Position numbers and translations under genes: made by a program | The notes under the pieces: model-generated | Told to the model about the DNA's origin: nothing | The model's input: the letters and a program-made list of their open reading frames with translations, nothing else | Databases searched by the model: none | Shown: positions 1-64,000 of the stretch, in pieces | How the letters are laid out: every line of letters begins with the position of its first letter | Position numbering within the stretch: position 1 is the stretch's first letter | NCBI GenBank assembly: GCA_024743055.1 | Contig: JANSXH010000010.1 | Location: 1 to 64,000 of the forward strand | Source: Pseudomonadota bacterium | GTDB taxonomy: Bacteria; Pseudomonadota; Alphaproteobacteria; Sneathiellales; Sneathiellaceae | Length of the DNA stretch: 64,000 nt | Direction of reading: 5' to 3'

Positions 1-526
1 CCTGATCCCGCTGCCGGTGGTAAGTGGCACGGGAGATCAGACCCTGACCGGTACCGGTGGTCATGACAACCTGGTGGGCGCCACTGGCAATGATACCCTC
101 ACTGGCGGAGCGGGCGATGATACCCTCACAGGGGGTGGCGGGGCGGATAACTATCAGTTTGCCAGTGGAGACGGTCAGGATATGATCAATGATCATGCAA
201 CTGACGCAGCCTCTGACACCCTCCAACTCACGGCGGGGATTGATCATGACCAGCTGTGGTTTGAGCAGACTGGGGACGATCTGCTGATCTCAGTGATTGG
301 CAGTAGTGATCAGATCACGGTTGAGAACTGGTATGCGTCAGTGGATAACAAGGTTGAGAGTATAGAGACCAGTGATGGACAAGTAGCCGATATCAGCGGA
401 GTGGAAGCCCTGGTGACTGCCATGGCAAGCTTTTCACCACCTGGTGGTGGGGCGACAGATCTTTCGGATCCGGCTTATGATCCGCTGGACAGTGTGTTGG
501 CGGCCAACTGGCAGAGCTCGGCTTAG
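1..526 (+). CDS. RTX-type calcium-binding secreted protein, C-terminal end (5' partial)
   Basis: The reading frame is open to the left edge, so only the C-terminal part is present; the GTG at 17 is an internal valine, not a start. Residues early in the fragment carry nonapeptide RTX repeats (GGAGDDTLTGGGGADNY and a preceding GATGNDTLT), the calcium-binding beta-roll of type I secreted proteins. They are followed by the haemolysin-type calcium-binding-related segment (LWFEQTGDDLLISV, then ITVENWY), which usually sits just after the repeats. The tail is Gly/Pro/Asp-rich and ends in a short hydrophobic stretch, as expected for an uncleaved C-terminal type I secretion signal. The exporter genes at 2861-6416 are the natural secretion partner. 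What the missing N-terminal part does cannot be told. Confidence 0.85.
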   Translation, partial: LIPLPVVSGTGDQTLTGTGGHDNLVGATGNDTLTGGAGDDTLTGGGGADNYQFASGDGQDMINDHATDAASDTLQLTAGIDHDQLWFEQTGDDLLISVIGSSDQITVENWYASVDNKVESIETSDGQVADISGVEALVTAMASFSPPGGGATDLSDPAYDPLDSVLAANWQSSA

Positions 527-560
527 AAGAAGCGCCACGAGCAAACCTAACACAACAAGA

Positions 561-710
561 CAAAGAGGCGGTATTTAGGTTTGAAGTGACATTAGCTTCC
601 CTGCCGCCTCTACCTTTTTTTGAGGATAGAACAAAAAGACTCTAATTTGCAATTAATTGCAAATCCATTGGACTGGTACAGAATTTTGGACCAGCAATGA
701 GGCTGCCTAG
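561..710 (+). repeat. Direct repeat copy 1 (partner at 6431-6592) with 20-bp palindrome
   Basis: About 150 bp beginning CAAAGAGGCGG matches 6431-6592 in order and orientation, with roughly 75-80 percent identity by eye and small indels. Both copies start shortly after a stop codon (RTX gene here, membrane-fusion gene there). Shared blocks are a hairpin (GAGGC..GCCTC with TTGAAGTGA and CATTAGCTTCCCT between), the palindrome ATTTGCAATTAATTGCAAAT (643-662, a perfect self-complement in this copy), GGACTGGTAC, and a final GAGGCT block. It could be a duplicated 3' regulatory region of a secretion operon or the relic of a mobile element end. Confidence 0.75.
564..621 (+). terminator. Probable intrinsic terminator after the RTX gene
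   Basis: AGAGGCGG (564-571) pairs exactly with CCGCCTCT (604-611), followed by ACC and seven T residues. The loop is long (about 32 nt) but has its own short inner pairing (GAAG with CTTC). The position just after the RTX stop codon fits transcription termination. Confidence 0.6.
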
Positions 711-759
711 CTTTTTAAAACAATACGAAAACTTTAGTTTAGCTATATAGGGGCGGAGC

Positions 760-1574
760 ATTTTCATCATATCTCATAAACAGTATCAAATTGGCCTTGT
801 ATTCATACTACTATTGCTAATTAGCTGGACTGGCATCGGGCATGCCTACATGCCAGATGAAGCCATCGTTAGCTCGCAAAAAACAAATAATATTTCGATT
901 GCCTCAAAACCGAAGGTGAATTTTAGGTCACCTAAACGAGCGTACAAAAAAATATGGAGTGATTGGAATATCTATGTGGAAAAAAGCATATATTCAGGTG
1001 ATCCCCAACTCGCCGACGAGGCCATTGAAAAGCTAGAAGATAATTTGGAGCTTATTTTCGACATACTTCCGATTGAAGCTGCTAGAAACCTAGAGACGAT
1101 TGATTTTTACCTTCTTTGGGGTACCGATGTGCCAGAAGGTGGTCGAAAGAGCGGTTTGTCTTACATCCGAGATGGAGAGCCACGTAATTACCGTCATTTA
1201 GATACGCGTTGGAATGATGCCGTTATAATTTATAGTGCGAAAAACTTGGTCTATCTTAGCGATCTCTGGACGCGAAAGGCTTTGGTTCATGAACTAGCCC
1301 ACGCTTGGCATATAACGAATTGGCCTGATAAACATCCACCGATATATAACGCTTATAAGAGCGCGAACAGGAAGGGGCTGTACCAAAACATAGTCGATAA
1401 CAAAAACAAAAAGATTTCCAGAGCTTATGCCATAAAAAACCAACTTGAGTATTTTGCTGAGCTTTCCGCAATTTTTTTGTTGGAGGAAATTATTACCCGT
1501 TCAATAGGGCCGGACTCATGGAATATGATCGTTCCGGGGCGGCAATGGTAGAAAAGTTGTGGGGTGTTGATTGA
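760..1574 (+). pseudogene. Secreted zinc metallopeptidase (gluzincin-like), frameshifted
   Basis: The frame encodes a signal peptide (hydrophobic run IGLVFILLLLLIS ending GHA) and a zinc-binding HELAH (about residues 177-181) with a likely third ligand in EYFAE (about Glu234). The frame as read runs out of register at a run of seven T (1472-1478) and stops at 1551. Restoring one base there gives a coherent C-terminus, FVGGNYYPFNRAGL then YDRSGAAMVEKLWGVD, stopping at 1574; that tail resembles the conserved end I recall for this peptidase family. No ATG, GTG or TTG lies upstream of the signal peptide in frame: the nearest stop is at 748 and the only plausible starts are ATT at 760, after AGGGGCGGAG, or TTG at 814, which would remove the signal peptide n-region. 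Missing start and frameshift together suggest a decaying gene. Substrate unknown; a role beside the RTX export genes is inferred only from position. Confidence 0.65.
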
Positions 1575-1638
1575 TGGTCGCGGGTGCCACTTGCGGCCTA
1601 TATTTTACCGGACAGAATGGGGGCAATAGAATTTGATC

Positions 1639-1655
1639 GGCATTGTCAGAGGAAA
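1639..1655 (+). repeat. IS6 left terminal inverted repeat
   Basis: GGCATTGTCAGAGGAAA, exact complement of 2431-2447. It lies 37 bp beyond the transposase stop codon. Confidence 0.88.
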
Positions 1656-1691
1656 TTCTTTAGTCAGTGAATTGAGGTGGAGCATTGCTAT

Positions 1692-2390
1692 TTATATGCC
1701 GAGTTGGCGCCATTCAAGAAGCGCTGCTTCACGATTAGCGTCGAAGATATTGCGGCTATGGATATGACGTTCGTGATTGAAATGGTTGTGGATTGACGAG
1801 TGAATAGAGACGAATTTCTGTAGCGAATTTGTGCTTCGGAATTTGATCATTGCTTGTTCTCGTCGCCGGAACGGTTGATGAGAGCTTTCTGCCCGGTTGT
1901 TTAGCCATCCTCCTGTCTCCTGGCGAGCCTGGTTACCTATCACTTTCATCACAGCTCCGTAGGAGCGAAGCTTATCCGTTACGATCACTTTCTGACGGCC
2001 ATATCGTTTGATGGCTTTCTTTAAAAACTTAAGTGCAGCCTTGCGATCTCGCCTCTTCGTGACAAAAGTTTTCAGAACTTCTCCTTCATGATCAACGGCT
2101 CTACGGAGATAGCAAGTTTCGCCATTAATACGGACAAAAACTTCATCCAGATGCCATCTCCACGGAAGTGAGTTATGGAGGGAATCGGAGCGGGCTTTTC
2201 TGATTTCTACCGCAAGCCCTGGTCCGAAACAATTCCATCATGCCCTGACTGTTTCATAGCTGACGCAGATACCCCGCTCATGCAGGAGATCTTCCACTTG
2301 ACGCAACAAAAGCGGATATCGAACATACATCATGACAGCCAAGCGAATAATTTCAGACGATGTCTTGAAATAGCGGAAAGGGTTTTTCAT
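1692..2390 (-). pseudogene. IS6-family DDE transposase with one in-frame stop
   Basis: Read from the ATG at 2390 the frame gives MKNPFRYFKTSSEIIRLAVM, continues through YETVR, meets a TGA at the site where the family normally has the first of two tryptophans (VR-A-stop-W-N), then continues in the same frame through WRWHLDEVFVRINGE (first Asp of the DDE triad), VTDKLRSYGAV (second Asp) and NNRAESSHQPFRRREQAM (Glu) to a TAA at 1692. Total is 233 codons including stops, close to the usual 234-240. No indel is needed; a single TGG to TGA change explains the loss. From the GTG at 1988 a 98-residue C-terminal fragment could be translated but would be inactive. Confidence 0.88.
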
Positions 2391-2420
2391 GAGATAATCG
2401 TAGATTCCCTATCATCCCCG

Positions 2421-2684
2421 CTAAAGCCATTTTCCTCTGACAATGCCTCCATGGCCGATTATTTTAAACGGGTCAAGATGATAGGGTATTTCTGAATGTT
2501 CGAGAGCGCCTGTTAGTGGCTTCAACCGTTCTTCATTGTCCTTTCCCGACATGATTTCGACCAGCCGGAAAGATGTCGGATCCTCTTGATAATAGCAGAA
2601 TTCCGGACCTCTTTTGAGGGGAGGTGTGCAGGCTAACAGTCCAGCAACGGCACCTAACGCGGCTAGGTTTAGAAGAGATTTCAT
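2421..2684 (-). pseudogene. Small lipoprotein gene, 3' end replaced by the IS6 element
   Basis: The start is the ATG at 2684, preceded by GTGGAG at a good ribosome-binding distance; the earlier GTG at 2696 would lie inside that site. The product begins MKSLLNLAALGAVAGLLAC, a lipoprotein signal with lipobox LLAC and acylated Cys19. About 79 native codons run to ..FKIIGHGG; the codons after 2448 are IS sequence and add eight foreign residues before a TAG at 2421. No matching downstream part is evident on the left of the element, so the rest seems deleted. I do not recognise the family of the short mature part. Confidence 0.6.
2431..2447 (-). repeat. IS6 right terminal inverted repeat
   Basis: TTTCCTCTGACAATGCC on the plus strand, the exact complement of the left end at 1639-1655. 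It lies 40 bp upstream of the transposase start. Confidence 0.88.
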
Positions 2685-2860
2685 TTCAAACTCCACTTGG
2701 ATGAGTGAACTAGCCTTTTGGAGTAGTTATAGAAAAAGATGCCTGACAGGTTACTTCATTTGAGCCCGGACAAATACTCCTAATTCTATATTCCGCGCTT
2801 GACGATATACGGCACTTCGAACTACTAATAATAGCAATTGTACTGGTAAAGTGAGGAAGT

Positions 2861-5026
2861 ATGACGGAGGTTCTGGAGGCAGGGGATGCGCCGGAGGCGG
2901 GTGCCTCTCTTGACACAGGATTAGCCAGTCTAGTGCTGATGCTCAAGTTTTTGGGACTTGCTGTTGATGCGGAGCAAATCCGACATCAGTATTCAAGATC
3001 CGGTAACCCACTAACATCAAACGATATTTTACGATGTGCCAAGCATATGGAAGTAAAGTCGCGTCGTATCTCTGCGAAATGGAAACGTCTTCCCAAGCTG
3101 CATTTACCGGCTATTGCCGAGAGTAAGGGGGGTGAATATGTGATTCTAGCAAAAGTGGGCGAAAACGAAGTCCTTATACAGGATCCAGCTGACACGCGGC
3201 CTTCTACTTTAAGCAGAGAGGAATTTGAGGATGCCTGGTCAGGAAAGCTGATCATGCTGACAACCCGGGCTCGGGAGGTTGGAGAGCATCGGCGGTTTGA
3301 TTTTACCTGGTTCATTCCGTCCGTTGTAAGGTTTCGGCGACTGTTAATAGAGGTATTGATTGCCTCTTTTTTTATTCAGATTTTTGCCTTGATTACGCCT
3401 TTGTTTTTTCAGGTCATTATTGACAAAGTTCTAGTTCATAAAGCATTGACAACATTGGATGTTTTGGTTTTTGGCCTGATTGCGGTGACAGTGTTTGAAG
3501 TGCTGATGACGGCTCTTAGAACCTATGTCCTTGCTCATACCACTAACCGTATTGATGTGGAGTTGGGGGCTAAGCTGTTTCGGCATGTGCTAGCCCTACC
3601 AATCGCCTATTTCCAATCCCGCCGGGTTGGTCTGACGGTGGCCCGTGTTCGTGAGCTGGAGAGTATAAGAGAGTTCCTAACTGGCCAGGCTCTGACCTTG
3701 GTGATGGATCTGTTGTTCGCTTTCGTATTCCTGGCTGTCATGTATTACTATTCACCCACGTTGACCTATGTTGTACTGGCGTCCTTTCCATTTTACCTGG
3801 CCGTCACTCTGGCGGTGACACCAGTCCTTAGAAAACGATTGCTAGAGAAATTCAGCCGTGGTGCCGAGAACCAGGCTTTTCTTGTTGAGAGCATTACGGG
3901 AGTTGAGACTGTCAAGTCCATGGCGGTTGAGCCACAAATGCAACGTCGCTGGGAAGAACAGTTAGCCGGTTACGTCGGTGCTGGGTTCAGAGTTAACTTC
4001 TTGGCCAATATCGGCAGCCAGGGCATTCATCTGATCAATAAGGTGACAACGGCACTCACCCTTTGGTTTGGCGCCCAAGCGGTTATCAATGGCGATATTA
4101 CCGTCGGCCAGTTTATTGCTTTCAATATGTTAGCTAATCGTCTGACCCAGCCTATTTTGCGCCTCAGTCAGATGTGGCAGGATTTTCAGCAGGTCCGTGT
4201 CTCAGTAGAGCGGTTGGGGGATATCATTAATACGCCAGCAGAGCCGACCTATCGTCCGGGCCGAGTTCAGCTTCCGGCCATTGCAGGTCAGGTCGAATTT
4301 GACCATGTAGGGTTTCGGTATCGCCATGATGGGCCTGAAATCCTCGCCGACCTCTCTCTTGACGTGGCCCCAGGGCAGGTGATCGGAATTGTGGGTCGGT
4401 CGGGCTCGGGGAAAAGTACCCTCGCCAAATTACTGCAGCGCCTTTATGTACCGGAGCGGGGAAGAGTGCTTATCGACGGAACGGATGTGGCCATGGTTGA
4501 TCCAAGTTGGCTCCGGCGCCAGGTCGGCGTGGTTCCGCAGGAAAGTGTTCTTTTCAGTCGCTCTGTTCGCGATAACATAGCCCTCAGCGACCCAACGATC
4601 CCCATGGAGCGAGTGATCGCCGCGGCTCAACTTGCGGGCGCCCATGATTTTATCCTGGAACTCAACGAAGGCTATGACAGCGAAATTGAGGAGCGAGGGC
4701 TTAATCTCTCAGGAGGTCAGCGCCAACGTATCGCCATTGCCCGCGCGCTCGTAAGTTCACCGCGTATATTGATCTTTGATGAAGCAACCAGTGCCTTGGA
4801 CGCAGAAAGCGAAGAGCTGATCCAGCAGAATATGGCTCATATTGTCAAAGGACGAACTACCTTTATCATTGCCCATCGTATGTCAGCCCTTCGGGTCGCA
4901 GACCGGATAATTTCCATGGAAAACGGTCGTATAGTAGAGGATGGGCCACCGCAGGAACTTCTTAAGCAGAATGGTCTCTTCCGCCATCTTTACGACAAGC
5001 AGCTAGGAGGCATGGAAGATGTTTGA
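2861..5026 (+). CDS. Type I secretion ABC transporter (HlyB/PrtD-like) with C39-like domain
   Basis: 721 residues. The inner-membrane ATPase/permease drives export of an RTX-type substrate through a tripartite channel. Residues 1 to about 130 are a C39-peptidase-like domain; the catalytic cysteine position reads DTGLASLVLM with no Cys, as in the non-cleaving domain of HlyB that only binds substrate. Transmembrane segments occupy about 155-420. The nucleotide-binding domain has Walker A GRSGSGKST, signature LSGGQRQR, Walker B ILIFDEATSALD and the switch His in IIAHR. The ATG at 2861 follows GTGAGGAAGT. Its stop overlaps the next gene by 8 bp, so the two are translationally coupled. No TolC-type outer-membrane gene is visible here. 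The presumed cargo is the RTX protein at 1-526. Confidence 0.93.
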   Translation: MTEVLEAGDAPEAGASLDTGLASLVLMLKFLGLAVDAEQIRHQYSRSGNPLTSNDILRCAKHMEVKSRRISAKWKRLPKLHLPAIAESKGGEYVILAKVGENEVLIQDPADTRPSTLSREEFEDAWSGKLIMLTTRAREVGEHRRFDFTWFIPSVVRFRRLLIEVLIASFFIQIFALITPLFFQVIIDKVLVHKALTTLDVLVFGLIAVTVFEVLMTALRTYVLAHTTNRIDVELGAKLFRHVLALPIAYFQSRRVGLTVARVRELESIREFLTGQALTLVMDLLFAFVFLAVMYYYSPTLTYVVLASFPFYLAVTLAVTPVLRKRLLEKFSRGAENQAFLVESITGVETVKSMAVEPQMQRRWEEQLAGYVGAGFRVNFLANIGSQGIHLINKVTTALTLWFGAQAVINGDITVGQFIAFNMLANRLTQPILRLSQMWQDFQQVRVSVERLGDIINTPAEPTYRPGRVQLPAIAGQVEFDHVGFRYRHDGPEILADLSLDVAPGQVIGIVGRSGSGKSTLAKLLQRLYVPERGRVLIDGTDVAMVDPSWLRRQVGVVPQESVLFSRSVRDNIALSDPTIPMERVIAAAQLAGAHDFILELNEGYDSEIEERGLNLSGGQRQRIAIARALVSSPRILIFDEATSALDAESEELIQQNMAHIVKGRTTFIIAHRMSALRVADRIISMENGRIVEDGPPQELLKQNGLFRHLYDKQLGGMEDV

Positions 5027-6416
5027 GGGGCTTAAAAGAGCCGCTTCTGTCTGGCGGCAGGCTAAAAAGCATGAGGATGAGCGCCCCAAGGTAAAGCGCA
5101 AGCGTCAGGACTACGAGTTTCTTCCAGCTGTGATTGAGGTTATGGAAACGCCAGCCTCTCCAGCGGGGCGTGCTGTCATGCTAAGTATCGGTGCCTTCCT
5201 ACTGATTGCCGCCGCCTGGGCCTGGTTTGGTCGGATAGATGTGGTCGCCTCTGCGACCGGCAAGGTAATCCCGACAGATTATGTCAAATATATCCAATCC
5301 TCAGAAATTGGCGTAGTTCGGAACATTCATGTGAGAAATGGTCAGGAAGTGGCCGATGGTGATGTTCTGATTGAGCTCGATCCGACTGATAGCTCAGCTG
5401 ATCTGGATCGTTTGAGGCAGGAAAGGATGACATCAGCCCTCGAAATCGCCCGTCTCACGGCATTGCTGCAGTTAAATGGTGACGCCGCCAAGATGTTCAT
5501 TCCGCCAAAAGGAGCTTCCAATAGCGAGGTCGCAGCACAGCTTCGCCGAATTGAAAATGAACAGCACGAAGATGAGGCGCGCATTCGGTACTATACGGAG
5601 GAGGGATCCCGACTAAAGGCTCAGCATGGAGTTGCTAATGCCCGCATCGAAAAGCTACGAGCGACCCTTCCGTATGTGGAGCAGCAGGTGGAAGCAATTC
5701 GGAAACTGACAGAAAAAGGCTACGCGTCACGGCTTCGACTATTGGAGCTTCAGCAACTACAGGTCGAGTCAGAAAAAGACATTGAAACAGAACTTGCCGG
5801 TATTCACGAAATAACGTCCTCTATCAAAGCTAGTAAGCAAGAATTGGCCAGGGAAGAAGCAGAAATCCGTTCAAATAGGTTGGACGAGCTCGCGGAAGCA
5901 GAAAGACAGCTGAAAGCCGTCACCCAGGAACTCTTGAAAGCGAAGCGGCGAAACAGCCTTCGAAAATTGACGGCACCTGTTGATGGCATTGTCCAGCAGC
6001 TGACGGTGCATACAGTCGGAGGCGTAGTTGAAGCGGCGAAGCCGTTGATGGTTATTGTACCGAAAGATAGCGGTTTGGAGGTAGAAGCAAAGATCCTCAA
6101 CCGTGATGTTGGCTTCGTGCAGGTCGGCCAAGTCGCGGAGGTGAAATTGGAGGCATTTCCTTACACAAAATACGGCGTCATTGAGGGCAAAGTATTGCAT
6201 ATTTCTAGAGATGCCATCGCCGATGAAAAGCTGGGATTGGTTTATGATGCTCGTATCGAATTATCGGCATCGGACATTCAGGTAGAGGACAAAATGGTCA
6301 ATCTGACGGCTGGGATGTCGACAACTGTCGAGGTGAAAACGGGCGACAGACGGGTTCTTGAATTTATCCTCACCCCGCTCCTCAGATATAAAAATGAATC
6401 GCTTAGGGAGCGGTGA
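5019..6416 (+). CDS. Type I secretion membrane fusion protein (HlyD family)
   Basis: 465 residues. The periplasmic adaptor links the ABC exporter to an outer-membrane channel. A basic cytoplasmic N-terminus of about 55 residues (KVKRKRQDYEFLP) precedes one transmembrane segment (AVMLSIGAFLLIAAAWAWF). Next come the lipoyl half-motif (VVRNIHVRNGQEVADGDVLI), a long alpha-helical hairpin rich in Glu/Arg/Leu (about 125-310), the second lipoyl half (KLTAPVDGIVQQL) and the HlyD C-terminal region with VEVKTGDRRVLEFILTPLL. Length and order fit HlyD. It starts within the last codons of the ABC gene and is followed 14 bp after its stop by the second copy of the direct repeat. Confidence 0.93.
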   Translation: MFEGLKRAASVWRQAKKHEDERPKVKRKRQDYEFLPAVIEVMETPASPAGRAVMLSIGAFLLIAAAWAWFGRIDVVASATGKVIPTDYVKYIQSSEIGVVRNIHVRNGQEVADGDVLIELDPTDSSADLDRLRQERMTSALEIARLTALLQLNGDAAKMFIPPKGASNSEVAAQLRRIENEQHEDEARIRYYTEEGSRLKAQHGVANARIEKLRATLPYVEQQVEAIRKLTEKGYASRLRLLELQQLQVESEKDIETELAGIHEITSSIKASKQELAREEAEIRSNRLDELAEAERQLKAVTQELLKAKRRNSLRKLTAPVDGIVQQLTVHTVGGVVEAAKPLMVIVPKDSGLEVEAKILNRDVGFVQVGQVAEVKLEAFPYTKYGVIEGKVLHISRDAIADEKLGLVYDARIELSASDIQVEDKMVNLTAGMSTTVEVKTGDRRVLEFILTPLLRYKNESLRER

Positions 6417-6430
6417 AAAAAGTGCAAGGA

Positions 6431-6592
6431 CAAAGAGGCCGCATCTAGGATTGAAGTGAAATCATTAGCTTCCCTATCGCCTCACTTTATCTTGGGGAAA
6501 AGCAAAAAGCCTCTAAATTGCAATTAATTGCAAATCTACTGGACTGGTACAACAAACTGGTACAGAATCTATCCAAGCAAGGAGGCTCACCG
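6431..6592 (+). repeat. Direct repeat copy 2 (partner at 561-710)
   Basis: Same order of blocks as copy 1: CAAAGAGGC, TTGAAGTGA, CATTAGCTTCCCT, GCCTC, then TTGCAATTAATTGCAA (perfect 16-bp palindrome at about 6518-6533), GGACTGGTAC and GGAGGCTCACC. Copy 2 has an extra 11 bp that duplicates CTGGTAC (AACAAACTGGTAC), and the T run after the hairpin is weaker than in copy 1. Orientation relative to the upstream gene is the same in both copies. Confidence 0.75.
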
Positions 6593-6825
6593 GCTGTAAC
6601 ACATTGATATCACTACGGCGGAAGAATGCGGCGGTTTCTCCCTCTCCCTCCGCCATTTTTACCATCAGGTAAAATCGATGTGGCTGATAATAATTCAATC
6701 CTTAGAATAACGATTTTCTAAAGCCAGCGTCGTGATACTTGTCGAGGTCGGGTATATTGATTTTGTGCCAGTAATCCCACTAGGCGAGCACTACTTTTAT
6801 GCAATTTTTGTACTGTGGGACCAAC
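6593..6825 (-). other. Gene-free stretch with a possible coding relic on the minus strand
   Basis: Together with the repeat just before it this is a 409-bp gap between the exporter and the BlaR1-like gene. On the minus strand one frame reads DYWHKINIPDLDKYHDAGF, a TAA, then PHRFYLMVKMAEGEGETAAF and a little further, ending in the repeat. The composition looks protein-like, but no family is recognised and a stop interrupts it. It may be the remains of a gene destroyed by rearrangement beside the repeat; chance is also possible. Confidence 0.25.
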
Positions 6826-7929
6826 TTACCTAGAAACACTGTTTATTGCATTCATACGCTCTAAGTTGATGATCGTCGACAGCATCAACCTCTCATGCGA
6901 CCAGTCCTTTGGATTTTGAATTAAAACGGACGTTGTGAAGACAATTCCGATAACGGCCATTGATGCAAGAGCGGAAACAAATTTCGAGCCTTTTTTTCCG
7001 CGCTTGCTCGTCATCATCAAAATGCGTTTGCGCAGCAAGCTTCTTTTCGACTTATCAGATTCACTTCTATCAACTAGTGCGACCGATGGCAGACGTGCGC
7101 CCTCATTTCGATTTGATCTGGATTGGGAGCGGCTTGCCCTCAATAGGCATTCACAATAGGCTTTTACCCCGAAAGGGGAGCGATTGATGATAACCTGATC
7201 GCACGCATATTCCCGCAATCTCCTAACCTGAGCACACCAAACATAGTACACAGGATTCCAGAAAAAGAGCGGCTTCAGCGCTTCTAGAAAAAACTCCCAT
7301 TCAATGTCTTTTTGCCGAAAGTGTTGGAGTTCATGTGTGATTGCGATTCTCAGATCAAGCTGACGCGTTAGTATGTCCTCGGGGACCACAATATAGCGGC
7401 GCGTCACACCACGGGTAGAGTAAGGAATAGAAATTTCGTCGCTCACCAAAATATGGACATTGCCAATGCGCTTTAACAAATAACTGTCATTTAACTGAGA
7501 CCAAAGCTTGTAGCCTTGATATGCCAGCCGCATGAATAATGCCGCTGAGATGGTTGCGAAAATTCCCACGAGAAATTGTGCGGCGAAAGATTTAAGGCCT
7601 ACAATCTCCCTTACAAATTCTTCACGATAACCAAGCGCCGTTTCCAGCTTCTCGGCATCCATCTGAAAATTTCCATTAAGATAATTTGCGACAACAAGAT
7701 CGGATATGTTGAACGAATTTTGAGAGGCCCATCCGCTAAACAAGTAAACAAAAACTGGGCCTAAAATGATTACACCAATGCTGCCATTAAGAAGAAATAA
7801 CTGCGTCCTGAATGTGGTTTTCAATCCAATGAATGGGAATAGTGCCAGAGCGATAGTCCACACTAGACAGGCCACCAAGAGAAGTATGTTGGCGTCAATG
7901 AATACATTCAGAAAGGTTTCAGGTGTCAT
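6826..7929 (-). CDS. BlaR1/MecR1-type M56 membrane metallopeptidase without sensor domain
   Basis: 367 residues. In BlaR1 systems a membrane zinc peptidase cleaves, or triggers cleavage of, the BlaI repressor. Hydrophobic segments lie at about 13-36, 47-67, 113-137 and 312-332. The zinc site is ITHELQH (His199, Glu200, His203) with Glu240 in REYACDQ, the usual M56 arrangement. The last transmembrane segment is followed by only about 35 residues, so the extracellular penicillin-binding sensor of true BlaR1 is absent and the signal must be sensed otherwise. The ATG at 7929 overlaps the end of the repressor gene by 11 bp, showing co-translation. No beta-lactamase or obvious target lies nearby. 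Confidence 0.85.
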   Translation of the reverse strand: MTPETFLNVFIDANILLLVACLVWTIALALFPFIGLKTTFRTQLFLLNGSIGVIILGPVFVYLFSGWASQNSFNISDLVVANYLNGNFQMDAEKLETALGYREEFVREIVGLKSFAAQFLVGIFATISAALFMRLAYQGYKLWSQLNDSYLLKRIGNVHILVSDEISIPYSTRGVTRRYIVVPEDILTRQLDLRIAITHELQHFRQKDIEWEFFLEALKPLFFWNPVYYVWCAQVRRLREYACDQVIINRSPFGVKAYCECLLRASRSQSRSNRNEGARLPSVALVDRSESDKSKRSLLRKRILMMTSKRGKKGSKFVSALASMAVIGIVFTTSVLIQNPKDWSHERLMLSTIINLERMNAINSVSR

Positions 7930-8314
7930 TTGTCCCCAGCCTTTTGTCCAATAACTCCTTTATCTCCTGCAAGGCATCGTCAGATAAATTTTCATCATCA
8001 ACCAATCGCGCCACAAGCGAAGAGGGAGTGTTGTTGAATAGTTTTGCCGATAAATGCTGCAAGGTTTTCGACTGATAATCCGCCTTGCTAATGGTCGGTG
8101 AGTAAACAAATGACTTTTCAGTTTTAATGCTAACCAGAAATTTTTTCTGCTCAAGAATTCGCATGATTGTCGACGCAGATGTGTAGGCGAGCTCACGCGG
8201 AGGAGATAAATTGTTCATCACCTCCCGGACGGTTCCTTTCCCTATTGCCCAGACTGCATTCATAAATTCCAACTCTACTTCAGTTAGGAGGCTGTTATCT
8301 TTTTTTTGCCGCAT
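7919..8314 (-). CDS. BlaI/MecI/CopY-family transcriptional repressor
   Basis: 131 residues. The winged-helix DNA-binding half reads TEVELEFMNAVWAIGKGTV, then VMNNLSPPRELAYTSASTIM with recognition helix AYTSASTIMRILEQK. The C-terminal dimerisation helix contains NTPSSLVARLVDDENLSDD, near the place where BlaI is cleaved by its partner. Such repressors usually bind their own promoter; the 122-bp gap upstream (8315-8436) is AT-rich, but I see no clear TACA/TGTA operator. It forms an operon with the M56 peptidase gene downstream. Regulon unknown. Confidence 0.88.
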   Translation of the reverse strand: MRQKKDNSLLTEVELEFMNAVWAIGKGTVREVMNNLSPPRELAYTSASTIMRILEQKKFLVSIKTEKSFVYSPTISKADYQSKTLQHLSAKLFNNTPSSLVARLVDDENLSDDALQEIKELLDKRLGTNDT

Positions 8315-8436
8315 CTAAAATATATCCATTACATAAAAGAGAACTTTGGGATTTGAGCGGTCTCTCCAAACCATTCAGAAGACTTATATTACATTTATAC
8401 TAATAATTTAGTTTGTACGCAAACTCTGCGGTTATC

Positions 8437-8715
8437 TTATACTTTGCGAAAACAGAATATGCCCCAAAGAATAGCAAGCCCACTTGGCCACCAAAGCGGC
8501 TGACCCACAAGTCCAAGCCAGGCAAGGAATATATAAGCAGACCCCAACAAGGTTAGAAACAGTCGATCCCCACGCGTGGTTTTAAGCCCAAGAATGCCCT
8601 GTCGCTCACTTTGTCCCGGTGCTCTTATTTCTAGCGCCGTCAATAATCCCATCGCCAAAAACAGCGCGATAAAGCCTATGGCTGTTGGCCAGGTCCAAGC
8701 CATCCAACTCAACAT
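8437..8715 (-). CDS. DUF2160 small membrane protein of the glycerol importer operon
   Basis: 92 residues with three hydrophobic stretches (about 9-27, 50-70, 74-88) and the loop LEIRAPGQSERQGILGLKTT followed by TRGDRLF. It matches the predicted small integral membrane family DUF2160 that accompanies glycerol-type ABC importers. It is the last gene of the operon, 46 bp after glpQ. A weak inverted repeat GTTTG-TACG-CAAAC (8411-8424) lies after its stop codon and might end transcription, although no T run follows. Its role in transport is not established. Confidence 0.75.
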   Translation of the reverse strand: MLSWMAWTWPTAIGFIALFLAMGLLTALEIRAPGQSERQGILGLKTTRGDRLFLTLLGSAYIFLAWLGLVGQPLWWPSGLAILWGIFCFRKV

Positions 8716-8761
8716 GCTCGTCCCTCCTTGATCTTTATTATGTGGCTGCTGCTAAACTCCA

Positions 8762-9559
8762 TCACACCCGTCCCATCGCAAAGCCTTTTGCGATATAGTT
8801 GCGGACGAAATAGATAACGATTGCCCCGGGAACAATAGTCAGGGTCCCGGCTGCCGCGAGCAGACCAAGTTCGTACCCTGCTGAAGATGCTGTTTTGGTC
8901 ATTGTTGCCGCTATCGGCTTTGCTGCAACAGCTGTTAAGGTTTTGGCCAGTAACAACTCCACCCAAGAGAACATGAAACAGAAAAATGCCGCGACCCCAA
9001 CGCCGGATTTAATTGTGGGAATGAAGATTGTCGTAAAGAAGCGGATGAAAGTATAGCCATCTACATAGGCAGTCTCATCCAGTTCTTTCGGAACACCTCG
9101 CATAAAGCCCTCCAGAATCCAGACAGCCAGGGGAATGTTGAACAAACAATGGGCTAACGCGACAGCAAGATGCGTATCGAACAAACCAATTGAGGAATAA
9201 AGCTGGAAAAACGGAAGAGCAAAAACGGCTGCGGGTGCCATTCTGTTTGTCAGCAGCCAAAAAAACAAGGTCCTGTCACCCAGGAATTTGTAGCGAGAAA
9301 AGGCATAGGCTGCGGGTAGCGCGACACAAATAGAAATCACGGTATTCATGGATACATAAATGATCGAGTTTATGTATCCCCAATACCAGGTCGGGTCGGT
9401 GAAGATGGTTTTGTAATTCTGAATGGTCCAGGTCTGCGGGAACAAAGAAAAGCCGGCAAGAATTTCGTTCGTTGTCTTGAAACTCATTGCAACGAGCCAA
9501 TAGATCGGAAGCAAGAGAAACAGAACATAAAGGATTGAAACAATATTGCGTTTCCTCAT
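8762..9559 (-). CDS. glpQ: Glycerol ABC transporter permease GlpQ
   Basis: 265 residues, an inner-membrane permease of the MalG/UgpE type with six predicted transmembrane segments. The cytoplasmic EAA loop reads VPKELDETAYVDGYTFIRFF (the Gly-Tyr pair replaces the usual Gly-Ala-Ser), which contacts the ATPases. The start at 9559 lies 1 bp after the glpP stop. Gene order (SBP, two ATPases, two permeases, DUF2160) matches the GlpSTPQV glycerol importer described in Rhizobium; the substrate is inferred from that. Confidence 0.82.
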   Translation of the reverse strand: MRKRNIVSILYVLFLLLPIYWLVAMSFKTTNEILAGFSLFPQTWTIQNYKTIFTDPTWYWGYINSIIYVSMNTVISICVALPAAYAFSRYKFLGDRTLFFWLLTNRMAPAAVFALPFFQLYSSIGLFDTHLAVALAHCLFNIPLAVWILEGFMRGVPKELDETAYVDGYTFIRFFTTIFIPTIKSGVGVAAFFCFMFSWVELLLAKTLTAVAAKPIAATMTKTASSAGYELGLLAAAGTLTIVPGAIVIYFVRNYIAKGFAMGRV

Positions 9560-9560
9560 T

Positions 9561-10433
9561 TTACTGGCCCTCCTCGTTCGATTGATTGTTCATCACTGAA
9601 TAGAATATCCAGCTCACCAGCAGGGTAATCGCGAAATAGATGAGGGACATTGCAGCCGCCGGGCCCAAATCGAACTGTCCAAGTGCTATTTTCACCAGAT
9701 CAATTGAGAGCAGTGTCGTTGAGTTACCCGGGCCGCCACCTGTCAGGACGAATGGTTCCGTGTAGATATTGAAGCTGTCCATAAAGCGAAGAAGGATGGC
9801 GATCGTCAGAACATTCTTCATTTTCGGCAGTTGAATATATCGGAATACGGCAAAGTTGGAGGCGCCATCAATTCGGGCAGCCCGATAGTAATCATCGGGG
9901 ATAGAAACCAGGCCTGCATAACTCAGCAATACGACCAGAGAGGTCCAATGCCAAACATCCATGGCAATGATCGTGATCCAGGCCGCAAGCGGATCCTGGG
10001 TCATATTATAATTGATGCCCAGGACATTATTGAAGAAATACCCGAGGAGACCGATGTCAGGCAGTGTGAAAATGTTCCACATAGCGCCGACGACGTTCCA
10101 AGGAATTAGCATTGGCAACGCCATGGTAACAAGGCAAACAGGGACCCAAAACCCCTTTCGCGGCATAGAGAGAGCGACGGCTATGCCCAAAGGGACCTCA
10201 ATTAGCAAAATCAATCCGGTAAACAGAAATTGGCGCCCCAAAGCCGCGTGAAATCTATCGGAGCGCAATAGTTGTTCAAACCAATCCAACCCTTGCCAGA
10301 AAAATACATTATCGCCAAAAGTTTCCTGAAATGAGTAGTTTACCACTGTCATGATCGGTATTAAGGCATTGAAGGCGACCAGGAAGAGGACAGGTAAAAC
10401 AAAAAACCAGGCCTTTTGATTATAAGTTCTCAT
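9561..10433 (-). CDS. glpP: Glycerol ABC transporter permease GlpP
   Basis: 290 residues, the MalF/UgpA-type partner of GlpQ. Six hydrophobic segments are visible, the first from about residue 9 (FFVLPVLFLVAFNALIPIM). The EAA loop is IPDDYYRAARIDGASNFAVF, a good match with the A-x-x-D-G-A core. Its start is 4 bp after the glpT stop and its stop 1 bp before glpQ, so the genes are tightly coupled. Confidence 0.85.
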   Translation of the reverse strand: MRTYNQKAWFFVLPVLFLVAFNALIPIMTVVNYSFQETFGDNVFFWQGLDWFEQLLRSDRFHAALGRQFLFTGLILLIEVPLGIAVALSMPRKGFWVPVCLVTMALPMLIPWNVVGAMWNIFTLPDIGLLGYFFNNVLGINYNMTQDPLAAWITIIAMDVWHWTSLVVLLSYAGLVSIPDDYYRAARIDGASNFAVFRYIQLPKMKNVLTIAILLRFMDSFNIYTEPFVLTGGGPGNSTTLLSIDLVKIALGQFDLGPAAAMSLIYFAITLLVSWIFYSVMNNQSNEEGQ

Positions 10434-10437
10434 AAGC

Positions 10438-11514
10438 CTAGCCCGCCTTTTCTGTTGCTAACCAGCCATCGCGATAAACACGCGTCTGATCTTTCTGAAA
10501 AATGACACCTGTTTCCTCCCCTGTTTTGGGAGCGGTATCCTCCACGATTCCCGCAATTTTATGGTTGCCCAGTTCGACTTCCACCACCTTGTGGCGGCCG
10601 ACGTCGGAAACCTTCTTGACGGTTCCCCGCAAGCCAGAGTCTCCAAACGAAACAAATTCAGGCCTTATCCCAATCTCGCAATTTGAAGACTGGCCAGGTT
10701 TGATCGGCCCTTCTAGTTCAATTGTTTGATCCATGAATTTCGCAGATGTTCCTTCTGCGTCGCAGGGAATGATATTCATACCAGGGGAGCCGATAAAGTG
10801 GCCGACGAAGGTATGCTCCGGACGTTCAAACAACTCAACAGGTGTGCCGATTTGGACGACCTGTCCTTCATCCATGACAACAACCCGATCTGCAAATGTC
10901 AGCGCCTCAGTCTGGTCGTGGGTGACATATATCATTGTCGCATTTACACGATGATGCAGCTCTTTTAGCTTAGAGCGGAGTTTCCATTTGAGGTGCGGAT
11001 CAATGACGGTTAAGGGTTCATCAAACATCACGACATTTACATCATCTCGTACCAGCCCGCGTCCCATCGAAATTTTCTGTTTGTTATCGGGGGTCAGGCC
11101 TGATGCTCGGCGTTTTAGGATGTCCTCAACCTCGAGCATCTCTGCAATTTCTGAAACGCGTGACTTTACTTTCGCTTCGTCCACACCCCTGTTTCTAAGA
11201 GGAAATGCCAGATTGTCATAGACTGTCATCGTGTCGTAGATGACAGGAAACTGGAAAACTTGCGCTATGTTGCGTTGATCTGGAGTTAGTGCCGTCACAT
11301 TCTGATCGTCAAAAAGGATGCTTCCTTCTGAGGGGATGAGCAGTCCTGAAATAATGTTTAAGAGGGTCGACTTTCCACAGCCAGATGGTCCTAACAACGC
11401 ATAGGCACCACCATCCTGCCAGTCTAGATTTATTTCCTTTAACGCGTAGTCTTCTGGATTTTTTGGATGTGTTTCATAGCTGTGTTTTAGATGAGAGAGG
11501 GTAATTTTTGCCAT
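10438..11514 (-). CDS. glpT: Glycerol ABC transporter ATPase GlpT (degenerate signature motif)
   Basis: 358 residues from MAKITLSHLKHSYE at 11514, one base after the glpS TAA; a longer frame reaching 11652 lies within glpS and is rejected. Walker A is LGPSGCGKSTLLN, the Q-loop VFQFPVIYDTMTV, Walker B VNVVMFDEPLTVID, and the switch His is present in YVTHDQTEA. The ABC signature normally reading LSGGQ is LTPDNKQKISMGRGL, so it is not canonical. A C-terminal TOBE-type domain (about 240-358) follows. It should pair with GlpS, whose signature is intact but whose switch His is missing; see findings. Confidence 0.85.
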   Translation of the reverse strand: MAKITLSHLKHSYETHPKNPEDYALKEINLDWQDGGAYALLGPSGCGKSTLLNIISGLLIPSEGSILFDDQNVTALTPDQRNIAQVFQFPVIYDTMTVYDNLAFPLRNRGVDEAKVKSRVSEIAEMLEVEDILKRRASGLTPDNKQKISMGRGLVRDDVNVVMFDEPLTVIDPHLKWKLRSKLKELHHRVNATMIYVTHDQTEALTFADRVVVMDEGQVVQIGTPVELFERPEHTFVGHFIGSPGMNIIPCDAEGTSAKFMDQTIELEGPIKPGQSSNCEIGIRPEFVSFGDSGLRGTVKKVSDVGRHKVVEVELGNHKIAGIVEDTAPKTGEETGVIFQKDQTRVYRDGWLATEKAG

Positions 11515-11515
11515 C

Positions 11516-12583
11516 TTATCCACCCACAACCTGTCCATTGAGATCAAAATAGAAACACTTTGAGACATCCATGTAAAACTGATGTTCCGTGCCAATTTCA
11601 AAATTATGCACGCCATGTGCGAGCGACACCCAGGTTTCATCCTCAATACCAAAATGGGCGCTACTCTCGGAGCCGCTTATCTCAGTGACCCTTACTAAGC
11701 CTTGCAGGCTTACCTGTGTCTGGTCAGTCCTTTCAGGCAAGACGTAATAAGGTCTGATGGCGATTATGTAGTCTCCATCATCAAGTACGCTTGTCTGCTC
11801 GTTTACGGGCCATTTCGCAATATTACCCATGACGATCAAATCGTTCTGCTTTTTGACCTTTGCAGTGTTTATTGGAGGATCTGAAAAAACACGGGCAGAT
11901 GCCAGGTTTGAGGGAGTTCGATAGATTTCTGCTGTAGGGCCAAATTGGGTCACCCGTCCATCGTCTACAAGGCCGGTTTTGCCGCCAAGCAACAGAGCTT
12001 CCTCCGGTTCAGATGTCGCGTATACTACAATGGCCCCGCGGCCTGCAAAAAGCTCTGGCAATTGTTCACGTAATTCTTCGCGCAGTTTGTAATCTAGATT
12101 TGCCAGGGGTTCATCCAGAAAAACGGCATCACTTTCTTTGGCGATCGCCCTGGCGAGGGCACACCGTTGTTGCTGTCCACCTGATAATTGATGGGGACGG
12201 CGAGTTAAAAAAGGCCGAAGCCGCAAGATGCTTGCGGCTTCTTCAACCCGACGCTCTATTTCTGGTTTCGCCATACCAGCAACACGCAATGGCGAGGCGA
12301 TATTCTCATAAACGGTCATATGAGGGTAATTGACGAAAAACTGATGGACGAGGCTGATATTTCTCTTCTGGGTATTAACTGAGGAAATATCCTTACCGTT
12401 CATAATAATTTGACCAGAGGCCAATGGGTCAAGCCCGGCCATAAGTTTGATGAGAGACGTCTTACCCGAGCCTGTCTTCCCCAGCAGGACATTAAAATGT
12501 CCGGGTTCAAGCACCAGGCTTGTCGGCTTGATGTGAGTATGGATACCCACTTTTTTGGTAATTTCTTTTAACTCAAGTGCCAT
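11516..12583 (-). CDS. glpS: Glycerol ABC transporter ATPase GlpS (switch His missing)
   Basis: 355 residues from MALELKEITKK at 12583; an in-frame TTG eight codons upstream is the alternative. Walker A is LGKTGSGKTSLI, the Q-loop VHQFFVNYPHMTV, signature LSGGQQQRCALARA and Walker B AVFLDEPLANLD. Where an H-loop histidine is expected the sequence is YATSEPEEALLLGG, so it is Ser. The C-terminal region contains a TOBE-like domain. It lies after a 126-bp gap containing a strong hairpin and is translated just ahead of glpT. Confidence 0.85.
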   Translation of the reverse strand: MALELKEITKKVGIHTHIKPTSLVLEPGHFNVLLGKTGSGKTSLIKLMAGLDPLASGQIIMNGKDISSVNTQKRNISLVHQFFVNYPHMTVYENIASPLRVAGMAKPEIERRVEEAASILRLRPFLTRRPHQLSGGQQQRCALARAIAKESDAVFLDEPLANLDYKLREELREQLPELFAGRGAIVVYATSEPEEALLLGGKTGLVDDGRVTQFGPTAEIYRTPSNLASARVFSDPPINTAKVKKQNDLIVMGNIAKWPVNEQTSVLDDGDYIIAIRPYYVLPERTDQTQVSLQGLVRVTEISGSESSAHFGIEDETWVSLAHGVHNFEIGTEHQFYMDVSKCFYFDLNGQVVGG

Positions 12584-12645
12584 GAGACAATTAGCCTTAA
12601 ATGCCAAATGTTTTAAAAAGCCAACAAATCAATAAAGTTGGAATT

Positions 12646-12669
12646 GCTGAGATCCCGAGGGATCTCAGC
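12646..12669 (-). other. Strong RNA hairpin between glpV and glpS
   Basis: Perfect 10-bp stem GCTGAGATCC / GGATCTCAGC with a 4-base loop. In the transcript it lies about 40 nt after the glpV stop and 60 nt before glpS. It is not followed by a T run, so it is more likely an mRNA-stabilising or partial termination structure that keeps binding-protein mRNA more abundant than the rest, a common arrangement in importer operons. Confidence 0.6.
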
Positions 12670-12709
12670 TTTTAGGGCGCTATTTTTTACGCCGTGGTGT
12701 TGGGTAAAA

Positions 12710-14443
12710 TTACTTCTGCCAACGCTGAACGAGAGCATCGTAATTGACAGTTTCACCGGCAGGCTTTTCATTGGCAAGCTTGGCTTTTGCACCGCCTTTG
12801 CCGAGCCATTCGGATGGGTCTTTTGGCTCATTCAGACGAGGACCACAACCGCCGTAAATGTTCGCACTTTCGTCCGCGCGTTGCATACGAGCCATTGTAA
12901 TGTCCATCTCCTCTGCCAAACGATCCATTGCCTGCTGAGGTGTGAAAGCGCCCGAGTTCACATCACCGATCTGCTGCCACCAGATTTGAGCAAGCTTCGG
13001 ATAATCAGGAACGTTGACACCTGTAGGTGACCACGCAACCCGATCCGGTGAACGGTAGAACTCAACCAGACCGCCGAGCTTAGGCGCGCGTTCTGTGAAA
13101 GACTCATGATTGACAGAACTATCCCGAATGAATGTCAAACCAACATGAGATTTTTTCACATCGACTGTTTTTGACACAACAAACTGGGCATAGAGCCAAG
13201 CTGCCTTGGCACGATCAAGAGGCGTTGATTTCAGGATTGTCCAGGAACCAACATCCTGATAGCCAACTTTTTGTCCTTTTTCCCAATATGGGCCATGAGG
13301 AGAGGGAGCCATCCGCCATAATGGATTGCCGTCGGAATCGACTGTGTTGTTTCCTTCAGACTGTGGCTTGACCATGTCGGCTGTAAAAGCAGTGTACCAA
13401 AAAATTTGCTGTGCGACATTTCCTTGAGCCAGGGCAGGCAAGGACTGGTAGAAATCGTAGGATGCTGCACCTGGAGGAGCGTAAGCTCTTAGCCATTCAT
13501 CCCATTTACGAATTGCGTAAACGGCGGCAGGTCCATTCGCGGCACCACCACGTGATACCGATGCACCGGTTGGATTACAGGTGCCGGCTTCCATCCGGAT
13601 ACCCCACTCATCGATTGGCACACCATTTGGCTCACCTTTTGACCCGGCACCAGCCATGGAAAGCCAAGCATCTGTCATGCGCCATCCAAGGTCAGGGGCA
13701 CGTTTGCCGTAATCCATATGGCCATAAATTGTGACCCCATCAATTTCCTTGACGTCTTTTGAGAAGAATTCAGCAATGTCTTCATAGGCGGACCAGTTTA
13801 CAGGCACGCCAAGGTCGTAGCCATATTTTGCCTTGAAGGCTTTCTGAAGATCTTCCCGGTCAAACCAGTCTTTACGGAACCAGTAGAGGTTAGCAAACTG
13901 CTGGTCAGGGAGTTGGTACAAGTCGCCGTCCGGACCTGTCGTAAATTGCGTACCCATAAAGTCATCAAGATCCAGCATCGGATTGGTGACGTCTTTACCG
14001 TCTCCTGCCATGAAGTCAGTGAGGTTATAGGCAAGCTGCAGACGTGAATGCGTTCCGATTAGGTCTGAGTCATTTACATACGCGTCATAGAGGTTTCTTT
14101 TCGTCTGCATCTGTGTTTGCACAGCCTGCACAACTTCACCTTCACCAAGAATTTGATGATTGACCTTAATGCCTGTGATTTCTTCAAATGCTTTCGTCAG
14201 GACTTCAGATTCATATCCATGTGTTGGGATGCCCTCAGATAGAACATTTATTTCCATACCGGAATAAGGTTTTGAAGCATCAATAAACCACTGCATCTCA
14301 GACATTTGTTGTTCTTTACTGAGAGTAGATGGTTGAAATTCGCTATCGATCCATTTTTTTGCAGCGGCTTCGTCCGCATGCGCCACTGCAGTTCCCGCCA
14401 TGACAGCACAAGCTGCCACAGCAGAGAGAAGGTATTTACGCAT
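12710..14443 (-). CDS. glpV: Glycerol ABC transporter substrate-binding protein GlpV
   Basis: 577 residues, the periplasmic solute-binding protein of the importer. A Sec signal peptide MRKYLLSAVAACAVMAGTAV ends AHA before DEAA. Family features are the large size (most sugar-type binding proteins have about 420 residues), the opening TLSKEQQMSEMQWFIDASKP and the conserved segment INVLSEGIPTHGYESEVLTK. It is the first gene of the operon; the ATG at 14443 follows GGAGGATCAACG. The 288-bp region upstream is AT-rich and should hold the promoter, but no operator is recognised. No glycerol kinase or dehydrogenase gene is in the window. Confidence 0.87.
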   Translation of the reverse strand: MRKYLLSAVAACAVMAGTAVAHADEAAAKKWIDSEFQPSTLSKEQQMSEMQWFIDASKPYSGMEINVLSEGIPTHGYESEVLTKAFEEITGIKVNHQILGEGEVVQAVQTQMQTKRNLYDAYVNDSDLIGTHSRLQLAYNLTDFMAGDGKDVTNPMLDLDDFMGTQFTTGPDGDLYQLPDQQFANLYWFRKDWFDREDLQKAFKAKYGYDLGVPVNWSAYEDIAEFFSKDVKEIDGVTIYGHMDYGKRAPDLGWRMTDAWLSMAGAGSKGEPNGVPIDEWGIRMEAGTCNPTGASVSRGGAANGPAAVYAIRKWDEWLRAYAPPGAASYDFYQSLPALAQGNVAQQIFWYTAFTADMVKPQSEGNNTVDSDGNPLWRMAPSPHGPYWEKGQKVGYQDVGSWTILKSTPLDRAKAAWLYAQFVVSKTVDVKKSHVGLTFIRDSSVNHESFTERAPKLGGLVEFYRSPDRVAWSPTGVNVPDYPKLAQIWWQQIGDVNSGAFTPQQAMDRLAEEMDITMARMQRADESANIYGGCGPRLNEPKDPSEWLGKGGAKAKLANEKPAGETVNYDALVQRWQK

Positions 14444-14731
14444 CGTTGATCCTCCCTAGGTTTCAATGCGCCGAATTTGTCGGCCTTCTAAGGGTTTGGC
14501 AGTTCACTCATTTTGTCAACTAATTTTTTAGTAGATAAGTACGTAATCATCTATCTTCCTGAAATTAAATAAATAAATTCGAAGCGTGATTAAGTTAAAA
14601 ATTATTTTTTAGCGCCAGGTAAGTAGTATTCAAGCTTGCTTAAGAACGAATTGTCACGCCTCTAGGATCACATATGGAAAGGCAATAGGTTCCTCCGATG
14701 CTTGAAAGTAGAATATTGAGCAGGGCCTATT

Positions 14732-15439
14732 TCAAACGTTTCTAACCTTTGGCGTAAAGACGTATCCCGCACCGTAAATCGTTTTTATATGTCTCGGATT
14801 TTGGGGGTCATCCTGTAATTTTTTTCGCAGCCTTGAAATCCGGGTGTCAATGGATCGATCGAATACATCTCCACCATCAAGTTCACAGTGATCAAGTAAT
14901 GTATCGCGAGATAATACTTTGCCGGGAGCCTCTACAAAGGCCCTCAATAGATTTGCATCTGCAGTGCTTAAGGTTTCAGAAATACCATCCGGAGAGGTGA
15001 GTTCATATGTCTCGAAATCTACCGACCAGTCGGAAAAAGTATATTTAAGAGCGGATGTTTTTACAGTTGCCGATTTCGGGTGTCGGCGGAGCATACTGCG
15101 TGCACGTGCCGCAAGTTCAAGTGGGTCTACGGGTTTTACAAGGTAGTCATCAGCCCCGAGATCCAGACCTCTTATTTTATCGCCGAGCGCGCCGCGACCA
15201 CTGACAATAATCGTAGGAATTTGTGAGTCCTTCAAAGTCTCATTTAGGAGAACCAGGCCGTCACCATCAGGAAGAGACAAATCAATAATACATAAATCCG
15301 GATGCTGTTGCTTCACAAGATCGGTAAATTCCCGCAAGGTCCCGGAAGTAATCACATCGAACCCTTGATAAGACAGCTCACGCTTAAATAAAGCACAAAC
15401 ATCCTGATCGTCTTCAAGTAGATATATTAGATTACTCAT
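14732..15439 (-). CDS. OmpR-family response regulator
   Basis: 235 residues. The receiver domain (about 4-118) has acidic pocket EDD at 9-11, phospho-acceptor Asp53 (CIIDLSLPDGDG) and Lys102 (LVKPVDP). A winged-helix output domain (about 135-232) ends with SRLRKKLQDDPQNPRHIKTI and GAGYVF, typical of OmpR/PhoB. It starts 15 bp after the kinase gene in the same direction, so they form one operon. The target genes are unknown; the liv-type operon is divergent and the glycerol operon lies just downstream. Confidence 0.9.
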   Translation of the reverse strand: MSNLIYLLEDDQDVCALFKRELSYQGFDVITSGTLREFTDLVKQQHPDLCIIDLSLPDGDGLVLLNETLKDSQIPTIIVSGRGALGDKIRGLDLGADDYLVKPVDPLELAARARSMLRRHPKSATVKTSALKYTFSDWSVDFETYELTSPDGISETLSTADANLLRAFVEAPGKVLSRDTLLDHCELDGGDVFDRSIDTRISRLRKKLQDDPQNPRHIKTIYGAGYVFTPKVRNV

Positions 15440-15454
15440 GGTCTATTTCTTACC

Positions 15455-17383
15455 TTACAGGCGCGATGATATGGCTGCGGAGATGGCATTCGTGAGTTTA
15501 GTGAGGCCAAACGGCTTGCGCAAAATTTGGACATTATCACTGCATAAGGCGTCTGCCGGGCTGACGTCCGCATGTCCTGTCATCAAGATGACAGAAATAT
15601 CAGGATATCTATCATATACTGTATTGGAAATATCATATCCGGACAATTCGCCCGGCATAGCAATATCGCTTAAAACGAGTGAAATGCCCTCCACACTTTC
15701 CAATAGCTTCAGCGCATTGTCCGCATTTTCAGATTCTAATACACCATATCCAAGGGTAATCAAATCTCGCCTGAGGACGTGACGCACTTCTTCTTCATCA
15801 TCGACCAGAAGAGCAATCTGTGGTGTTTTCAGCTCCAATTTCTGGTCATGCTCTTTGGTTTCACTGTCTGCCAATTCATTTGCTACAGATGGAAGGAGGA
15901 TGGTGACATCAGTTCCTTTGCCGGGAACTGACTTGACTGTTAGATGGCCTTTTGATTGCTCAATAAAGCTTTGAGTCATACTAAGCCCAAGACCGGTACC
16001 CCCTTGGCTTTCTTTTGTGGTGAAAAACGGATCAAAGATCTTTTCGACCAATGCTGCGTCCATACCCATCCCGTTATCGCTAATTTGGATGCTTGCCTTG
16101 TCGTCGATGACATTCAGGCTAATTTCAATTCGTCCCGTTTTAGTAATTGCCTGTTGGGCGTTTAATACAAGATTTAGCAGAGAGCTTTCAAATTGGCTGT
16201 GATCAATAAAGGAATAAATTTTTTCTTCAGGCTCCGTACAGATGAAATCGATATTCTCCGGTAGAGTAGAGCGCATTAGCCTCGCCACACTCTGTATGGC
16301 TTTATTCACTTCAGTTATTTTTGGGCTGAGGGGTTGGCGGCGTGCAAACGCGAGTAGTTGCTCAGTTAATCCAGCCCCTCTTTGTGCCGCTCTTAACGCT
16401 GGTTCAATCATATCGGCTATGAGAATAGGATCGTCTATCTGTTCTGATAGGGGGCGAAGATTACCCATGATTATTGTCAAAAGATTATTGAAGTCATGAG
16501 CGATACCACTGGATAGTCGGCCGACAGCTTCCATTTTTTGCGCTTGCGATAATGCCGCCTCAGACTGCCTTTGCCGTGTAATATTGATGGATAGAACATA
16601 AAATCCACGCGTTGAGCCATCACGTCGGAAATCTGGGTGAAGGTAGGTTTGAATATATCTCTCACGGCCATCCATAAGCGAGATTTGCATGCCAAAATCT
16701 GACTTTTGGCCAGCAATAGCTTTGTCGAAATGGCTTCTCGCAGTCCGATAGGTCGCAGGGGCAAGAAGTTCCTCGGCGGTCTTTCCGACCATGTCTTCCG
16801 GTGTTCTTTCGTAGCTCCTGGCAAAGCGGATATTGGCAAATTGAAACACCATTTTCTCATCAAGATAAGCGATTCCGGCAGGAACTTCATTTGAGATGAG
16901 ACGAAGGCGTTCTTCGCTTAATCGTAATTCGCGAGTTCTTTCTGCAATGAGCATTTCCTGCTTAAGCTCACGCTGCCGCTGCTCAGATATGTCCGTATAA
17001 ATGGTTGCAAATCCGCCGATGGACAAGGGCAAAGGTTGGCCGCTGACTCTGAGATAAACACCATTTGGCCGCTGCCGTTCAACCGTATGGACTTCAAACC
17101 TCATGGCGGCCTCGATGCGCACCTTAATAAGTTCTTCGATTTCTCCCACACCATATTCACCGGCCAGGGCGTTATAGCGAAAAATATCACCTAGGTAAGT
17201 ACCGGGAACCATCAGCTCCGGCGGTAAACCAAGCAAATCATGGCATTTAGAATTTGCATAGATCAGCTTTAAATCCTGATCGAAAATGGTCATCGCCTGA
17301 TCGATATTATCAAGGCCAGCCTCGATCATATGCAACCTTTCGATTGCCAGATCAGTTTGATTTTTTTTCGGATCTTGACCCAA
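15455..17383 (-). CDS. Soluble hybrid sensor histidine kinase (PAS-PAS-HisKA-HATPase-REC)
   Basis: 642 residues from a TTG at 17383 that follows AAGGATAGG at good spacing. No transmembrane segment is seen, so sensing is likely cytoplasmic. PAS-like domains are at about 20-135 (IFDQDLKLIYANSKCHDLLG) and 155-275. Phospho-accepting His296 is in GRLSSGIAHDFNNLL, followed by the ATPase domain (SDNGMGMDAALVEKIFDPFF, then GGTGLGLSM). The C-terminal receiver (about 524-642) has Asp573 in SDIAMPG. The chemistry could be a phosphorelay from His296 through Asp573, although no separate Hpt protein is present; alternatively the receiver tunes the kinase acting on the OmpR partner. Confidence 0.9.
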   Translation of the reverse strand: MGQDPKKNQTDLAIERLHMIEAGLDNIDQAMTIFDQDLKLIYANSKCHDLLGLPPELMVPGTYLGDIFRYNALAGEYGVGEIEELIKVRIEAAMRFEVHTVERQRPNGVYLRVSGQPLPLSIGGFATIYTDISEQRQRELKQEMLIAERTRELRLSEERLRLISNEVPAGIAYLDEKMVFQFANIRFARSYERTPEDMVGKTAEELLAPATYRTARSHFDKAIAGQKSDFGMQISLMDGRERYIQTYLHPDFRRDGSTRGFYVLSINITRQRQSEAALSQAQKMEAVGRLSSGIAHDFNNLLTIIMGNLRPLSEQIDDPILIADMIEPALRAAQRGAGLTEQLLAFARRQPLSPKITEVNKAIQSVARLMRSTLPENIDFICTEPEEKIYSFIDHSQFESSLLNLVLNAQQAITKTGRIEISLNVIDDKASIQISDNGMGMDAALVEKIFDPFFTTKESQGGTGLGLSMTQSFIEQSKGHLTVKSVPGKGTDVTILLPSVANELADSETKEHDQKLELKTPQIALLVDDEEEVRHVLRRDLITLGYGVLESENADNALKLLESVEGISLVLSDIAMPGELSGYDISNTVYDRYPDISVILMTGHADVSPADALCSDNVQILRKPFGLTKLTNAISAAISSRL

Positions 17384-17537
17384 AACCTATCCTTTTTGCC
17401 CATGACACATTTGCGTACATTTCCGGCAAATTCCCGAAAACATTACGAAGTATAAGCAGTGCAATTAAAGATGCAAAGCGCGGCCTAAATACAATCAAGC
17501 CAGCATAATTGGCAAGGCCGCTACTTGGGAGGTGTAG

Positions 17538-18341
17538 GTGTCGGACAGTAATCCAATATTGGATGTACAGGATATTTCCATCCGTTTCGGTGGTGTTGCG
17601 GCGCTGACGGATGTTTCCTTTTCGGTGAAGCGAAACGAGATTTTTTCACTAATCGGCCCTAACGGAGCCGGCAAGACATCTTTGCTCAATTGTATTTCAG
17701 GTCGGTACAAGCCTCAGCAAGGAAAGGTGGTCTTTAAGGGAGAGCCTTTATTGCTGCGCAGTATCAATGATCGCGCTCATATCGGCATTGGCCGAACCTT
17801 TCAAAATCTTGCCATTTTCAGCCATATGACCGTCATCGACAATATTCTGGTTGGGCTGCACCACAAACTGAAGAACAACTTTCTGACGGGTATGGCTTAT
17901 TGGGTTGGCGGTGCCCAGAAAGAAGAAGCCGAAGCACGGCTAAAAGTTGAGGACATTATCGACTTCCTTGAAATCCAGCATGTGCGTAATGAGCCAGCAG
18001 GGTCCCTATCTTATGGTCTTCGCAAGCGGGTCGAGTTGGCTAGAGCCATCGCTATTGACCCCGAGCTCATGCTGCTTGATGAACCCATGGCGGGCATGAA
18101 CCTTGAAGAAAAGGAAGATATGGCCCGCTACGTCATCGAGCTCAATGAACAGTACGGCATCACCGTGGTGATGATTGAGCATGATATGGGCGTTGTTGTT
18201 GATATCTCTGACAGGGTGGCTGTTCTTGACTTCGGTAAGAAGATTGCTGAAGGCCTGCCCGAAGAGGTGATGCAGGATGAAAGGGTTAAGACGGCCTATC
18301 TCGGTGTCGATGATGATGACGGCATGGAGGAAGTTGCATAA
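17538..18341 (+). CDS. livG: LIV-type ABC importer ATPase (LivG-like)
   Basis: 267 residues from a GTG at 17538 with ribosome site GGGAGGTG. Walker A is GPNGAGKTSLLN, signature LSYGLRKRVELARA (Tyr replacing the first Gly of SGG), Walker B LMLLDEPMAGMN and H-loop VMIEHDMGVV. It opens an operon of seven genes that encode a branched-chain amino acid type importer and two members of the adenylate-forming superfamily. Its TAA overlaps the ATG of the ligase by one base. In clusters of this composition the substrate is often an organic, frequently aromatic, acid rather than an amino acid; this is inference. Confidence 0.87.
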   Translation: MSDSNPILDVQDISIRFGGVAALTDVSFSVKRNEIFSLIGPNGAGKTSLLNCISGRYKPQQGKVVFKGEPLLLRSINDRAHIGIGRTFQNLAIFSHMTVIDNILVGLHHKLKNNFLTGMAYWVGGAQKEEAEARLKVEDIIDFLEIQHVRNEPAGSLSYGLRKRVELARAIAIDPELMLLDEPMAGMNLEEKEDMARYVIELNEQYGITVVMIEHDMGVVVDISDRVAVLDFGKKIAEGLPEEVMQDERVKTAYLGVDDDDGMEEVA

Positions 18342-20323
18342 TGAATATGACGCTTGCAACAAAGAGCCATGCCCGACCGATGGTGACAGGAGAGATCGCC
18401 AATTGGACCGCCGATCTGTCACATTTACCAGATGTCAGTGTTTACGACACTTTGCCGAAGATACTCCGGAAAAACGCAAAAGATTTTCCGAATGATGTGG
18501 CACAGCGGGAGAAAGATCTGGGTATCTGGAATCCCATAACCTGGGCTGATTTTGATGGCCATGTTAGCAGAATGGCTGTGGCCTTTCAGGTGCTGGGTGT
18601 CAAAGAGGGGAGTGTTGTCGCCTTGATAGGCGATAATCGTCCAGAATGGGTATGGGGCGAGATCGCCGCGCAAGGTGCCCGAGCTATGAGTATGGGCATC
18701 TACCGGGACGCGTTGGAAGATGAAATCGCTTATCTAATCGATTATACAAAGCCTAAAGTCATCATTGCCGAAGACGAGGAGCAGGTCGACAAGCTGCTAA
18801 ATCTTGGCGATCGAATTCCATCGATTGAAAGGATCATCTATCACGATCCGAGGGGGATGAGTAAATATGATGATCCCCGATTGCTGAACCTTGAAGATCT
18901 TGAAGGAATAGGGGCAGAAGTCCTAAAAACAGATCCTGAGCATTACAACAGGATGGTTGAGGCAACCAAGGCTGAAGATGTTGCAATCCTATGTACCACA
19001 TCAGGAACAACCTCCAATCCAAAGCTCTCCATGTGGCAAAGCCGAGCTTTTGTTGGTCATGCCGTCAACTACTTGAAGTCAGATCCAAAAGGGCCAGAAG
19101 ACGAGTATCTATCTGTTCTCCCTCTGTCCTGGGTGATGGAACAGATGTATGCAGTTGCCTGGAATTTGGTTGCGCGGATGACAGTCAATTTTCCTGAGGA
19201 AGAGGGAACGGCAATGGCTGATCTGCGTGAAGTAGGCCCTTCATTTGTTCTCCTTTCTCCGCGTGTTTGGGAAGTCGTCGCTGCCGATGTTCGGGCCCGC
19301 ATGATGGAATCCACTAAATGGAAACAGGCCATTTATAACTGGGCGGAAGCGCGTGGCATGGCGGCGGTCAATAATGGCACCGTCGATAAAGTTGCGGATA
19401 TTATGCTGTTCTCCGCACTTCGTGATCGGCTTGGATTTTCCAATTTGACCTCGGCCGCGACTGGTGGAGCTGCCATGGGACCAGAGATCTTCAAGTTCTT
19501 TCAGGCCATGGGAGTCCCTCTAAAGCAGCTGTACGGACAGACGGAAGGTCTCGGTGCTTATACCATTCATAAAAGTAAAAATGTCGACCACAACACGGTC
19601 GGATTTCCATTCGAAAATTGCCAAATTCAGATTAAGGACCCTGACTCTGAAGGTCTTGGAGAGATCCTCGTTAAGCACCCCAACATGATGTCAGGCTATT
19701 ATCAAAACGAGGTAGCTAGCCGAGAAGCTTTCGACGAGGAAGGATACTTCCTGACAGGGGATGCAGGATATTTCGATGACAACAATCATCTTGTGGTTAT
19801 CGATCGTATCAGTGATTTGGCAGAGACTTCTAAGGGCATAAAATTCTCTCCACAATTCATTGAGAATAAGATCAAATTCTCGACCTTCATTGCAGAAGCG
19901 GTGATCCTCGGGAAAGATCAGCCATATCTCACGGCCATGATTTGTATCCGCTACCCGATCCTTTCGAAATGGGCGGAACAAAGGAGAATTGCCTTCACCA
20001 CCTATACGGACCTTTCAGCTCGACCCGAAATCTACGAGATGATGCGGGCTGAAATTGAGGCTGTAAACAAGACGTTGCCCGAAGCCCAGCACATCAAGAA
20101 ATTCGTCCTTCTTTATAAGGAGCTGGATGCAGATGACGGGGAACTGACCCGGACCAAGAAAGTGCGCCGTAAAGTCATCGCTGAGAAATACGCAGATATT
20201 ATCGACAATCTCTATTCCGATGCGGATCACGTGGATATAGACACTGTCATCAGCTTTCAGGACGGCACGAAGCAACGCATTAAAACCAAGCTAAAAGTCG
20301 AGAAATTGGAGGATGCCCAATGA
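18341..20323 (+). CDS. Long-chain acyl-CoA synthetase-type AMP-forming ligase
   Basis: 660 residues. It should activate a carboxylic acid with ATP and CoA. The P-loop reads TTSGTTSNPKLSMW, the acyl-AMP site YGQTEGLGAYT, then TGDAGYFDDNNHLVVIDRI, and the C-terminal motif has TRTKKVRRKVIAEKY. Length and the order of motifs suit the bubblegum/long-chain acyl-CoA synthetase group. It is embedded between livG and livH with 1-bp and 4-bp overlaps, so the imported compound is the likely substrate or precursor. The exact acid cannot be read from sequence. Confidence 0.85.
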   Translation: MNMTLATKSHARPMVTGEIANWTADLSHLPDVSVYDTLPKILRKNAKDFPNDVAQREKDLGIWNPITWADFDGHVSRMAVAFQVLGVKEGSVVALIGDNRPEWVWGEIAAQGARAMSMGIYRDALEDEIAYLIDYTKPKVIIAEDEEQVDKLLNLGDRIPSIERIIYHDPRGMSKYDDPRLLNLEDLEGIGAEVLKTDPEHYNRMVEATKAEDVAILCTTSGTTSNPKLSMWQSRAFVGHAVNYLKSDPKGPEDEYLSVLPLSWVMEQMYAVAWNLVARMTVNFPEEEGTAMADLREVGPSFVLLSPRVWEVVAADVRARMMESTKWKQAIYNWAEARGMAAVNNGTVDKVADIMLFSALRDRLGFSNLTSAATGGAAMGPEIFKFFQAMGVPLKQLYGQTEGLGAYTIHKSKNVDHNTVGFPFENCQIQIKDPDSEGLGEILVKHPNMMSGYYQNEVASREAFDEEGYFLTGDAGYFDDNNHLVVIDRISDLAETSKGIKFSPQFIENKIKFSTFIAEAVILGKDQPYLTAMICIRYPILSKWAEQRRIAFTTYTDLSARPEIYEMMRAEIEAVNKTLPEAQHIKKFVLLYKELDADDGELTRTKKVRRKVIAEKYADIIDNLYSDADHVDIDTVISFQDGTKQRIKTKLKVEKLEDAQ

Positions 20324-21216
20324 ACAGCGAACTTCTCTTACAGCTGCTCTTGAACGGTATCATCGTCGGCATGCTTTATGGCGTCGTCGCCATGTGTTTT
20401 GTGCTCATTTACAAATCAACTCAAGTTGTCAATTTTGCCCAAGGGGAATTTCTCGTGTTGGGTGGTTGGGTGTGCTTGAGCCTTGTGATTCAGATGGGGC
20501 TACCGTTCTTTCTTGCCTTTCTCTTTACACTCGTTTTCATGGCGATATTCGGGATAGTGGTACAGCAGATCATTTTACGGCCGCTCATCGGCGAACCCAT
20601 CATATCTGTCATTATGGTCACAATTGGCCTGTCCATCTTTATGCAGTCTTTGATGAACTGGGTATTCGGAAATGATGCGAAACGTTTCCCCGATATCTTT
20701 GGTTCTCTTTCTGTCATCAGTATTGGTGGGCTTAATGTAGAGACCGCTTATGTAATGAGCCTGGTTTTGTCTCTTGTGATTATGGCTGTCTTTTATTTCT
20801 TCTTCCGCTTTACCCGGCATGGCCTTGCCATGCGCGCCACTGCCTTTAACCAACAGATTGCTCAGTCTCTTGGAATCTCTGTGAAGCAAACATTTGCTAT
20901 GGCCTGGGCCATTTCCGCTCTGGTTTCCGGTGTCGCGGGTGTGGTCATGGGAATCGTTAGCGCTGTTTCAAATTCGCTCGCCTTCGTTGGCATCAAAGTC
21001 TTTCCAGCCGTGATTGTTGGCGGACTCGACTCCATTGTCGGGGCTGTAGTTGGTGGTCTGATCATTGGTGTACTTGAGAATTTGGCTGAGTTTATCGACG
21101 GCGAATATCTGCATATCGGCAACCTCTACACGATCGCGCCATTTTATGTGCTGATCATCATCCTCATGATCAAGCCATATGGTTTGTTCGGCACCAAAGA
21201 TATTGAAAGGATTTAA
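20320..21216 (+). CDS. livH: LIV-type ABC permease (LivH-like)
   Basis: 298 residues with eight or so hydrophobic segments. Characteristic LivH sequences are NFAQGEFLVLGGWV near the N-terminus, TRHGLAMRATAFNQQIAQSL in the cytoplasmic loop facing the ATPase, and VGGLDSIVGAVVGGLIIGVL near the C-terminus. It starts inside the ligase stop (ATGA overlap) and is followed 2 bp later by livM. Confidence 0.9.
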   Translation: MNSELLLQLLLNGIIVGMLYGVVAMCFVLIYKSTQVVNFAQGEFLVLGGWVCLSLVIQMGLPFFLAFLFTLVFMAIFGIVVQQIILRPLIGEPIISVIMVTIGLSIFMQSLMNWVFGNDAKRFPDIFGSLSVISIGGLNVETAYVMSLVLSLVIMAVFYFFFRFTRHGLAMRATAFNQQIAQSLGISVKQTFAMAWAISALVSGVAGVVMGIVSAVSNSLAFVGIKVFPAVIVGGLDSIVGAVVGGLIIGVLENLAEFIDGEYLHIGNLYTIAPFYVLIIILMIKPYGLFGTKDIERI

Positions 21217-21218
21217 CC

Positions 21219-22283
21219 GTGGGACACGTTCCTAATCCTCGCCCGGCCGGTGATTTCCGCACAAGCTATATCGGCGACAACGCTCTCTTCAAAACCCGGT
21301 TTGAAGGGAAGGCAGCGCTGGGTATTGTACTCGCCCTTGTTATCGCGGCTCCGTTCCTGAGCAACTATGTCTTGTCCCAGTTGATCGTTATCAGCATCTA
21401 CAGCATCGCAGCGCTGGGATTGAATATTCTTGTTGGAGTGACCGGACAGATATCCCTTGGACATGGAGCATTTTTCGGTTTTGGTGCCTTCGCTAGCGCT
21501 TGGATTGTCAACAGCTTTGGTATACCGGCACTGATTGCTATTCCTCTCGCCGGATTGCTTACGACAGCAGTTGGCATGATCTTTGGCGTTCCGGCGGCGC
21601 GGATCAAAGGCTTGTATCTGGCCATCGCGACATTGGCATCGCAGTTTATCCTGGAGGATTTTTTCGCCCGTGCTGAATGGTTTTCGGGAGGTGTCTATGG
21701 CGCATTGGCTGAACGGCCCACTTTCTTTGGTTTCATCTTTGATACAGATTTGAGCTACTTCTACCTAGTTCTGTTTTGGGTGGTTGCCAGTATCGTCGCC
21801 GTCACCAACCTGCTGCGCAGCCGCGATGGCCGGGCTTTGGTTGCCGTCAGGGATCACTATCTTTCAGCGGAAATCATGGGAGTTAATCTCACCAAATACC
21901 GCATTCTCTCTTTTGGGATTTCATCCTTTTTCGCAGGATTGGCGGGTGCCTTATTCGCGCATTATCTGGAATTTGTTTCCGTTGAAGGTTTTACCATCCT
22001 GCTCTCCATCCAGTTTCTGGCGATGATTATTATTGGCGGGTTGGGATCAGTTTATGGGACGATCCTCGGAGCCATATTTGTCCTGCTTCTGCCTCAGGTT
22101 ATGGAGGGGGCCGCAACCTCGGCAGCTGGCTTGTTCCCAGCCCTTGAAACGGGCAAGGCCTATATCAAGGAAATGTCCGTAGGGGCTGCCATCATTCTCT
22201 TTCTGATTTTTGAACCCGAAGGGTTGATCCATCGCTGGCGCGTTATCCGGGCCAGCTGGAAACTGTTCCCGTTCGCCCGATAA
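21219..22283 (+). CDS. livM: LIV-type ABC permease (LivM-like)
   Basis: 354 residues from a GTG at 21219, two bases after the livH stop. It carries the LivM hallmark GQISLGHGAFFGFGAFASAW and the ATPase-facing loop SRDGRALVAVRDHYLSAEIM. The N-terminal 30 residues are hydrophilic (PNPRPAGDFRTSYIGDN), somewhat longer than in E. coli LivM-type cores. A conserved GGLGSVYGTILGAIF segment follows near the C-terminus. Confidence 0.9.
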   Translation: MGHVPNPRPAGDFRTSYIGDNALFKTRFEGKAALGIVLALVIAAPFLSNYVLSQLIVISIYSIAALGLNILVGVTGQISLGHGAFFGFGAFASAWIVNSFGIPALIAIPLAGLLTTAVGMIFGVPAARIKGLYLAIATLASQFILEDFFARAEWFSGGVYGALAERPTFFGFIFDTDLSYFYLVLFWVVASIVAVTNLLRSRDGRALVAVRDHYLSAEIMGVNLTKYRILSFGISSFFAGLAGALFAHYLEFVSVEGFTILLSIQFLAMIIIGGLGSVYGTILGAIFVLLLPQVMEGAATSAAGLFPALETGKAYIKEMSVGAAIILFLIFEPEGLIHRWRVIRASWKLFPFAR

Positions 22284-22335
22284 GACCAATAAAAACAAGC
22301 TCAACGTCTAAATTAACTAACGAGGAGGAATAAAC

Positions 22336-23565
22336 ATGAGCGTAAAAACGACAGCTTTAACCTTAATGGCAGCAACGATGCTGGCGGGTGCTGCGCAGGC
22401 CGAAGACAAAGTATTTGTCGGACATCTTGTTGACTATACCGGGCCGACTGCCTTTGTCGGAAAGTCCTATGGTCCAGGTGTCAGTGACGCCCTCAAACAT
22501 ATCAATGCAAATGGCGGAATTAATGGCACGGCAATCGAATTTGAAACCGTTGATTATGCCTATAAAGTACCGGAAGCGATCGCCAACTATAAGCGCTGGA
22601 AAGACAAAGGCATGGTCGCCATGCAGGGCTGGGGGACAGGTGATACGGAAGCGCTGATCTCTTTCGTAGCCCGGGATGAAGTGCCGGTCTATTCCGCGTC
22701 TTATTCAGCTCATTTAACGGATCCTACAGGTGCCAACCCAAGCACAAAGAAGCCTGCACCTTATAACTTTTTCTACGGCGCCTCCTATTCGGATTCTTGC
22801 CGTGCACTTGCAAAATGGGCAGCAGATGATGCAAAAACAAAAGGCATTAAGGACCCGATCTTCCTGCACACAGGAGACAACCATCCCTATCCGAATGCCC
22901 CTAAGAAAGCCTGTGCAGAATATGCGGCCGAACTTGGCATGACAGTTGCCAATCCGGTTGTGGTTCCCTTAAAGCCCGGTGACTTCAAAGCACAATGCCT
23001 GACTATTAAGGAATCTGGAGCACAATATGTCTTTATGGGCAATCTGGGGGGATCCGTGGTGTCCCTTCTCAAGTCCTGTGGCACGGTAGGAGTTGAAGCC
23101 AACTATATGGGCAATGTTTGGGCTGGCGACTATAAAACCGTTGAAAGCTCGGAAGCTGAAAAAATCATTTTCCCATCTTCTACGCCATTTTATGGCCAGG
23201 ATGTTGCTGGTATGAAAACCGTTGAAGCAATCCTCAAAGGTGGAAGTGGCGAAGCTGGCGACAAGCCTACTCATCATTACATCCGAGGCATTTGCTCGGC
23301 CTATTACATGAAAGAAGCCATGGAATGGGCGAAAGCGAATGGCGGTATCACTGGTGCCAATATCAAGAAAGGTATGTATGTCAAGAAAGACTGGGTTCCT
23401 GCTGGCCTTGAAGGAGTTTGCCTGCCCTCCAACTGGAGTGATAAAGACCACCGCGGTCTGATGACCGTCGCCATCAATCAGGGCAGTTTCGATAACGGCA
23501 AAGTCATGATTGAGCGGATTGCTGAATCAGAATTGCCACGTCGTGACGACTGGCTGGGTCAATAG
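22336..23565 (+). CDS. LIV-type ABC substrate-binding protein
   Basis: 409 residues with a Sec signal peptide (TALTLMAATMLAGAAQA before EDK). A Peripla_BP_6 fold is indicated by VGHLVDYTGPTAFVGKSYGP, the HINANGGINGTAIEF segment and MQGWGTGDTEALISFVARDE. Cysteines pair-wise near 155 and 200 (SYSDSCRALAKW, KKACAEYA) are usual in this branch. A very good ribosome site AGGAGGAATAAAC precedes the ATG, which fits high expression of a binding protein. It lies 52 bp after livM. Confidence 0.88.
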   Translation: MSVKTTALTLMAATMLAGAAQAEDKVFVGHLVDYTGPTAFVGKSYGPGVSDALKHINANGGINGTAIEFETVDYAYKVPEAIANYKRWKDKGMVAMQGWGTGDTEALISFVARDEVPVYSASYSAHLTDPTGANPSTKKPAPYNFFYGASYSDSCRALAKWAADDAKTKGIKDPIFLHTGDNHPYPNAPKKACAEYAAELGMTVANPVVVPLKPGDFKAQCLTIKESGAQYVFMGNLGGSVVSLLKSCGTVGVEANYMGNVWAGDYKTVESSEAEKIIFPSSTPFYGQDVAGMKTVEAILKGGSGEAGDKPTHHYIRGICSAYYMKEAMEWAKANGGITGANIKKGMYVKKDWVPAGLEGVCLPSNWSDKDHRGLMTVAINQGSFDNGKVMIERIAESELPRRDDWLGQ

Positions 23566-23618
23566 ACCTTTCTGTTAAAGAACGAAGATAAGATTGAAAA
23601 GTCGCAACTAAGGACAGG

Positions 23619-24458
23619 ATGATGTTAGCTCAAACCGATGCAGCCACCATGGATGTTTCCGAAAATAGTGATGATATCATCCTGTCCGTCAATAATGTTG
23701 AAGTAGTTTTCAATGAGGTTATTCTCGTGCTGCGGGGCCTCAATCTCAAAGCCAAACGGGGAAATATCACCGCTCTTTTGGGAACCAACGGAGCCGGAAA
23801 ATCGACCTCCCTTAAAGCCATAACTAACCTGCTTGCTATGGAAGATGGTGAGGTAACGCGGGGATCCATCGAATATGAAGGCGAGGACGCGACCCATTTG
23901 GGTCCTGAGACACTCGTCCGAAAAGGTATTTTCCTGGTTATGGAGGGGCGTGGCATCCTGCAGGATATGACCGTGACTGAAAATTTGCGGCTTGGCGCCT
24001 ATTCGCGGAGCAATGCAAATATCAAGGCCGAAATTGAACAGATCTATTCATATTTTCCACGCTTAAAAGAACGAACAGGTCTGGCTGGGTACCTGTCTGG
24101 CGGCGAACAGCAAATGCTCGCTATCGGACGGGCGATGATGGCGAAGCCAAAACTGATTTTGATGGACGAGCCGTCGATGGGGTTATCTCCACTTTTGGTC
24201 AAGGAAGTTTTCAGCATCATTCAGCGATTGAACAAGGAGCTCGGGATATCAATCCTGCTGGTGGAGCAGAACGCCAAGATGGCTCTCAAAATCGCTGATG
24301 AAGCTTACATCATGGAAAATGGCAAGATTGTATTGGATGGTACTGCCAAGGAACTCATGGAAAATGAGGACGTCAAGGAATTCTATCTTGGCGGAGGCGG
24401 GGAGCGCCGCTCGTTCAAGAATTTAAAAAGTTTTAAACGCCGCAAGCGCTGGCTTTAG
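23619..24458 (+). CDS. livF: LIV-type ABC importer ATPase (LivF-like)
   Basis: 279 residues. Walker A is GTNGAGKSTSLKA, signature LSGGEQQMLAIGRA, Walker B LILMDEPSMGLS, and the LivF-type switch region LLVEQNAKMAL with Gln where LivG has His. It has a 25-residue acidic N-terminal lead before the first strand and an unusual basic tail (RRSFKNLKSFKRRKRWL) after the family's YLGGGGE end. Two ATGs in a row (23619, 23622) are both possible starts. Confidence 0.88.
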   Translation: MMLAQTDAATMDVSENSDDIILSVNNVEVVFNEVILVLRGLNLKAKRGNITALLGTNGAGKSTSLKAITNLLAMEDGEVTRGSIEYEGEDATHLGPETLVRKGIFLVMEGRGILQDMTVTENLRLGAYSRSNANIKAEIEQIYSYFPRLKERTGLAGYLSGGEQQMLAIGRAMMAKPKLILMDEPSMGLSPLLVKEVFSIIQRLNKELGISILLVEQNAKMALKIADEAYIMENGKIVLDGTAKELMENEDVKEFYLGGGGERRSFKNLKSFKRRKRWL

Positions 24459-24468
24459 GGTAACAGTA

Positions 24469-25716
24469 ATGAACGCAGTTTTTGATAAGCGAGAGAGCCA
24501 ATCGGAAGAAAGCCGTAACCTTTATTTGCTGGAGGCATTGCGCCGGCAATTGGTGAACGCGAAAAGCAGCTCTGCTTATTGGTCAAAGATATTGAAGGAG
24601 GTCGAGCCGGACGACTTCACATCCCTAGAGGATATCGCCCAGCTTCCTGTTCTTCGAAAATCCGAGTTGATTGAAATTCAGCCACAAGATTATTTAGGCG
24701 GGTTGGCAACGGCAGACCGGACAGCCTCAAAACGGATTTTCTTCTCACCAGGTCCATTGATCGAGCCACAGCCCATGGCGGCCGCGGACCCCTGGCGCAT
24801 GGCGCCGGCGCTTTTCAGTGCAGGCTTTGGTCCGGAAGATATTGTTGCCAATTGCTTCAGCTATCATATCACTCCTGCCGGTTTCATGTTTGACGCAGCC
24901 GCGCAGAAAATCGGTTGCACCGTATTCCCGGCTGGTGTGCAGAATGTAGACATGCTGGTAGAGGCCTTCCACCGGCTTGAGATCACGGCCTATGCCGGCA
25001 CGCCTGATTTTCTGAAAATCATTCTTGAGAAAGCCGATGATTTGGGACGACCAATCACCGGCATACAAAAGGCAATGGTTAGCGGCGGGCCTCTCTTTCC
25101 GGATGTAAAGGCCTACTATGAAGCGCGAGGAATTGAACTCCGGCAGAGCTACGGCACCGCAGAGCTTGGGTTGATTGCTTTTGAAACTGGCAACGCGTCT
25201 GAGGGAATGGTGATCGCTGAAGACTGCATCGTAGAAATCGTCAGGCCCGGTTCAAACATTCCAGTTTCAGATGGTGAGGTTGGGGAAGTCGTAGTCACGA
25301 CTTTCGATCCCCATTATCCGCTCATTCGATTTGGAACCGGGGATCTCTCTGCCATCATGAGTTCGGCGTCCTCATGTGGTCGGACAAACCGTCGGCTGAA
25401 AGGCTGGTTGGGTCGTGCGGATCAGACGGCGAAGGTCAAAGGTATGTTTGTTCATCCCCAGCAGGTGGAAAATGTCATCAAAAGATTGCCCGGGATCCTC
25501 AAGGCTCGTCTTCAGGTTGAGTCCTTGGACGGCAGGGATGCAATGACTTTTCTCTGTGAACATGAGGAGCGGTCAGAGAACCTGATCCCTGAGATCAGCG
25601 AAATTGTGAAAGCCGAATGCCGGGTCCGCGGAAATGTCGTCCTCGTTGCCCCCAACAGCCTGCCCAATGATGGAAAGGTTATCGATGATCAAAGGATTGC
25701 AGGCATCGGCATCTAG
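24469..25716 (+). CDS. Phenylacetate-CoA ligase-like protein lacking the canonical P-loop
   Basis: 415 residues, the last gene of the operon, 10 bp after livF. The fold is that of PaaK: N-terminal YWSKILKEVEPDDFTSLEDI and ARGIELRQSYGTAELGLIAF (acyl-AMP motif), FGTGDLSAI (ribose-binding Asp) and a short C-terminal domain from VKGMFVHPQQVENVI. Where active ligases have SSGTTGKP the sequence is RIFFSPGPLIEPQP, so the ATP phosphate loop is altered. This looks like a recognisable subgroup found in liv-type clusters, from memory. It may bind or activate an aryl acid, or may have lost ligase chemistry. Confidence 0.8.
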   Translation: MNAVFDKRESQSEESRNLYLLEALRRQLVNAKSSSAYWSKILKEVEPDDFTSLEDIAQLPVLRKSELIEIQPQDYLGGLATADRTASKRIFFSPGPLIEPQPMAAADPWRMAPALFSAGFGPEDIVANCFSYHITPAGFMFDAAAQKIGCTVFPAGVQNVDMLVEAFHRLEITAYAGTPDFLKIILEKADDLGRPITGIQKAMVSGGPLFPDVKAYYEARGIELRQSYGTAELGLIAFETGNASEGMVIAEDCIVEIVRPGSNIPVSDGEVGEVVVTTFDPHYPLIRFGTGDLSAIMSSASSCGRTNRRLKGWLGRADQTAKVKGMFVHPQQVENVIKRLPGILKARLQVESLDGRDAMTFLCEHEERSENLIPEISEIVKAECRVRGNVVLVAPNSLPNDGKVIDDQRIAGIGI

Positions 25717-25772
25717 GCAAACACGAAAACGAAACTTTCCTGTCGACCCTTACTTTCTCCCTGGGGTCATTC

Positions 25773-25798
25773 GCGGCGGCCTCGGCCGCCGCTTTTTT
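25773..25798 (+). terminator. Strong intrinsic terminator of the liv-type operon
   Basis: GCGGCGGCC-TC-GGCCGCCGC followed by six T. The 9-bp all-G/C stem lies 57 bp after the last stop codon of the operon. Confidence 0.93.
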
Positions 25799-26081
25799 GA
25801 TTGAGGTTAGAGGTTCAATTGGCTGAGCATCATTATTTTAAATATGAATCTCATCCCTCATCTCTGCAGTCTATCGGCTAGTATGGGCATATATTTCTAT
25901 TGCTATTGCGAATGATTGTCATTATTAGTTATTGCCATCGTGCAGCTCTTATCGTTCTGACGGGGGTTAAACAATTGAAATTTGATTGGTGGCCTGATTG
26001 TGCTTTGGATTGTGGGTGAAATCGAGTGGGAAGCCCTCGCGTTTCTGCATCAATTGGGCTTGATTCTAAAAGGAAAAACAG
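25799..26081. promoter_or_regulatory. Upstream region of the iron-linked operon
   Basis: With the terminator before it, this 365-bp gap separates two plus-strand operons. It is AT-rich and holds the Fur-box candidate at 25908-25926, about 155 bp ahead of the first start codon. No convincing -35/-10 pair could be fixed by eye. An adequate ribosome site (AAAGGAAAAACAG) stands directly in front of the ATG at 26082. Confidence 0.5.
25908..25926 (-). promoter_or_regulatory. Candidate Fur box
   Basis: The minus strand reads AATAATGACAATCATTCGC, matching the classical 19-bp Fur consensus GATAATGATAATCATTATC at 15 of 19 positions, with the palindromic core AATGA-TTG-TCATT intact. It precedes an imelysin operon, a class often repressed by iron. 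In alphaproteobacteria Irr or RirA may replace Fur, so which regulator binds is inference. Confidence 0.6.
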
Positions 26082-27371
26082 ATGATTTATGAGAGATTTT
26101 TCAAGCGACCGGTATGCATGATTGCAGTGTCTGCAGTGGTTCTATCTACCGCAACGGTATCTTTGGCCTCCGAAATATCGGAGAATTCCGTGGTCATGAC
26201 CTATGCGGATATTGCAGAAGCTATTTTTGAGGATTCATTGAGTTCGGCGGAGGCATTATCCGCTGCGGTCAAGGCGTTCACGAAATCCCCCTCTAAGGCC
26301 GGCCTGGATGCGGCGCGGTCAGCATGGATTGCGGCGCGGGTTCCCTATCAGCAGAGTGAAGTTTATCGCTTCGGAAATGCCAAGGTGGATGATTGGGAAG
26401 GGCGGGTCAATGCCTGGCCTCTGGATGAAGGCCTGATTGATTATGTCAGCAGTTCCTATGGGGCTGAGTCCGATGAGAATGCTCTTTATACCGTCAATGT
26501 CGTCGCCAACAAATCCCTCACTGTAAACGGGGCTCCTGTCGATGCGTCGGTGATCACGCCAAAGCTCCTGTCCGCGACCCTTCACGAAGCAGAGGGGGTG
26601 GAGGCCAATGTGGCAACCGGCTACCACGCCATCGAGTTTTTACTTTGGGGCCAGGATCTAAATGGCACAAATGCCGGTGCTGGAAATCGCCCCTACACGG
26701 ATTTTGATGTTCAAAGCTGCACCGGTGGCAATTGTGAGCGAAGGATCCAATATCTGGAAGCCGCGACGGAATTGCTGATCAGCGATTTGCAGGAAATGCT
26801 GGCCCTCTGGCGCAAAGATGGCGCAGCGCGAGCAGATGTCCTGGATGATCCGGCAAAAGGCATCAGCGCCATGTTGACGGGTATGGGATCGCTATCCTAT
26901 GGAGAGCTTGCAGGGGAACGCATGAAATTGGGCCTTCTCCTTAAAGATCCGGAGGAAGAGCATGATTGTTTTTCCGACAATACCCATAATTCCCATTATT
27001 TCGATCAAATTGGCATCCGCAATGTTTATACGGGCCACTATCGCCGCCCGGGAGGCGAAATCGTAAGCGGTCCATCCCTATCCGATCTGGTTAAAAAAGC
27101 CGATCCGAAACTGGACGCAGATCTCACTGCTGATCTGAATGCATCCGTTGTCGCCATGGCGGCCCTAAAGACTCGGGCCGAGACAATTGAAGCCTATGAC
27201 CAAATGATTGGTGAGGGAAATGAAGAAGGAAATGCTGTTGTCCAAAATGCTATCGACAAACTCATCCTTCAAACTCGTGCCATCGAACGCGCCGTCGTGG
27301 CCCTTGGCATTGACAAAATCGAAATTGAAGGGTCAGACAGTCTGGATAATGTGAATGCCGTCTTCAAGTAA
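26082..27371 (+). CDS. Imelysin-family (M75) iron-regulated periplasmic protein
   Basis: 429 residues. A signal peptide (CMIAVSAVVLSTATVSLASE) leads into the imelysin fold. The family motif GxHxxE is present as GYHAIEFLLWGQD, with a further conserved HNSHYFDQIGIRNVYTGHY near residue 305. Related proteins include IrpA/ICMP and the EfeO core, thought to bind iron or haem-linked metal in the periplasm. It leads a four-gene operon whose members overlap by 17, 1 and 11 bp, showing tight coupling. Whether it acts as an iron carrier or otherwise is not settled for the family. Confidence 0.88.
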   Translation: MIYERFFKRPVCMIAVSAVVLSTATVSLASEISENSVVMTYADIAEAIFEDSLSSAEALSAAVKAFTKSPSKAGLDAARSAWIAARVPYQQSEVYRFGNAKVDDWEGRVNAWPLDEGLIDYVSSSYGAESDENALYTVNVVANKSLTVNGAPVDASVITPKLLSATLHEAEGVEANVATGYHAIEFLLWGQDLNGTNAGAGNRPYTDFDVQSCTGGNCERRIQYLEAATELLISDLQEMLALWRKDGAARADVLDDPAKGISAMLTGMGSLSYGELAGERMKLGLLLKDPEEEHDCFSDNTHNSHYFDQIGIRNVYTGHYRRPGGEIVSGPSLSDLVKKADPKLDADLTADLNASVVAMAALKTRAETIEAYDQMIGEGNEEGNAVVQNAIDKLILQTRAIERAVVALGIDKIEIEGSDSLDNVNAVFK

Positions 27372-28890
27372 CTCTCAACTCGGACTGATATCGGTTCTCG
27401 TTGCTGGTGGTTTTCTGTCCCTCGCGGGTTTTGCCTTGGGAACAGAAAGCCACCGCGATGATCTTAAGAAGAGTGATCTTGACAGGGTTATGGAGATTAT
27501 CAGCCCAGCGACGGAATTTGATAAGGCAGAGCCTTATGAACGGATGTCGGCGGGGGCGACAACGTCCCTGAAGGCACCGTCACGGGATGCATTTTCGCAG
27601 CATTCCGCCAATCTGAAATTCTCCGGTCAGGAGAAATTCAAACTTGGTAACGGCCTGTTTCGAAAACTATGGGTGTCTTCCCCGTCGTCAACTCAGGCGT
27701 CAGATGGCCTTGGTCCGCTGTTTAATGCCCGCTCCTGCCAGAGATGCCATCTGAAAGACGGGCGCGGGCATCCGCCCGAGCATGCACAAGATCCGGCAAC
27801 TTCCATGTTTTTAAGGTTGTCCGTGCCGCCTCGAACGGTAGCCGAGAAGGCTGCATTAGAGGACGGGTCACTCAGTCTGATTACCGAGCCGACCTACGGT
27901 CAGCAACTTCAAGACTTCTCTTTACCCGAGATAAAAGCGGAAGGGCGGATGGTTATTGCTTACGAGGAAGAAGAGGTTGAGCTGGAAGGTGGGGAAAAGG
28001 TTTTCCTGCGTCACCCCACCTATAGTGTGGAAGATCTAGGTTATGGCCCGATGGCGGAAGATGTCATGCTGTCGCCAAGGGTGGCGCCACAAATGATCGG
28101 GCTGGGGTTGCTTGGAGCCATTCATCCAGCGGATATTCTCGCCAACGCCGATCCTGCAGATGAAAACGAAGATGGCATTTCCGGAAAGGTGAGCTGGGTT
28201 GGCGCAAAGAGCGATCCTACCCGAACCATCGGCAGATTTGGATGGAAAGCCTCTACGCCCAGCGTTCTTCTACAATCTGCGGGCGCTTTCGCCGGTGATA
28301 TCGGTATTTCCAGCGATCTTGCCCCGCGCCATTGGGGAGATTGCACAGAAAATCAGCCTTCCTGCCTGGACTTGCCGTCAGGGGTTCAAGAACGGCTGGG
28401 AAAGACAGAAGCGCCTTCACCCGTCCTTGAACTGGTTGCTTTCTATTCGGACAATCTTGCTGTTCCGGTAAGGCGTAATGTGGATGATCCAAATGTGCTG
28501 AACGGAAAAAGGCTCTTTTATGAAATTGGTTGTGCCAACTGTCATCGGCCAAAATATGTGACCAGCCGGGATACGGAGCAGGAAGAACTTCGCTTTCAGC
28601 TGATCTGGCCCTATACGGACATGCTGCTCCATGACATGGGGGAGGGGTTGGCGGACAACCGTCCTGTCGGAAGTGCAACGGGTCGAGAGTGGCGGACAGC
28701 GCCTCTATGGGGCATCGGCCTGACCAAAGAGGTGAGCGGTCATACCTATTTCCTGCATGACGGCCGCGCCCGAAACCTCAAAGAGGCTATTGTCTGGCAT
28801 GGCGGGGAGGCAGAAGCCGCACAGCAAGCTTTCATATCTCTCCCTGCCAATGACCGGGAAGATCTGATCCAGTTTCTGGAGTCCCTGTAA
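27355..28890 (+). CDS. Di-haem c-type oxidoreductase (DUF1111)
   Basis: 511 residues, exported (hydrophobic LGLISVLVAGGFLSLAGFAL after MPSSSNSQ). Two haem c attachment motifs are visible, CQRCH (in NARSCQRCHLKDGRGHPP, about residue 125) and CANCH (about residue 395, GCANCHRP). The later segment LLHDMGEGLADNRP with YFLHDGRARNLKEAI is a hallmark of the family often annotated as thiol oxidoreductase. It starts 17 bp inside the imelysin gene. Pairing with imelysin proteins suggests periplasmic redox handling of iron. Confidence 0.9.
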   Translation: MPSSSNSQLGLISVLVAGGFLSLAGFALGTESHRDDLKKSDLDRVMEIISPATEFDKAEPYERMSAGATTSLKAPSRDAFSQHSANLKFSGQEKFKLGNGLFRKLWVSSPSSTQASDGLGPLFNARSCQRCHLKDGRGHPPEHAQDPATSMFLRLSVPPRTVAEKAALEDGSLSLITEPTYGQQLQDFSLPEIKAEGRMVIAYEEEEVELEGGEKVFLRHPTYSVEDLGYGPMAEDVMLSPRVAPQMIGLGLLGAIHPADILANADPADENEDGISGKVSWVGAKSDPTRTIGRFGWKASTPSVLLQSAGAFAGDIGISSDLAPRHWGDCTENQPSCLDLPSGVQERLGKTEAPSPVLELVAFYSDNLAVPVRRNVDDPNVLNGKRLFYEIGCANCHRPKYVTSRDTEQEELRFQLIWPYTDMLLHDMGEGLADNRPVGSATGREWRTAPLWGIGLTKEVSGHTYFLHDGRARNLKEAIVWHGGEAEAAQQAFISLPANDREDLIQFLESL

Positions 28891-29993
28891 TGCGGCGGGA
28901 CAAACCCACCTGTCTTTTGGCGGTCATTGGTCTGCTGTTTTGGGTGCTCTCCCTTAAAGCCGCCGCCGCCGGTCAGGATAGTTCATTTGCTCAGGCGATT
29001 GATCGATTTGCTTCCGATGTCGCAATTCCTACCTATCAGACTCTCTATGAGCGATTTTCTGACCTTGATGAGTCTGTCGGGAAATTATGCGCAACGCCGG
29101 GATTGGAAAGTCATAATTCAGCATCCGCTGCCTTCCGGCAGGCCGTCCTCGCCTGGTCGGCGGCAGAAGTAATCCGCTTTGGTCCGATCCGCCAGGAAAA
29201 CCGCCTTGAACGAATTTTCTTCTGGCCGGATACGCGCTCAAGGGGTCTAAGAAAGATCGGTGCTGATTTGGCCAAAGGGGACATAGACGCTGAGACGGAG
29301 CTTGAGGGGAGGAGCGTGGCTGTACAGGGCCTTCCGGCACTGGAATTTCTTCTATATGGGACCGGTCATGAAGGGCTGGCTGATATCGCGGGGGACGCCA
29401 AACGCTGCGCCTTTGCAAAAGCTGTGAGTGGTAACCTGGTGAAGATATCACAAGATCTGGACAAGGTTTGGAAAGATCCGGGCGGATATCAGAAAATTCT
29501 CCGGAATCCTGGGACAGACAATCCAATCTTTCGGTCCGATGGAGAAGTCATACAGGAGATCTTGAAATCTGGAGCCGAGCTTGTTGAGCTTGTAGCCGTC
29601 GCAAAACTGCAGTCTCCGCTTGGGGAGGATGCAAATTCTGCAAGGCCCAAACGGGCCGCTTTTTGGCGATCCGGTCTGACAGTTGGGAATATTAAAGCCA
29701 ATATACAAGCGGTTGTGAAATTACAGGAAAGGGCTCAGCTATCTGATATGCTGCCGGAGGCGGAAAGAGGATATGCTCGCAATCTCAATTTTGAGGCAGG
29801 GCAAGTAACAAAACCCCTGGAGAGTCTGATTGAGGAAGAGACAACGTGGTCGGCGCTCCTGAGGGATCCAGAGAGTCGTTCTCTCTTGCAATATGCCCTG
29901 AATCCGCTGAATGGCATGAAAGACATCCTGTCCATTTACTACCCGGAAGTCCTTGGTCTGAAATTGGGGTTTAATTCACTTGATGGCGATTAA
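28890..29993 (+). CDS. Second imelysin-family protein with altered metal motif
   Basis: 367 residues, signal peptide LLAVIGLLFWVLSLKAAAAG. The imelysin domain spans most of the chain. The motif expected to be GxHxxE is GLPALEFLLYG, so the His is replaced by Pro while the Glu remains. This variant is usual for the second imelysin of such operons as far as I recall. It overlaps the di-haem gene by one base (TAATG). The role is likely complementary to the first imelysin rather than duplicate. Confidence 0.85.
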   Translation: MRRDKPTCLLAVIGLLFWVLSLKAAAAGQDSSFAQAIDRFASDVAIPTYQTLYERFSDLDESVGKLCATPGLESHNSASAAFRQAVLAWSAAEVIRFGPIRQENRLERIFFWPDTRSRGLRKIGADLAKGDIDAETELEGRSVAVQGLPALEFLLYGTGHEGLADIAGDAKRCAFAKAVSGNLVKISQDLDKVWKDPGGYQKILRNPGTDNPIFRSDGEVIQEILKSGAELVELVAVAKLQSPLGEDANSARPKRAAFWRSGLTVGNIKANIQAVVKLQERAQLSDMLPEAERGYARNLNFEAGQVTKPLESLIEEETTWSALLRDPESRSLLQYALNPLNGMKDILSIYYPEVLGLKLGFNSLDGD

Positions 29994-31056
29994 CCGGCGG
30001 AAGTTTCTGGCCGGGGCGTTGGCCTCTGGCCTGGGAGGGGCGAGGCTCGCCAAGGCTTCTTCAGATCATGGCGGTTTTATCAGCTCGGCGAAAATAGGGG
30101 ATAATTTTGCGGCTATCCAGTTGGATGAAGCAGGCCGGATAGTACGATCTTTTCCGCTGCCAGACAGGGGGCATGATATTGCCCTTTCTCCGTCTCACCG
30201 GCAGGCGGTTGCCTTTTCACGCCGTCCTGGAAATTTTGCCGTTGTGCTGGATTTGGAGTCCGTTCAACCTGCCTTTCAATTTAAATCTCCTGCGAACCGG
30301 CATTTCTATGGCCATGGGTTTTTCTCAAGCGATGGAAAACTGCTTTTTGCGACGGAGAATGATTTTGATGCGGAACTGGGTTGCTTAGGCGTTTATGATG
30401 CCCGGGATGGGTTCCGTCGCGTCGGTGAATATGACTGCCACGGTATAGGGCCCCATGAAGCCCTGCTTCTCTCGGATCGAAAAACTATTGCCTGCGCCAT
30501 TGGTGGCATTGCGACCCATCCGGACTATCCTCGCCAGAAGCTTAATCTTGCTGAAATGGCACCGTCGCTTGTCTATCTTGACTACCGCACAGGAAGTCTG
30601 ATCGAGCAGGTTTTTATGCCCTCTGATCTATATCAACTTTCACTTCGGCATATTGTTGAAGGGCCGGACAGCACGATCTGGTTTTGCGGTCAATATGAAG
30701 GACCGGCAACAGAGGCTGTCCCGATTGTTGGATTTCATAAGAGAGGTCAGCCGCTCCGCTTCATCGATTTACCGCCAGAGCTTAATGCCCGCGCGAGATA
30801 TTACGCAGGTTCAATTGCGATAAATGGGGATTGGTCACAAGTAGCTGTCTCGTTTCCCCGTGGGAATTTCCTGGTTACGATCGATAGCACATCAAAACGC
30901 CTATCAGGTTTGCTGGAAAGTTCTGATATTTGCGGTATCGCGGGTGCTGGAAAAGATTTCCTGGCGAGCAACGGTCAGGGGGAGCTGCTGCAACTGGACG
31001 GGACCGTGATAAGCGCTAACAGGTTCTCTTGGGACAACCATTTGCGGGCCTTTTAA
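29983..31056 (+). CDS. DUF1513 Tat-exported beta-propeller-like protein
   Basis: 357 residues from ATG at 29983 (an in-frame TTG lies one codon earlier), overlapping the previous gene by 11 bp. The N-terminus INRRKFLAGALASGLGGARL has a twin-arginine motif and a Tat-type hydrophobic region. The mature part shows repeated strands such as HDIALSPSHRQAVAF and FYGHGFFSSDGKLLFATEND, consistent with a WD40/YVTN-like propeller. It is the last member of the imelysin operon. Function not established. Confidence 0.85.
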   Translation: MAINRRKFLAGALASGLGGARLAKASSDHGGFISSAKIGDNFAAIQLDEAGRIVRSFPLPDRGHDIALSPSHRQAVAFSRRPGNFAVVLDLESVQPAFQFKSPANRHFYGHGFFSSDGKLLFATENDFDAELGCLGVYDARDGFRRVGEYDCHGIGPHEALLLSDRKTIACAIGGIATHPDYPRQKLNLAEMAPSLVYLDYRTGSLIEQVFMPSDLYQLSLRHIVEGPDSTIWFCGQYEGPATEAVPIVGFHKRGQPLRFIDLPPELNARARYYAGSIAINGDWSQVAVSFPRGNFLVTIDSTSKRLSGLLESSDICGIAGAGKDFLASNGQGELLQLDGTVISANRFSWDNHLRAF

Positions 31057-31141
31057 GATCTATTGATTTAAAATTCACTGGCAAATCGGCTGAATTTCCT
31101 GAAGAATTTGCCCAGCAGGATTTTCGATAAGGGACACCCTC

Positions 31142-31528
31142 ATGACAATGAATCTGGTTGAAAACAAGGCCAATGCTCAGGCCTTTTATGATCTGATGTT
31201 TAATAAATGTGAGCCACGCAAAGCCATTGAGACCTATGTGGGAGACGAATATATCCAGCATAATCCCCATGTCGGCGACGGAAAAGAGGCGTTTATTGAG
31301 TATTTTGAGCAAATGGCGGCGGAGTATCCCGGCAAAGTCACCCATTTCAAGCGCGCCATTGCCGAGGGGCATTTTGTTGTTCTGCATTGTCACCAGATCT
31401 GGCCTGGGAGTGACGATTACGCCGGCATCGATATTTTCCGCTTTGATGATAACGGGAAAATCGTTGAGCATTGGGATGTGCTGCAGGTGGTCACGGATCA
31501 GTCAATGAATAATAACGGCCTGTTCTGA
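31142..31528 (+). CDS. SnoaL-like / NTF2-fold protein
   Basis: 128 residues, no signal peptide. The SnoaL-like pattern is clear: YIQHNPHVGDGKEAFIEYF near residue 37 and IDIFRFDDNGKIVEHWDVLQ at the end. Members range from isomerases to small-molecule binding proteins; without further context the reaction cannot be named. It is separated by 85 bp from the DUF1513 gene and by 76 bp from imuA, so it is likely transcribed alone or reads through from the iron operon. Confidence 0.8.
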   Translation: MTMNLVENKANAQAFYDLMFNKCEPRKAIETYVGDEYIQHNPHVGDGKEAFIEYFEQMAAEYPGKVTHFKRAIAEGHFVVLHCHQIWPGSDDYAGIDIFRFDDNGKIVEHWDVLQVVTDQSMNNNGLF

Positions 31529-31575
31529 CATCTCTTTTATTCTGCAGCTTTGACTCTTTGTTTGAAATTGTATAA

Positions 31576-31590
31576 GAACAAAACAAGAAC
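31576..31590 (+). promoter_or_regulatory. LexA (SOS) box upstream of imuA
   Basis: GAACAAAACAAGAAC, a perfect GAAC-N7-GAAC direct repeat, the LexA recognition pattern of alphaproteobacteria. It ends 14 bp before the imuA start codon, where bound LexA would block transcription or initiation. Confidence 0.9.
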
Positions 31591-31604
31591 AAAAGAGAGT
31601 CAGT

Positions 31605-32270
31605 ATGTTAATTGAAGCCTTGAAGGAGCAAATTACGGCCCTGGAATTGGGTCGGGGGGAGAGGTTGGTTTTGCCTCTTGGCCTGCCTGCCATTGATGAT
31701 GCCTTGCAAGGGGGTCTGGATCTTGGCGCCATGCATGAGCTTGTGGGCCCGGCGGCGGTTTTTTTCGCGCAAGTGATGATGCGCCTTAAAGGAGGAACGG
31801 TGTTCTGGCTGGCAACGGAAAACCTGAACGAGGAATATTATCCTCCCGGCCTTCTTCAGTATGACGGACAACCGGAGCGGTTTATCATGGTGCGTCCGCA
31901 AGATGTCCGGGATGTTCTGAAGGTGGCTTATGAGGTGCTGGCCTCAAACACGGCAGGCAGTGTGCTGCTTGAGGTGCAAAAGCCGATCACGCAGACGGGC
32001 ATGCGTAAACTCCAGATTGCCGTGCAGAATACCGATACCCTGGGTCTTGTCCTCAACCCGAATTATGCGAGGAATATCCCGTTCGGATATGAAGCCCTTC
32101 ACAGCTCAGCGGTGACCCGCTGGCATGTGGGGATTTCAGACTGGACAGCTGAGAAGACACAAATCGACCTTCATCTTATCAAGAACCGGCGCGGCTCTCC
32201 GTGTCGCTGGACCGTGGAGATTGATCATGCAACGTATCATTTGCATCTGGCTTCCGTTTCTGGAGAGTGA
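31605..32270 (+). CDS. imuA: ImuA, SOS mutasome accessory protein
   Basis: 221 residues, a RecA-like fold without an obvious P-loop. The signature opening LPLGLPAIDDALQGGLDLGA and MHELVG are seen near residues 24-48. ImuA works with ImuB and DnaE2 in error-prone bypass of DNA damage. It is the first gene of an imuA-imuB-dnaE2 operon under the LexA box. The 3' end overlaps the start of imuB by 44 bp. Confidence 0.9.
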   Translation: MLIEALKEQITALELGRGERLVLPLGLPAIDDALQGGLDLGAMHELVGPAAVFFAQVMMRLKGGTVFWLATENLNEEYYPPGLLQYDGQPERFIMVRPQDVRDVLKVAYEVLASNTAGSVLLEVQKPITQTGMRKLQIAVQNTDTLGLVLNPNYARNIPFGYEALHSSAVTRWHVGISDWTAEKTQIDLHLIKNRRGSPCRWTVEIDHATYHLHLASVSGE

Positions 32271-33735
32271 ACGGCTGGCCCGACAGAATCCAGAGCTGTC
32301 GCAGAAGCCTTTTGTTCTGGTGGCACGAGAGGCAAACCGCGTCTTTGTCTCCGCCCTCAGCAAGTCTGCGGGTAAGATGGGGTTCGCAGCGGATATGAGC
32401 CTGGTGGATGTGCGCGCGGCCGCCCCTGACATGCTCTATCATGAAATGGATCCGGAGGAGGATGTCCGCTGCCTGCGCGGCCTGATGCGTTGGGCTAGTC
32501 GCTTTACCCCACGTGTGGCGCGAGGAGAGGGGAGCAATCTGTATCTGGATATTGCCGGTGCCAGTCATTTATTTGGTGGGGAACGGGCGCTTCTTGAGAC
32601 GATTCACGCGCAGCTTCAAGCCTTTGGCTTTACGGCGCGCCTTGCTCTTGCTGATAATCAGGCGGTGGCCTGGGGATTTGCCCATTATGGTCAAAATAAA
32701 AGCAATATTACGGCTGATATCCTGCGGGAGGCATCCCGGGATCTCTCCGTCGAGGCCCTACAGATGTCCTATGCCTCGACCACCCTGTGCCAGAGGCTGG
32801 GGCTGAAAAAGATAGGGACCCTGCTTGACTTGCCGCGGGCAGCGCTGGCTAGCAGGATCGGGCTTGAGGATCTCAAGCAGGTGGACCGGTTCTTTGGGAG
32901 CGCCGCCGAAGCCAGACAATTTGCCCGCTACAGAGAGCGGCTGATTGAGGAGAAGCAGTTTTTTGATCCCTTGGCAACAAGTGCCGGGGTCGAGGCGGCG
33001 TTGGATGAGCTGCTTGGAAAACTCTGTGTACGCCTGTCGCAGATGCAGCGGGGATTTCGCAAGGCGAGCTTATGGATGGACAGAGTAGATCACCAGAGTC
33101 TCTCTTTCTCTGTTCTGCTCATGCAGCCCAGTATCGATATCACCGTCCTGAAGCGGCTATTCTCCCGTCATTTCGAGCAGCTTGATGTCGGCTTTGGCAT
33201 TGACCGTATGAGGCTGGGGGCTGATCAGGTTGCCCCTTTGTCGCAGCGCCAGCTAGGTCTGGAAGAATCGAAAAAGCAGAACCATGATGACAATCGAAAC
33301 AAGCTGGTGAATGAACTTTCAAACATGTTCGGGGCTCGGCAGGTGCGGCAATTCTCCCCCGCCGATAGTCATATTCCCGAGCATACCTTCACCCAGAGGT
33401 CAGCCCTTCATCTACCATCCCGACCGCAAAGCTGGAACCGACCTGCGGTCAAACGCCCCATCCGTCTGCTTAAAAACCCAGTGTCCGTTCTGGTGTGTGA
33501 TGGCATTTATAAAGCGGCGCCGGAACAGATCTTCTGGCATGGCCGGGAATGCCGCCTGACCCCGTTGACGGGGCCGGAGCGGATAGAGCCTAACTGGTGG
33601 CGTCAGGATCCTGACTGGCAAAACGGATCACGGGATTACTGGTGGGTGAAAACCCATTTTGGAGCCCTGTTGTGGCTCTACCGCGTGTCTCATGAGGAGA
33701 AAACCCAATGGTTTGTTCATGGGATGGGAAGCTAG
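32227..33735 (+). CDS. imuB: ImuB, Y-family polymerase-like mutasome hub
   Basis: 502 residues from MQRIICIWLPFLESERLARQ; the longer frame from 32125 lies inside imuA. The opening lacks the catalytic Asp of active Y-family polymerases (WLPFL replaces the D-x-F pattern), as is usual for ImuB, which acts as a scaffold. LYLDIAGASHLFGG and the C-terminal segment WFVHG with a preceding WWVKTHFGALLWLYR are characteristic. It stops 1 bp before dnaE2. Confidence 0.9.
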   Translation: MQRIICIWLPFLESERLARQNPELSQKPFVLVAREANRVFVSALSKSAGKMGFAADMSLVDVRAAAPDMLYHEMDPEEDVRCLRGLMRWASRFTPRVARGEGSNLYLDIAGASHLFGGERALLETIHAQLQAFGFTARLALADNQAVAWGFAHYGQNKSNITADILREASRDLSVEALQMSYASTTLCQRLGLKKIGTLLDLPRAALASRIGLEDLKQVDRFFGSAAEARQFARYRERLIEEKQFFDPLATSAGVEAALDELLGKLCVRLSQMQRGFRKASLWMDRVDHQSLSFSVLLMQPSIDITVLKRLFSRHFEQLDVGFGIDRMRLGADQVAPLSQRQLGLEESKKQNHDDNRNKLVNELSNMFGARQVRQFSPADSHIPEHTFTQRSALHLPSRPQSWNRPAVKRPIRLLKNPVSVLVCDGIYKAAPEQIFWHGRECRLTPLTGPERIEPNWWRQDPDWQNGSRDYWWVKTHFGALLWLYRVSHEEKTQWFVHGMGS

Positions 33736-33736
33736 A

Positions 33737-36700
33737 ATGTCCCGGTTTGCCGAACTCCATGTCACAACAAACTTCACCTTTCTGGAAGGGGGCTCTCATC
33801 CCGAAGACTATGTCCGCCGGGCCAAAGAGCTTGATCTGGAGGCCATCGCTGTTACCGATCGCAACTCTCTTGCCGGGGTCGTCCGGGCCTATGCGGAAGC
33901 GCAGAAGATCGGCCAGCGGATTATTATCGGTGCGGAATTGCAGCTGGCGGATGGGCAGGGCCTGATTGCCTTGCCGACAGACCGGGCCGCCTATGGGCGC
34001 CTATGCCGTCTGATCAGCCTTGGCCGGCAACGAGCTGAAAAGGGACAATGCCTGATCCATGCAGAGGATGTTCTTGAGTGGCGGGAGGGGATGATTTTTA
34101 TCCTGCTGGCCCCGCAAACCCTCGACCCCATTTTCGAGAGACAGGTTCACTTCTGGGCATCCCAACTGGGCGCTGATTTTTATCTCGCCGCGGAAAATCT
34201 GTTGCAGGGCCATGATGATCTGCGCTTGGCTCGCCTGCAGGAGATCGCTTTTAACCATAAGGTGAGGCTGGTGGCCACCAACCATGCCCTCATGCATGTC
34301 CCAGAAAATCGCAAAGTTGCTGATATCCTGACCTGTATTCGTGAGCATTGCACGGTTGAGGAAGCTGGTACCCGTTTGCAGAAAAACGCGGAACGGCATC
34401 TTAAAGGGCTCGAGGATATGCGGGAGCTTTTTGCCGGCTATGAGGAGGCGGTCGAGCGCAGCCAGGAGATCAGCCGTCGGATCAATTTTTGCCTGAGCGA
34501 GCTCAAATATGAATATCCGGATGAGGTATCAAATGGTCAGGATCCGCAAGAGGAGCTGGAAAAGCTGGTGACCCGCTGCCTGCCGGAACGATATCCGGCA
34601 AATCTTTTTCCCTATGGGGTGCCGGAAAAAGTTCAGGCTCTCATCCAGCATGAGCTGGTCACTATCCGGGAACTCAATTATGCCCCTTATTTCCTGACAA
34701 TCTACGATATCGTCAAATTCGCCAAAGAACAGCAGATCCTGTGCCAGGGTCGGGGCTCTGCGGCCAATTCCGTCATTTGTTATATTCTCGGCATTACTTC
34801 CGTCTCGCCGGAGCGGCTTGATATGGTTTTTGAACGCTTCATTTCCACCGAGCGTAACGAGCCACCGGATATTGACGTGGATTTTGAACATGAACGGCGC
34901 GAAGAGGTCATCCAGTATATTTATGAAAAATACGGTCGACACCGGGCCGGGCTTTCGGCAACGGTGATTTGCTATCGCGCCCGCTCGGCCATTCGCGAAG
35001 TTGGAAAGGCCCTTGGTCTGTCGCAGGATACCTTATCCTGCATGACTGGTCTCATCTGGGGATGGTCAAGCTCGGATCAGGCGACGAACCGGTCCAATAT
35101 AAAGGCAGCGGGTCTTGATCCGGATGACCGGCGACTGGCCCTATGCGCGGAACTGACCCAGGAGATCATGGGCTACCCCCGACATCTTTCTCAGCATGTG
35201 GGCGGCTTTATCATCACCAAGGAACGGCTGGATGACATCGTGCCAATAGAAAATGCAGCCATGGAGGACCGCACGGTTATCGAATGGGACAAGGACGATA
35301 TCGATACCCTTGGGATCCTGAAAATTGACGTGCTGGGCCTTGGCATGTTGTCCTGTATCCGCAAGGCTTTTGGCCTTTTGAAAAACCATTATGGCATTTC
35401 CCATACCCTGGCATCCTTGCCCGAAGAAGATGAAGCGGTCTATGACATGCTTGGCTTGGCCGACAGTGTCGGTGTTTTTCAGGTCGAAAGCCGGGCACAG
35501 ATGTCCTTCCTGCCCAGAATGAAGCCCCGGACCTTTTATGACCTGGTGATTGAAGTGGCGATTGTGCGGCCCGGGCCCATTCAGGGAGATATGGTCCATC
35601 CCTATATCCGCCGAAGAAATGGGGAAGAGAAACCGCTTTATCCGTCTGAGGAATTGAAAGAGGTTCTGAAAAAAACCCTCGGTGTTCCGTTGTTTCAGGA
35701 GCAGGCGATGCGGATTGCCATCGTCGGGGCCGGCTTCAGTCCCGACGAAGCGGATCAGCTCCGCCGCGCCATGGCGACATTTCGCAAAATGGGGACAATT
35801 AACTCCTTCCGCGAAAAATTTATTCTGGGGATGGAAAGCAATGGCTATGATCGCGAATTTGCCGAGCGATGCTTCAAGCAGATCGAAGGCTTCGGGGAAT
35901 ATGGTTTTCCCGAGAGCCACGCCGCCTCTTTTGCGCTGCTGGTCTATGTCTCGGCCTGGTTGAAATGTCATCACCCGGATGTTTTTGCCTGTGCTCTGTT
36001 GAATTCCCAGCCCATGGGGTTTTACGCCCCGGCCCAGATTATCCGGGATGCCCGCGAACATGGGGTGGTGGTAAAGCCGCCTGATGTCAATTATTCAGAA
36101 TGGGACAGTATTTTAGAGCCGGGAGAGGGCGGATTGGTGCTGCGCCTGGGTCTTCGACAGATCAAGGGCATGAATGAAGACGATGCAGACTGGATCGCGG
36201 CTGCTCGTCAGAACGGATATATCACGGTTCGGGATTTGTGGCTGCGGGCAGGGATAAAGCCCGCCGTTCTCAAGCGGCTGGCCAATGCAGATGCTTTTAC
36301 GTCTCTTGGCCTCAACCGGCGGGAGGCGCTCTGGCAGGCCAGCGGAATAAAGGGAGAGCGCCCGCTGCCACTATTTTCCTATGCCCGAGAAGATGAGCAG
36401 GCACTGGACCCGGATGTCACTCTGCCCGCCCTGCATGTGGGCGAAAATGTTTTGCAGGATTATCGCTCTTTGCGACTGAGCCTGCGGGACCATCCCCTCA
36501 AGCTCCTCCGACCGCAGTTTCCCGGTACGGCAAAAGCAAAATCTCTGGTGACGGTCCCCCATAAGCAGCGCTTAGATGTCGCAGGGCTTGTACTGGCCCG
36601 CCAACGCCCTGGCACGTCCAAAGGGGTGGTTTTCATGACCTTGGAGGATGAAGAAGGCAGTATCAATGTTGTCGTCTGGCGCAAGATATTTGAGCGATAT

Positions 36701-36970
36701 CGTAAAACGGTTATGACCGGGCGGCTGGTGAGAATATCGGGTGTGCTGGAACGAAAGGATATTGTGACCCACTTGATTGCCGATCGGATAACCGATTTCT
36801 CTCACTATCTGGAAAAGCTGGATGAGGCGGAATTCCTCGGCTACGGGGCTCAGACGGATCAGTTGCAGGACGCGCATGCCAAGAAAACCGGGCGTGAAAA
36901 ACCACTCAGCCCTCAAAGGCATCCGCGCGATATGATCAAGGCTTTGTTCCCATCCCGGGATTTTCACTAA
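33737..36970 (+). CDS. dnaE2: DnaE2, error-prone DNA polymerase III alpha subunit
   Basis: 1,077 residues from MSRFAELHVTTNFTFLEGGS, chosen because it lies 1 bp after imuB. The PHP domain comes first, then polymerase motifs CQGRGSAANSVICYILGIT and PDIDVDFEHERREEVIQYIY (catalytic Asp residues), a helix-hairpin-helix region and a C-terminal OB-fold (VAGLVLARQRPGTSKGVVF). Length matches DnaE2 (about 1,050-1,100) rather than the replicative DnaE1. Its last 35 bp overlap the convergent flavoprotein gene. Induction by DNA damage is inferred from the LexA box. Confidence 0.95.
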   Translation: MSRFAELHVTTNFTFLEGGSHPEDYVRRAKELDLEAIAVTDRNSLAGVVRAYAEAQKIGQRIIIGAELQLADGQGLIALPTDRAAYGRLCRLISLGRQRAEKGQCLIHAEDVLEWREGMIFILLAPQTLDPIFERQVHFWASQLGADFYLAAENLLQGHDDLRLARLQEIAFNHKVRLVATNHALMHVPENRKVADILTCIREHCTVEEAGTRLQKNAERHLKGLEDMRELFAGYEEAVERSQEISRRINFCLSELKYEYPDEVSNGQDPQEELEKLVTRCLPERYPANLFPYGVPEKVQALIQHELVTIRELNYAPYFLTIYDIVKFAKEQQILCQGRGSAANSVICYILGITSVSPERLDMVFERFISTERNEPPDIDVDFEHERREEVIQYIYEKYGRHRAGLSATVICYRARSAIREVGKALGLSQDTLSCMTGLIWGWSSSDQATNRSNIKAAGLDPDDRRLALCAELTQEIMGYPRHLSQHVGGFIITKERLDDIVPIENAAMEDRTVIEWDKDDIDTLGILKIDVLGLGMLSCIRKAFGLLKNHYGISHTLASLPEEDEAVYDMLGLADSVGVFQVESRAQMSFLPRMKPRTFYDLVIEVAIVRPGPIQGDMVHPYIRRRNGEEKPLYPSEELKEVLKKTLGVPLFQEQAMRIAIVGAGFSPDEADQLRRAMATFRKMGTINSFREKFILGMESNGYDREFAERCFKQIEGFGEYGFPESHAASFALLVYVSAWLKCHHPDVFACALLNSQPMGFYAPAQIIRDAREHGVVVKPPDVNYSEWDSILEPGEGGLVLRLGLRQIKGMNEDDADWIAAARQNGYITVRDLWLRAGIKPAVLKRLANADAFTSLGLNRREALWQASGIKGERPLPLFSYAREDEQALDPDVTLPALHVGENVLQDYRSLRLSLRDHPLKLLRPQFPGTAKAKSLVTVPHKQRLDVAGLVLARQRPGTSKGVVFMTLEDEEGSINVVVWRKIFERYRKTVMTGRLVRISGVLERKDIVTHLIADRITDFSHYLEKLDEAEFLGYGAQTDQLQDAHAKKTGREKPLSPQRHPRDMIKALFPSRDFH

Positions 36971-38189
36971 GACCGAGATATTGGGCAATGCCCTCCGCCG
37001 CTATCACCCCGGTGGCGAAGCTTCCCTGCAACAGATATCCCCCGGTCGGGGCCTCCCAATCCAGCATTTCTCCTGCCACGAACCGGCCGGGCAGGTCCCT
37101 GATCATCAAGTTTTCATCAAGGGAGCTGAAAGAGATGCCGCCTGCTGAGGAAATGGCCCGGCTAATCGCGTTTATCCCTGTAAGACGGACAGGAAGCGAC
37201 TTGATGATGCCCGCCAACTGGGAAAGGTCCTGAAACTGGCCCGCGTCGGTAAATTCGCGCAAGAGGCCGATTTTCACAGGTGACAATCTCAGTTTCTTGC
37301 GCAGGAAATTTGAGGCAGAATTCTTGCCGCGTGGGGCTGACAAATTTTTAGCCACCATTTCAAGTGCCATCTCAGGTTTAAGGTCCATACTCAGCACGAT
37401 ATCTGCGCGTCCTTCAAGCGCCTCTCGCAAGGGACGGCTCAGGGCATAAAGCACCCCACCCTCTAGGCCGGTTTTAGTTATCACCAGATCCCCGTATGCC
37501 TCCTGATTTTGAAAGGAGAGGCGGATATTCTTGATAGGCTCGCCCTCAAATCGGCTAAGAAAAGGATCGCTCCAACTGACCGTGAATCCGCAGTTGCTGG
37601 GGGCGAAGGGCGTTATGGAGATGCCTTGCGCGCTCATCGGAGAGACCCAAGCCCCATCGCTGCCTAAATGCGGGTAGCTCGCTCCGCCCATAGCAAACAG
37701 CACGGCATCCGCAAGAAAATCGACATTCTCATCTTCCGGACCTGAGAAGATGAGGGTCCCATCGTCTTTGGTTTCGATCCAGCTATGCTTGAGGTGAAAG
37801 TGGATATTATCTCTGCTCAGGCGACTGAGCCAGGCTCGCAGCAAAGGCGTCGCTTTCAGGCCTTTTGGAAAGATACGTCCGCTTGACCCTTTGAAAGTCT
37901 CAACACCTAGGGAAAGGGCCCAGGCAATCATGTCCTGCGGTGAAAACCTTTTGAGATATGCACCGAACCGATCCTTGTGAGGTTCATATTTCTGGATAAA
38001 ATCATCAATCGGCTCCGAATGCGTCAAATTGAGGCCACCGCGTCCGGCAATCAGGAATTTCCGTGCGGCAGATGGCTTTTTTTCAAAGATATGAATGTCG
38101 AGGGTGTCGTGGCGAGAGAGTATCTCGGCCGCTATCAGGCCGGCAGGTCCGGCCCCGACAATTGCGACAGTTTTTCTGGATAAAGCCAA
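36936..38189 (-). CDS. HI0933/PP_4765-type FAD-dependent flavoprotein
   Basis: 417 residues. The dinucleotide-binding fold is VAIVGAGPAGLIAAEILS at residues about 8-25. The family hallmark KFLIAGRGGLNLTHSEP follows at about 44-60, and a closing FAD segment reads RFVAGEMLDWEAPTGGYLLQ. The subgroup is a predicted oxidoreductase of unknown reaction. It is convergent with dnaE2 with a 35-bp tail-to-tail overlap and is transcribed alone. Confidence 0.88.
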   Translation of the reverse strand: MALSRKTVAIVGAGPAGLIAAEILSRHDTLDIHIFEKKPSAARKFLIAGRGGLNLTHSEPIDDFIQKYEPHKDRFGAYLKRFSPQDMIAWALSLGVETFKGSSGRIFPKGLKATPLLRAWLSRLSRDNIHFHLKHSWIETKDDGTLIFSGPEDENVDFLADAVLFAMGGASYPHLGSDGAWVSPMSAQGISITPFAPSNCGFTVSWSDPFLSRFEGEPIKNIRLSFQNQEAYGDLVITKTGLEGGVLYALSRPLREALEGRADIVLSMDLKPEMALEMVAKNLSAPRGKNSASNFLRKKLRLSPVKIGLLREFTDAGQFQDLSQLAGIIKSLPVRLTGINAISRAISSAGGISFSSLDENLMIRDLPGRFVAGEMLDWEAPTGGYLLQGSFATGVIAAEGIAQYLGLSENPGMGTKP

Positions 38190-38302
38190 ATCGGGGTTCC
38201 GCGCTCACTGAAATCAAGTGATGCCGGTTATAGAGGAATTGCAGAAACGGGCAACGGATAATGCGTAAGTTCTGAGAACATCAGGGTTTGTGACCTCAGG
38301 CG

Positions 38303-38755
38303 CTATCCTGGCTGTGAAGTCTCATCAATAATCTCGTTCAGCAGCTCTTTCAGATGCTCAAGCTTTTCGGAGCCGATATTGGTCTCGAATTGATGTTGAA
38401 ATTTGGTTGCATGGGCACTGAGCTTTTGATGAAGTTCATAGCCGGCATTGGTAATGAACACCAACACTCGCCGCTGATCATTTGGATCGAGGGACCGGAG
38501 CACAAGACCATTCGCGACCATTTTATCCAGCATTTTCGTTAGCGCCGGATGGTTCATCAAGACAATTTCAGCCAGGTCGCCCATAGACCGACCCTTTTCA
38601 TCACTGAGCACATCCAGAATGCGCCAATGCTCTACCTGAACACCTTCGATACGAAGCTGCTTCTCCAATTTGAGATGAACGCCCCGATGCGCCTGGGCGA
38701 GGACATAAGCGAGATTGTCCGCTATTTTTTCCTTCGAGATATCCATAAATGCCAT
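38303..38755 (-). CDS. MarR-family transcriptional regulator
   Basis: 150 residues. The winged helix reads VQVEHWRILDVLSDEKGRSM, then LAEIVLMNHPALTKMLDKMV as recognition helix, with the wing RRVLVFITNAG and a C-terminal dimer helix. The start is the ATG at 38755, with another ATG three codons later. It is divergent from the AmiC-like gene over 114 bp; CATTATTAATG (38785-38795), nearly palindromic, is a weak operator candidate. It may control the amide locus, since no AmiR-type antiterminator is visible there. Confidence 0.87.
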   Translation of the reverse strand: MAFMDISKEKIADNLAYVLAQAHRGVHLKLEKQLRIEGVQVEHWRILDVLSDEKGRSMGDLAEIVLMNHPALTKMLDKMVANGLVLRSLDPNDQRRVLVFITNAGYELHQKLSAHATKFQHQFETNIGSEKLEHLKELLNEIIDETSQPG

Positions 38756-38869
38756 CGCTATGTTGCTAAGGGAGGCAAGATTTACATTATTAATGATAGC
38801 GTGTATACTTGAATAGGAAAATTATTTTTTGGATACGGGCTTATATCTTTCCTGATATTGCCCGGTTAA

Positions 38870-40015
38870 ATGATGTCTATGGACCTAAGCCGTCGATTTA
38901 TTGCGGGAAACCCAGCAGTTGGATCACAGATCCTAGCGGCAAACGGATGGGAATTTTCAGCAAAAGAGGATCGTTTCCGCATTGGGCTATTGGTCCCGAT
39001 GTGCGGCTCTGCTGGCCTTTGGGGCCCGTCCTGCATCGCCAGCGCCCAGGTTGCCCTTGCTGAATTGAATGCTGAGAATGGCATTATGGGCAAGCCGGTG
39101 GAGCTGGTTCTTGTTGATGCCGCGATCGAGTCGGAGTCAGATCTCTATCACACTATTCATGACATGATCGAGTTCAATGAGATCGATGCCATCGTTGGCA
39201 TGCATATCAGCGCTGTGCGACAGCAACTGGCTAAAGTCGTTGGCGGGCGTGTCCCTTATGTTTATACGCCTTTATATGAAGGTGGCGAGGATAGCCCTGG
39301 TGTTTACACCATTGGCGAGACGCCCGGCCATCAGCTCACGCCGGCTATTCGTAGCATTACCAAGCGGCACAAGGTTAGAAACTGGGCGCTTGCCGGTAAT
39401 GACTATGTGTGGCCGCGCGCGTCCAATCACATTGCCAAACAGTACCTTCAGCAAATTGGCGGCAATGTCGTCTGCGAGCATTATATCCCCTTTGGTATCG
39501 ATGAAACGCAAACGCTGATTGACGATTTCATTGCCAAAGGAGTGGAAGCCGTATTGCTTTCCTTTATTGGCCAAGACGCTGTCGATTTTAATCGCGTGTT
39601 CGGCGCCCTCGGACTGGATCAGAGCATCATACGTTTGTCCTGCGCTATTGAAGAAAACGGCTTGCTGGCAATTGGAGCGGAAAATTCCAAGCGGCTTTAT
39701 TCTTCTTCCTCGTATTTTTCGTCCCTCGACACGTCGTCCAATAACTGTTTCAAGGAGAAATATTACGGGCTGCATGGGGAGCGAGCTCCGGCATTGAATT
39801 GCCTAGGTCAATCCCTGTATGAAGGGGTTCAGTTCTTGGCTGAGCTTATGCAGAAATATGGTAGGGATGCAGGTCATCTCAATAACAGACAGCTACCTGC
39901 GATCAGATATCGCTCAGCACGGGATGCAGCCTATCTCAACAACATGAACAAGAAGCTGCCGATTTACCTTGCCAGAGCCGACGGATTTAAGTTCTCAATC
40001 CTCGAAACTCTTTAA
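38870..40015 (+). CDS. AmiC-like cytoplasmic amide-sensing protein
   Basis: 381 residues, close to Pseudomonas AmiC (about 385). It has the Peripla_BP_6 fold (RIGLLVPMCGSAGLWGPSCI, ELNAENGIMGKPVEL, YVYTPLYEGGEDSPGVYTIG) but no signal peptide, so it should stay in the cytoplasm as a sensor rather than a transport receptor. In Pseudomonas AmiC silences the antiterminator AmiR until an amide binds. The partner here is not visible; the divergent MarR gene or something outside the window may do that job. It is followed by a 267-bp AT-rich gap before the flotillin gene. Confidence 0.75.
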   Translation: MMSMDLSRRFIAGNPAVGSQILAANGWEFSAKEDRFRIGLLVPMCGSAGLWGPSCIASAQVALAELNAENGIMGKPVELVLVDAAIESESDLYHTIHDMIEFNEIDAIVGMHISAVRQQLAKVVGGRVPYVYTPLYEGGEDSPGVYTIGETPGHQLTPAIRSITKRHKVRNWALAGNDYVWPRASNHIAKQYLQQIGGNVVCEHYIPFGIDETQTLIDDFIAKGVEAVLLSFIGQDAVDFNRVFGALGLDQSIIRLSCAIEENGLLAIGAENSKRLYSSSSYFSSLDTSSNNCFKEKYYGLHGERAPALNCLGQSLYEGVQFLAELMQKYGRDAGHLNNRQLPAIRYRSARDAAYLNNMNKKLPIYLARADGFKFSILETL

Positions 40016-40282
40016 TCTTCCAACGAAAATTTTTCTAAATCTCAATGAGGCTGGCGCCCTAATTTGTGCGCCTGGATCCTGTCTTTGTTCGTAAAGATCG
40101 CTGAAAATCTCTTATAATATATTGTTTTATATAGGTTTTATAATACGCAATGTTGAGGGTGCGGGGGCTTCATATCCATTACTTGAAAAGGAAAATAAAA
40201 GCTTGAATTGGAAAATAAAATAAGTTAGGACTCCCTAAATGGGCAGGCGCTCACACAATGTTGCCGCCTAAGGGAGATTTGA

Positions 40283-41884
40283 ATGATTTGGTTTGCAGCG
40301 CTCATAGGCGCTCTCATTATCCTGGTTATTGGCATCGTATTTCTGCGAGCTTTCTACGTTAAGGCAACCCGAGAGGTATCCCTTGTCCGCACCGGATTTG
40401 GTGGTCAGAGGATCGTCATTGATGGGGGATGTTTGGTACTTCCTATTCTGCATCAGGCACAAAAGGTGATGATGTCGGCAGTCCCAATCAATGTGTCACG
40501 ACAGGGAACCCAATCCTTTATCAGCCAGGATCATCTTCGGGTCGATATTGAAATGAATTTCGAGGTACGGGTAGCCCCGGATGATAAAGGTGTTGCCACC
40601 GCAGCCCAGGCACTGGGCGCTCGAATTGCCCGCGGAGGGGAGGCCTTGCAGGAGGTATTGGAGAGCAAAATTCTTGATGCGATCCAAACTACCTGTGCGG
40701 CTAAAGCCCTGGAAGAAATTCACAGTGACCGCAAAGCCTTTACCGATCAAGTGTCGGAGGCGGTTGCTACTTTTGTGCAGGGGCTCGGCCTTCGCCTCGA
40801 ATCCGCTTCTCTCCTACATCTCGACCAGGCAACCTTTAGCTCCTTCGATGAAAATAACGTTTTCAACGCAATTGGTATGAGACGGGCGACGGAACTGGTA
40901 TCACGCAACCATCGCGAAAGAGTCCAAATTGAGACGGAATCCGATGTGGTGGTGCGGGAAAGCAGGCTGACACAAGCCCAACGTCGTATAGAAATTGATC
41001 AGGCGGAAAAAGAAGCAGAAATTGCTCAGCAGGCTTACCTCGCGCGCCTCCAAGCCAGTACGGAAGCCGAATCCGTGTCCCAGCAGGTCAAATCCTCCCT
41101 GATTTCGGAAGAAACCAGCCTTGCCAAGGATAAGGATGTCAAGGCCTTGCAGATCGCCCATGACGAGGATCTGCGCCGCAAGGAAATGGAAGCAATTCGC
41201 GAACTCGAAGCCGTCAAAATTGATCACGCCATCTTCCTTGCCAACAAACGAGCGGAAGAAGCGGCGGCAAAAGCCGCGGAGGAATCTGCTCGGGCCCAGG
41301 TGTTGCTGGCCGCCGAAGATGTTCAGACGAAAAAGGAAAAAGCGGTCGCCGAGCGGGAGAAGGAAGTCGCCCTTCTTCGTTTGCGCAAAGATCTTCAGGT
41401 CGAGCAGGAGAAAACCAAATCCGATGCCGATCTCGATACTGTTCGGGTGGCGTCAGAAGCCGAGGCTATCGAAGCCCGAGCAGCAGCAGAAAAGGCTCGC
41501 ATGGAAGCCGAGGCGAAAGGACTGTCGGCCAGAATTGCGGCAGAAAATGGCCTCAGCGAAGCCATCATGGCCATGCGGCTTGAGGAGCGCCGGCTTGACC
41601 GCCTGCCAGAAATCCTTGGCCAGATGATGAAGCCGGTCGAGAAAATCGACAGCATTCGCATCAACCAGATCGGCGGGGTCGGCGGCTCGGGTGAGGGTGC
41701 TCAGAACGGCGTCGATGGCGCCTTTGGGGCGGCCATGGACCAGATCCTCGGAATGGCCGTGCGGCTGCCAGCCATGAAGCAAATGGGAGAAGAGATTGGC
41801 GTCGATTTCGATGCAAATCTCGGCGGTAGAACGGCCGATTATGCCAACCGAATTAAATCGCGAAAAGAAACCAAGGAATCCTAA
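40283..41884 (+). CDS. Flotillin/SPFH-domain membrane scaffold protein
   Basis: 533 residues. One N-terminal membrane segment (WFAALIGALIILVIGIVFL) is followed by an SPFH domain (about 28-215, QRIVIDGGCLVLPILHQAQK). A long charged coiled coil rich in Ala-Glu-Lys repeats covers about 215-430, and a Gly-rich patch (IGGVGGSGEGAQNGVDGAFG) occurs near 465. It resembles YqiK-type flotillins, which organise membrane microdomains. Ribosome site AAGGGAGA. It lies 14 bp before the solute-binding gene and therefore appears to belong to the amide transporter operon, an unusual partner. The alternative is that it is merely co-transcribed. Confidence 0.87.
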   Translation: MIWFAALIGALIILVIGIVFLRAFYVKATREVSLVRTGFGGQRIVIDGGCLVLPILHQAQKVMMSAVPINVSRQGTQSFISQDHLRVDIEMNFEVRVAPDDKGVATAAQALGARIARGGEALQEVLESKILDAIQTTCAAKALEEIHSDRKAFTDQVSEAVATFVQGLGLRLESASLLHLDQATFSSFDENNVFNAIGMRRATELVSRNHRERVQIETESDVVVRESRLTQAQRRIEIDQAEKEAEIAQQAYLARLQASTEAESVSQQVKSSLISEETSLAKDKDVKALQIAHDEDLRRKEMEAIRELEAVKIDHAIFLANKRAEEAAAKAAEESARAQVLLAAEDVQTKKEKAVAEREKEVALLRLRKDLQVEQEKTKSDADLDTVRVASEAEAIEARAAAEKARMEAEAKGLSARIAAENGLSEAIMAMRLEERRLDRLPEILGQMMKPVEKIDSIRINQIGGVGGSGEGAQNGVDGAFGAAMDQILGMAVRLPAMKQMGEEIGVDFDANLGGRTADYANRIKSRKETKES

Positions 41885-41898
41885 CAGGGAGATTTTCC

Positions 41899-43119
41899 AT
41901 GACCATGAACAGAAGACATTTTTTAACCGCAACGGCTGCTTTGGCAGGGGCCAGCTTACTGCCGCTCTCGGCTTCGGCTGCAGATACGGTAAAGCTGGGC
42001 TCCGTCCTTGATACCTCCGGTATTTTTGATGCCTATGGCAAACCCATGGATATGGCCATGAGGCTCGCCGTTGAAGAGATCAACGCCGCTGGCGGCCTGA
42101 ACGGTAAGATGATTGATGTGACCGCCTATGACACGCAATCAGATATGGCGCTTTATACTCAATATGGTCGGCAGTTGACGCAGCAGGATGAAGTCGATGT
42201 GGTCCATGGTGGTATCCTATCCGCTTCCCGGGAGGCCATCCGGCCGACCATGCGGAAAACCAATACCCTTTATTTCTATAATGTCCTCTATGAAGGCGGT
42301 GTTTGTGATCGCAATATCTTCATCAACGGCGTAACTCCCGCTCAACAGGTAGAAGCGCTTATTCCTTTTGCCATGAACAAGGCCGGTAAGAAGGTTTATG
42401 TCTTGGCGGCTGATTATAACTATGGACAGATTACTGCCAAATGGATCCAGAAATATGTAGCAGAAAATGGCGGTGAGACCGTCGCTGTTGATTTCTTCCC
42501 GCTGGACGTTTCTGATTTCGGCTCCACCATTGCAAAGATCCAAGCGGCTGATCCAGATCTCATTGTTGCGTCCCTGGTTGGCGGGGCGCATTTGTCTTTC
42601 TTCCGTCAATGGGCCGCTGCGGGTATGAACAAGAAAATTCCAATGGCGTCTACGACATTGGGAGTTGGCAACGAGCACAAGGTCCTGACGGCTGAAGAAG
42701 GCGATGGGATCATGGTCGCATATAACTATTCCCAAGAGTTGGATACCCCGGCAAATAATGCGTTCAAGAAGAAATGGGCAGAAGCCTATGGCGACGCTAA
42801 TGGCGTCCATGAAATTGCCGTATCCAACTATCAGGGTGTTTTGACCTGGGCAGAGGCGGTGAAGAAAGCCGGCTCAACTGACAGAGATATGGTGATTGAA
42901 GCTCTAGAATCCGGCCTGTCCATCGAAGGACCAGCTGGGACCGTTACCGTTGATCCCAAAACCCACCATGCCGTGCTTGATGTGCATATCATGGAATTTG
43001 ACGGGCAGAAAATGAAGGTTCTGGAAACGCTCAAGCAACGTCAGCCCATCGATACACAAGCTGTCTGTGATCTTGAGGCAAATCCGAACGACAACCAACA
43101 ATATGAGATCAAGTTTTAG
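41899..43119 (+). CDS. Amide/urea-type ABC substrate-binding protein (Tat signal)
   Basis: 406 residues. The N-terminus MNRRHFLTATAALAGASLLP is a twin-arginine signal ending ASA before ADTVKLG. The fold is that of UrtA/FmdD/AmiC proteins (SVLDTSGIFDAYGKPMDMAM, EEINAAGGLNGKMI, NTLYFYNVLYEGGVCDRNIF). Resemblance to short-chain amide and urea receptors, rather than amino acid receptors, supports an amide substrate. It is followed by a hairpin before the permease genes, which would keep this product in excess. Confidence 0.85.
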   Translation: MTMNRRHFLTATAALAGASLLPLSASAADTVKLGSVLDTSGIFDAYGKPMDMAMRLAVEEINAAGGLNGKMIDVTAYDTQSDMALYTQYGRQLTQQDEVDVVHGGILSASREAIRPTMRKTNTLYFYNVLYEGGVCDRNIFINGVTPAQQVEALIPFAMNKAGKKVYVLAADYNYGQITAKWIQKYVAENGGETVAVDFFPLDVSDFGSTIAKIQAADPDLIVASLVGGAHLSFFRQWAAAGMNKKIPMASTTLGVGNEHKVLTAEEGDGIMVAYNYSQELDTPANNAFKKKWAEAYGDANGVHEIAVSNYQGVLTWAEAVKKAGSTDRDMVIEALESGLSIEGPAGTVTVDPKTHHAVLDVHIMEFDGQKMKVLETLKQRQPIDTQAVCDLEANPNDNQQYEIKF

Positions 43120-43167
43120 ACGCCTCCCTGTCTGAAATTGGATGCCCTTCGTTCCGCATCCTGTCTT

Positions 43168-43210
43168 CCCTGTTCCACCGATCATACCGATAGGCGGAAC
43201 AGGGGCTTTT
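43168..43210 (+). terminator. Hairpin after the amide binding-protein gene (partial terminator)
   Basis: CCCTGTTCC (43168-43176) pairs with GGAACAGGG (43196-43204), followed by GCTTTT. A 9-bp stem with about 19 nt loop and short T run, 49 bp after the stop codon and 24 bp before the next start. Readthrough must be allowed since the permeases follow at once; an attenuator is likely. Confidence 0.6.
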
Positions 43211-43233
43211 ATCGCTAGAAATTCGGAGAAATC

Positions 43234-44100
43234 ATGGACCTGGCAGCTGTCATTGTCGTTGAAACTGTTTACGCCGTTGCAAGCCTGATCCTGATCAGCG
43301 CCGGTCTCGCCATCGTGTTCGGCATGATGAAAGTCATCAATCTGGCGCATGGTGAGTTCATGATGATGGGCGGTTATGCCACCATCACTGCGGTCAATCT
43401 TGGGATCAATATCTATATTGCGATGTTGGTGATAGCGCCAATTGTCGTGGGTCTTATTGGCCTGCTAGTAGAACGACTGGTGATACGACATCTCTATGGC
43501 CGATTGGTTGATACCATGCTGGCGACCTGGGGATTGAGCCTGTTTTTTGTTGGTATCGTCACCATGATATTCGGCAACACGACGACCGGAATCTCGACCC
43601 CTATTCCCGGCATCTCGATCGGGGATTATCAGATCAATGGCTATAACTTCTTCATCGTCATTATTTCCATCCTGCTTGTCCTGCTGATTTACTTTGTCTT
43701 GAAAGGCACTCGCTTGGGACTTATCGCCCGCGGGACAATGCAGCGCTCAGACATGGCTGCCGCGCTCGGCTACAGTCCCGACCGAATATATATGGCGACA
43801 TTTTTTGTCGGCTCGGCTCTCTCGGGTCTGGCCGGCGCTGTGCTCGCGCCGCTCGTCGGCCTAGTTCCTTCATCCGGAGGGGCCTATATCGCAAAAGCCT
43901 TTATCACCGTGATCTCTGGAGGGCCGTCGGTCATCGCCGGGCTGATCAGCAGCGGCGGATTTTTTGGAGTGGTCAATCAGTTCTTTACCTTTGCCATTTC
44001 CCCCGTAGTGGGAGAGGTGGCGCTGCTGGTTTCTGCCGTGATCTTGCTCCGGCTCTTACCGCAAGGGGTGACGGGTCGCTTCCTTAAAGGAAAGCTGTAA
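43234..44100 (+). CDS. Amide/urea-type ABC permease (UrtB/LivH-like)
   Basis: 288 residues with about eight hydrophobic stretches. Family sequences are INLAHGEFMMMGGYATITAV and the ATPase-facing loop TRLGLIARGTMQRSDMAAAL. FITVISGGPSVIAGLISSGG near the C-terminus corresponds to the VGG-type loop. It overlaps the next permease gene by one base (TAATG). Confidence 0.88.
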   Translation: MDLAAVIVVETVYAVASLILISAGLAIVFGMMKVINLAHGEFMMMGGYATITAVNLGINIYIAMLVIAPIVVGLIGLLVERLVIRHLYGRLVDTMLATWGLSLFFVGIVTMIFGNTTTGISTPIPGISIGDYQINGYNFFIVIISILLVLLIYFVLKGTRLGLIARGTMQRSDMAAALGYSPDRIYMATFFVGSALSGLAGAVLAPLVGLVPSSGGAYIAKAFITVISGGPSVIAGLISSGGFFGVVNQFFTFAISPVVGEVALLVSAVILLRLLPQGVTGRFLKGKL

Positions 44101-45131
44101 TGCGGGAAATCACCTTGCAGCGTTTTGCCATTGCCTTGGTCATTGCCGGAATCGTCATGACGTTACTGCCGCTGATGGTCGGAACCTATACCCTGACCCT
44201 TCTGCTGGTCTATGGCATGCTGGCCATGAGCCTTGGCCTGATCTGGGGGTTTGGCGGAATTCTTTGTTTTGGTCAGGCGGCGTTTTTTGGTTTGGGCGCT
44301 TATGCCTATGCTATCGCCGCCATTAATTTCGGGGAAAGCACTGTACCGATGATTATTGCCGTGCTGGTCCCTGCTGCCTTTGCCGCCGTTCTCGGCGGGA
44401 TGATGTTCTATGGGCGGCTTGGGGATGTGTATCTCGGGGTAATTACCCTGGTTGTCACATTGATCTTTTTCAAATTCATGAACTCAACGGCGGGACCGGA
44501 ATATGTCATCGGCACGGCACGCCTCGGTGGGTTTAACGGTATTCCGGGTTATCAGACCCTGAATGTGCCCGGTCTACCAGAGCAATATATCTATGGCGAC
44601 AGCCTCTATTACGTGACCTTTATTGCCCTTTTTGTCGTCTATTGGCTGGTCAATTGGGTGCTGCAAAGCCCGTTTGGCCGGGTCGCTGTTGCTATCCGCG
44701 AGAACGAGCAACGTGCGTCTTTGATGGGCTATGACATCCGGGCGCGCAAGACTGTTCTATTCGCTGTAGGTGGAGCCATTGCCGGATTGGCTGGGGCCTT
44801 TTATGCCAACTGGGCCGAAATCGTAACGCCCGGCCTGTTCAGTCTTGGTCAATCCGCTGAGATCATCATCTGGTGCATTGTCGGAGGCCTCGGAACTCGG
44901 CTCGGGCCGATCCTGGGAGCCGCCGGTCTCGCCTATCTCAAGTTCAAGCTGGGACAGCAGATGCTCATCGATAACGCGGTGATCACCGGCATCATTCTGG
45001 TTTTGTTTGTGCTGTTCCTGCCAAAGGGGCTGGTTCCGGCGATCGAGAAAATCTGGCGCTTGAGTGTCGGGCGAAAGCGGGGGCGGCGTCCGGCTCGATC
45101 GCGGCGGGGAAGGGCGGCGAGCCATGGCTGA
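44100..45131 (+). CDS. Amide/urea-type ABC permease (UrtC/LivM-like)
   Basis: 343 residues. Hallmarks are GGILCFGQAAFFGLGAYAYA and SPFGRVAVAIRENEQRASLM, with GGLGTRLGPILGAAGLAY near the end. The C-terminus has an unusually basic tail ([17 protein letters not shown]) whose codons overlap the start of the ATPase gene by 8 bp; the tail may be a by-product of that overlap. Confidence 0.88.
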   Translation: MREITLQRFAIALVIAGIVMTLLPLMVGTYTLTLLLVYGMLAMSLGLIWGFGGILCFGQAAFFGLGAYAYAIAAINFGESTVPMIIAVLVPAAFAAVLGGMMFYGRLGDVYLGVITLVVTLIFFKFMNSTAGPEYVIGTARLGGFNGIPGYQTLNVPGLPEQYIYGDSLYYVTFIALFVVYWLVNWVLQSPFGRVAVAIRENEQRASLMGYDIRARKTVLFAVGGAIAGLAGAFYANWAEIVTPGLFSLGQSAEIIIWCIVGGLGTRLGPILGAAGLAYLKFKLGQQMLIDNAVITGIILVLFVLFLPKGLVPAIEKIWRLSVGRKRGRRPARSRRGRAASHG

Positions 45132-45840
45132 AACCGTTCTTGAAACCGTCAATCTGACCATGCGCTTCGGCGGGGTCACTGCCTGTGACAATGTCGATTT
45201 CAGCCTTAAAGCCCGAGAGCTGCGCTGTCTGATCGGCCCCAATGGAGCGGGAAAAACCACCTTCTTCAAATGCCTCACTGGTTTGCTGACACCGACGGAA
45301 GGTCAGGTCATCATGCGCGGTGAAGAGACAACAAACTGGGATACCCATGTGATTGCTTCGGAGGGTGTGGGGATTAAGACCCAGGTGCCAAATGTGTTGG
45401 ACGGGGTATCCGTCCAGGAAAACATCTGGCTCGCGGCCCGACGATTCTGTTCGAGCGCAGACGCCAGTCGAAAAACTGAAGAAGTTATCGACCGCCTTTC
45501 CCTAAGCACGATTGCGACCAGTGAAGTCGGGCGTCTTGCTCATGGGGAGCGGCAGCGGGTCGAACTTGGCATTGTTGCCGCCGGGGATCCCTGGCTTGTG
45601 CTGCTGGACGAGCCCGCCGCCGGCATGACGTCCGATGATGTGGAACAGATGATCGAAATTATCCATGACATGACCAAAACGGCCGCCGTCATCATTGTCG
45701 AGCATGACATGCAGTTTATCCGTTCCGTTGCCACGGAAGTCACCGTCTTCCACCAGGGCCGCATCCTGATGGAGGACCATGTGGACACCGTGATGTCAGA
45801 TCCAACGGTCCGCAATGTGTATCTTGGAAAGAAGGCGTGA
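45124..45840 (+). CDS. Amide/urea-type ABC ATPase (UrtD/LivG-like)
   Basis: 238 residues from MAETVLETVNLTMRFGGVTA; an upstream frame from 45064 lies inside the permease gene. Walker A GPNGAGKTTFFKC, signature AHGERQRVELGIVAA (the LSGGQ core reads LAHGERQ), Walker B LVLLDEPAAGM, switch region IIVEHDMQFI. It stops 3 bp before the fused ATPase-amidase gene. It is expected to form the heterodimer with the N-terminal domain of that fusion. Confidence 0.88.
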   Translation: MAETVLETVNLTMRFGGVTACDNVDFSLKARELRCLIGPNGAGKTTFFKCLTGLLTPTEGQVIMRGEETTNWDTHVIASEGVGIKTQVPNVLDGVSVQENIWLAARRFCSSADASRKTEEVIDRLSLSTIATSEVGRLAHGERQRVELGIVAAGDPWLVLLDEPAAGMTSDDVEQMIEIIHDMTKTAAVIIVEHDMQFIRSVATEVTVFHQGRILMEDHVDTVMSDPTVRNVYLGKKA

Positions 45841-45843
45841 ACA

Positions 45844-48237
45844 ATGACGGGAGACGATCTTTTATTCCAGCTCAAAGGTCTTGCCAGCGGCTACGGCAAG
45901 GTCCCGGTCCTGCATGGGGTTGATCTCAATGTTGAAGAGGGTGAGATCGTTGGCATTCTCGGCCATAACGGTATGGGCAAGTCAACTCTTTTGAAAACGG
46001 CCATGGGTTTCTTACCGGCAACAGCCGGCAGCATTCGTTACCGCGGAAATGATATCACCCGCTTCTCGCCCAATGACCGGGCGCAACTGGGGATCGCTTA
46101 TGTGCCGCAGGGGCGAGGCATCTTTCCGCAACTTAGCGTGCGCGATAATTTGCGCTTTGCCTATATGGATAACGGACAAGGAGATGAAACGGATACTCTG
46201 GCAGATGTACTGGCGGATTTTCCGAGGCTTGAGCGGCTATTGGATCGGGAGGGGGGTGCGCTCTCCGGCGGGGAACAGCAGCTTTTGGCCCTGGCCCGTT
46301 CCCTGATGTCAGATCCGGAATTCTTGCTGCTGGACGAACCGACGGAGGGGATCCAGCCGTCGATCATTGAAGAAATGGCGGAGACCCTTCTCGAGATCCG
46401 TAAAAGTCGGGATTTCGGTATTTTGCTGGTGGAGCAGAATTTTGACTTCATTGCTGACCTTTCCGACCGGGTTTTGGTGCTGGAACGGGGGCGGGTGACG
46501 GGGGAGCTTTCCCGATCCGACCTTTCAGATACGAATAAGGTCAACAGTTTCCTCGGCTTTGGGGCCGCGCGGACGACCCGGGCTGGCGCGGATATTGCCC
46601 TCTCTAAATCTTCACAGCCTAGATCCCAAACACCTCCTGCCGAGGCCCGCAGAACGGCCCGAGCGGAGCCTTACGTATCAACGGTGCCGGAGCCCGGCCA
46701 GACCAACAATTCGGTGACATATATGACAGTAAAACGCCCCAGCCTGACCCAGATGCGTGACATGGCAGACCAGTTTGGCATGTCTCTGAGCGACGCCCAG
46801 CTTGCAGAATTCTCCGAGATCATGGAGCCTTATATCCAAGCTTACGATCGCCTGGATGCCATGCCTGACAATTTGCCGGAAGTGCGCTATCCCCGCTCTC
46901 CAGGCTATCGTCCGACACCGAGTGAGAACCCGCTTAATGCATGGTATTACAAGACGGATATCAAGGGGGCTCTGGATGGCCCGCTCCGCGGTAAGAAAAT
47001 TGCGATCAAGGATACGGTTTGTGTTGCCGGGGTGCCGATGATGAACGGATCCTCGATCATGGAAGGCTATACGCCAGAGATTGACGCCACCATCATCACC
47101 CGCATTCTGGATGCGGGTGGCACCATTGCCGGCAAGTCCCATTGTGAAAATCTGTGTCTGTCCGGTGGCAGCCATACAAATGCTACCGGTCCGGTCCATA
47201 ATCCCTGGAAGCACGGCTATATGGCCGGTGGTTCTTCGAGCGGTTCGGCAGCTCTTGTTGCCGCCGGTGAGGTGGATATGGCCATCGCCGGGGATCAGGG
47301 AGGATCCATCCGCATTCCTTCCTCGAATTGCGGATGTTATGGGATGAAAGCGACCCATGGACTGGTGCCCTATACCGGTGTCATGCCTGTTGAACAGACT
47401 ATCGATCATGTCGGCCCTGTGACCAATAATGTGGCCGACAATGCCCTGTTTCTGGAAGTCCTGGCGGGGGAAGACGGCCTCGATCCCCGGCAATATGCTC
47501 CGAAAACCTACCGCTATACGGAGGCCCTCGGCAAGGGCTGTGCGGGATTGCGGATCGGGGTATTGAAAGAAGGTTTTGATCGGCCGGAAAGCGAAGCCGA
47601 CGTGGATGCCAAAGTGCGGGCAGGAGCGGCCCGGCTTGCGGAGCTTGGCGCCATTGTTAGTGAAGTCTCAATCCCCGAGCATGATCTCGCTGGGGATGCC
47701 TGGGTCGCGATAACGATTGAAGGATTGCAAGATCATATGATGCATGGCAATTGTGCCGGCACCAATTATAAAGGCCTGTTTCTGCCCTCGATGATTGATC
47801 ATTTTGCCAGCTGGCGCGGCCGGGCGGATGAGCTTTCGGATTCTTTGAAAACCTGCATGTTCATCGGTGAATTCTTCCAGACCCAGTATCGGGGCAGGTT
47901 CTATGGCAAGGCTCAGAATCTGATGCGGCTGGTGCGGGCGAAATACAAAGAAGCGCTCAAATCCTATGATCTGCTTCTTGTACCGACAGTCCCCATGAAA
48001 CCGCAGAAAATACCGGGCCCTGCGGTTAGTATGACTGAGTATGTGACCCGGGCTTTTGAAATGGTCGGCAACACAGCGGCCTTCAATGCCGGCCATTTTC
48101 CGGCGATGTCAATTCCATGTGGTCTTAGTGAAGGTTTACCGATAGGATTAATGCTTATCGGGGATGATTATTGTGAAACGACGATCTACCGTGCGGCACA
48201 TGCCTTCGAGCAGAGCGGGGACTGGCGCACGTTTTGA
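45844..48237 (+). CDS. Fusion of UrtE/LivF-type ABC ATPase and amidase-signature amidase
   Basis: 797 residues in one uninterrupted frame. Residues 1-240 form a complete UrtE-like ATPase: Walker [13 protein letters not shown], signature [14 protein letters not shown], Walker [21 protein letters not shown]. Residues about 241-293 are a Ser/Pro/Arg/Ala-rich linker. From residue 294 ([20 protein letters not shown]) the chain matches a full-length nitrile-pathway type amidase including its helical N-terminal domain. Catalytic Lys389 is in AIKDTV, the Ser pair 464-465 in GGSSSGSAA, nucleophile Ser488 in [10 protein letters not shown]. An internal ATG at 46723 (codon 294), with a weak GGTG site 8 bp before it, might give free amidase of 504 residues. 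The role would be import of an amide and its hydrolysis at the inner face of the transporter. Confidence 0.9.
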
Positions 48238-48253
48238 AACGGGAGAATGCACC

Positions 48254-50020
48254 TTGTCTATTTTGGATGAAAGCCTTGCGGATCAGATTACGGGCGGGAC
48301 GGGAAAAGCAGCAAGCACTTATGAAGCCGCCGTTATAGCACCTCAAGATAACAAGTCTTATGTTGCCGGGGATAAATCGGACCCCTTGAAATATATGACC
48401 ATCCCGGAGATGGTCCGTCAAACCGTGGCCAAGTTTGGCCCGCGCGATGCCGTTGTCTTTCCGGCTGAAGACCGAACCCTGTCCTATTATGATTTTGATC
48501 GGGAGATTGATCTGCTGGCCTCTGGCTTCCTGGCGCTTGGACTGAAAAAAGGGGATCGGGTCGGCATCTGGTCACCCAATAATTTTGAGTGGATTTTGAC
48601 CCAATATGCGACAGCCCGTATCGGCGTCATTCAGGTCAATATCAATCCGGCCTATCGCTTGTCGGAGTTGGAATATGCCTTGAATAAATCCGGCTGTAAG
48701 GCCCTGATCACGGCGGAGTCTTTCAAGACTTCCGACTATCTGTCGATGATCCGGACCCTGGCCCCGGAAATTGATACGAGTGAGCCCGGACGGCTTTCCG
48801 CGGACAAATTACCAGCCCTTGAAATCGTCATTGGCATCAGTGAAGATCCAGGGCCCGGTATCTTTCCGTTCAAGGAAATACAGGCTCTGGGCGGCCCGGC
48901 CCAGCAATTAAGACTGGATGACATTACCAAGTCCCTGTCGCCAGACGATCCTATCAATATTCAATTTACCTCCGGGACGACCGGGGCGCCAAAAGGGGCG
49001 ACCCTGACCCATTTCAATATCGTCAATAACGCCTCTCAGGTTGTGGATCGGATGAATTTCACTGAGGCCGACCGGCTCTGTATTCCAGTGCCTCTCTATC
49101 ATTGCTTTGGCATGGTCATGGGGTCGCTGGGTTGTGTGACCCACGGCGCCAGTATGGTCTTTCCCGGCGAAGCATTTGATCCGGAAGAAACTCTGGCAGC
49201 GGTCGCCAAAACCAAGTGCACTGCGCTTTATGGCGTGCCCACCATGTTTGTCGGCATGCTCGATCATCCAAAGCTGAAGGACTATGATCTCTCAAGCTTG
49301 CGAACCGGGGTGATGGCTGGTGCGCCCTGTCCGATCGAAGTGATGAAACGGGTCAATCAGGAAATGAACATGTCGGAGGTTACCATCTGCTATGGCATGA
49401 CGGAAACCTCCCCGGTGTCATTCCAGAGCGATGTGGATGATCCGATTGAGAAAAGAGTGTCAACCGTTGGCCGGATCCTGCCGCATGTGGAGGTCAAGGT
49501 GGTGGACGAAAACGGGGTCGCCGTCCCCGTCGGCCAGCAGGGAGAGCTCTGGACCCGTGGTTATTCTGTCATGCAGGGCTATTGGGATGAGGAAGAGAAA
49601 ACAAAAGATGCCATCGTCGATGGTGGCTGGATGCGGACGGGTGATCTCGCCATCCTAGATGAGGAAGGATATTGCCAGATTGTTGGCCGCCTCAAGGATA
49701 TGATCATTCGCGGTGGTGAGAATATCTATCCCAGAGAGATTGAGGAATTTCTCTTTACCCATCCTGATATCCAGGAAGTGCAGGTCTTTGGTATTCCCGA
49801 TGAAAGGTTTGGCGAAGAAGTCTGCACCTGGATCGTGGCGCGCGATGACGCCGAGATCACCGAGCAGGGCATTAAAGATTTCTGTAAAAATCAGATCGCT
49901 CATTATAAAGTACCCCGACATGTCAGGGTCGTTTCAGAATTACCGATGACGGTCACCGGAAAACCGCAGAAATTTGTCATGCGGGATGAAATGGTGAAAT
50001 ATCTGGAAGGCGGGGCATAA
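48254..50020 (+). CDS. Medium-chain/fatty acyl-CoA synthetase (AMP-forming)
   Basis: 588 residues from TTG at 48254, which follows GGGAG at 8 bp and sits just after the amidase stop; the longer frame begins inside the amidase gene. ATP loop [50 protein letters not shown], and the catalytic Lys in [13 protein letters not shown]. This is the ACSF2/FadD-like group. It would activate the carboxylic acid freed by the amidase to its CoA thioester. It lies 16 bp after the fusion gene. Confidence 0.88.
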
Positions 50021-50059
50021 GAAAAAACGGTAGTATGTCGACATCCTCGGGAGGAAAAT

Positions 50060-51691
50060 ATGGATCTTGATCAGTTTAACCGCGATTATCAGCAGGCGAG
50101 ATCCGAGTATCATCTCGACATCCCTGATGACTTCAATTTTGCTTTTGATGTGATTGATGCGCGGGGTCGGGAGAGGGACGCCGTTTCCGTTATCGCAGTG
50201 TCGCGGGATGGCTCGAAAATCGAGGATGTGACCTATTCGCAGTTTTCTGATCAGTCCAGCCGGCTTGCCAATGCCCTAACGTCCCTCGGGATATCTAAAG
50301 GGGATTTTGGCTGTATCGTTATTGGCCGGGTGCCAGCCTGGTATACGGTGCTGTTTGGCTGCATGAAGATCGGGGCTGTTTCTATGCCCGGGACCAATCT
50401 GCTGACGGCCAAGGATCTGGCCTACCGGATTCAAAAGTCAGAAGCGAAATTCATTATTGTGGCGCCGGAGCACTGTCCGAAATTTGAGGAAGTGCGGGAT
50501 CAATGCCCAACGATTGAACATTGCATTGTCACCGGCGGGGAATATCCGGGCTGGCTTTCTCTTGAAGAGCTGATTGCGGAGGCATCGCCGGAATTTGACC
50601 GGGCATCCGCCGAACCGACTGTCGCCAGTGATATGATGATGGCCTATTTTACCTCCGGCACCACCTCCCTTCCTAAAATGGTGCCGCGGGATTTCGGCTA
50701 TGGGTTGGCCCATGCGGCGACGGCTCTATTCTGGATGGATTTGCGCGATGGGGATGTGCATTGGACTCTGACTGATACGGGCTGGGCCAAGGCGGCCTGG
50801 GGTCTGTTATTTCCACCGTTGCTGGCCGGATCAAAGATTGTTCTCTATGACGGGGAAGGGGCGTTCGATCCGATTTTCCATTTGGAATTCATTGAAAAGC
50901 TGAAGGTCTCCACTTTCTGCGCGCCGCCAACGGTCTATCGTCTGTTCGCACAGCAGGATCTGACACCTTTTGATTTCTCGAGCCTGCGCCGGTCTCTCGG
51001 TGCCGGAGAACCGCTCAACCCGGAGGTTATCCGTTATTGGGAGGAGCATACGGGCAATATCATCGCCGATGGCTATGGCCAGACGGAGACCATCAATATT
51101 GTCGGTAATTTCCCCGGAATGGAAGTGCGCTATGGTTCCATGGGACTGCCGGTGCCCGGATTTGATGTGGATATCGTCGATGATGATGGTAATCGTCTGC
51201 CTGATGAGGAGGTCGGGCATATCGCTGTGGCAACGACCGGCGACTGGCCCAAAGGCCTGTTCAACGGCTATTATACGGGCGCCGAGCCGGATACCGACTC
51301 CTTTCATGACGGGTGGTACTATACGGGTGATACAGCGAAGCGGGATAAAGATGGCTATCTCTGGTTTGTTGGTCGCGCCGATGACCTGATCAGTTCCGGC
51401 GGCTATCGGATCAGTCCGTTTGAGGTGGAAAGCGCCCTTCTAGAGCATCCAGAAGTGGTCGAAAGCGCCGTGATCGGTGTGCCTGATGAAACCCGCGGGC
51501 AGCTTGTTAAGGCCTATATCATCCTCACGGATCCGAGCGGAGCAAGTGACGCGAAGGCGTCAGAAATTCAGGATTTCTGCAAGAACCTCACGGCGCCTTA
51601 CAAATATCCGCGGGAAGTGGAATTCGTCACCAGCCTGCCCAAAACTATCTCCGGCAAGATCCGCCGGGTGGAGCTGCGCGAAGAGAGCTAA
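50060..51691 (+). CDS. ACSM-like acyl-CoA synthetase (AMP-forming)
   Basis: 543 residues; GGGAGGAAAAT precedes the ATG. Motifs are FTSGTTSLPKMVPRDF, DGYGQTETINIVGNFPGM, YYTGDTAKRDKDGYLWFVGR and PKTISGKIRRVELRE with the catalytic Lys. Sequence order is that of medium-chain/benzoate-type ACSM synthetases. It is 39 bp after the first ligase; two ligases of different subfamilies in one locus suggest either a range of acids or two successive acids in a pathway. Convergent with the IalB-like gene, 20 bp away. Confidence 0.88.
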   Translation: MDLDQFNRDYQQARSEYHLDIPDDFNFAFDVIDARGRERDAVSVIAVSRDGSKIEDVTYSQFSDQSSRLANALTSLGISKGDFGCIVIGRVPAWYTVLFGCMKIGAVSMPGTNLLTAKDLAYRIQKSEAKFIIVAPEHCPKFEEVRDQCPTIEHCIVTGGEYPGWLSLEELIAEASPEFDRASAEPTVASDMMMAYFTSGTTSLPKMVPRDFGYGLAHAATALFWMDLRDGDVHWTLTDTGWAKAAWGLLFPPLLAGSKIVLYDGEGAFDPIFHLEFIEKLKVSTFCAPPTVYRLFAQQDLTPFDFSSLRRSLGAGEPLNPEVIRYWEEHTGNIIADGYGQTETINIVGNFPGMEVRYGSMGLPVPGFDVDIVDDDGNRLPDEEVGHIAVATTGDWPKGLFNGYYTGAEPDTDSFHDGWYYTGDTAKRDKDGYLWFVGRADDLISSGGYRISPFEVESALLEHPEVVESAVIGVPDETRGQLVKAYIILTDPSGASDAKASEIQDFCKNLTAPYKYPREVEFVTSLPKTISGKIRRVELREES

Positions 51692-51711
51692 TTCCATTTC
51701 ACACAGGTGAG

Positions 51712-52239
51712 CTACTGTATTTTCTCGTAGGCTGATGTGAATCCAATCAGGGACATCGGGACCATGAGGGGCTGCCTGTTTGCCGATTGCACATTTATGT
51801 TGAGCTTCTGACCGTTAAAGAGCTGCTTCAGTTGATCTGAGGTGAGGGGGCTGGCGGCATAGCATCCGTTAGCTTCGCAAGTCTGAAATTCGAGTTTCTG
51901 AAATTTGTTGCTGTCTACATCCAATGTAACACCCGCCGGAAGATAGGTGCCAAGCGGCCCTTGGATCATCAGAACAGGCTTCAGGGTCTCCGCCGGAACA
52001 CGAATGGTGATCTGCATTAGCAAGCGGCCGGTTTGGGTGACGACGGCGCGTTGTTCAATTGAACAATCCGGAGCTGCTTCGCGGGAGGTAGCGGCACATC
52101 GGACCGACCAGGATGATTTGGCGCCAGTCGCCTGGGTATCGGGAGATGCGGTCTGCGCCTGACTGTTCGAGATTGTAATTCCAGCGAGAAGGAGTGTTCC
52201 GATGGCAACCAGCGTTGTAAATATCTGAGGTAACTGCAA
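51712..52239 (-). CDS. IalB-family (invasion-associated locus B) exported protein
   Basis: 175 residues from TTG at 52239, after AGGAAAGGAAAC; a longer frame would run into the autotransporter gene. Signal peptide LQLPQIFTTLVAIGTLLLAG ends near SQAQ. The mature part shows WSVRCAA, CSIEQRAVVTQTGRLLMQIT and CEANGCYAASPLTSDQLKQL, the four-cysteine pattern of the family. It begins 14 bp after the stop of the giant autotransporter gene, so the two are probably one transcript. The family is periplasmic; its molecular role is unknown. Confidence 0.85.
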   Translation of the reverse strand: MQLPQIFTTLVAIGTLLLAGITISNSQAQTASPDTQATGAKSSWSVRCAATSREAAPDCSIEQRAVVTQTGRLLMQITIRVPAETLKPVLMIQGPLGTYLPAGVTLDVDSNKFQKLEFQTCEANGCYAASPLTSDQLKQLFNGQKLNINVQSANRQPLMVPMSLIGFTSAYEKIQ

Positions 52240-52253
52240 TTTTGTTTCCTTTC

Positions 52254-55200
52254 CTAGAAGGTTGCGACCAGTCTGAGTGACCCGCCATAAGAGCGATAGT
52301 TGTCTGCAAATTGAGCTGTTCCGCCAATCCTGAAGGAAACACCGATAGGGGAAACCCAATCGAGACCCAGTTGGGCGTCGAAATAGGGATCTTCCGGTGT
52401 TCGAGAGACAGTAAAGGCGGGGACGAGATCATCGTCTCCTTGCATAGTGGCCGTCAGGCTTGTTCTGCCGTTGTTTTTACCAATCAGGGAATAGGTGACG
52501 CCGCCGCTGATATAGGGTCGCAAGACACTGCCGTCCTGAGCGATAAATTCCGTCGCAATGGTTAAGCCCGGCCGAATAGATCCATAGGCGTTGCCGCCGG
52601 ATTCAATATCAAGGTTAGTTGCTCCCGCGCCGGTTTCCTTGATGGCATTATGATGAAAGTATCCGCCCCAGGCTTCTATTTCCGGTGCAAGAGAAATGCC
52701 GCCGAGATAGGCCTGTTGAACGATACGCGCCTGGCCACTGCCAAAATATATATTCTGCTTACCTTGAGCGGTGACGGTCGAGCCGGTCAGGGTTTGTGTG
52801 CGATCATGGTCGTAGGAAGCAAACCCGCCAATTGCTGCAACGGAAAAAATCGCACCGCCGTTATTCTCATAACTGAGGCCGGCGCCTCCCTGAACCCGGT
52901 ATCCTTCACTGGTGGCATAATCTTCCGTATCCGTGCTCGTCTGCGCATAGCTTACCCCGAACAGGGCATTCATCCGCTCTGACAGGCGTCCACCAATTCC
53001 CAATTGAAGATCGATGGCAGTTTCCTCAAATCCCAGGCTTTCAAATTCCCCGTCCTGTGTTGATCTTTGTACGTCCAGTTGCAACCAGCTACAGCCTTCC
53101 GTTTCCGGGGAGAGGCCGTTCTTGGGGCATTGCAACAGGCGGCGACCGAATTGCCTGTTGCTGAGAACGGTCGCCTGTTCCGTTTGCAAATAAGGCTCGG
53201 CAGAAAGCTGGTTATAATAGTTAACCAAGGTCACTGCATCCGGCGCTTCCAACACCGCATTGAGAACAGCTGTCAGATTCTCCGGCTCTCCGGCAGCAAT
53301 TGTGTCGACCAGATAATTGGCAATGGCGGTCTGATTGGGGTTGAAATCTCCGGCCGCTGGGGAGAAATCCACGTCCCAGGCGAGGAAGACATTTCCATCA
53401 TCATCGGTTCGCAATTCATAGTTCACGACCTCCGTATCCGGCGCGATAATTGTGAGGTCGTCGAATTCCTCAAACGAGGTAAGGATGGTCACTTCGCCGT
53501 TTTCATCGGGCTCGACAAAGGCCCCGTTGAGGGCATTGACGACAACTGTTCCGGCCAGGTTTGACACCCCGGTCACGTCAATTTCGTCCGAAGTATTCAC
53601 ACCGGCATTATTGTCGGCAAAGTCCACATCCAGCAAAATTTCGCCGTTCTCTGTTTGCAGAAAATCACCGCTAATGGTTGTCACGCTAACGCTGTCTGCT
53701 CCGCCGGGAGAAAGAATACCATCGTTGATGAACTGATTGTCGGATCCGCCCAGATCAACGGTTTCTCCTGCATTGAGTGTCCCGGAATTGATGACCTTGT
53801 TGTCGGCTTCTGCCAAAAATATCGATCCGGTCATTGTTCCGTTATTGAGGATTGTGCTGCCGGTATTTTCAACAACGGCAAATTCAGAGGCCGTTTCCGG
53901 AGTCTCCAGCAGCGAAACATCTGTGCTTTCATTATCGGCAGTTTCTCGTGTCTCGATGGCGATGCCAAGAACGCCCTGCTGTGTGCCGACAATCCCATTA
54001 TTCTCAATCACATTTCCAGATCCATCCAGCACGAGGATTCCGACCGGATCATTGCCAACACCCTCCCCGTCCGGATCGGATCCACCGGTAATGACGCTGT
54101 CTTCGCCGATATTGATAAATATCTGTCCATCGCCATTCAGACCAATGCTCTGGGCGACAATACCGATTGAATTGTCACCGCTGGTGACGACACTGCTATT
54201 GACGGAAACGCTTACCGTTTTTCCGGTTCCGGTTGCCCCGAGCGCATAATCATCCGAGGCATCGCCTGTGTTGCCGTCCGCGCCGCCGCTGGCGCTTTGG
54301 GCAAAAATACCGACAGAGCCGTCGCCGGTGGTTGTGATGTCCCCCGTATGGAGCACGGTTACAGTTCCGGCGTCACCGTCATCGCCGGCTGTTCCGGCAA
54401 AATTCAGGCCGATATCAGAGCTGGAACTGCCTGCCGTCCCTCCGCCGCCGCCGACACTCTGCGCCCAGACACCATGGGCGCCGTCTCCGGTGGTGATAAT
54501 TGTCGAAGAGGTTGTCACAGAGACATCGCCGCCATTACCGCCATCGCCCCCGTCTTGAGACACCCCGACGCCAATCCCCATATCGATATCGGTTCCGAAA
54601 AAGCCTTGTGAGACCGTTCCACTCACGCCACCACCGCCCCCCACACTCTGGGCGAAGATCCCGAGGGATCCAGAGCCGCTCGTACTGATATCACCGCTAT
54701 TGCTGACGGTGACAGCATCGCTGTCCCCGGCCGCTCCGCCGCTGCCGCCAACGGTGACCCCGACAAACCCTCCGTCCGTATTACCGCCCTGACCACCGCC
54801 ACCGCCGATACTCTGGGCGAAAATGCCGCTGGACCGGTCTCCGGATGTAATAAGGATGTTTTCGTTGGTGACCGAGACCGCCCCGCCATTTCCGGAAGCC
54901 CCGCCGGTGCCGCCGACATTCACCCCGATTTCCTGCCAGAAGGCGAGGGGCGGGTTCAGGATCGAATCCGCTGTGTCAAAGATATCTACGGGAAGGCCCG
55001 TCACGATATTCTGCCCGATGGAGCCATTGCCTCCTTCGCCACCGCCAGCCCCAACACTCTGCGCATAAATGGCGTCTGATCCGTCGGCGCTTGTCTGTAT
55101 GCCGCCTTTATTAACGACCGTGACCGTTTCGCCATCACCACCTTCCCCGCCGCTGCCGCCGATTGAGACCTCAATCGCCAGGCTTTTCTCGGTGAAATCG

Positions 55201-58200
55201 GGGGTCTCACAGGCCGGAATAGCCGGATTGCTGCAGGAGCCGATTTCCATTGCGAAGGCATCCGACGCACCGCCGCTCCCACCGCCGCCGCCAACGCTTT
55301 GGGCAAATATGCCTTTGGCCGAGCCAAGAACGGTCGTGAGCGTGCCCTCGTTATGGACGGTAACGGTCCCGCCGCTGGCCCCGTCTGCAGCATTTCCCCC
55401 AATCGCCACATTAACGGTGAGATTGCGGTCGTTGGATTCATCGTCGTCGTCTTCCTCCCCACCGCCACCGGGTTTGGTCAGGTCAATAACGCCGGAGAAA
55501 GACGAGCCGCCATTCCCGCCGCCGCCGCCAATACTTTGCGCATAGATCGCTGTTGAGGCGACACCGGTACTTGTTACATCGCCCGTGTTTGTTAGCGTCA
55601 CCGCCTCTCCGATGCCGCCAGCTCCACCGGTTCCGCCAACCGCCACATTGATTTTTAGGTTGGTACCGTCGCCTTTGTAGGACAGGATCGCAGCCCCTGC
55701 CAGACCTCCGGCCCCTCCACCGCCGCCGACACTCTGGGCGAGAATGCCTTCGGCAAGATAGCCGGTTGTCGTCACATCACCGCTATTGGTCAGCTGGACT
55801 TCACCGCCGTCCCCACCGGTACCGCCTGATCCCCCAACTGAGACACCGATGGATTTGGGCGATCCTTCAGATCCGCCGCCTGCCAGGGTTCCGGCAAAGG
55901 ACAGTCCGCCATTACCGCCGCCGCCGCCGACACTCTGAACAAAGAGGCCGCGCGCGGACCCGCCGGAGGTCGACACATCACCCGAATTGTCTACGGTTAC
56001 AATATCTGCGGTATTTCCGGTGCCGCCACCGCCGCCGACCGCGACATTCAGGTTATTGGAGGAGTCTGTGGAGAGATTGGCAGATCCGGAAACTGACAGC
56101 CCGCCGGTACCACCGCTCCCGCCAATACTTTGGGCCTGGATGCCGTGAGCATAATCCCCGGCGGTTACAATCCTTATGCTGTTGGTCAGGTCTACCGTGT
56201 TGCCGGTTCCGCCTGATCCGCCACTTCCACCAATCGTGACACCTACGTTTGTGGTAGAGGATCCGGTATTGCTGAGGCCGAGATTTGCCGCGAAACTAAA
56301 CCCACCGTCACCACCGCCGCCACCAACACTCTGGGCGAGGAGACCGACGGCGCCATCAGCCTTGGTCCAGACAAGTATCCCATCTTGACTGGTAAGGCTT
56401 GCGGCACCCGCGGTTCCGCCATCCCCACCGCCACCGCCAATAGACACGCCAATATCTGCTTTACCTTCAAAGGTGATATCTGCTGCGCCGCTAAATCCAC
56501 CGGTTCCGCCGCCGCCGCCGACGCTTTGGGCAAACAGGCCATGGGCTCCTGCGCCACTTGTGACAACAGATCCTGCATGTTCGAGGCTGACATCATCGGC
56601 GGTTCCGCCGTCACCGCCGCCGCCGCCAACGGAAACGCCAAGGCTGGCATTTGTGCTGAGAGAGCCCGACAGGCTGAAGCCTCCATTTCCGCCCGAGCCA
56701 CCGACACTTTGAGCCAATATACCGTAGGAGAGTGATCCTGCGGTTACGATGGTTCCGGTGCTGTCCACGGTGACGGCACCTGCGAAACCGCCATCTGCGG
56801 CAGCGCCGCCAACACTGACGCTGAGCGCGCCTTTTTTACCGCCATCAAAGGCACCGCTGAAGCCGCCGTTACCGCCACCCCCGCCAACGCTCTGGGCAAG
56901 AATTCCGCTGGCGTTATCGCCAGATGTCGACAAGCTGCCCTCGGAGGTCACCTGAACGATGCCACCGTCGCTGCCCGCACCACCAGCTCCCCCGACACTC
57001 ACTCCGACCGCGGCACTGTCGTCGCTGATCACAAGACTGCCGGTAACACTGAAACCGCCATTGCCACCACCACCACCGATACTCTGGGCAAGAATCGCAG
57101 TGCCGTTTGCGCCTTCGGTGATGAGGTCGCCTGAGTTATCGATTGTCACATCGGCACCGAAACTGCCGATACCACCGTCACCCGCGACCGAGACACCGAG
57201 AGATCCGCTGGTGTCTGAGCCATAAGTCAGGTCACCGCTGACACTGAAACCGCCGTTACCGCCACTACCACCCACACTTTGGGCAAATATACCGGAGGCG
57301 TTATCGCCGGATACCTGTATGGAACCGATATTGATGACGTCGACGGTTGAGCTGGTCGCGCCATCCCCGCCGCCACCAGCAACGCTTACACCGACAGTTG
57401 CGCTGCTTTCGGAGCTGACGGTTAAGGCGCCGTCAACGCTGAATCCCCCATTGCCGCCGCCACCACCTAGGCTTTGAGCAAACACCCCATGGGCGCCGGA
57501 GCCTTCGGTCATGATTCCACCTTCGTGATAGAGGGACACCTTGTCGGAAGTGCCGCCGCTTCCCCCGCCACCGGAGACACTCACATTGGCGCTGGAGGAG
57601 GTTGTTAATGATCCCGCAACGCTAAACCCGCCATTTCCACCGGCGCCGCCCAGACTTTGGGCAAAGAGCCCGTAGGAGTGATTTCCGACAGTACTGATCG
57701 TGCCGGCATTCTCCAGATGAACCGCCGCTCCGATGCCGCCGTCGCCGGCACCACCAGCTACGCTAACCTGGGCCGATAATGTATTGCTCACGGCTCCGGC
57801 AACACTAAATCCGCCATTGCCGCCACCTCCACCAATGCTTTGGGCTTGCACACCAACGGCGTTGTCTCCGCCTGTTGTGATATCTCCCAAGGTTATGACG
57901 TTGACGGCACCGGCATCATTTCCACTGCCACCAGAACCACTGACGGAAACCCCGATATCGCCGCCACTGTCACCTGTGTCCAGGCTGGCAGCTATGCTGA
58001 AGCCGCCATTGCCGCCGCCACCGCCAATACTCTGGGCCAGAATGGCGGTGGCATTGTCCCCGGATGTCTGTACCGGACCGAAATTGCCAAGTTCGACATT
58101 TGACGCGACGCCGCCCGTACCGCCGGCGCCAGCAACGCTCACGCCGACAGCAACCGATGAGCCGGAAGAGATCGTGAGGGCCCCTTCGATGCTGGCACCG

Positions 58201-61200
58201 CCGTTACCACCACCACCGCCAAGGCTTTGGGCAAACAGACCGTAGGAGCCGGCGCCGGTTGTGGTGACCGATCCCAGTTGCTCAAGGATGACAACGCCGG
58301 AGCTGCCGCCACTGCCGCCATTGCCACTGACGCTTACATTGACATCCGAGGATGTCGTTGCACTTGCGGCAACGCTGAGACCGCCATTTCCACCGGCTCC
58401 CCCAAGGCTTTGAGCCTGAATTCCATATGAGTTGGCACCGCCGGTCTGGACAATACCCGCGTTTTTGACCGTGACATCATTGGCCGTTCCGCCGTCTGAG
58501 GCGGAGCCGGAAATCGAGACATCCACCGTATTTACATTGCTGGCATCAGCCGCGACACTGAAGCCGCCATTACCACCGCCGCCGCCGAGGCTTTGAGCAA
58601 AGATCGCCGATGAATTGTTGCCGGTAGTTGTCAGGTCGCCTTGTGAGGTCACGGATACGATCCCGCCATCATTGCCGCTCCCGCCATCACCGCTGAGACT
58701 CACCCCAACATTTGCCCCGCCATCGCCACTGGCCTCTATGGCCGCCGTCACGCTGAAACCGCCATTACCACCCCCGCCGCCAATGCTTTGAGCCAGAATC
58801 GCAGTAGAGTTCTCTCCGCCAGTGGAGATCGATCCCGAATTCCCAACAGAGACATTGGAACTGCTGGATCCGGTACCGCCACTTCCGGCAATGGAAACGC
58901 CGACATTCATGCTGAAATCCGAGCTGACGGACAGGATTCCCTCAACACTTGCACCCCCGCTACCACCGCCGCCGCCAATACTTTGGGCAAAGATCCCAGA
59001 GGAGCTATGACCACCGGTTTCAAGGCTGCCAGTGCTATTGATGGTAACGGTATCGCTGGTGCCGCCGGCGCCACCTTGACCACCAATGCTGACGGCGGCA
59101 CTCACGCCGGCGCCTTCCGGGCTGATAGTGACGTCCCCGGCGGCACTAAAGCCCCCATTTCCGCCACCCCCACCAAGACTTTGGGCGAGGAGGGCATTTG
59201 CATGGCCGCCGGTTGTGGTGACATCGCCCACATTTGTTAGGGTGACCTCACCACCGTCACCACCGCCTGCACCGCTGCCGCCGATTGCCACGGAAGCGCT
59301 GACCGTTGTTGAGAGGGTGCCGGCGATTGAGTATCCGCCATTTCCGCCCCCTCCGCCGAGGCTTTGGGCAAAAAGTCCATGGGACAGATCCCCGGAAGTT
59401 ATGACGGTTCCCGTACTGTCGGCAGTGACCTTGGCGCCGTCGCCCCCTCCGGCGCCCGATCCGCCGATGGTGACGGAGGCGCTGGCCCCGAGAGAGCCGG
59501 CCCCGCCAATGGTGTAGCCGCCATTACCCCCGCCGCCACCGATACTCTGGGCGAGCAGACCGTAGGAATTGTTACCGGTGGTGGTCAGATCACCGATACT
59601 GATCGCGGACGCAATATCTCCATCGCCACCACCGCTGCCACTGCCGCCAATGCTCACAACAGCACTGCCAACACTGGCGGCTGAGGCATCAATCACATGG
59701 CCACCATTGCCCCCGCCGCCGCCGACACTTTGGGCAAGAATGGCATAAGCATGATCGCCCTGGGTGATAATGGTACCGGTATTGGTCAACAGAGCCTCAC
59801 CGGCGTTCCCGCCTCCGGCTCCGTCGCCCCCGATCCCGACACTGCCACCATTCATGCCGGACGCATCCACTCCGATGGAGTAACCGCCATTACCTCCACC
59901 CCCACCAAGGCTTTGTGCGACCAGCCCATAGGAATGGTCGCCGCTGGTTTGAATAGTGCCGGTCGAGGTCACGGTCACTGTGTCACTATGGCCGGCATTC
60001 CCACCGCCGCCTCCGATCGTGACGTCGAAGGAGGCAAGAGGGCTGGAACTCACGCCGACGCTGAATCCTCCGTTTCCGCCGCCGCCACCGACGCTTGATC
60101 CGATGATGCCAATGGAATGATGCTGTTCCGTGATGACATCTGTCCAGCTGGTGAGATCGACGGTCGAACTACTGCCGCCATCGCCTGCGTCCCCGCCAAT
60201 ACCAACGCTCACGGACCCGCTTGCACCTGCCGAGATAGCGATCGCGTAGCCTCCGGTGCCCCCACCGCCGCCAGTACTTTGGGCGCTCAGACCAACGCTA
60301 TGATTACCTCTTGTGTGAATTGTCCCATTATTCTTGACCTCGACCGCGCCGCCATTACCGCCACCCCCGGCCTGTCCACCAATGGCGATGGCGACACCGA
60401 GGGGGCCGGCCGCAGCCGAGAGGGCCCAGCCGCCACTGCCGCCGCCGCCGCCAATACTGGAGACGGCCAGGCCGGCGGAATGGTCTTTTGTAGTCGACAA
60501 GGCCGCGTTGGCACTGGTTGCCGTATTATCCTCATTGACAGTGACGTCATTGCCGTCGCCGCCATCGCCTCCCGCACCGCCGATGGTAATGGAGACGCCG
60601 GGGGATATGGAGCCCGCAGTGCCGCCCTTGCCGCCGCCGCCGCCGACGGACTGGATCTGTATTGCATCTGCCCGCTCACCCGTGGTTGTGACATCGCCGC
60701 TGGTGTCAAATGAGATTGAGCCGCCGTCGCCGCCACCGCCGCCTTGCCCGCCGATGGCCACAAGAGCGTCACTTTCTCCGCCATGTCCACCACCGCCGCC
60801 GATGCTTTGGACAAGGAGGCCGATGGATCCGGTGCCGCTGGTTGAAATCGTTCCGCTATGGCTGCCGTCTACAGTGTCTCCGGCCGCCCCGGCGGCGCCA
60901 TCTCCTCCGATGCTGGCGATTCCGGCAGCGCTACCACCGTCACCGCCGCCGCCGCCGACACTTTGGGCAAGGATACCAAGCGAAACTTCTCCATGGGTCG
61001 TGATAGATCCGGTATTGTCGAGATTAACCTGGCCGCCAGCACCTCCTCCGGCGCCGCTGCCACCGACAGATCCGATGGCGCCGGCATCACCGCCACTGCC
61101 GCCGCCGCCACCGACGCTCTGGGCGAGGATGCCATAGGCCGTATCATTATGGGTGATAATGGTTCCGCTATTTGTCACATTCACGGTCCCACCCGCCGCC

Positions 61201-62225
61201 CCGGTAACGCCGTCGCTGCCCTCAGAATAAAAAATACTTCCGGCATCGCCACCATCACCGCCAAAGCCCCCAAGGCTCTGGGCTAGGATGCCGTTTGAAA
61301 ATTCACCTGCGGTTGTCAGGGCGCCATTATTGATGATGGTTATGGTGCTGCCCGTGCGGCTGGTGCCGGGATCGCCTGCAATGGCAGAAACGGCATCCCC
61401 GGCGGGACCGCCGTCTCCTCCCGTGCCACCCAGACTCTGAGCATAGATGGCTTGGGAATTAATCGAGGCAGTTGATATGGTGGAGAAATTGGTGACAGTT
61501 ACCGTTCCGGCATAGCCTCCGGCTCCACCATCTCCGCCATTCCCTGCGAAAGCGCCGCTGCCACTGCCGCCATCTCCCCCATCTGCTCCTTGAGAGATAG
61601 CAAGTATGCCATGGCCATATTCTCCATCCGTGGAAATCGCTCCGGAACTGGTAATATTAACAGCATCGGCGCTGGTGCCATGTGTTCCATCCGTGCCAAC
61701 ACTATAAGCAAGGAAATCCAAGGTTATACCATCGGACCCATTGACACCTGTGCTCAACCCCACGATCCCCGCAGCCGGTTCTCCCGTTGTAAGGATATCC
61801 TGATCGCCGCCTTCATAGGTGATCTGAACGGTTCCGGTACCGGTCAGGGCGACACCCCTTGTCCCGGAATCGGGCTCAATGTCGGTGGTTAGAGAATTTA
61901 CATTCAGGATTTCAGTCCCAGGCGTGATTTTTGAAACGCCATCGGAAAGATCGCCGGTACAGGTCACGGTCTTGTCGTCGGTGACGCAATCGGCGCTGGC
62001 GAAAGAGACCATGCTAAAGGCACAGAGAGAGGCCGTCAGGACACCAACACTCGCCGACGTCAGCAACCGATGGATCAATCGCCGATGAAGCACCCCATAT
62101 GAGGTATCCCTATGTGTTTTGTTGTTCAGGCAGGCAAGTAAATCGCGGTCAAGCGATCCGCGAGATATATCCCCATCCGGTACCTGTTTTTGCAAACTCA
62201 CTATATACGTGCGCCATTTTTTCAC
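52254..62225 (-). CDS. Giant type V autotransporter with about 40 Gly-rich repeats
   Basis: 3,323 residues. The start is GTG at 62225 (VKKWRTYIVSLQKQ). The signal region is long: about 48 mostly polar residues precede the hydrophobic HRLLTSASVGVLTASLCAF, with a likely cut after FASA near residue 77. The passenger has some 40 units built around xIxAQSxGGGGGxGG, spaced about 45-65 residues apart, rich in Gly, Ser, Thr, Val and acidic residues, as expected for a beta-helix. After the repeats come about 350 residues without them, including an autochaperone-like part. The last about 290 residues form the outer-membrane barrel (WLQLDVQRSTQDGEFESLGF to YGGSLRLVATF, ending in Phe). Substrate or adhesion target unknown. 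Repeats may collapse in assembly, so the unit number should be treated with care. Confidence 0.9.
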   Translation of the reverse strand: MKKWRTYIVSLQKQVPDGDISRGSLDRDLLACLNNKTHRDTSYGVLHRRLIHRLLTSASVGVLTASLCAFSMVSFASADCVTDDKTVTCTGDLSDGVSKITPGTEILNVNSLTTDIEPDSGTRGVALTGTGTVQITYEGGDQDILTTGEPAAGIVGLSTGVNGSDGITLDFLAYSVGTDGTHGTSADAVNITSSGAISTDGEYGHGILAISQGADGGDGGSGSGAFAGNGGDGGAGGYAGTVTVTNFSTISTASINSQAIYAQSLGGTGGDGGPAGDAVSAIAGDPGTSRTGSTITIINNGALTTAGEFSNGILAQSLGGFGGDGGDAGSIFYSEGSDGVTGAAGGTVNVTNSGTIITHNDTAYGILAQSVGGGGGSGGDAGAIGSVGGSGAGGGAGGQVNLDNTGSITTHGEVSLGILAQSVGGGGGDGGSAAGIASIGGDGAAGAAGDTVDGSHSGTISTSGTGSIGLLVQSIGGGGGHGGESDALVAIGGQGGGGGDGGSISFDTSGDVTTTGERADAIQIQSVGGGGGKGGTAGSISPGVSITIGGAGGDGGDGNDVTVNEDNTATSANAALSTTKDHSAGLAVSSIGGGGGSGGWALSAAAGPLGVAIAIGGQAGGGGNGGAVEVKNNGTIHTRGNHSVGLSAQSTGGGGGTGGYAIAISAGASGSVSVGIGGDAGDGGSSSTVDLTSWTDVITEQHHSIGIIGSSVGGGGGNGGFSVGVSSSPLASFDVTIGGGGGNAGHSDTVTVTSTGTIQTSGDHSYGLVAQSLGGGGGNGGYSIGVDASGMNGGSVGIGGDGAGGGNAGEALLTNTGTIITQGDHAYAILAQSVGGGGGNGGHVIDASAASVGSAVVSIGGSGSGGGDGDIASAISIGDLTTTGNNSYGLLAQSIGGGGGNGGYTIGGAGSLGASASVTIGGSGAGGGDGAKVTADSTGTVITSGDLSHGLFAQSLGGGGGNGGYSIAGTLSTTVSASVAIGGSGAGGGDGGEVTLTNVGDVTTTGGHANALLAQSLGGGGGNGGFSAAGDVTISPEGAGVSAAVSIGGQGGAGGTSDTVTINSTGSLETGGHSSSGIFAQSIGGGGGSGGASVEGILSVSSDFSMNVGVSIAGSGGTGSSSSNVSVGNSGSISTGGENSTAILAQSIGGGGGNGGFSVTAAIEASGDGGANVGVSLSGDGGSGNDGGIVSVTSQGDLTTTGNNSSAIFAQSLGGGGGNGGFSVAADASNVNTVDVSISGSASDGGTANDVTVKNAGIVQTGGANSYGIQAQSLGGAGGNGGLSVAASATTSSDVNVSVSGNGGSGGSSGVVILEQLGSVTTTGAGSYGLFAQSLGGGGGNGGASIEGALTISSGSSVAVGVSVAGAGGTGGVASNVELGNFGPVQTSGDNATAILAQSIGGGGGNGGFSIAASLDTGDSGGDIGVSVSGSGGSGNDAGAVNVITLGDITTGGDNAVGVQAQSIGGGGGNGGFSVAGAVSNTLSAQVSVAGGAGDGGIGAAVHLENAGTISTVGNHSYGLFAQSLGGAGGNGGFSVAGSLTTSSSANVSVSGGGGSGGTSDKVSLYHEGGIMTEGSGAHGVFAQSLGGGGGNGGFSVDGALTVSSESSATVGVSVAGGGGDGATSSTVDVINIGSIQVSGDNASGIFAQSVGGSGGNGGFSVSGDLTYGSDTSGSLGVSVAGDGGIGSFGADVTIDNSGDLITEGANGTAILAQSIGGGGGNGGFSVTGSLVISDDSAAVGVSVGGAGGAGSDGGIVQVTSEGSLSTSGDNASGILAQSVGGGGGNGGFSGAFDGGKKGALSVSVGGAAADGGFAGAVTVDSTGTIVTAGSLSYGILAQSVGGSGGNGGFSLSGSLSTNASLGVSVGGGGGDGGTADDVSLEHAGSVVTSGAGAHGLFAQSVGGGGGTGGFSGAADITFEGKADIGVSIGGGGGDGGTAGAASLTSQDGILVWTKADGAVGLLAQSVGGGGGDGGFSFAANLGLSNTGSSTTNVGVTIGGSGGSGGTGNTVDLTNSIRIVTAGDYAHGIQAQSIGGSGGTGGLSVSGSANLSTDSSNNLNVAVGGGGGTGNTADIVTVDNSGDVSTSGGSARGLFVQSVGGGGGNGGLSFAGTLAGGGSEGSPKSIGVSVGGSGGTGGDGGEVQLTNSGDVTTTGYLAEGILAQSVGGGGGAGGLAGAAILSYKGDGTNLKINVAVGGTGGAGGIGEAVTLTNTGDVTSTGVASTAIYAQSIGGGGGNGGSSFSGVIDLTKPGGGGEEDDDDESNDRNLTVNVAIGGNAADGASGGTVTVHNEGTLTTVLGSAKGIFAQSVGGGGGSGGASDAFAMEIGSCSNPAIPACETPDFTEKSLAIEVSIGGSGGEGGDGETVTVVNKGGIQTSADGSDAIYAQSVGAGGGEGGNGSIGQNIVTGLPVDIFDTADSILNPPLAFWQEIGVNVGGTGGASGNGGAVSVTNENILITSGDRSSGIFAQSIGGGGGQGGNTDGGFVGVTVGGSGGAAGDSDAVTVSNSGDISTSGSGSLGIFAQSVGGGGGVSGTVSQGFFGTDIDMGIGVGVSQDGGDGGNGGDVSVTTSSTIITTGDGAHGVWAQSVGGGGGTAGSSSSDIGLNFAGTAGDDGDAGTVTVLHTGDITTTGDGSVGIFAQSASGGADGNTGDASDDYALGATGTGKTVSVSVNSSVVTSGDNSIGIVAQSIGLNGDGQIFINIGEDSVITGGSDPDGEGVGNDPVGILVLDGSGNVIENNGIVGTQQGVLGIAIETRETADNESTDVSLLETPETASEFAVVENTGSTILNNGTMTGSIFLAEADNKVINSGTLNAGETVDLGGSDNQFINDGILSPGGADSVSVTTISGDFLQTENGEILLDVDFADNNAGVNTSDEIDVTGVSNLAGTVVVNALNGAFVEPDENGEVTILTSFEEFDDLTIIAPDTEVVNYELRTDDDGNVFLAWDVDFSPAAGDFNPNQTAIANYLVDTIAAGEPENLTAVLNAVLEAPDAVTLVNYYNQLSAEPYLQTEQATVLSNRQFGRRLLQCPKNGLSPETEGCSWLQLDVQRSTQDGEFESLGFEETAIDLQLGIGGRLSERMNALFGVSYAQTSTDTEDYATSEGYRVQGGAGLSYENNGGAIFSVAAIGGFASYDHDRTQTLTGSTVTAQGKQNIYFGSGQARIVQQAYLGGISLAPEIEAWGGYFHHNAIKETGAGATNLDIESGGNAYGSIRPGLTIATEFIAQDGSVLRPYISGGVTYSLIGKNNGRTSLTATMQGDDDLVPAFTVSRTPEDPYFDAQLGLDWVSPIGVSFRIGGTAQFADNYRSYGGSLRLVATF
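56545..58996 (-). repeat. Higher-order repeat: three copies of a four-module block in the autotransporter
   Basis: Within the coding repeat, four distinguishable module types (A: SxEGxLxxSS; B: AILAQSIGGGGGNGG start; C: ends xxNHSY or similar; D: follows with GGAGGNGG or GGSGGNGG) recur in the order A-B-C-D three times. Blocks begin at about 58996, 58245 and 57493 (about 750 bp each); the third holds one extra module of about 195 bp after A. Boundaries are by eye. Confidence 0.6.
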
Positions 62226-62691
62226 TCGCTTTAAACACCTAATAAGAGTATTTAAATACGATCTATGGACCGAATTATCGGTGATTTGCGGCCGGGTAAA
62301 TCAGATCAGGGAAGACGATCCCTTTTCGTCACAAATGAAAAAGCAAGGCTTGTTAAAGAAAACTGGGAGACAAAGTGTTTAATATCAATAAGTTATTGAG
62401 TTCATGCCTTGCTGTGATGAAAACCTAAGATCGCCTTTTAAAGCTGATTCCCGATAGCAGCCCTAATTTTAGAATATCTATCTATGATAGGAAAGGATAG
62501 GGAGGTAACGAATTGTACCTACAATGTACAGATTGCGGGCCAATCGTTATTTCAAGGTATGAAAAATTGGCTCGAGAGCGCCGCGGAAGGGCGATCCGGC
62601 GATATTGTAACCTGACTGTCATCAAACCATCTGCATTACTGACATAAACCAAGCTCACAATGTCCCCGATGTATAAGTATAGGGGAAACCG
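62226..62691. promoter_or_regulatory. Divergent promoter region between the autotransporter and phn genes
   Basis: This 466-bp gene-free stretch should carry both promoters. Two sites stand out: the inverted repeat TGTAC-N7-GTACA at 62514-62530, and CTGTCATCAAA (62616-62626) with CTGACATAAA (62639-62648), which resemble Pho-box units but are spaced 23 bp apart rather than a clean 11 or 22. No firm -35/-10 boxes were fixed. No RNA gene or extra ORF is recognised. Confidence 0.4.
62514..62530. promoter_or_regulatory. Inverted repeat TGTAC-N7-GTACA, operator candidate
   Basis: A 5-7-5 palindrome about 160 bp upstream of phnG. GntR-type regulators such as PhnF often bind GTAC-containing palindromes, but no phnF gene is in view, so this is speculative. 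Confidence 0.3.
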
Positions 62692-63153
62692 GTGGCATTA
62701 GACTCTTCTCCCGGAGATCCATCCCGTAAGAACTGGATGGGTATTCTGGCGCGTGCAAGCGAAACAGATCTGGAAAATTTTTGGCAACTTCACGGGCAGG
62801 AAGAAGACTATGATTTCTTGCGACGCCCGGAAATCGGCCTGGTCATGGTACAGGGCCGGGCAGGGGGCACTGGAGGCCGCTTCAATCTGGGCGAGATGAC
62901 GGTCACCCGCTGCAGTGTGAGACTGTCGGACGGCACCGTTGGTCATGCCTATATCGCTGGACGCAACCAACGTCATGCGGAACTGGCCGCCGCTTTCGAT
63001 GCGCTTTTGCAAAATCCGGAACGCCAGGAGGAGATCGAGGATACGGTTATCACACCCTTGCAGAAACGGCATCAGCAGGGTCGCGATGACCGCTCTAAAA
63101 AGGCCGCCGCCACCAAGGTCGATTTTTACACCATGGTGCGGGGGGAAGATTGA
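62692..63153 (+). CDS. phnG: PhnG, C-P lyase core subunit
   Basis: 153 residues from GTG at 62692 after AGGGGAAA. Sequences typical of PhnG are VMVQGRAGGTGGRFNLGEMT, then RCSVRLSDGTVGHAYIAGRN with RHAELAAAFDALLQ. PhnG is part of the PhnGHIJ core that converts phosphonates with ATP to ribose-1-phosphonate triphosphate and then breaks the C-P bond. It opens a phn operon that continues beyond the right edge; phnH overlaps its stop by one base. Confidence 0.92.
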   Translation: MALDSSPGDPSRKNWMGILARASETDLENFWQLHGQEEDYDFLRRPEIGLVMVQGRAGGTGGRFNLGEMTVTRCSVRLSDGTVGHAYIAGRNQRHAELAAAFDALLQNPERQEEIEDTVITPLQKRHQQGRDDRSKKAAATKVDFYTMVRGED

Positions 63154-63752
63154 TGAACTATTCCACGTCTCCTTCAGCACTTGGATTTGACAACCCGGTC
63201 TTCGATGCCACTGCCACCTTTCGCACCGTGCTGGAGGCAATGTCCCGGCCGGCGACAATCCAGTCCATACGTCATGTCCCGGATGCCCCTTCGGGGATCG
63301 GACCGGCAACTGCGGCCGTGCTGCTGGCCCTGGCGGATATGGATACCCCGGTCTGGCTGGCGCCTGAAGTGGCCAGCGACACACTTCGGACCTATCTTCA
63401 TTTTCATGCCGGCTGTCCGGTGACCGATGCGCCAGAGGCTGCGGTTTTCGCTCTGTTGGGGCGGGAAAGCGATCTGGGCGTCATCGATAAACTTGCCATC
63501 GGCTCTGCAGAATATCCGGACCGGTCAGCCACCGTTATTATTGATTGCGAGAGCCTGAGCTCTGATCCGGGGCAGAATTTTACCGGCCCAGGAATTAAAG
63601 ACACGGCGTCCTTTGATATCCCGGGATTTCCCCCTGCCATCTGGTATCTGGTTGACCGCAACCAGGCCCTGTTTCCACTGGGTCTTGACTGGATTTTTAC
63701 GGCCGGATCGCAATTGGCCGCGCTACCGCGCACTTCGAAAAGAGGGAGTTAG
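63153..63752 (+). CDS. phnH: PhnH, C-P lyase core subunit
   Basis: 199 residues from ATG at 63153 (overlapping the phnG TGA by one base). Family markers are FRTVLEAMSRPATIQSI near residue 25, ALADMDTPVWLAP, and the C-terminal NQALFPLGLDWIFTAGSQLA followed by ALPRTSK. PhnH is a non-catalytic structural subunit of the PhnGHIJ complex. It is followed 2 bp later by phnI. Confidence 0.92.
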   Translation: MNYSTSPSALGFDNPVFDATATFRTVLEAMSRPATIQSIRHVPDAPSGIGPATAAVLLALADMDTPVWLAPEVASDTLRTYLHFHAGCPVTDAPEAAVFALLGRESDLGVIDKLAIGSAEYPDRSATVIIDCESLSSDPGQNFTGPGIKDTASFDIPGFPPAIWYLVDRNQALFPLGLDWIFTAGSQLAALPRTSKRGS

Positions 63753-63754
63753 AC

Positions 63755-64000
63755 ATGTATGTCGCTGTCAAAGGGGGCGAAAAAGCCATTGATAACGCCC
63801 ATAAATATCTGGCCGAAGAACGGCGGGGGGCAACGGATGTAGCGGAGCTTTCCCTCTCGCAAATATCTGAGCAGCTGAGCCATGCGGTGAGCCGGGTGAT
63901 GGCCGAGGGCTCCCTCTATGATAAGGATCTTGCAGCTCTCGCCATCAAGCAGGCGAGAGGCGATCTTATAGAGGCCATCTTCCTGATCCGCGCCTATCGA
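63755..64000 (+). CDS. phnI: PhnI, C-P lyase core subunit (3' partial, cut by window edge)
   Basis: The ATG at 63755 follows GAGGGAGTTAGAC. The 82 codons present read MYVAVKGGEKAIDNAHKYLA, then EERRG and LSLSQISEQLSHAVSRVMAE to FLIRAYR at the window edge. This is the conserved opening of PhnI, the nucleosidase subunit that swaps adenine of ATP for phosphonate. Order phnG-H-I is the standard one. Confidence 0.93.
   Translation, partial: MYVAVKGGEKAIDNAHKYLAEERRGATDVAELSLSQISEQLSHAVSRVMAEGSLYDKDLAALAIKQARGDLIEAIFLIRAYR

Follow-up and report, generated by a model that had tools for sequence, protein, structure and literature searches.

An importer ATPase joined in frame to an amidase in an alphaproteobacterial operon, with signs of selection for an internal start of the amidase

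The stretch of DNA analysed here, referred to below as the window, comprises the first 64,000 nucleotides of contig JANSXH010000010.1 (assembly GCA_024743055.1), from a member of the Sneathiellaceae. Its forward strand carries an importer operon of the HAAT kind, with a binding protein, two permeases and two ATPases (Table 1), in which the second ATPase runs on without interruption into an amidase: positions 45844-48237 (+) form one uninterrupted reading frame, which opens with ATG, closes with TGA and counts 797 codons. The fused loci that we collected from other genomes have a common order, namely second binding protein, flotillin, binding protein, two permeases, ATPase D, fusion and acyl-CoA ligase.

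Table 1. Features of the fused gene and of the operon around it (window coordinates)
Feature	Position	Strand	Remarks
MarR-family regulator, divergent from the operon	38303..38755	-	A MarR gene occupies the corresponding position in Sulfitobacter sp. THAF37
Second substrate-binding protein	38870..40015	+	
Flotillin/SPFH protein	40283..41884	+	In fused operons, absent from the unfused ones examined
Substrate-binding protein	41899..43119	+	Tat-type signal; related to urea-binding proteins and AmiC
Permease, BPD_transp_2	43234..44100	+	UrtB-like
Permease, BPD_transp_2	44100..45131	+	UrtC-like
ATPase D	45064..45840	+	UrtD/LivG-like; ORF as listed, true start uncertain
Fused gene, ATPase E joined to amidase	45844..48237	+	797 aa, predicted 86.3 kDa
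ATPase E half	45844..46563	+	UrtE/LivF-like; residues 1-240; TIGR03410 262.5 bits, under the 285.8 cut-off
Linker	46564..46722	+	About residues 241-293; Ala/Pro/Ser/Thr/Arg-rich across the family, hypervariable yet in frame
Internal Shine-Dalgarno element GGTGA	46713..46717	+	5 nt before the internal ATG at 46723
Amidase half = predicted free amidase	46723..48237	+	504 aa, 54.5 kDa, from the internal ATG (Met294)
Acyl-CoA ligase, conserved downstream of the fusion	48164..50020	+	ORF as listed; NF009233 835.2 bits, cut-off 832
Second acyl-CoA ligase	50060..51691	+	Adjoins the operon only in close relatives (80% in L097/L171)

The N-terminal half is an ABC ATPase by its match to ABC_tran (Pfam; residues 23-167, profile positions 1-136 of 137, 115.8 bits versus a cut-off of 25). 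It fell short of the equivalog cut-offs of both UrtE (TIGR03410, Table 1) and LivF (NF008626, 155.4 versus 441 bits). Urea transport was considered as a firm name for the system and rejected, as no Urt equivalog cut-off was reached and the operon neighbours also scored below theirs. The C-terminal half belongs to the amidase signature enzymes (Pfam Amidase, residues 368-780, 291.1 bits versus 27), and residues 294-796 match positions 1-505 of 506 of NF005565, the NCBIfam model for PRK07235 amidases, with 773.9 bits versus a cut-off of 545. In 46 aligned fused proteins the ATPase motifs (Walker A G43/K46, signature S141-G142-G143-E144-Q145 and D164-E165) are invariant, and so are K389, S464, S465 and S488 of the amidase; we take K389, S464 and S488 to be the Lys/cis-Ser/Ser catalytic residues of amidase signature enzymes. 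Residue 198 of the fused protein, presumably the site of the switch His in many ABC ATPases, is Gln. The nearest solved structures to the amidase half are PDB 3a1k and 3a1i, which we take to be the amidase of Rhodococcus sp. N-771. They are full-length relatives (453.6 bits, residues 6-497 aligned to 6-499), and in the numbering of the amidase half K389/S464/S488 of the fused protein are K96/S171/S195. Because residue 6 aligns to residue 6, Met294 corresponds to the start position of the free-standing enzyme. The known relatives, NF005565 amidases included, are separate proteins, whereas the amidase of the window is joined to a transporter ATPase. An earlier note on this DNA had described one 797-codon frame joining a UrtE/LivF-type ATPase to a complete amidase, with the Walker motifs and the Lys389/Ser464-465/Ser488 set intact and the amidase half beginning at residue 294, where free-standing relatives begin. 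This description holds on every count, the last point resting on the structural alignment and on the homologous ATG used by unfused neighbours.

The importer has the gene order and the domains of the UrtABCDE and LivFGHM importers (Peripla_BP_6, two BPD_transp_2 and two ABC_tran), its best NCBIfam matches are the Urt models, and its binding proteins are akin to those for urea and to the amide sensor AmiC. It differs from these importers in that its E ATPase carries an amidase and in that the operon adds a flotillin, a second binding protein and an acyl-CoA ligase. Within the urea/branched-chain kind, FmdDEF is an ABC importer of amides. A flotillin was present in 81 of 81 fused entries with 2.5 kb or more of sequence preceding the binding protein (two of them, L159 and L170, repeat L030 and L080) versus none of six unfused entries; the flotillin at 40283-41884 had no PDB sequence match at E<=0.001. 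Our filter recorded a ligase after the fusion in 79 of 85 fused entries, and five of the six misses (L065, L081, L106, L109 and L162) show one in their gene listing; the three ligases recorded among 20 entries scored as unfused all belong to contig-cut ones (L097, L140 and L171). The true start of the window's own ligase probably lies later than in the listed frame, since its family match begins at residue 63.

Besides that of the window, we obtained 108 distinct fused ORFs from many genera. A first set of 89 came from 113 loci with regions taken from whole genomes, and a hold-out set of 19 from 32 later loci (30 of one family and two on plasmids), which were new by amidase sequence, the other 13 having been dropped as their amidase was already in the first set. 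A whole-protein scan of 84,980 species genomes gave the best 80 of 102 confirmed loci and, because its ranking favours full-length matches, is no census. A full-length, stop-free fusion was found in 11 of 385 genomes of a sample of the class, the source genome included, in 34 of 394 genomes of one large family and in one of 398 genomes of a sample of the phylum, this one being the source genome itself. The amidase was detected at E<=1e-100 in 17 of 95 genomes of a sample of relatives. Five of 23 congeners have the amidase: it is fused in G003, G015 and G019, cut by a contig end with the linker still attached in G013, and unfused in G022. Among plasmid records, three of the 75 matching ones cover at least 80% of the query; two of these three are Sulfitobacter plasmids, on which RefSeq lists a 793-aa frame as one CDS labelled ‘amidase’. 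One genome, G978, carries two full-length fused copies (C105 and C29), each about 56% identical to that of the window. Viral contigs gave no match to six peptide patterns.

These 108 ORFs bear out the proposal of the earlier note that an in-frame gene fusion, and no chance readthrough, lies at this locus. They also bear out half of its expectation that the same architecture would recur elsewhere with a conserved linker: the architecture recurs, but the linker is hypervariable. Its remark that it knew of no described transporter of such design agrees with our finding no paper on an importer ATPase fused to an amidase, in a literature search that covered few subscription journals and is thus weak evidence of absence. 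Across the family the linker measures 31-95 aa, is probably disordered and varies everywhere except in its first residues (GFGAARSTR-like) and its last three codons; over 11 close pairs, the linker has a pN/pS of 0.56, compared with 0.05 in the amidase and 0.11 in the ATPase. Stops in the 89 linkers amount to 0/4819 in frame 0 versus 104/4730 and 47/4730 in the other two frames, frame 0 being open by construction, as fused ORFs had been selected.

The fusion likely originated by the joining of two neighbouring genes, since operons of the same order exist in which ATPase E and amidase are adjacent and unfused. In L141, L143, L144, L145, L147, L149, L175 and L176 a transporter of the same type is followed by the amidase as the next gene (SBP-PB-PC-D-E-AMI), beginning at the homologous ATG, with a stop codon and a gap between the two where the window has an open frame. 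In the first six the amidase directly follows ATPase E, and these six have neither a flotillin nor a ligase after the amidase; in L175 and L176 the two genes are set apart by stop codons and gaps. The homologous ATG of the unfused neighbour amidases stands behind ordinary Shine-Dalgarno (SD) sequences (among the 20 ‘unfused’ starts, L140, probably a cut fused gene, and L150, which is misaligned, are questionable). In the amidase tree, 21 fused rows lie on one side of a branch with support 91/94, and one change suffices in 90% of 200 bootstrap trees. The ATPase tree, whose root lies on a long branch, needs three changes, one of them for the ATPase of G022, and a single origin is not seen in it. 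Left out of the trees were L030 and L080, which duplicate L159 and L170, as well as the second amidase of L147 and three ATPase rows that are long or partial (L103, L139 and L146); L140, cut by a contig end, was counted as fused. On the amidase tree we regard a single origin as likely and two independent fusions as the less probable course. Collectively, the comparisons support a real and ancient in-frame fusion within an importer operon, with the amidase half at its ancestral start codon.

Most members of the family carry GGTGAC-NNN-ATG directly before the first codon of the amidase, and this element is held at positions where the protein sequence leaves the choice of nucleotide free. The amino acids at codon -4 are diverse (3.25 bits, 89 ORFs), but G occupies its third position in 78 of 85 testable ORFs, versus 38.5 predicted by the codon usage of the respective genes; when only 4/6-fold residues are counted, the figure is 64 of 67 versus 26.0. 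On the same basis, Val at -3 is encoded by GTG in 53 of 57 ORFs (23.6 expected) and Lys at +3 by AAA in 60 of 69 (25.1 expected). Third-base G is low in linker codons -5 to -11 and in codons +1 to +5. The anti-SD pairing energy at the internal ATG is -7.1 versus -3.6 kcal/mol after synonymous shuffling of the 89 ORFs, whereas 712 control Met codons of the fused genes show no gain (-3.4 versus -3.6). The mRNA structure there is weaker than the synonymous expectation in 93% of 42 representatives (<90% identity; z +1.08) versus 50% of 252 control Mets (z -0.11); an overlapping window at +10 codons is equally weak, and a smaller effect is seen at -30 (z 0.54). Over all 108 ORFs, the internal start codon is ATG in 106, GTG in one (L066) and ATC in one (L071). 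In the latter, from Pseudosulfitobacter koreensis, the GGTGA before the ATC is retained, and the change means that either an unusual start codon is used there or the free form has been lost.

The 19 hold-out sequences were obtained after the internal-start hypothesis had been settled, and they agree with it in aggregate: the anti-SD energy is -8.6 versus -4.7, the structure is weaker and the start codon is ATG in 19 of 19, while 114 control Mets give -3.6 versus -4.0, with weaker structure in 44%. Of the hold-out members, nine resemble the first set closely, whereas ten are at 60-63% identity and have a different SD at the same spacing, in which the Arg at -4 is encoded by the rare codon AGG (10 of 10 versus 0.49 expected); as these ten are interrelated, this SD represents one or a few independent events and not ten. 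A single hold-out member, L189, shows no anti-SD gain (-4.2 versus -4.6). Start codon and SD are thus conserved beyond what the protein sequence demands, the hold-out included. At the level of individual genes the signal is fainter. Synonymous shuffling of genes one by one placed about 10% of the 89 at p<=0.05 and 7.9% on the wrong side of p=0.5; in only 12 of 89 is the internal ATG the one with the strongest anti-SD pairing among the in-frame ATGs of its gene; and the listed SD-like motifs are absent in 8 of 89. Since the sequences are related, the z-scores and p-values overstate independence. Under redundancy cuts the pattern is still seen, though in few sequences, with G at -10 in 34 of 42 (<90% amidase identity), 13 of 16 (<80%) and 8 of 10 (<75%). 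The anti-SD sequence used in the pairing energies was assumed, the host's own 16S 3' end not having been located (no match in its genome at up to one mismatch).

The sequences themselves show the fused frame, how widely it is conserved, the operon around it and nucleotide-level selection for the internal start. On this basis we consider it likely that one gene specifies two products, a transporter-tethered amidase of 86 kDa and a free amidase of 54 kDa, and we infer that both accumulate. Initiation at 45844 would yield the 86 kDa protein, with the E-type ATPase of a urea/branched-chain-type ABC importer at its N-terminus and the complete amidase at its C-terminus, connected by a flexible, disordered tether. 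Initiation at the internal ATG 46723, behind its own selected SD, would yield the free amidase from the same mRNA.

An alternative is that only the fusion is made and that GGTGA-ATG is either a relic from the time when the amidase had its own gene or a pause site allowing the ATPase to fold first. The internal ATG is indeed the ancestral start, some members have a weak motif or none, and SD-like words within genes can slow ribosomes. A relic, however, would be expected to decay, and yet the silent positions are still held in a family whose amidase halves have diverged by up to 43% (the least similar pair being 56.5% identical) and whose linkers cannot be aligned. A pause site, for its part, has no need for an ATG at fixed spacing, for AAA after it or for open structure centred on it. 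Together with the other SD that the divergent subfamily has at the same spacing, this makes both versions unlikely.

The earlier note had expected a single 86 kDa product, that is, a bifunctional subunit whose tether would capture the substrate and could set the direction of flux; no free amidase of importance would then exist. Such a subunit would fit the fused frame, which is real and conserved, but the selection for a start at 46723 does not support it, and we consider it improbable. It is also at odds with the congener G022 (L174/L155), which retains importer and ligase without the tether. The importer genes of G022 are 75-87% identical to those of the window, and its ATPase E ends 19 residues past GFGAARSTR, with the ligase immediately next and no amidase remnant detectable by tblastn between the two. 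At 4.8 kb downstream there is a different, unfused amidase of unrelated lineage (61%). No flotillin match above 100 bits occurs in the 6.6 kb preceding the binding protein, such that amidase half and flotillin are, in this one case, missing together. Because G022 keeps transporter and ligase genes without the amidase half, the tether is dispensable in at least one lineage.

Cleavage of the linker by a protease could likewise furnish separate ATPase and amidase, the fusion merely equalising their amounts, and a hypervariable, probably disordered linker rich in Ala, Pro, Ser, Thr and Arg would suit this. Selection for an internal start is, however, hard to explain if cutting freed the amidase, and the linkers listed show no conserved cleavage motif beyond the ATPase-side GFGAARSTR and the start-codon side, for which reasons we regard this explanation as quite unlikely. 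Finally, a sequencing error or a chance readthrough of a stop has a negligible probability, as 89 distinct fused ORFs from 113 loci plus 19 in the hold-out, together with the single RefSeq CDS on two plasmids, make chance or misassembly an unreasonable cause, and nothing was found in its support. The fused entries L075 and L099 are cut by contig ends, and three further amidase entries (L097, L140 and L171) are cut before the ATPase.

If both a tethered and a free amidase are indeed made, their stoichiometry can be envisaged as follows. Importers of the urea/branched-chain class contain a D/E heterodimer, with one D and one E ATPase per complex, and as the operon has a single gene for each, one tethered amidase per transporter would be expected. 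Free copies would pair with the tethered one and/or fill the cytosol. The Rhodococcus amidase pairs; if the present amidase does as well, its partner would come from the free form, in the way that SpaO-short associates with SpaO-long. From the likeness of the binding proteins to AmiC and to those for urea, and from the ligase, which could accept a carboxylate, we propose that the system serves the import of small amides and their immediate hydrolysis. An amide entering through the permeases would be hydrolysed near the membrane to carboxylate and ammonia, with some putative gain from the tether, and the conserved downstream ligase would turn the carboxylate into an acyl-CoA. With considerable reservation, we can picture a membrane-anchored amide-assimilation assembly of marine Alphaproteobacteria, in which a flotillin-organised importer bears the tethered amidase, internal initiation within one gene sets the ratio of tethered to free enzyme, giving every tethered subunit a free partner, and the carboxylate passes to the co-encoded acyl-CoA ligase; this fuller picture is possible but rather doubtful.

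Parallels exist for parts of this arrangement. Peptidase-containing ABC exporters, like the fusion described here, have a hydrolase domain on the cytoplasmic side fused to the transporter; unlike in the window's importer, the peptidase is N-terminal to the membrane domain and trims the exporter's own cargo. In-frame internal initiation separately produces the C-terminal domain of SpaO, whose short form pairs with the long one (PMC13059759), and that of Cas11b (PMC11899642), and underlies proteoforms of ClpB and FruK (PMC11005335). None of the four is a fusion of a transporter ATPase with an enzyme, and the short form is experimentally shown there, whereas it is predicted for the window's gene. 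In YbbAP-TesA, an ABC transporter complex includes a hydrolase as a working component (PMC12646458); TesA is reported to be a separate, periplasmic and non-covalently associated protein of a Type VII system, in contrast to the covalent, cytoplasmic amidase on an importer considered here. What appears to be new is the combination of an importer ATPase-amidase fusion with an internal start, both in-frame internal starts and the partnership of hydrolases with ABC transporters being already known.

Nutrient-processing enzymes are usually thought to meet their substrate in the cytosol. Here, an enzyme is kept covalently on the motor of an importer across many genera, along with a hidden start site that would release the same enzyme in free form. 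Nature offers a set in which a direct handover from importer to enzyme could be tested, made up of fused operons, unfused operons and G022 without the amidase half. The fusion also illustrates how the RefSeq label ‘amidase’ can hide a transporter subunit and a probable second protein.

Three further observations concern the remainder of the window. An ORF of 3323 aa on the reverse strand (52254-62225) has no Pfam match at E<=0.001. On the forward strand, 32125-36970 encodes an ImuB-like Y-family polymerase (IMS domains) followed by an ORF of the DNA polymerase III alpha/DnaE type, a pair that we take to resemble an ImuB-DnaE2 mutagenesis cassette. At 51712-52359, on the reverse strand, lies the gene for an IalB-family protein (Pfam PF06776).
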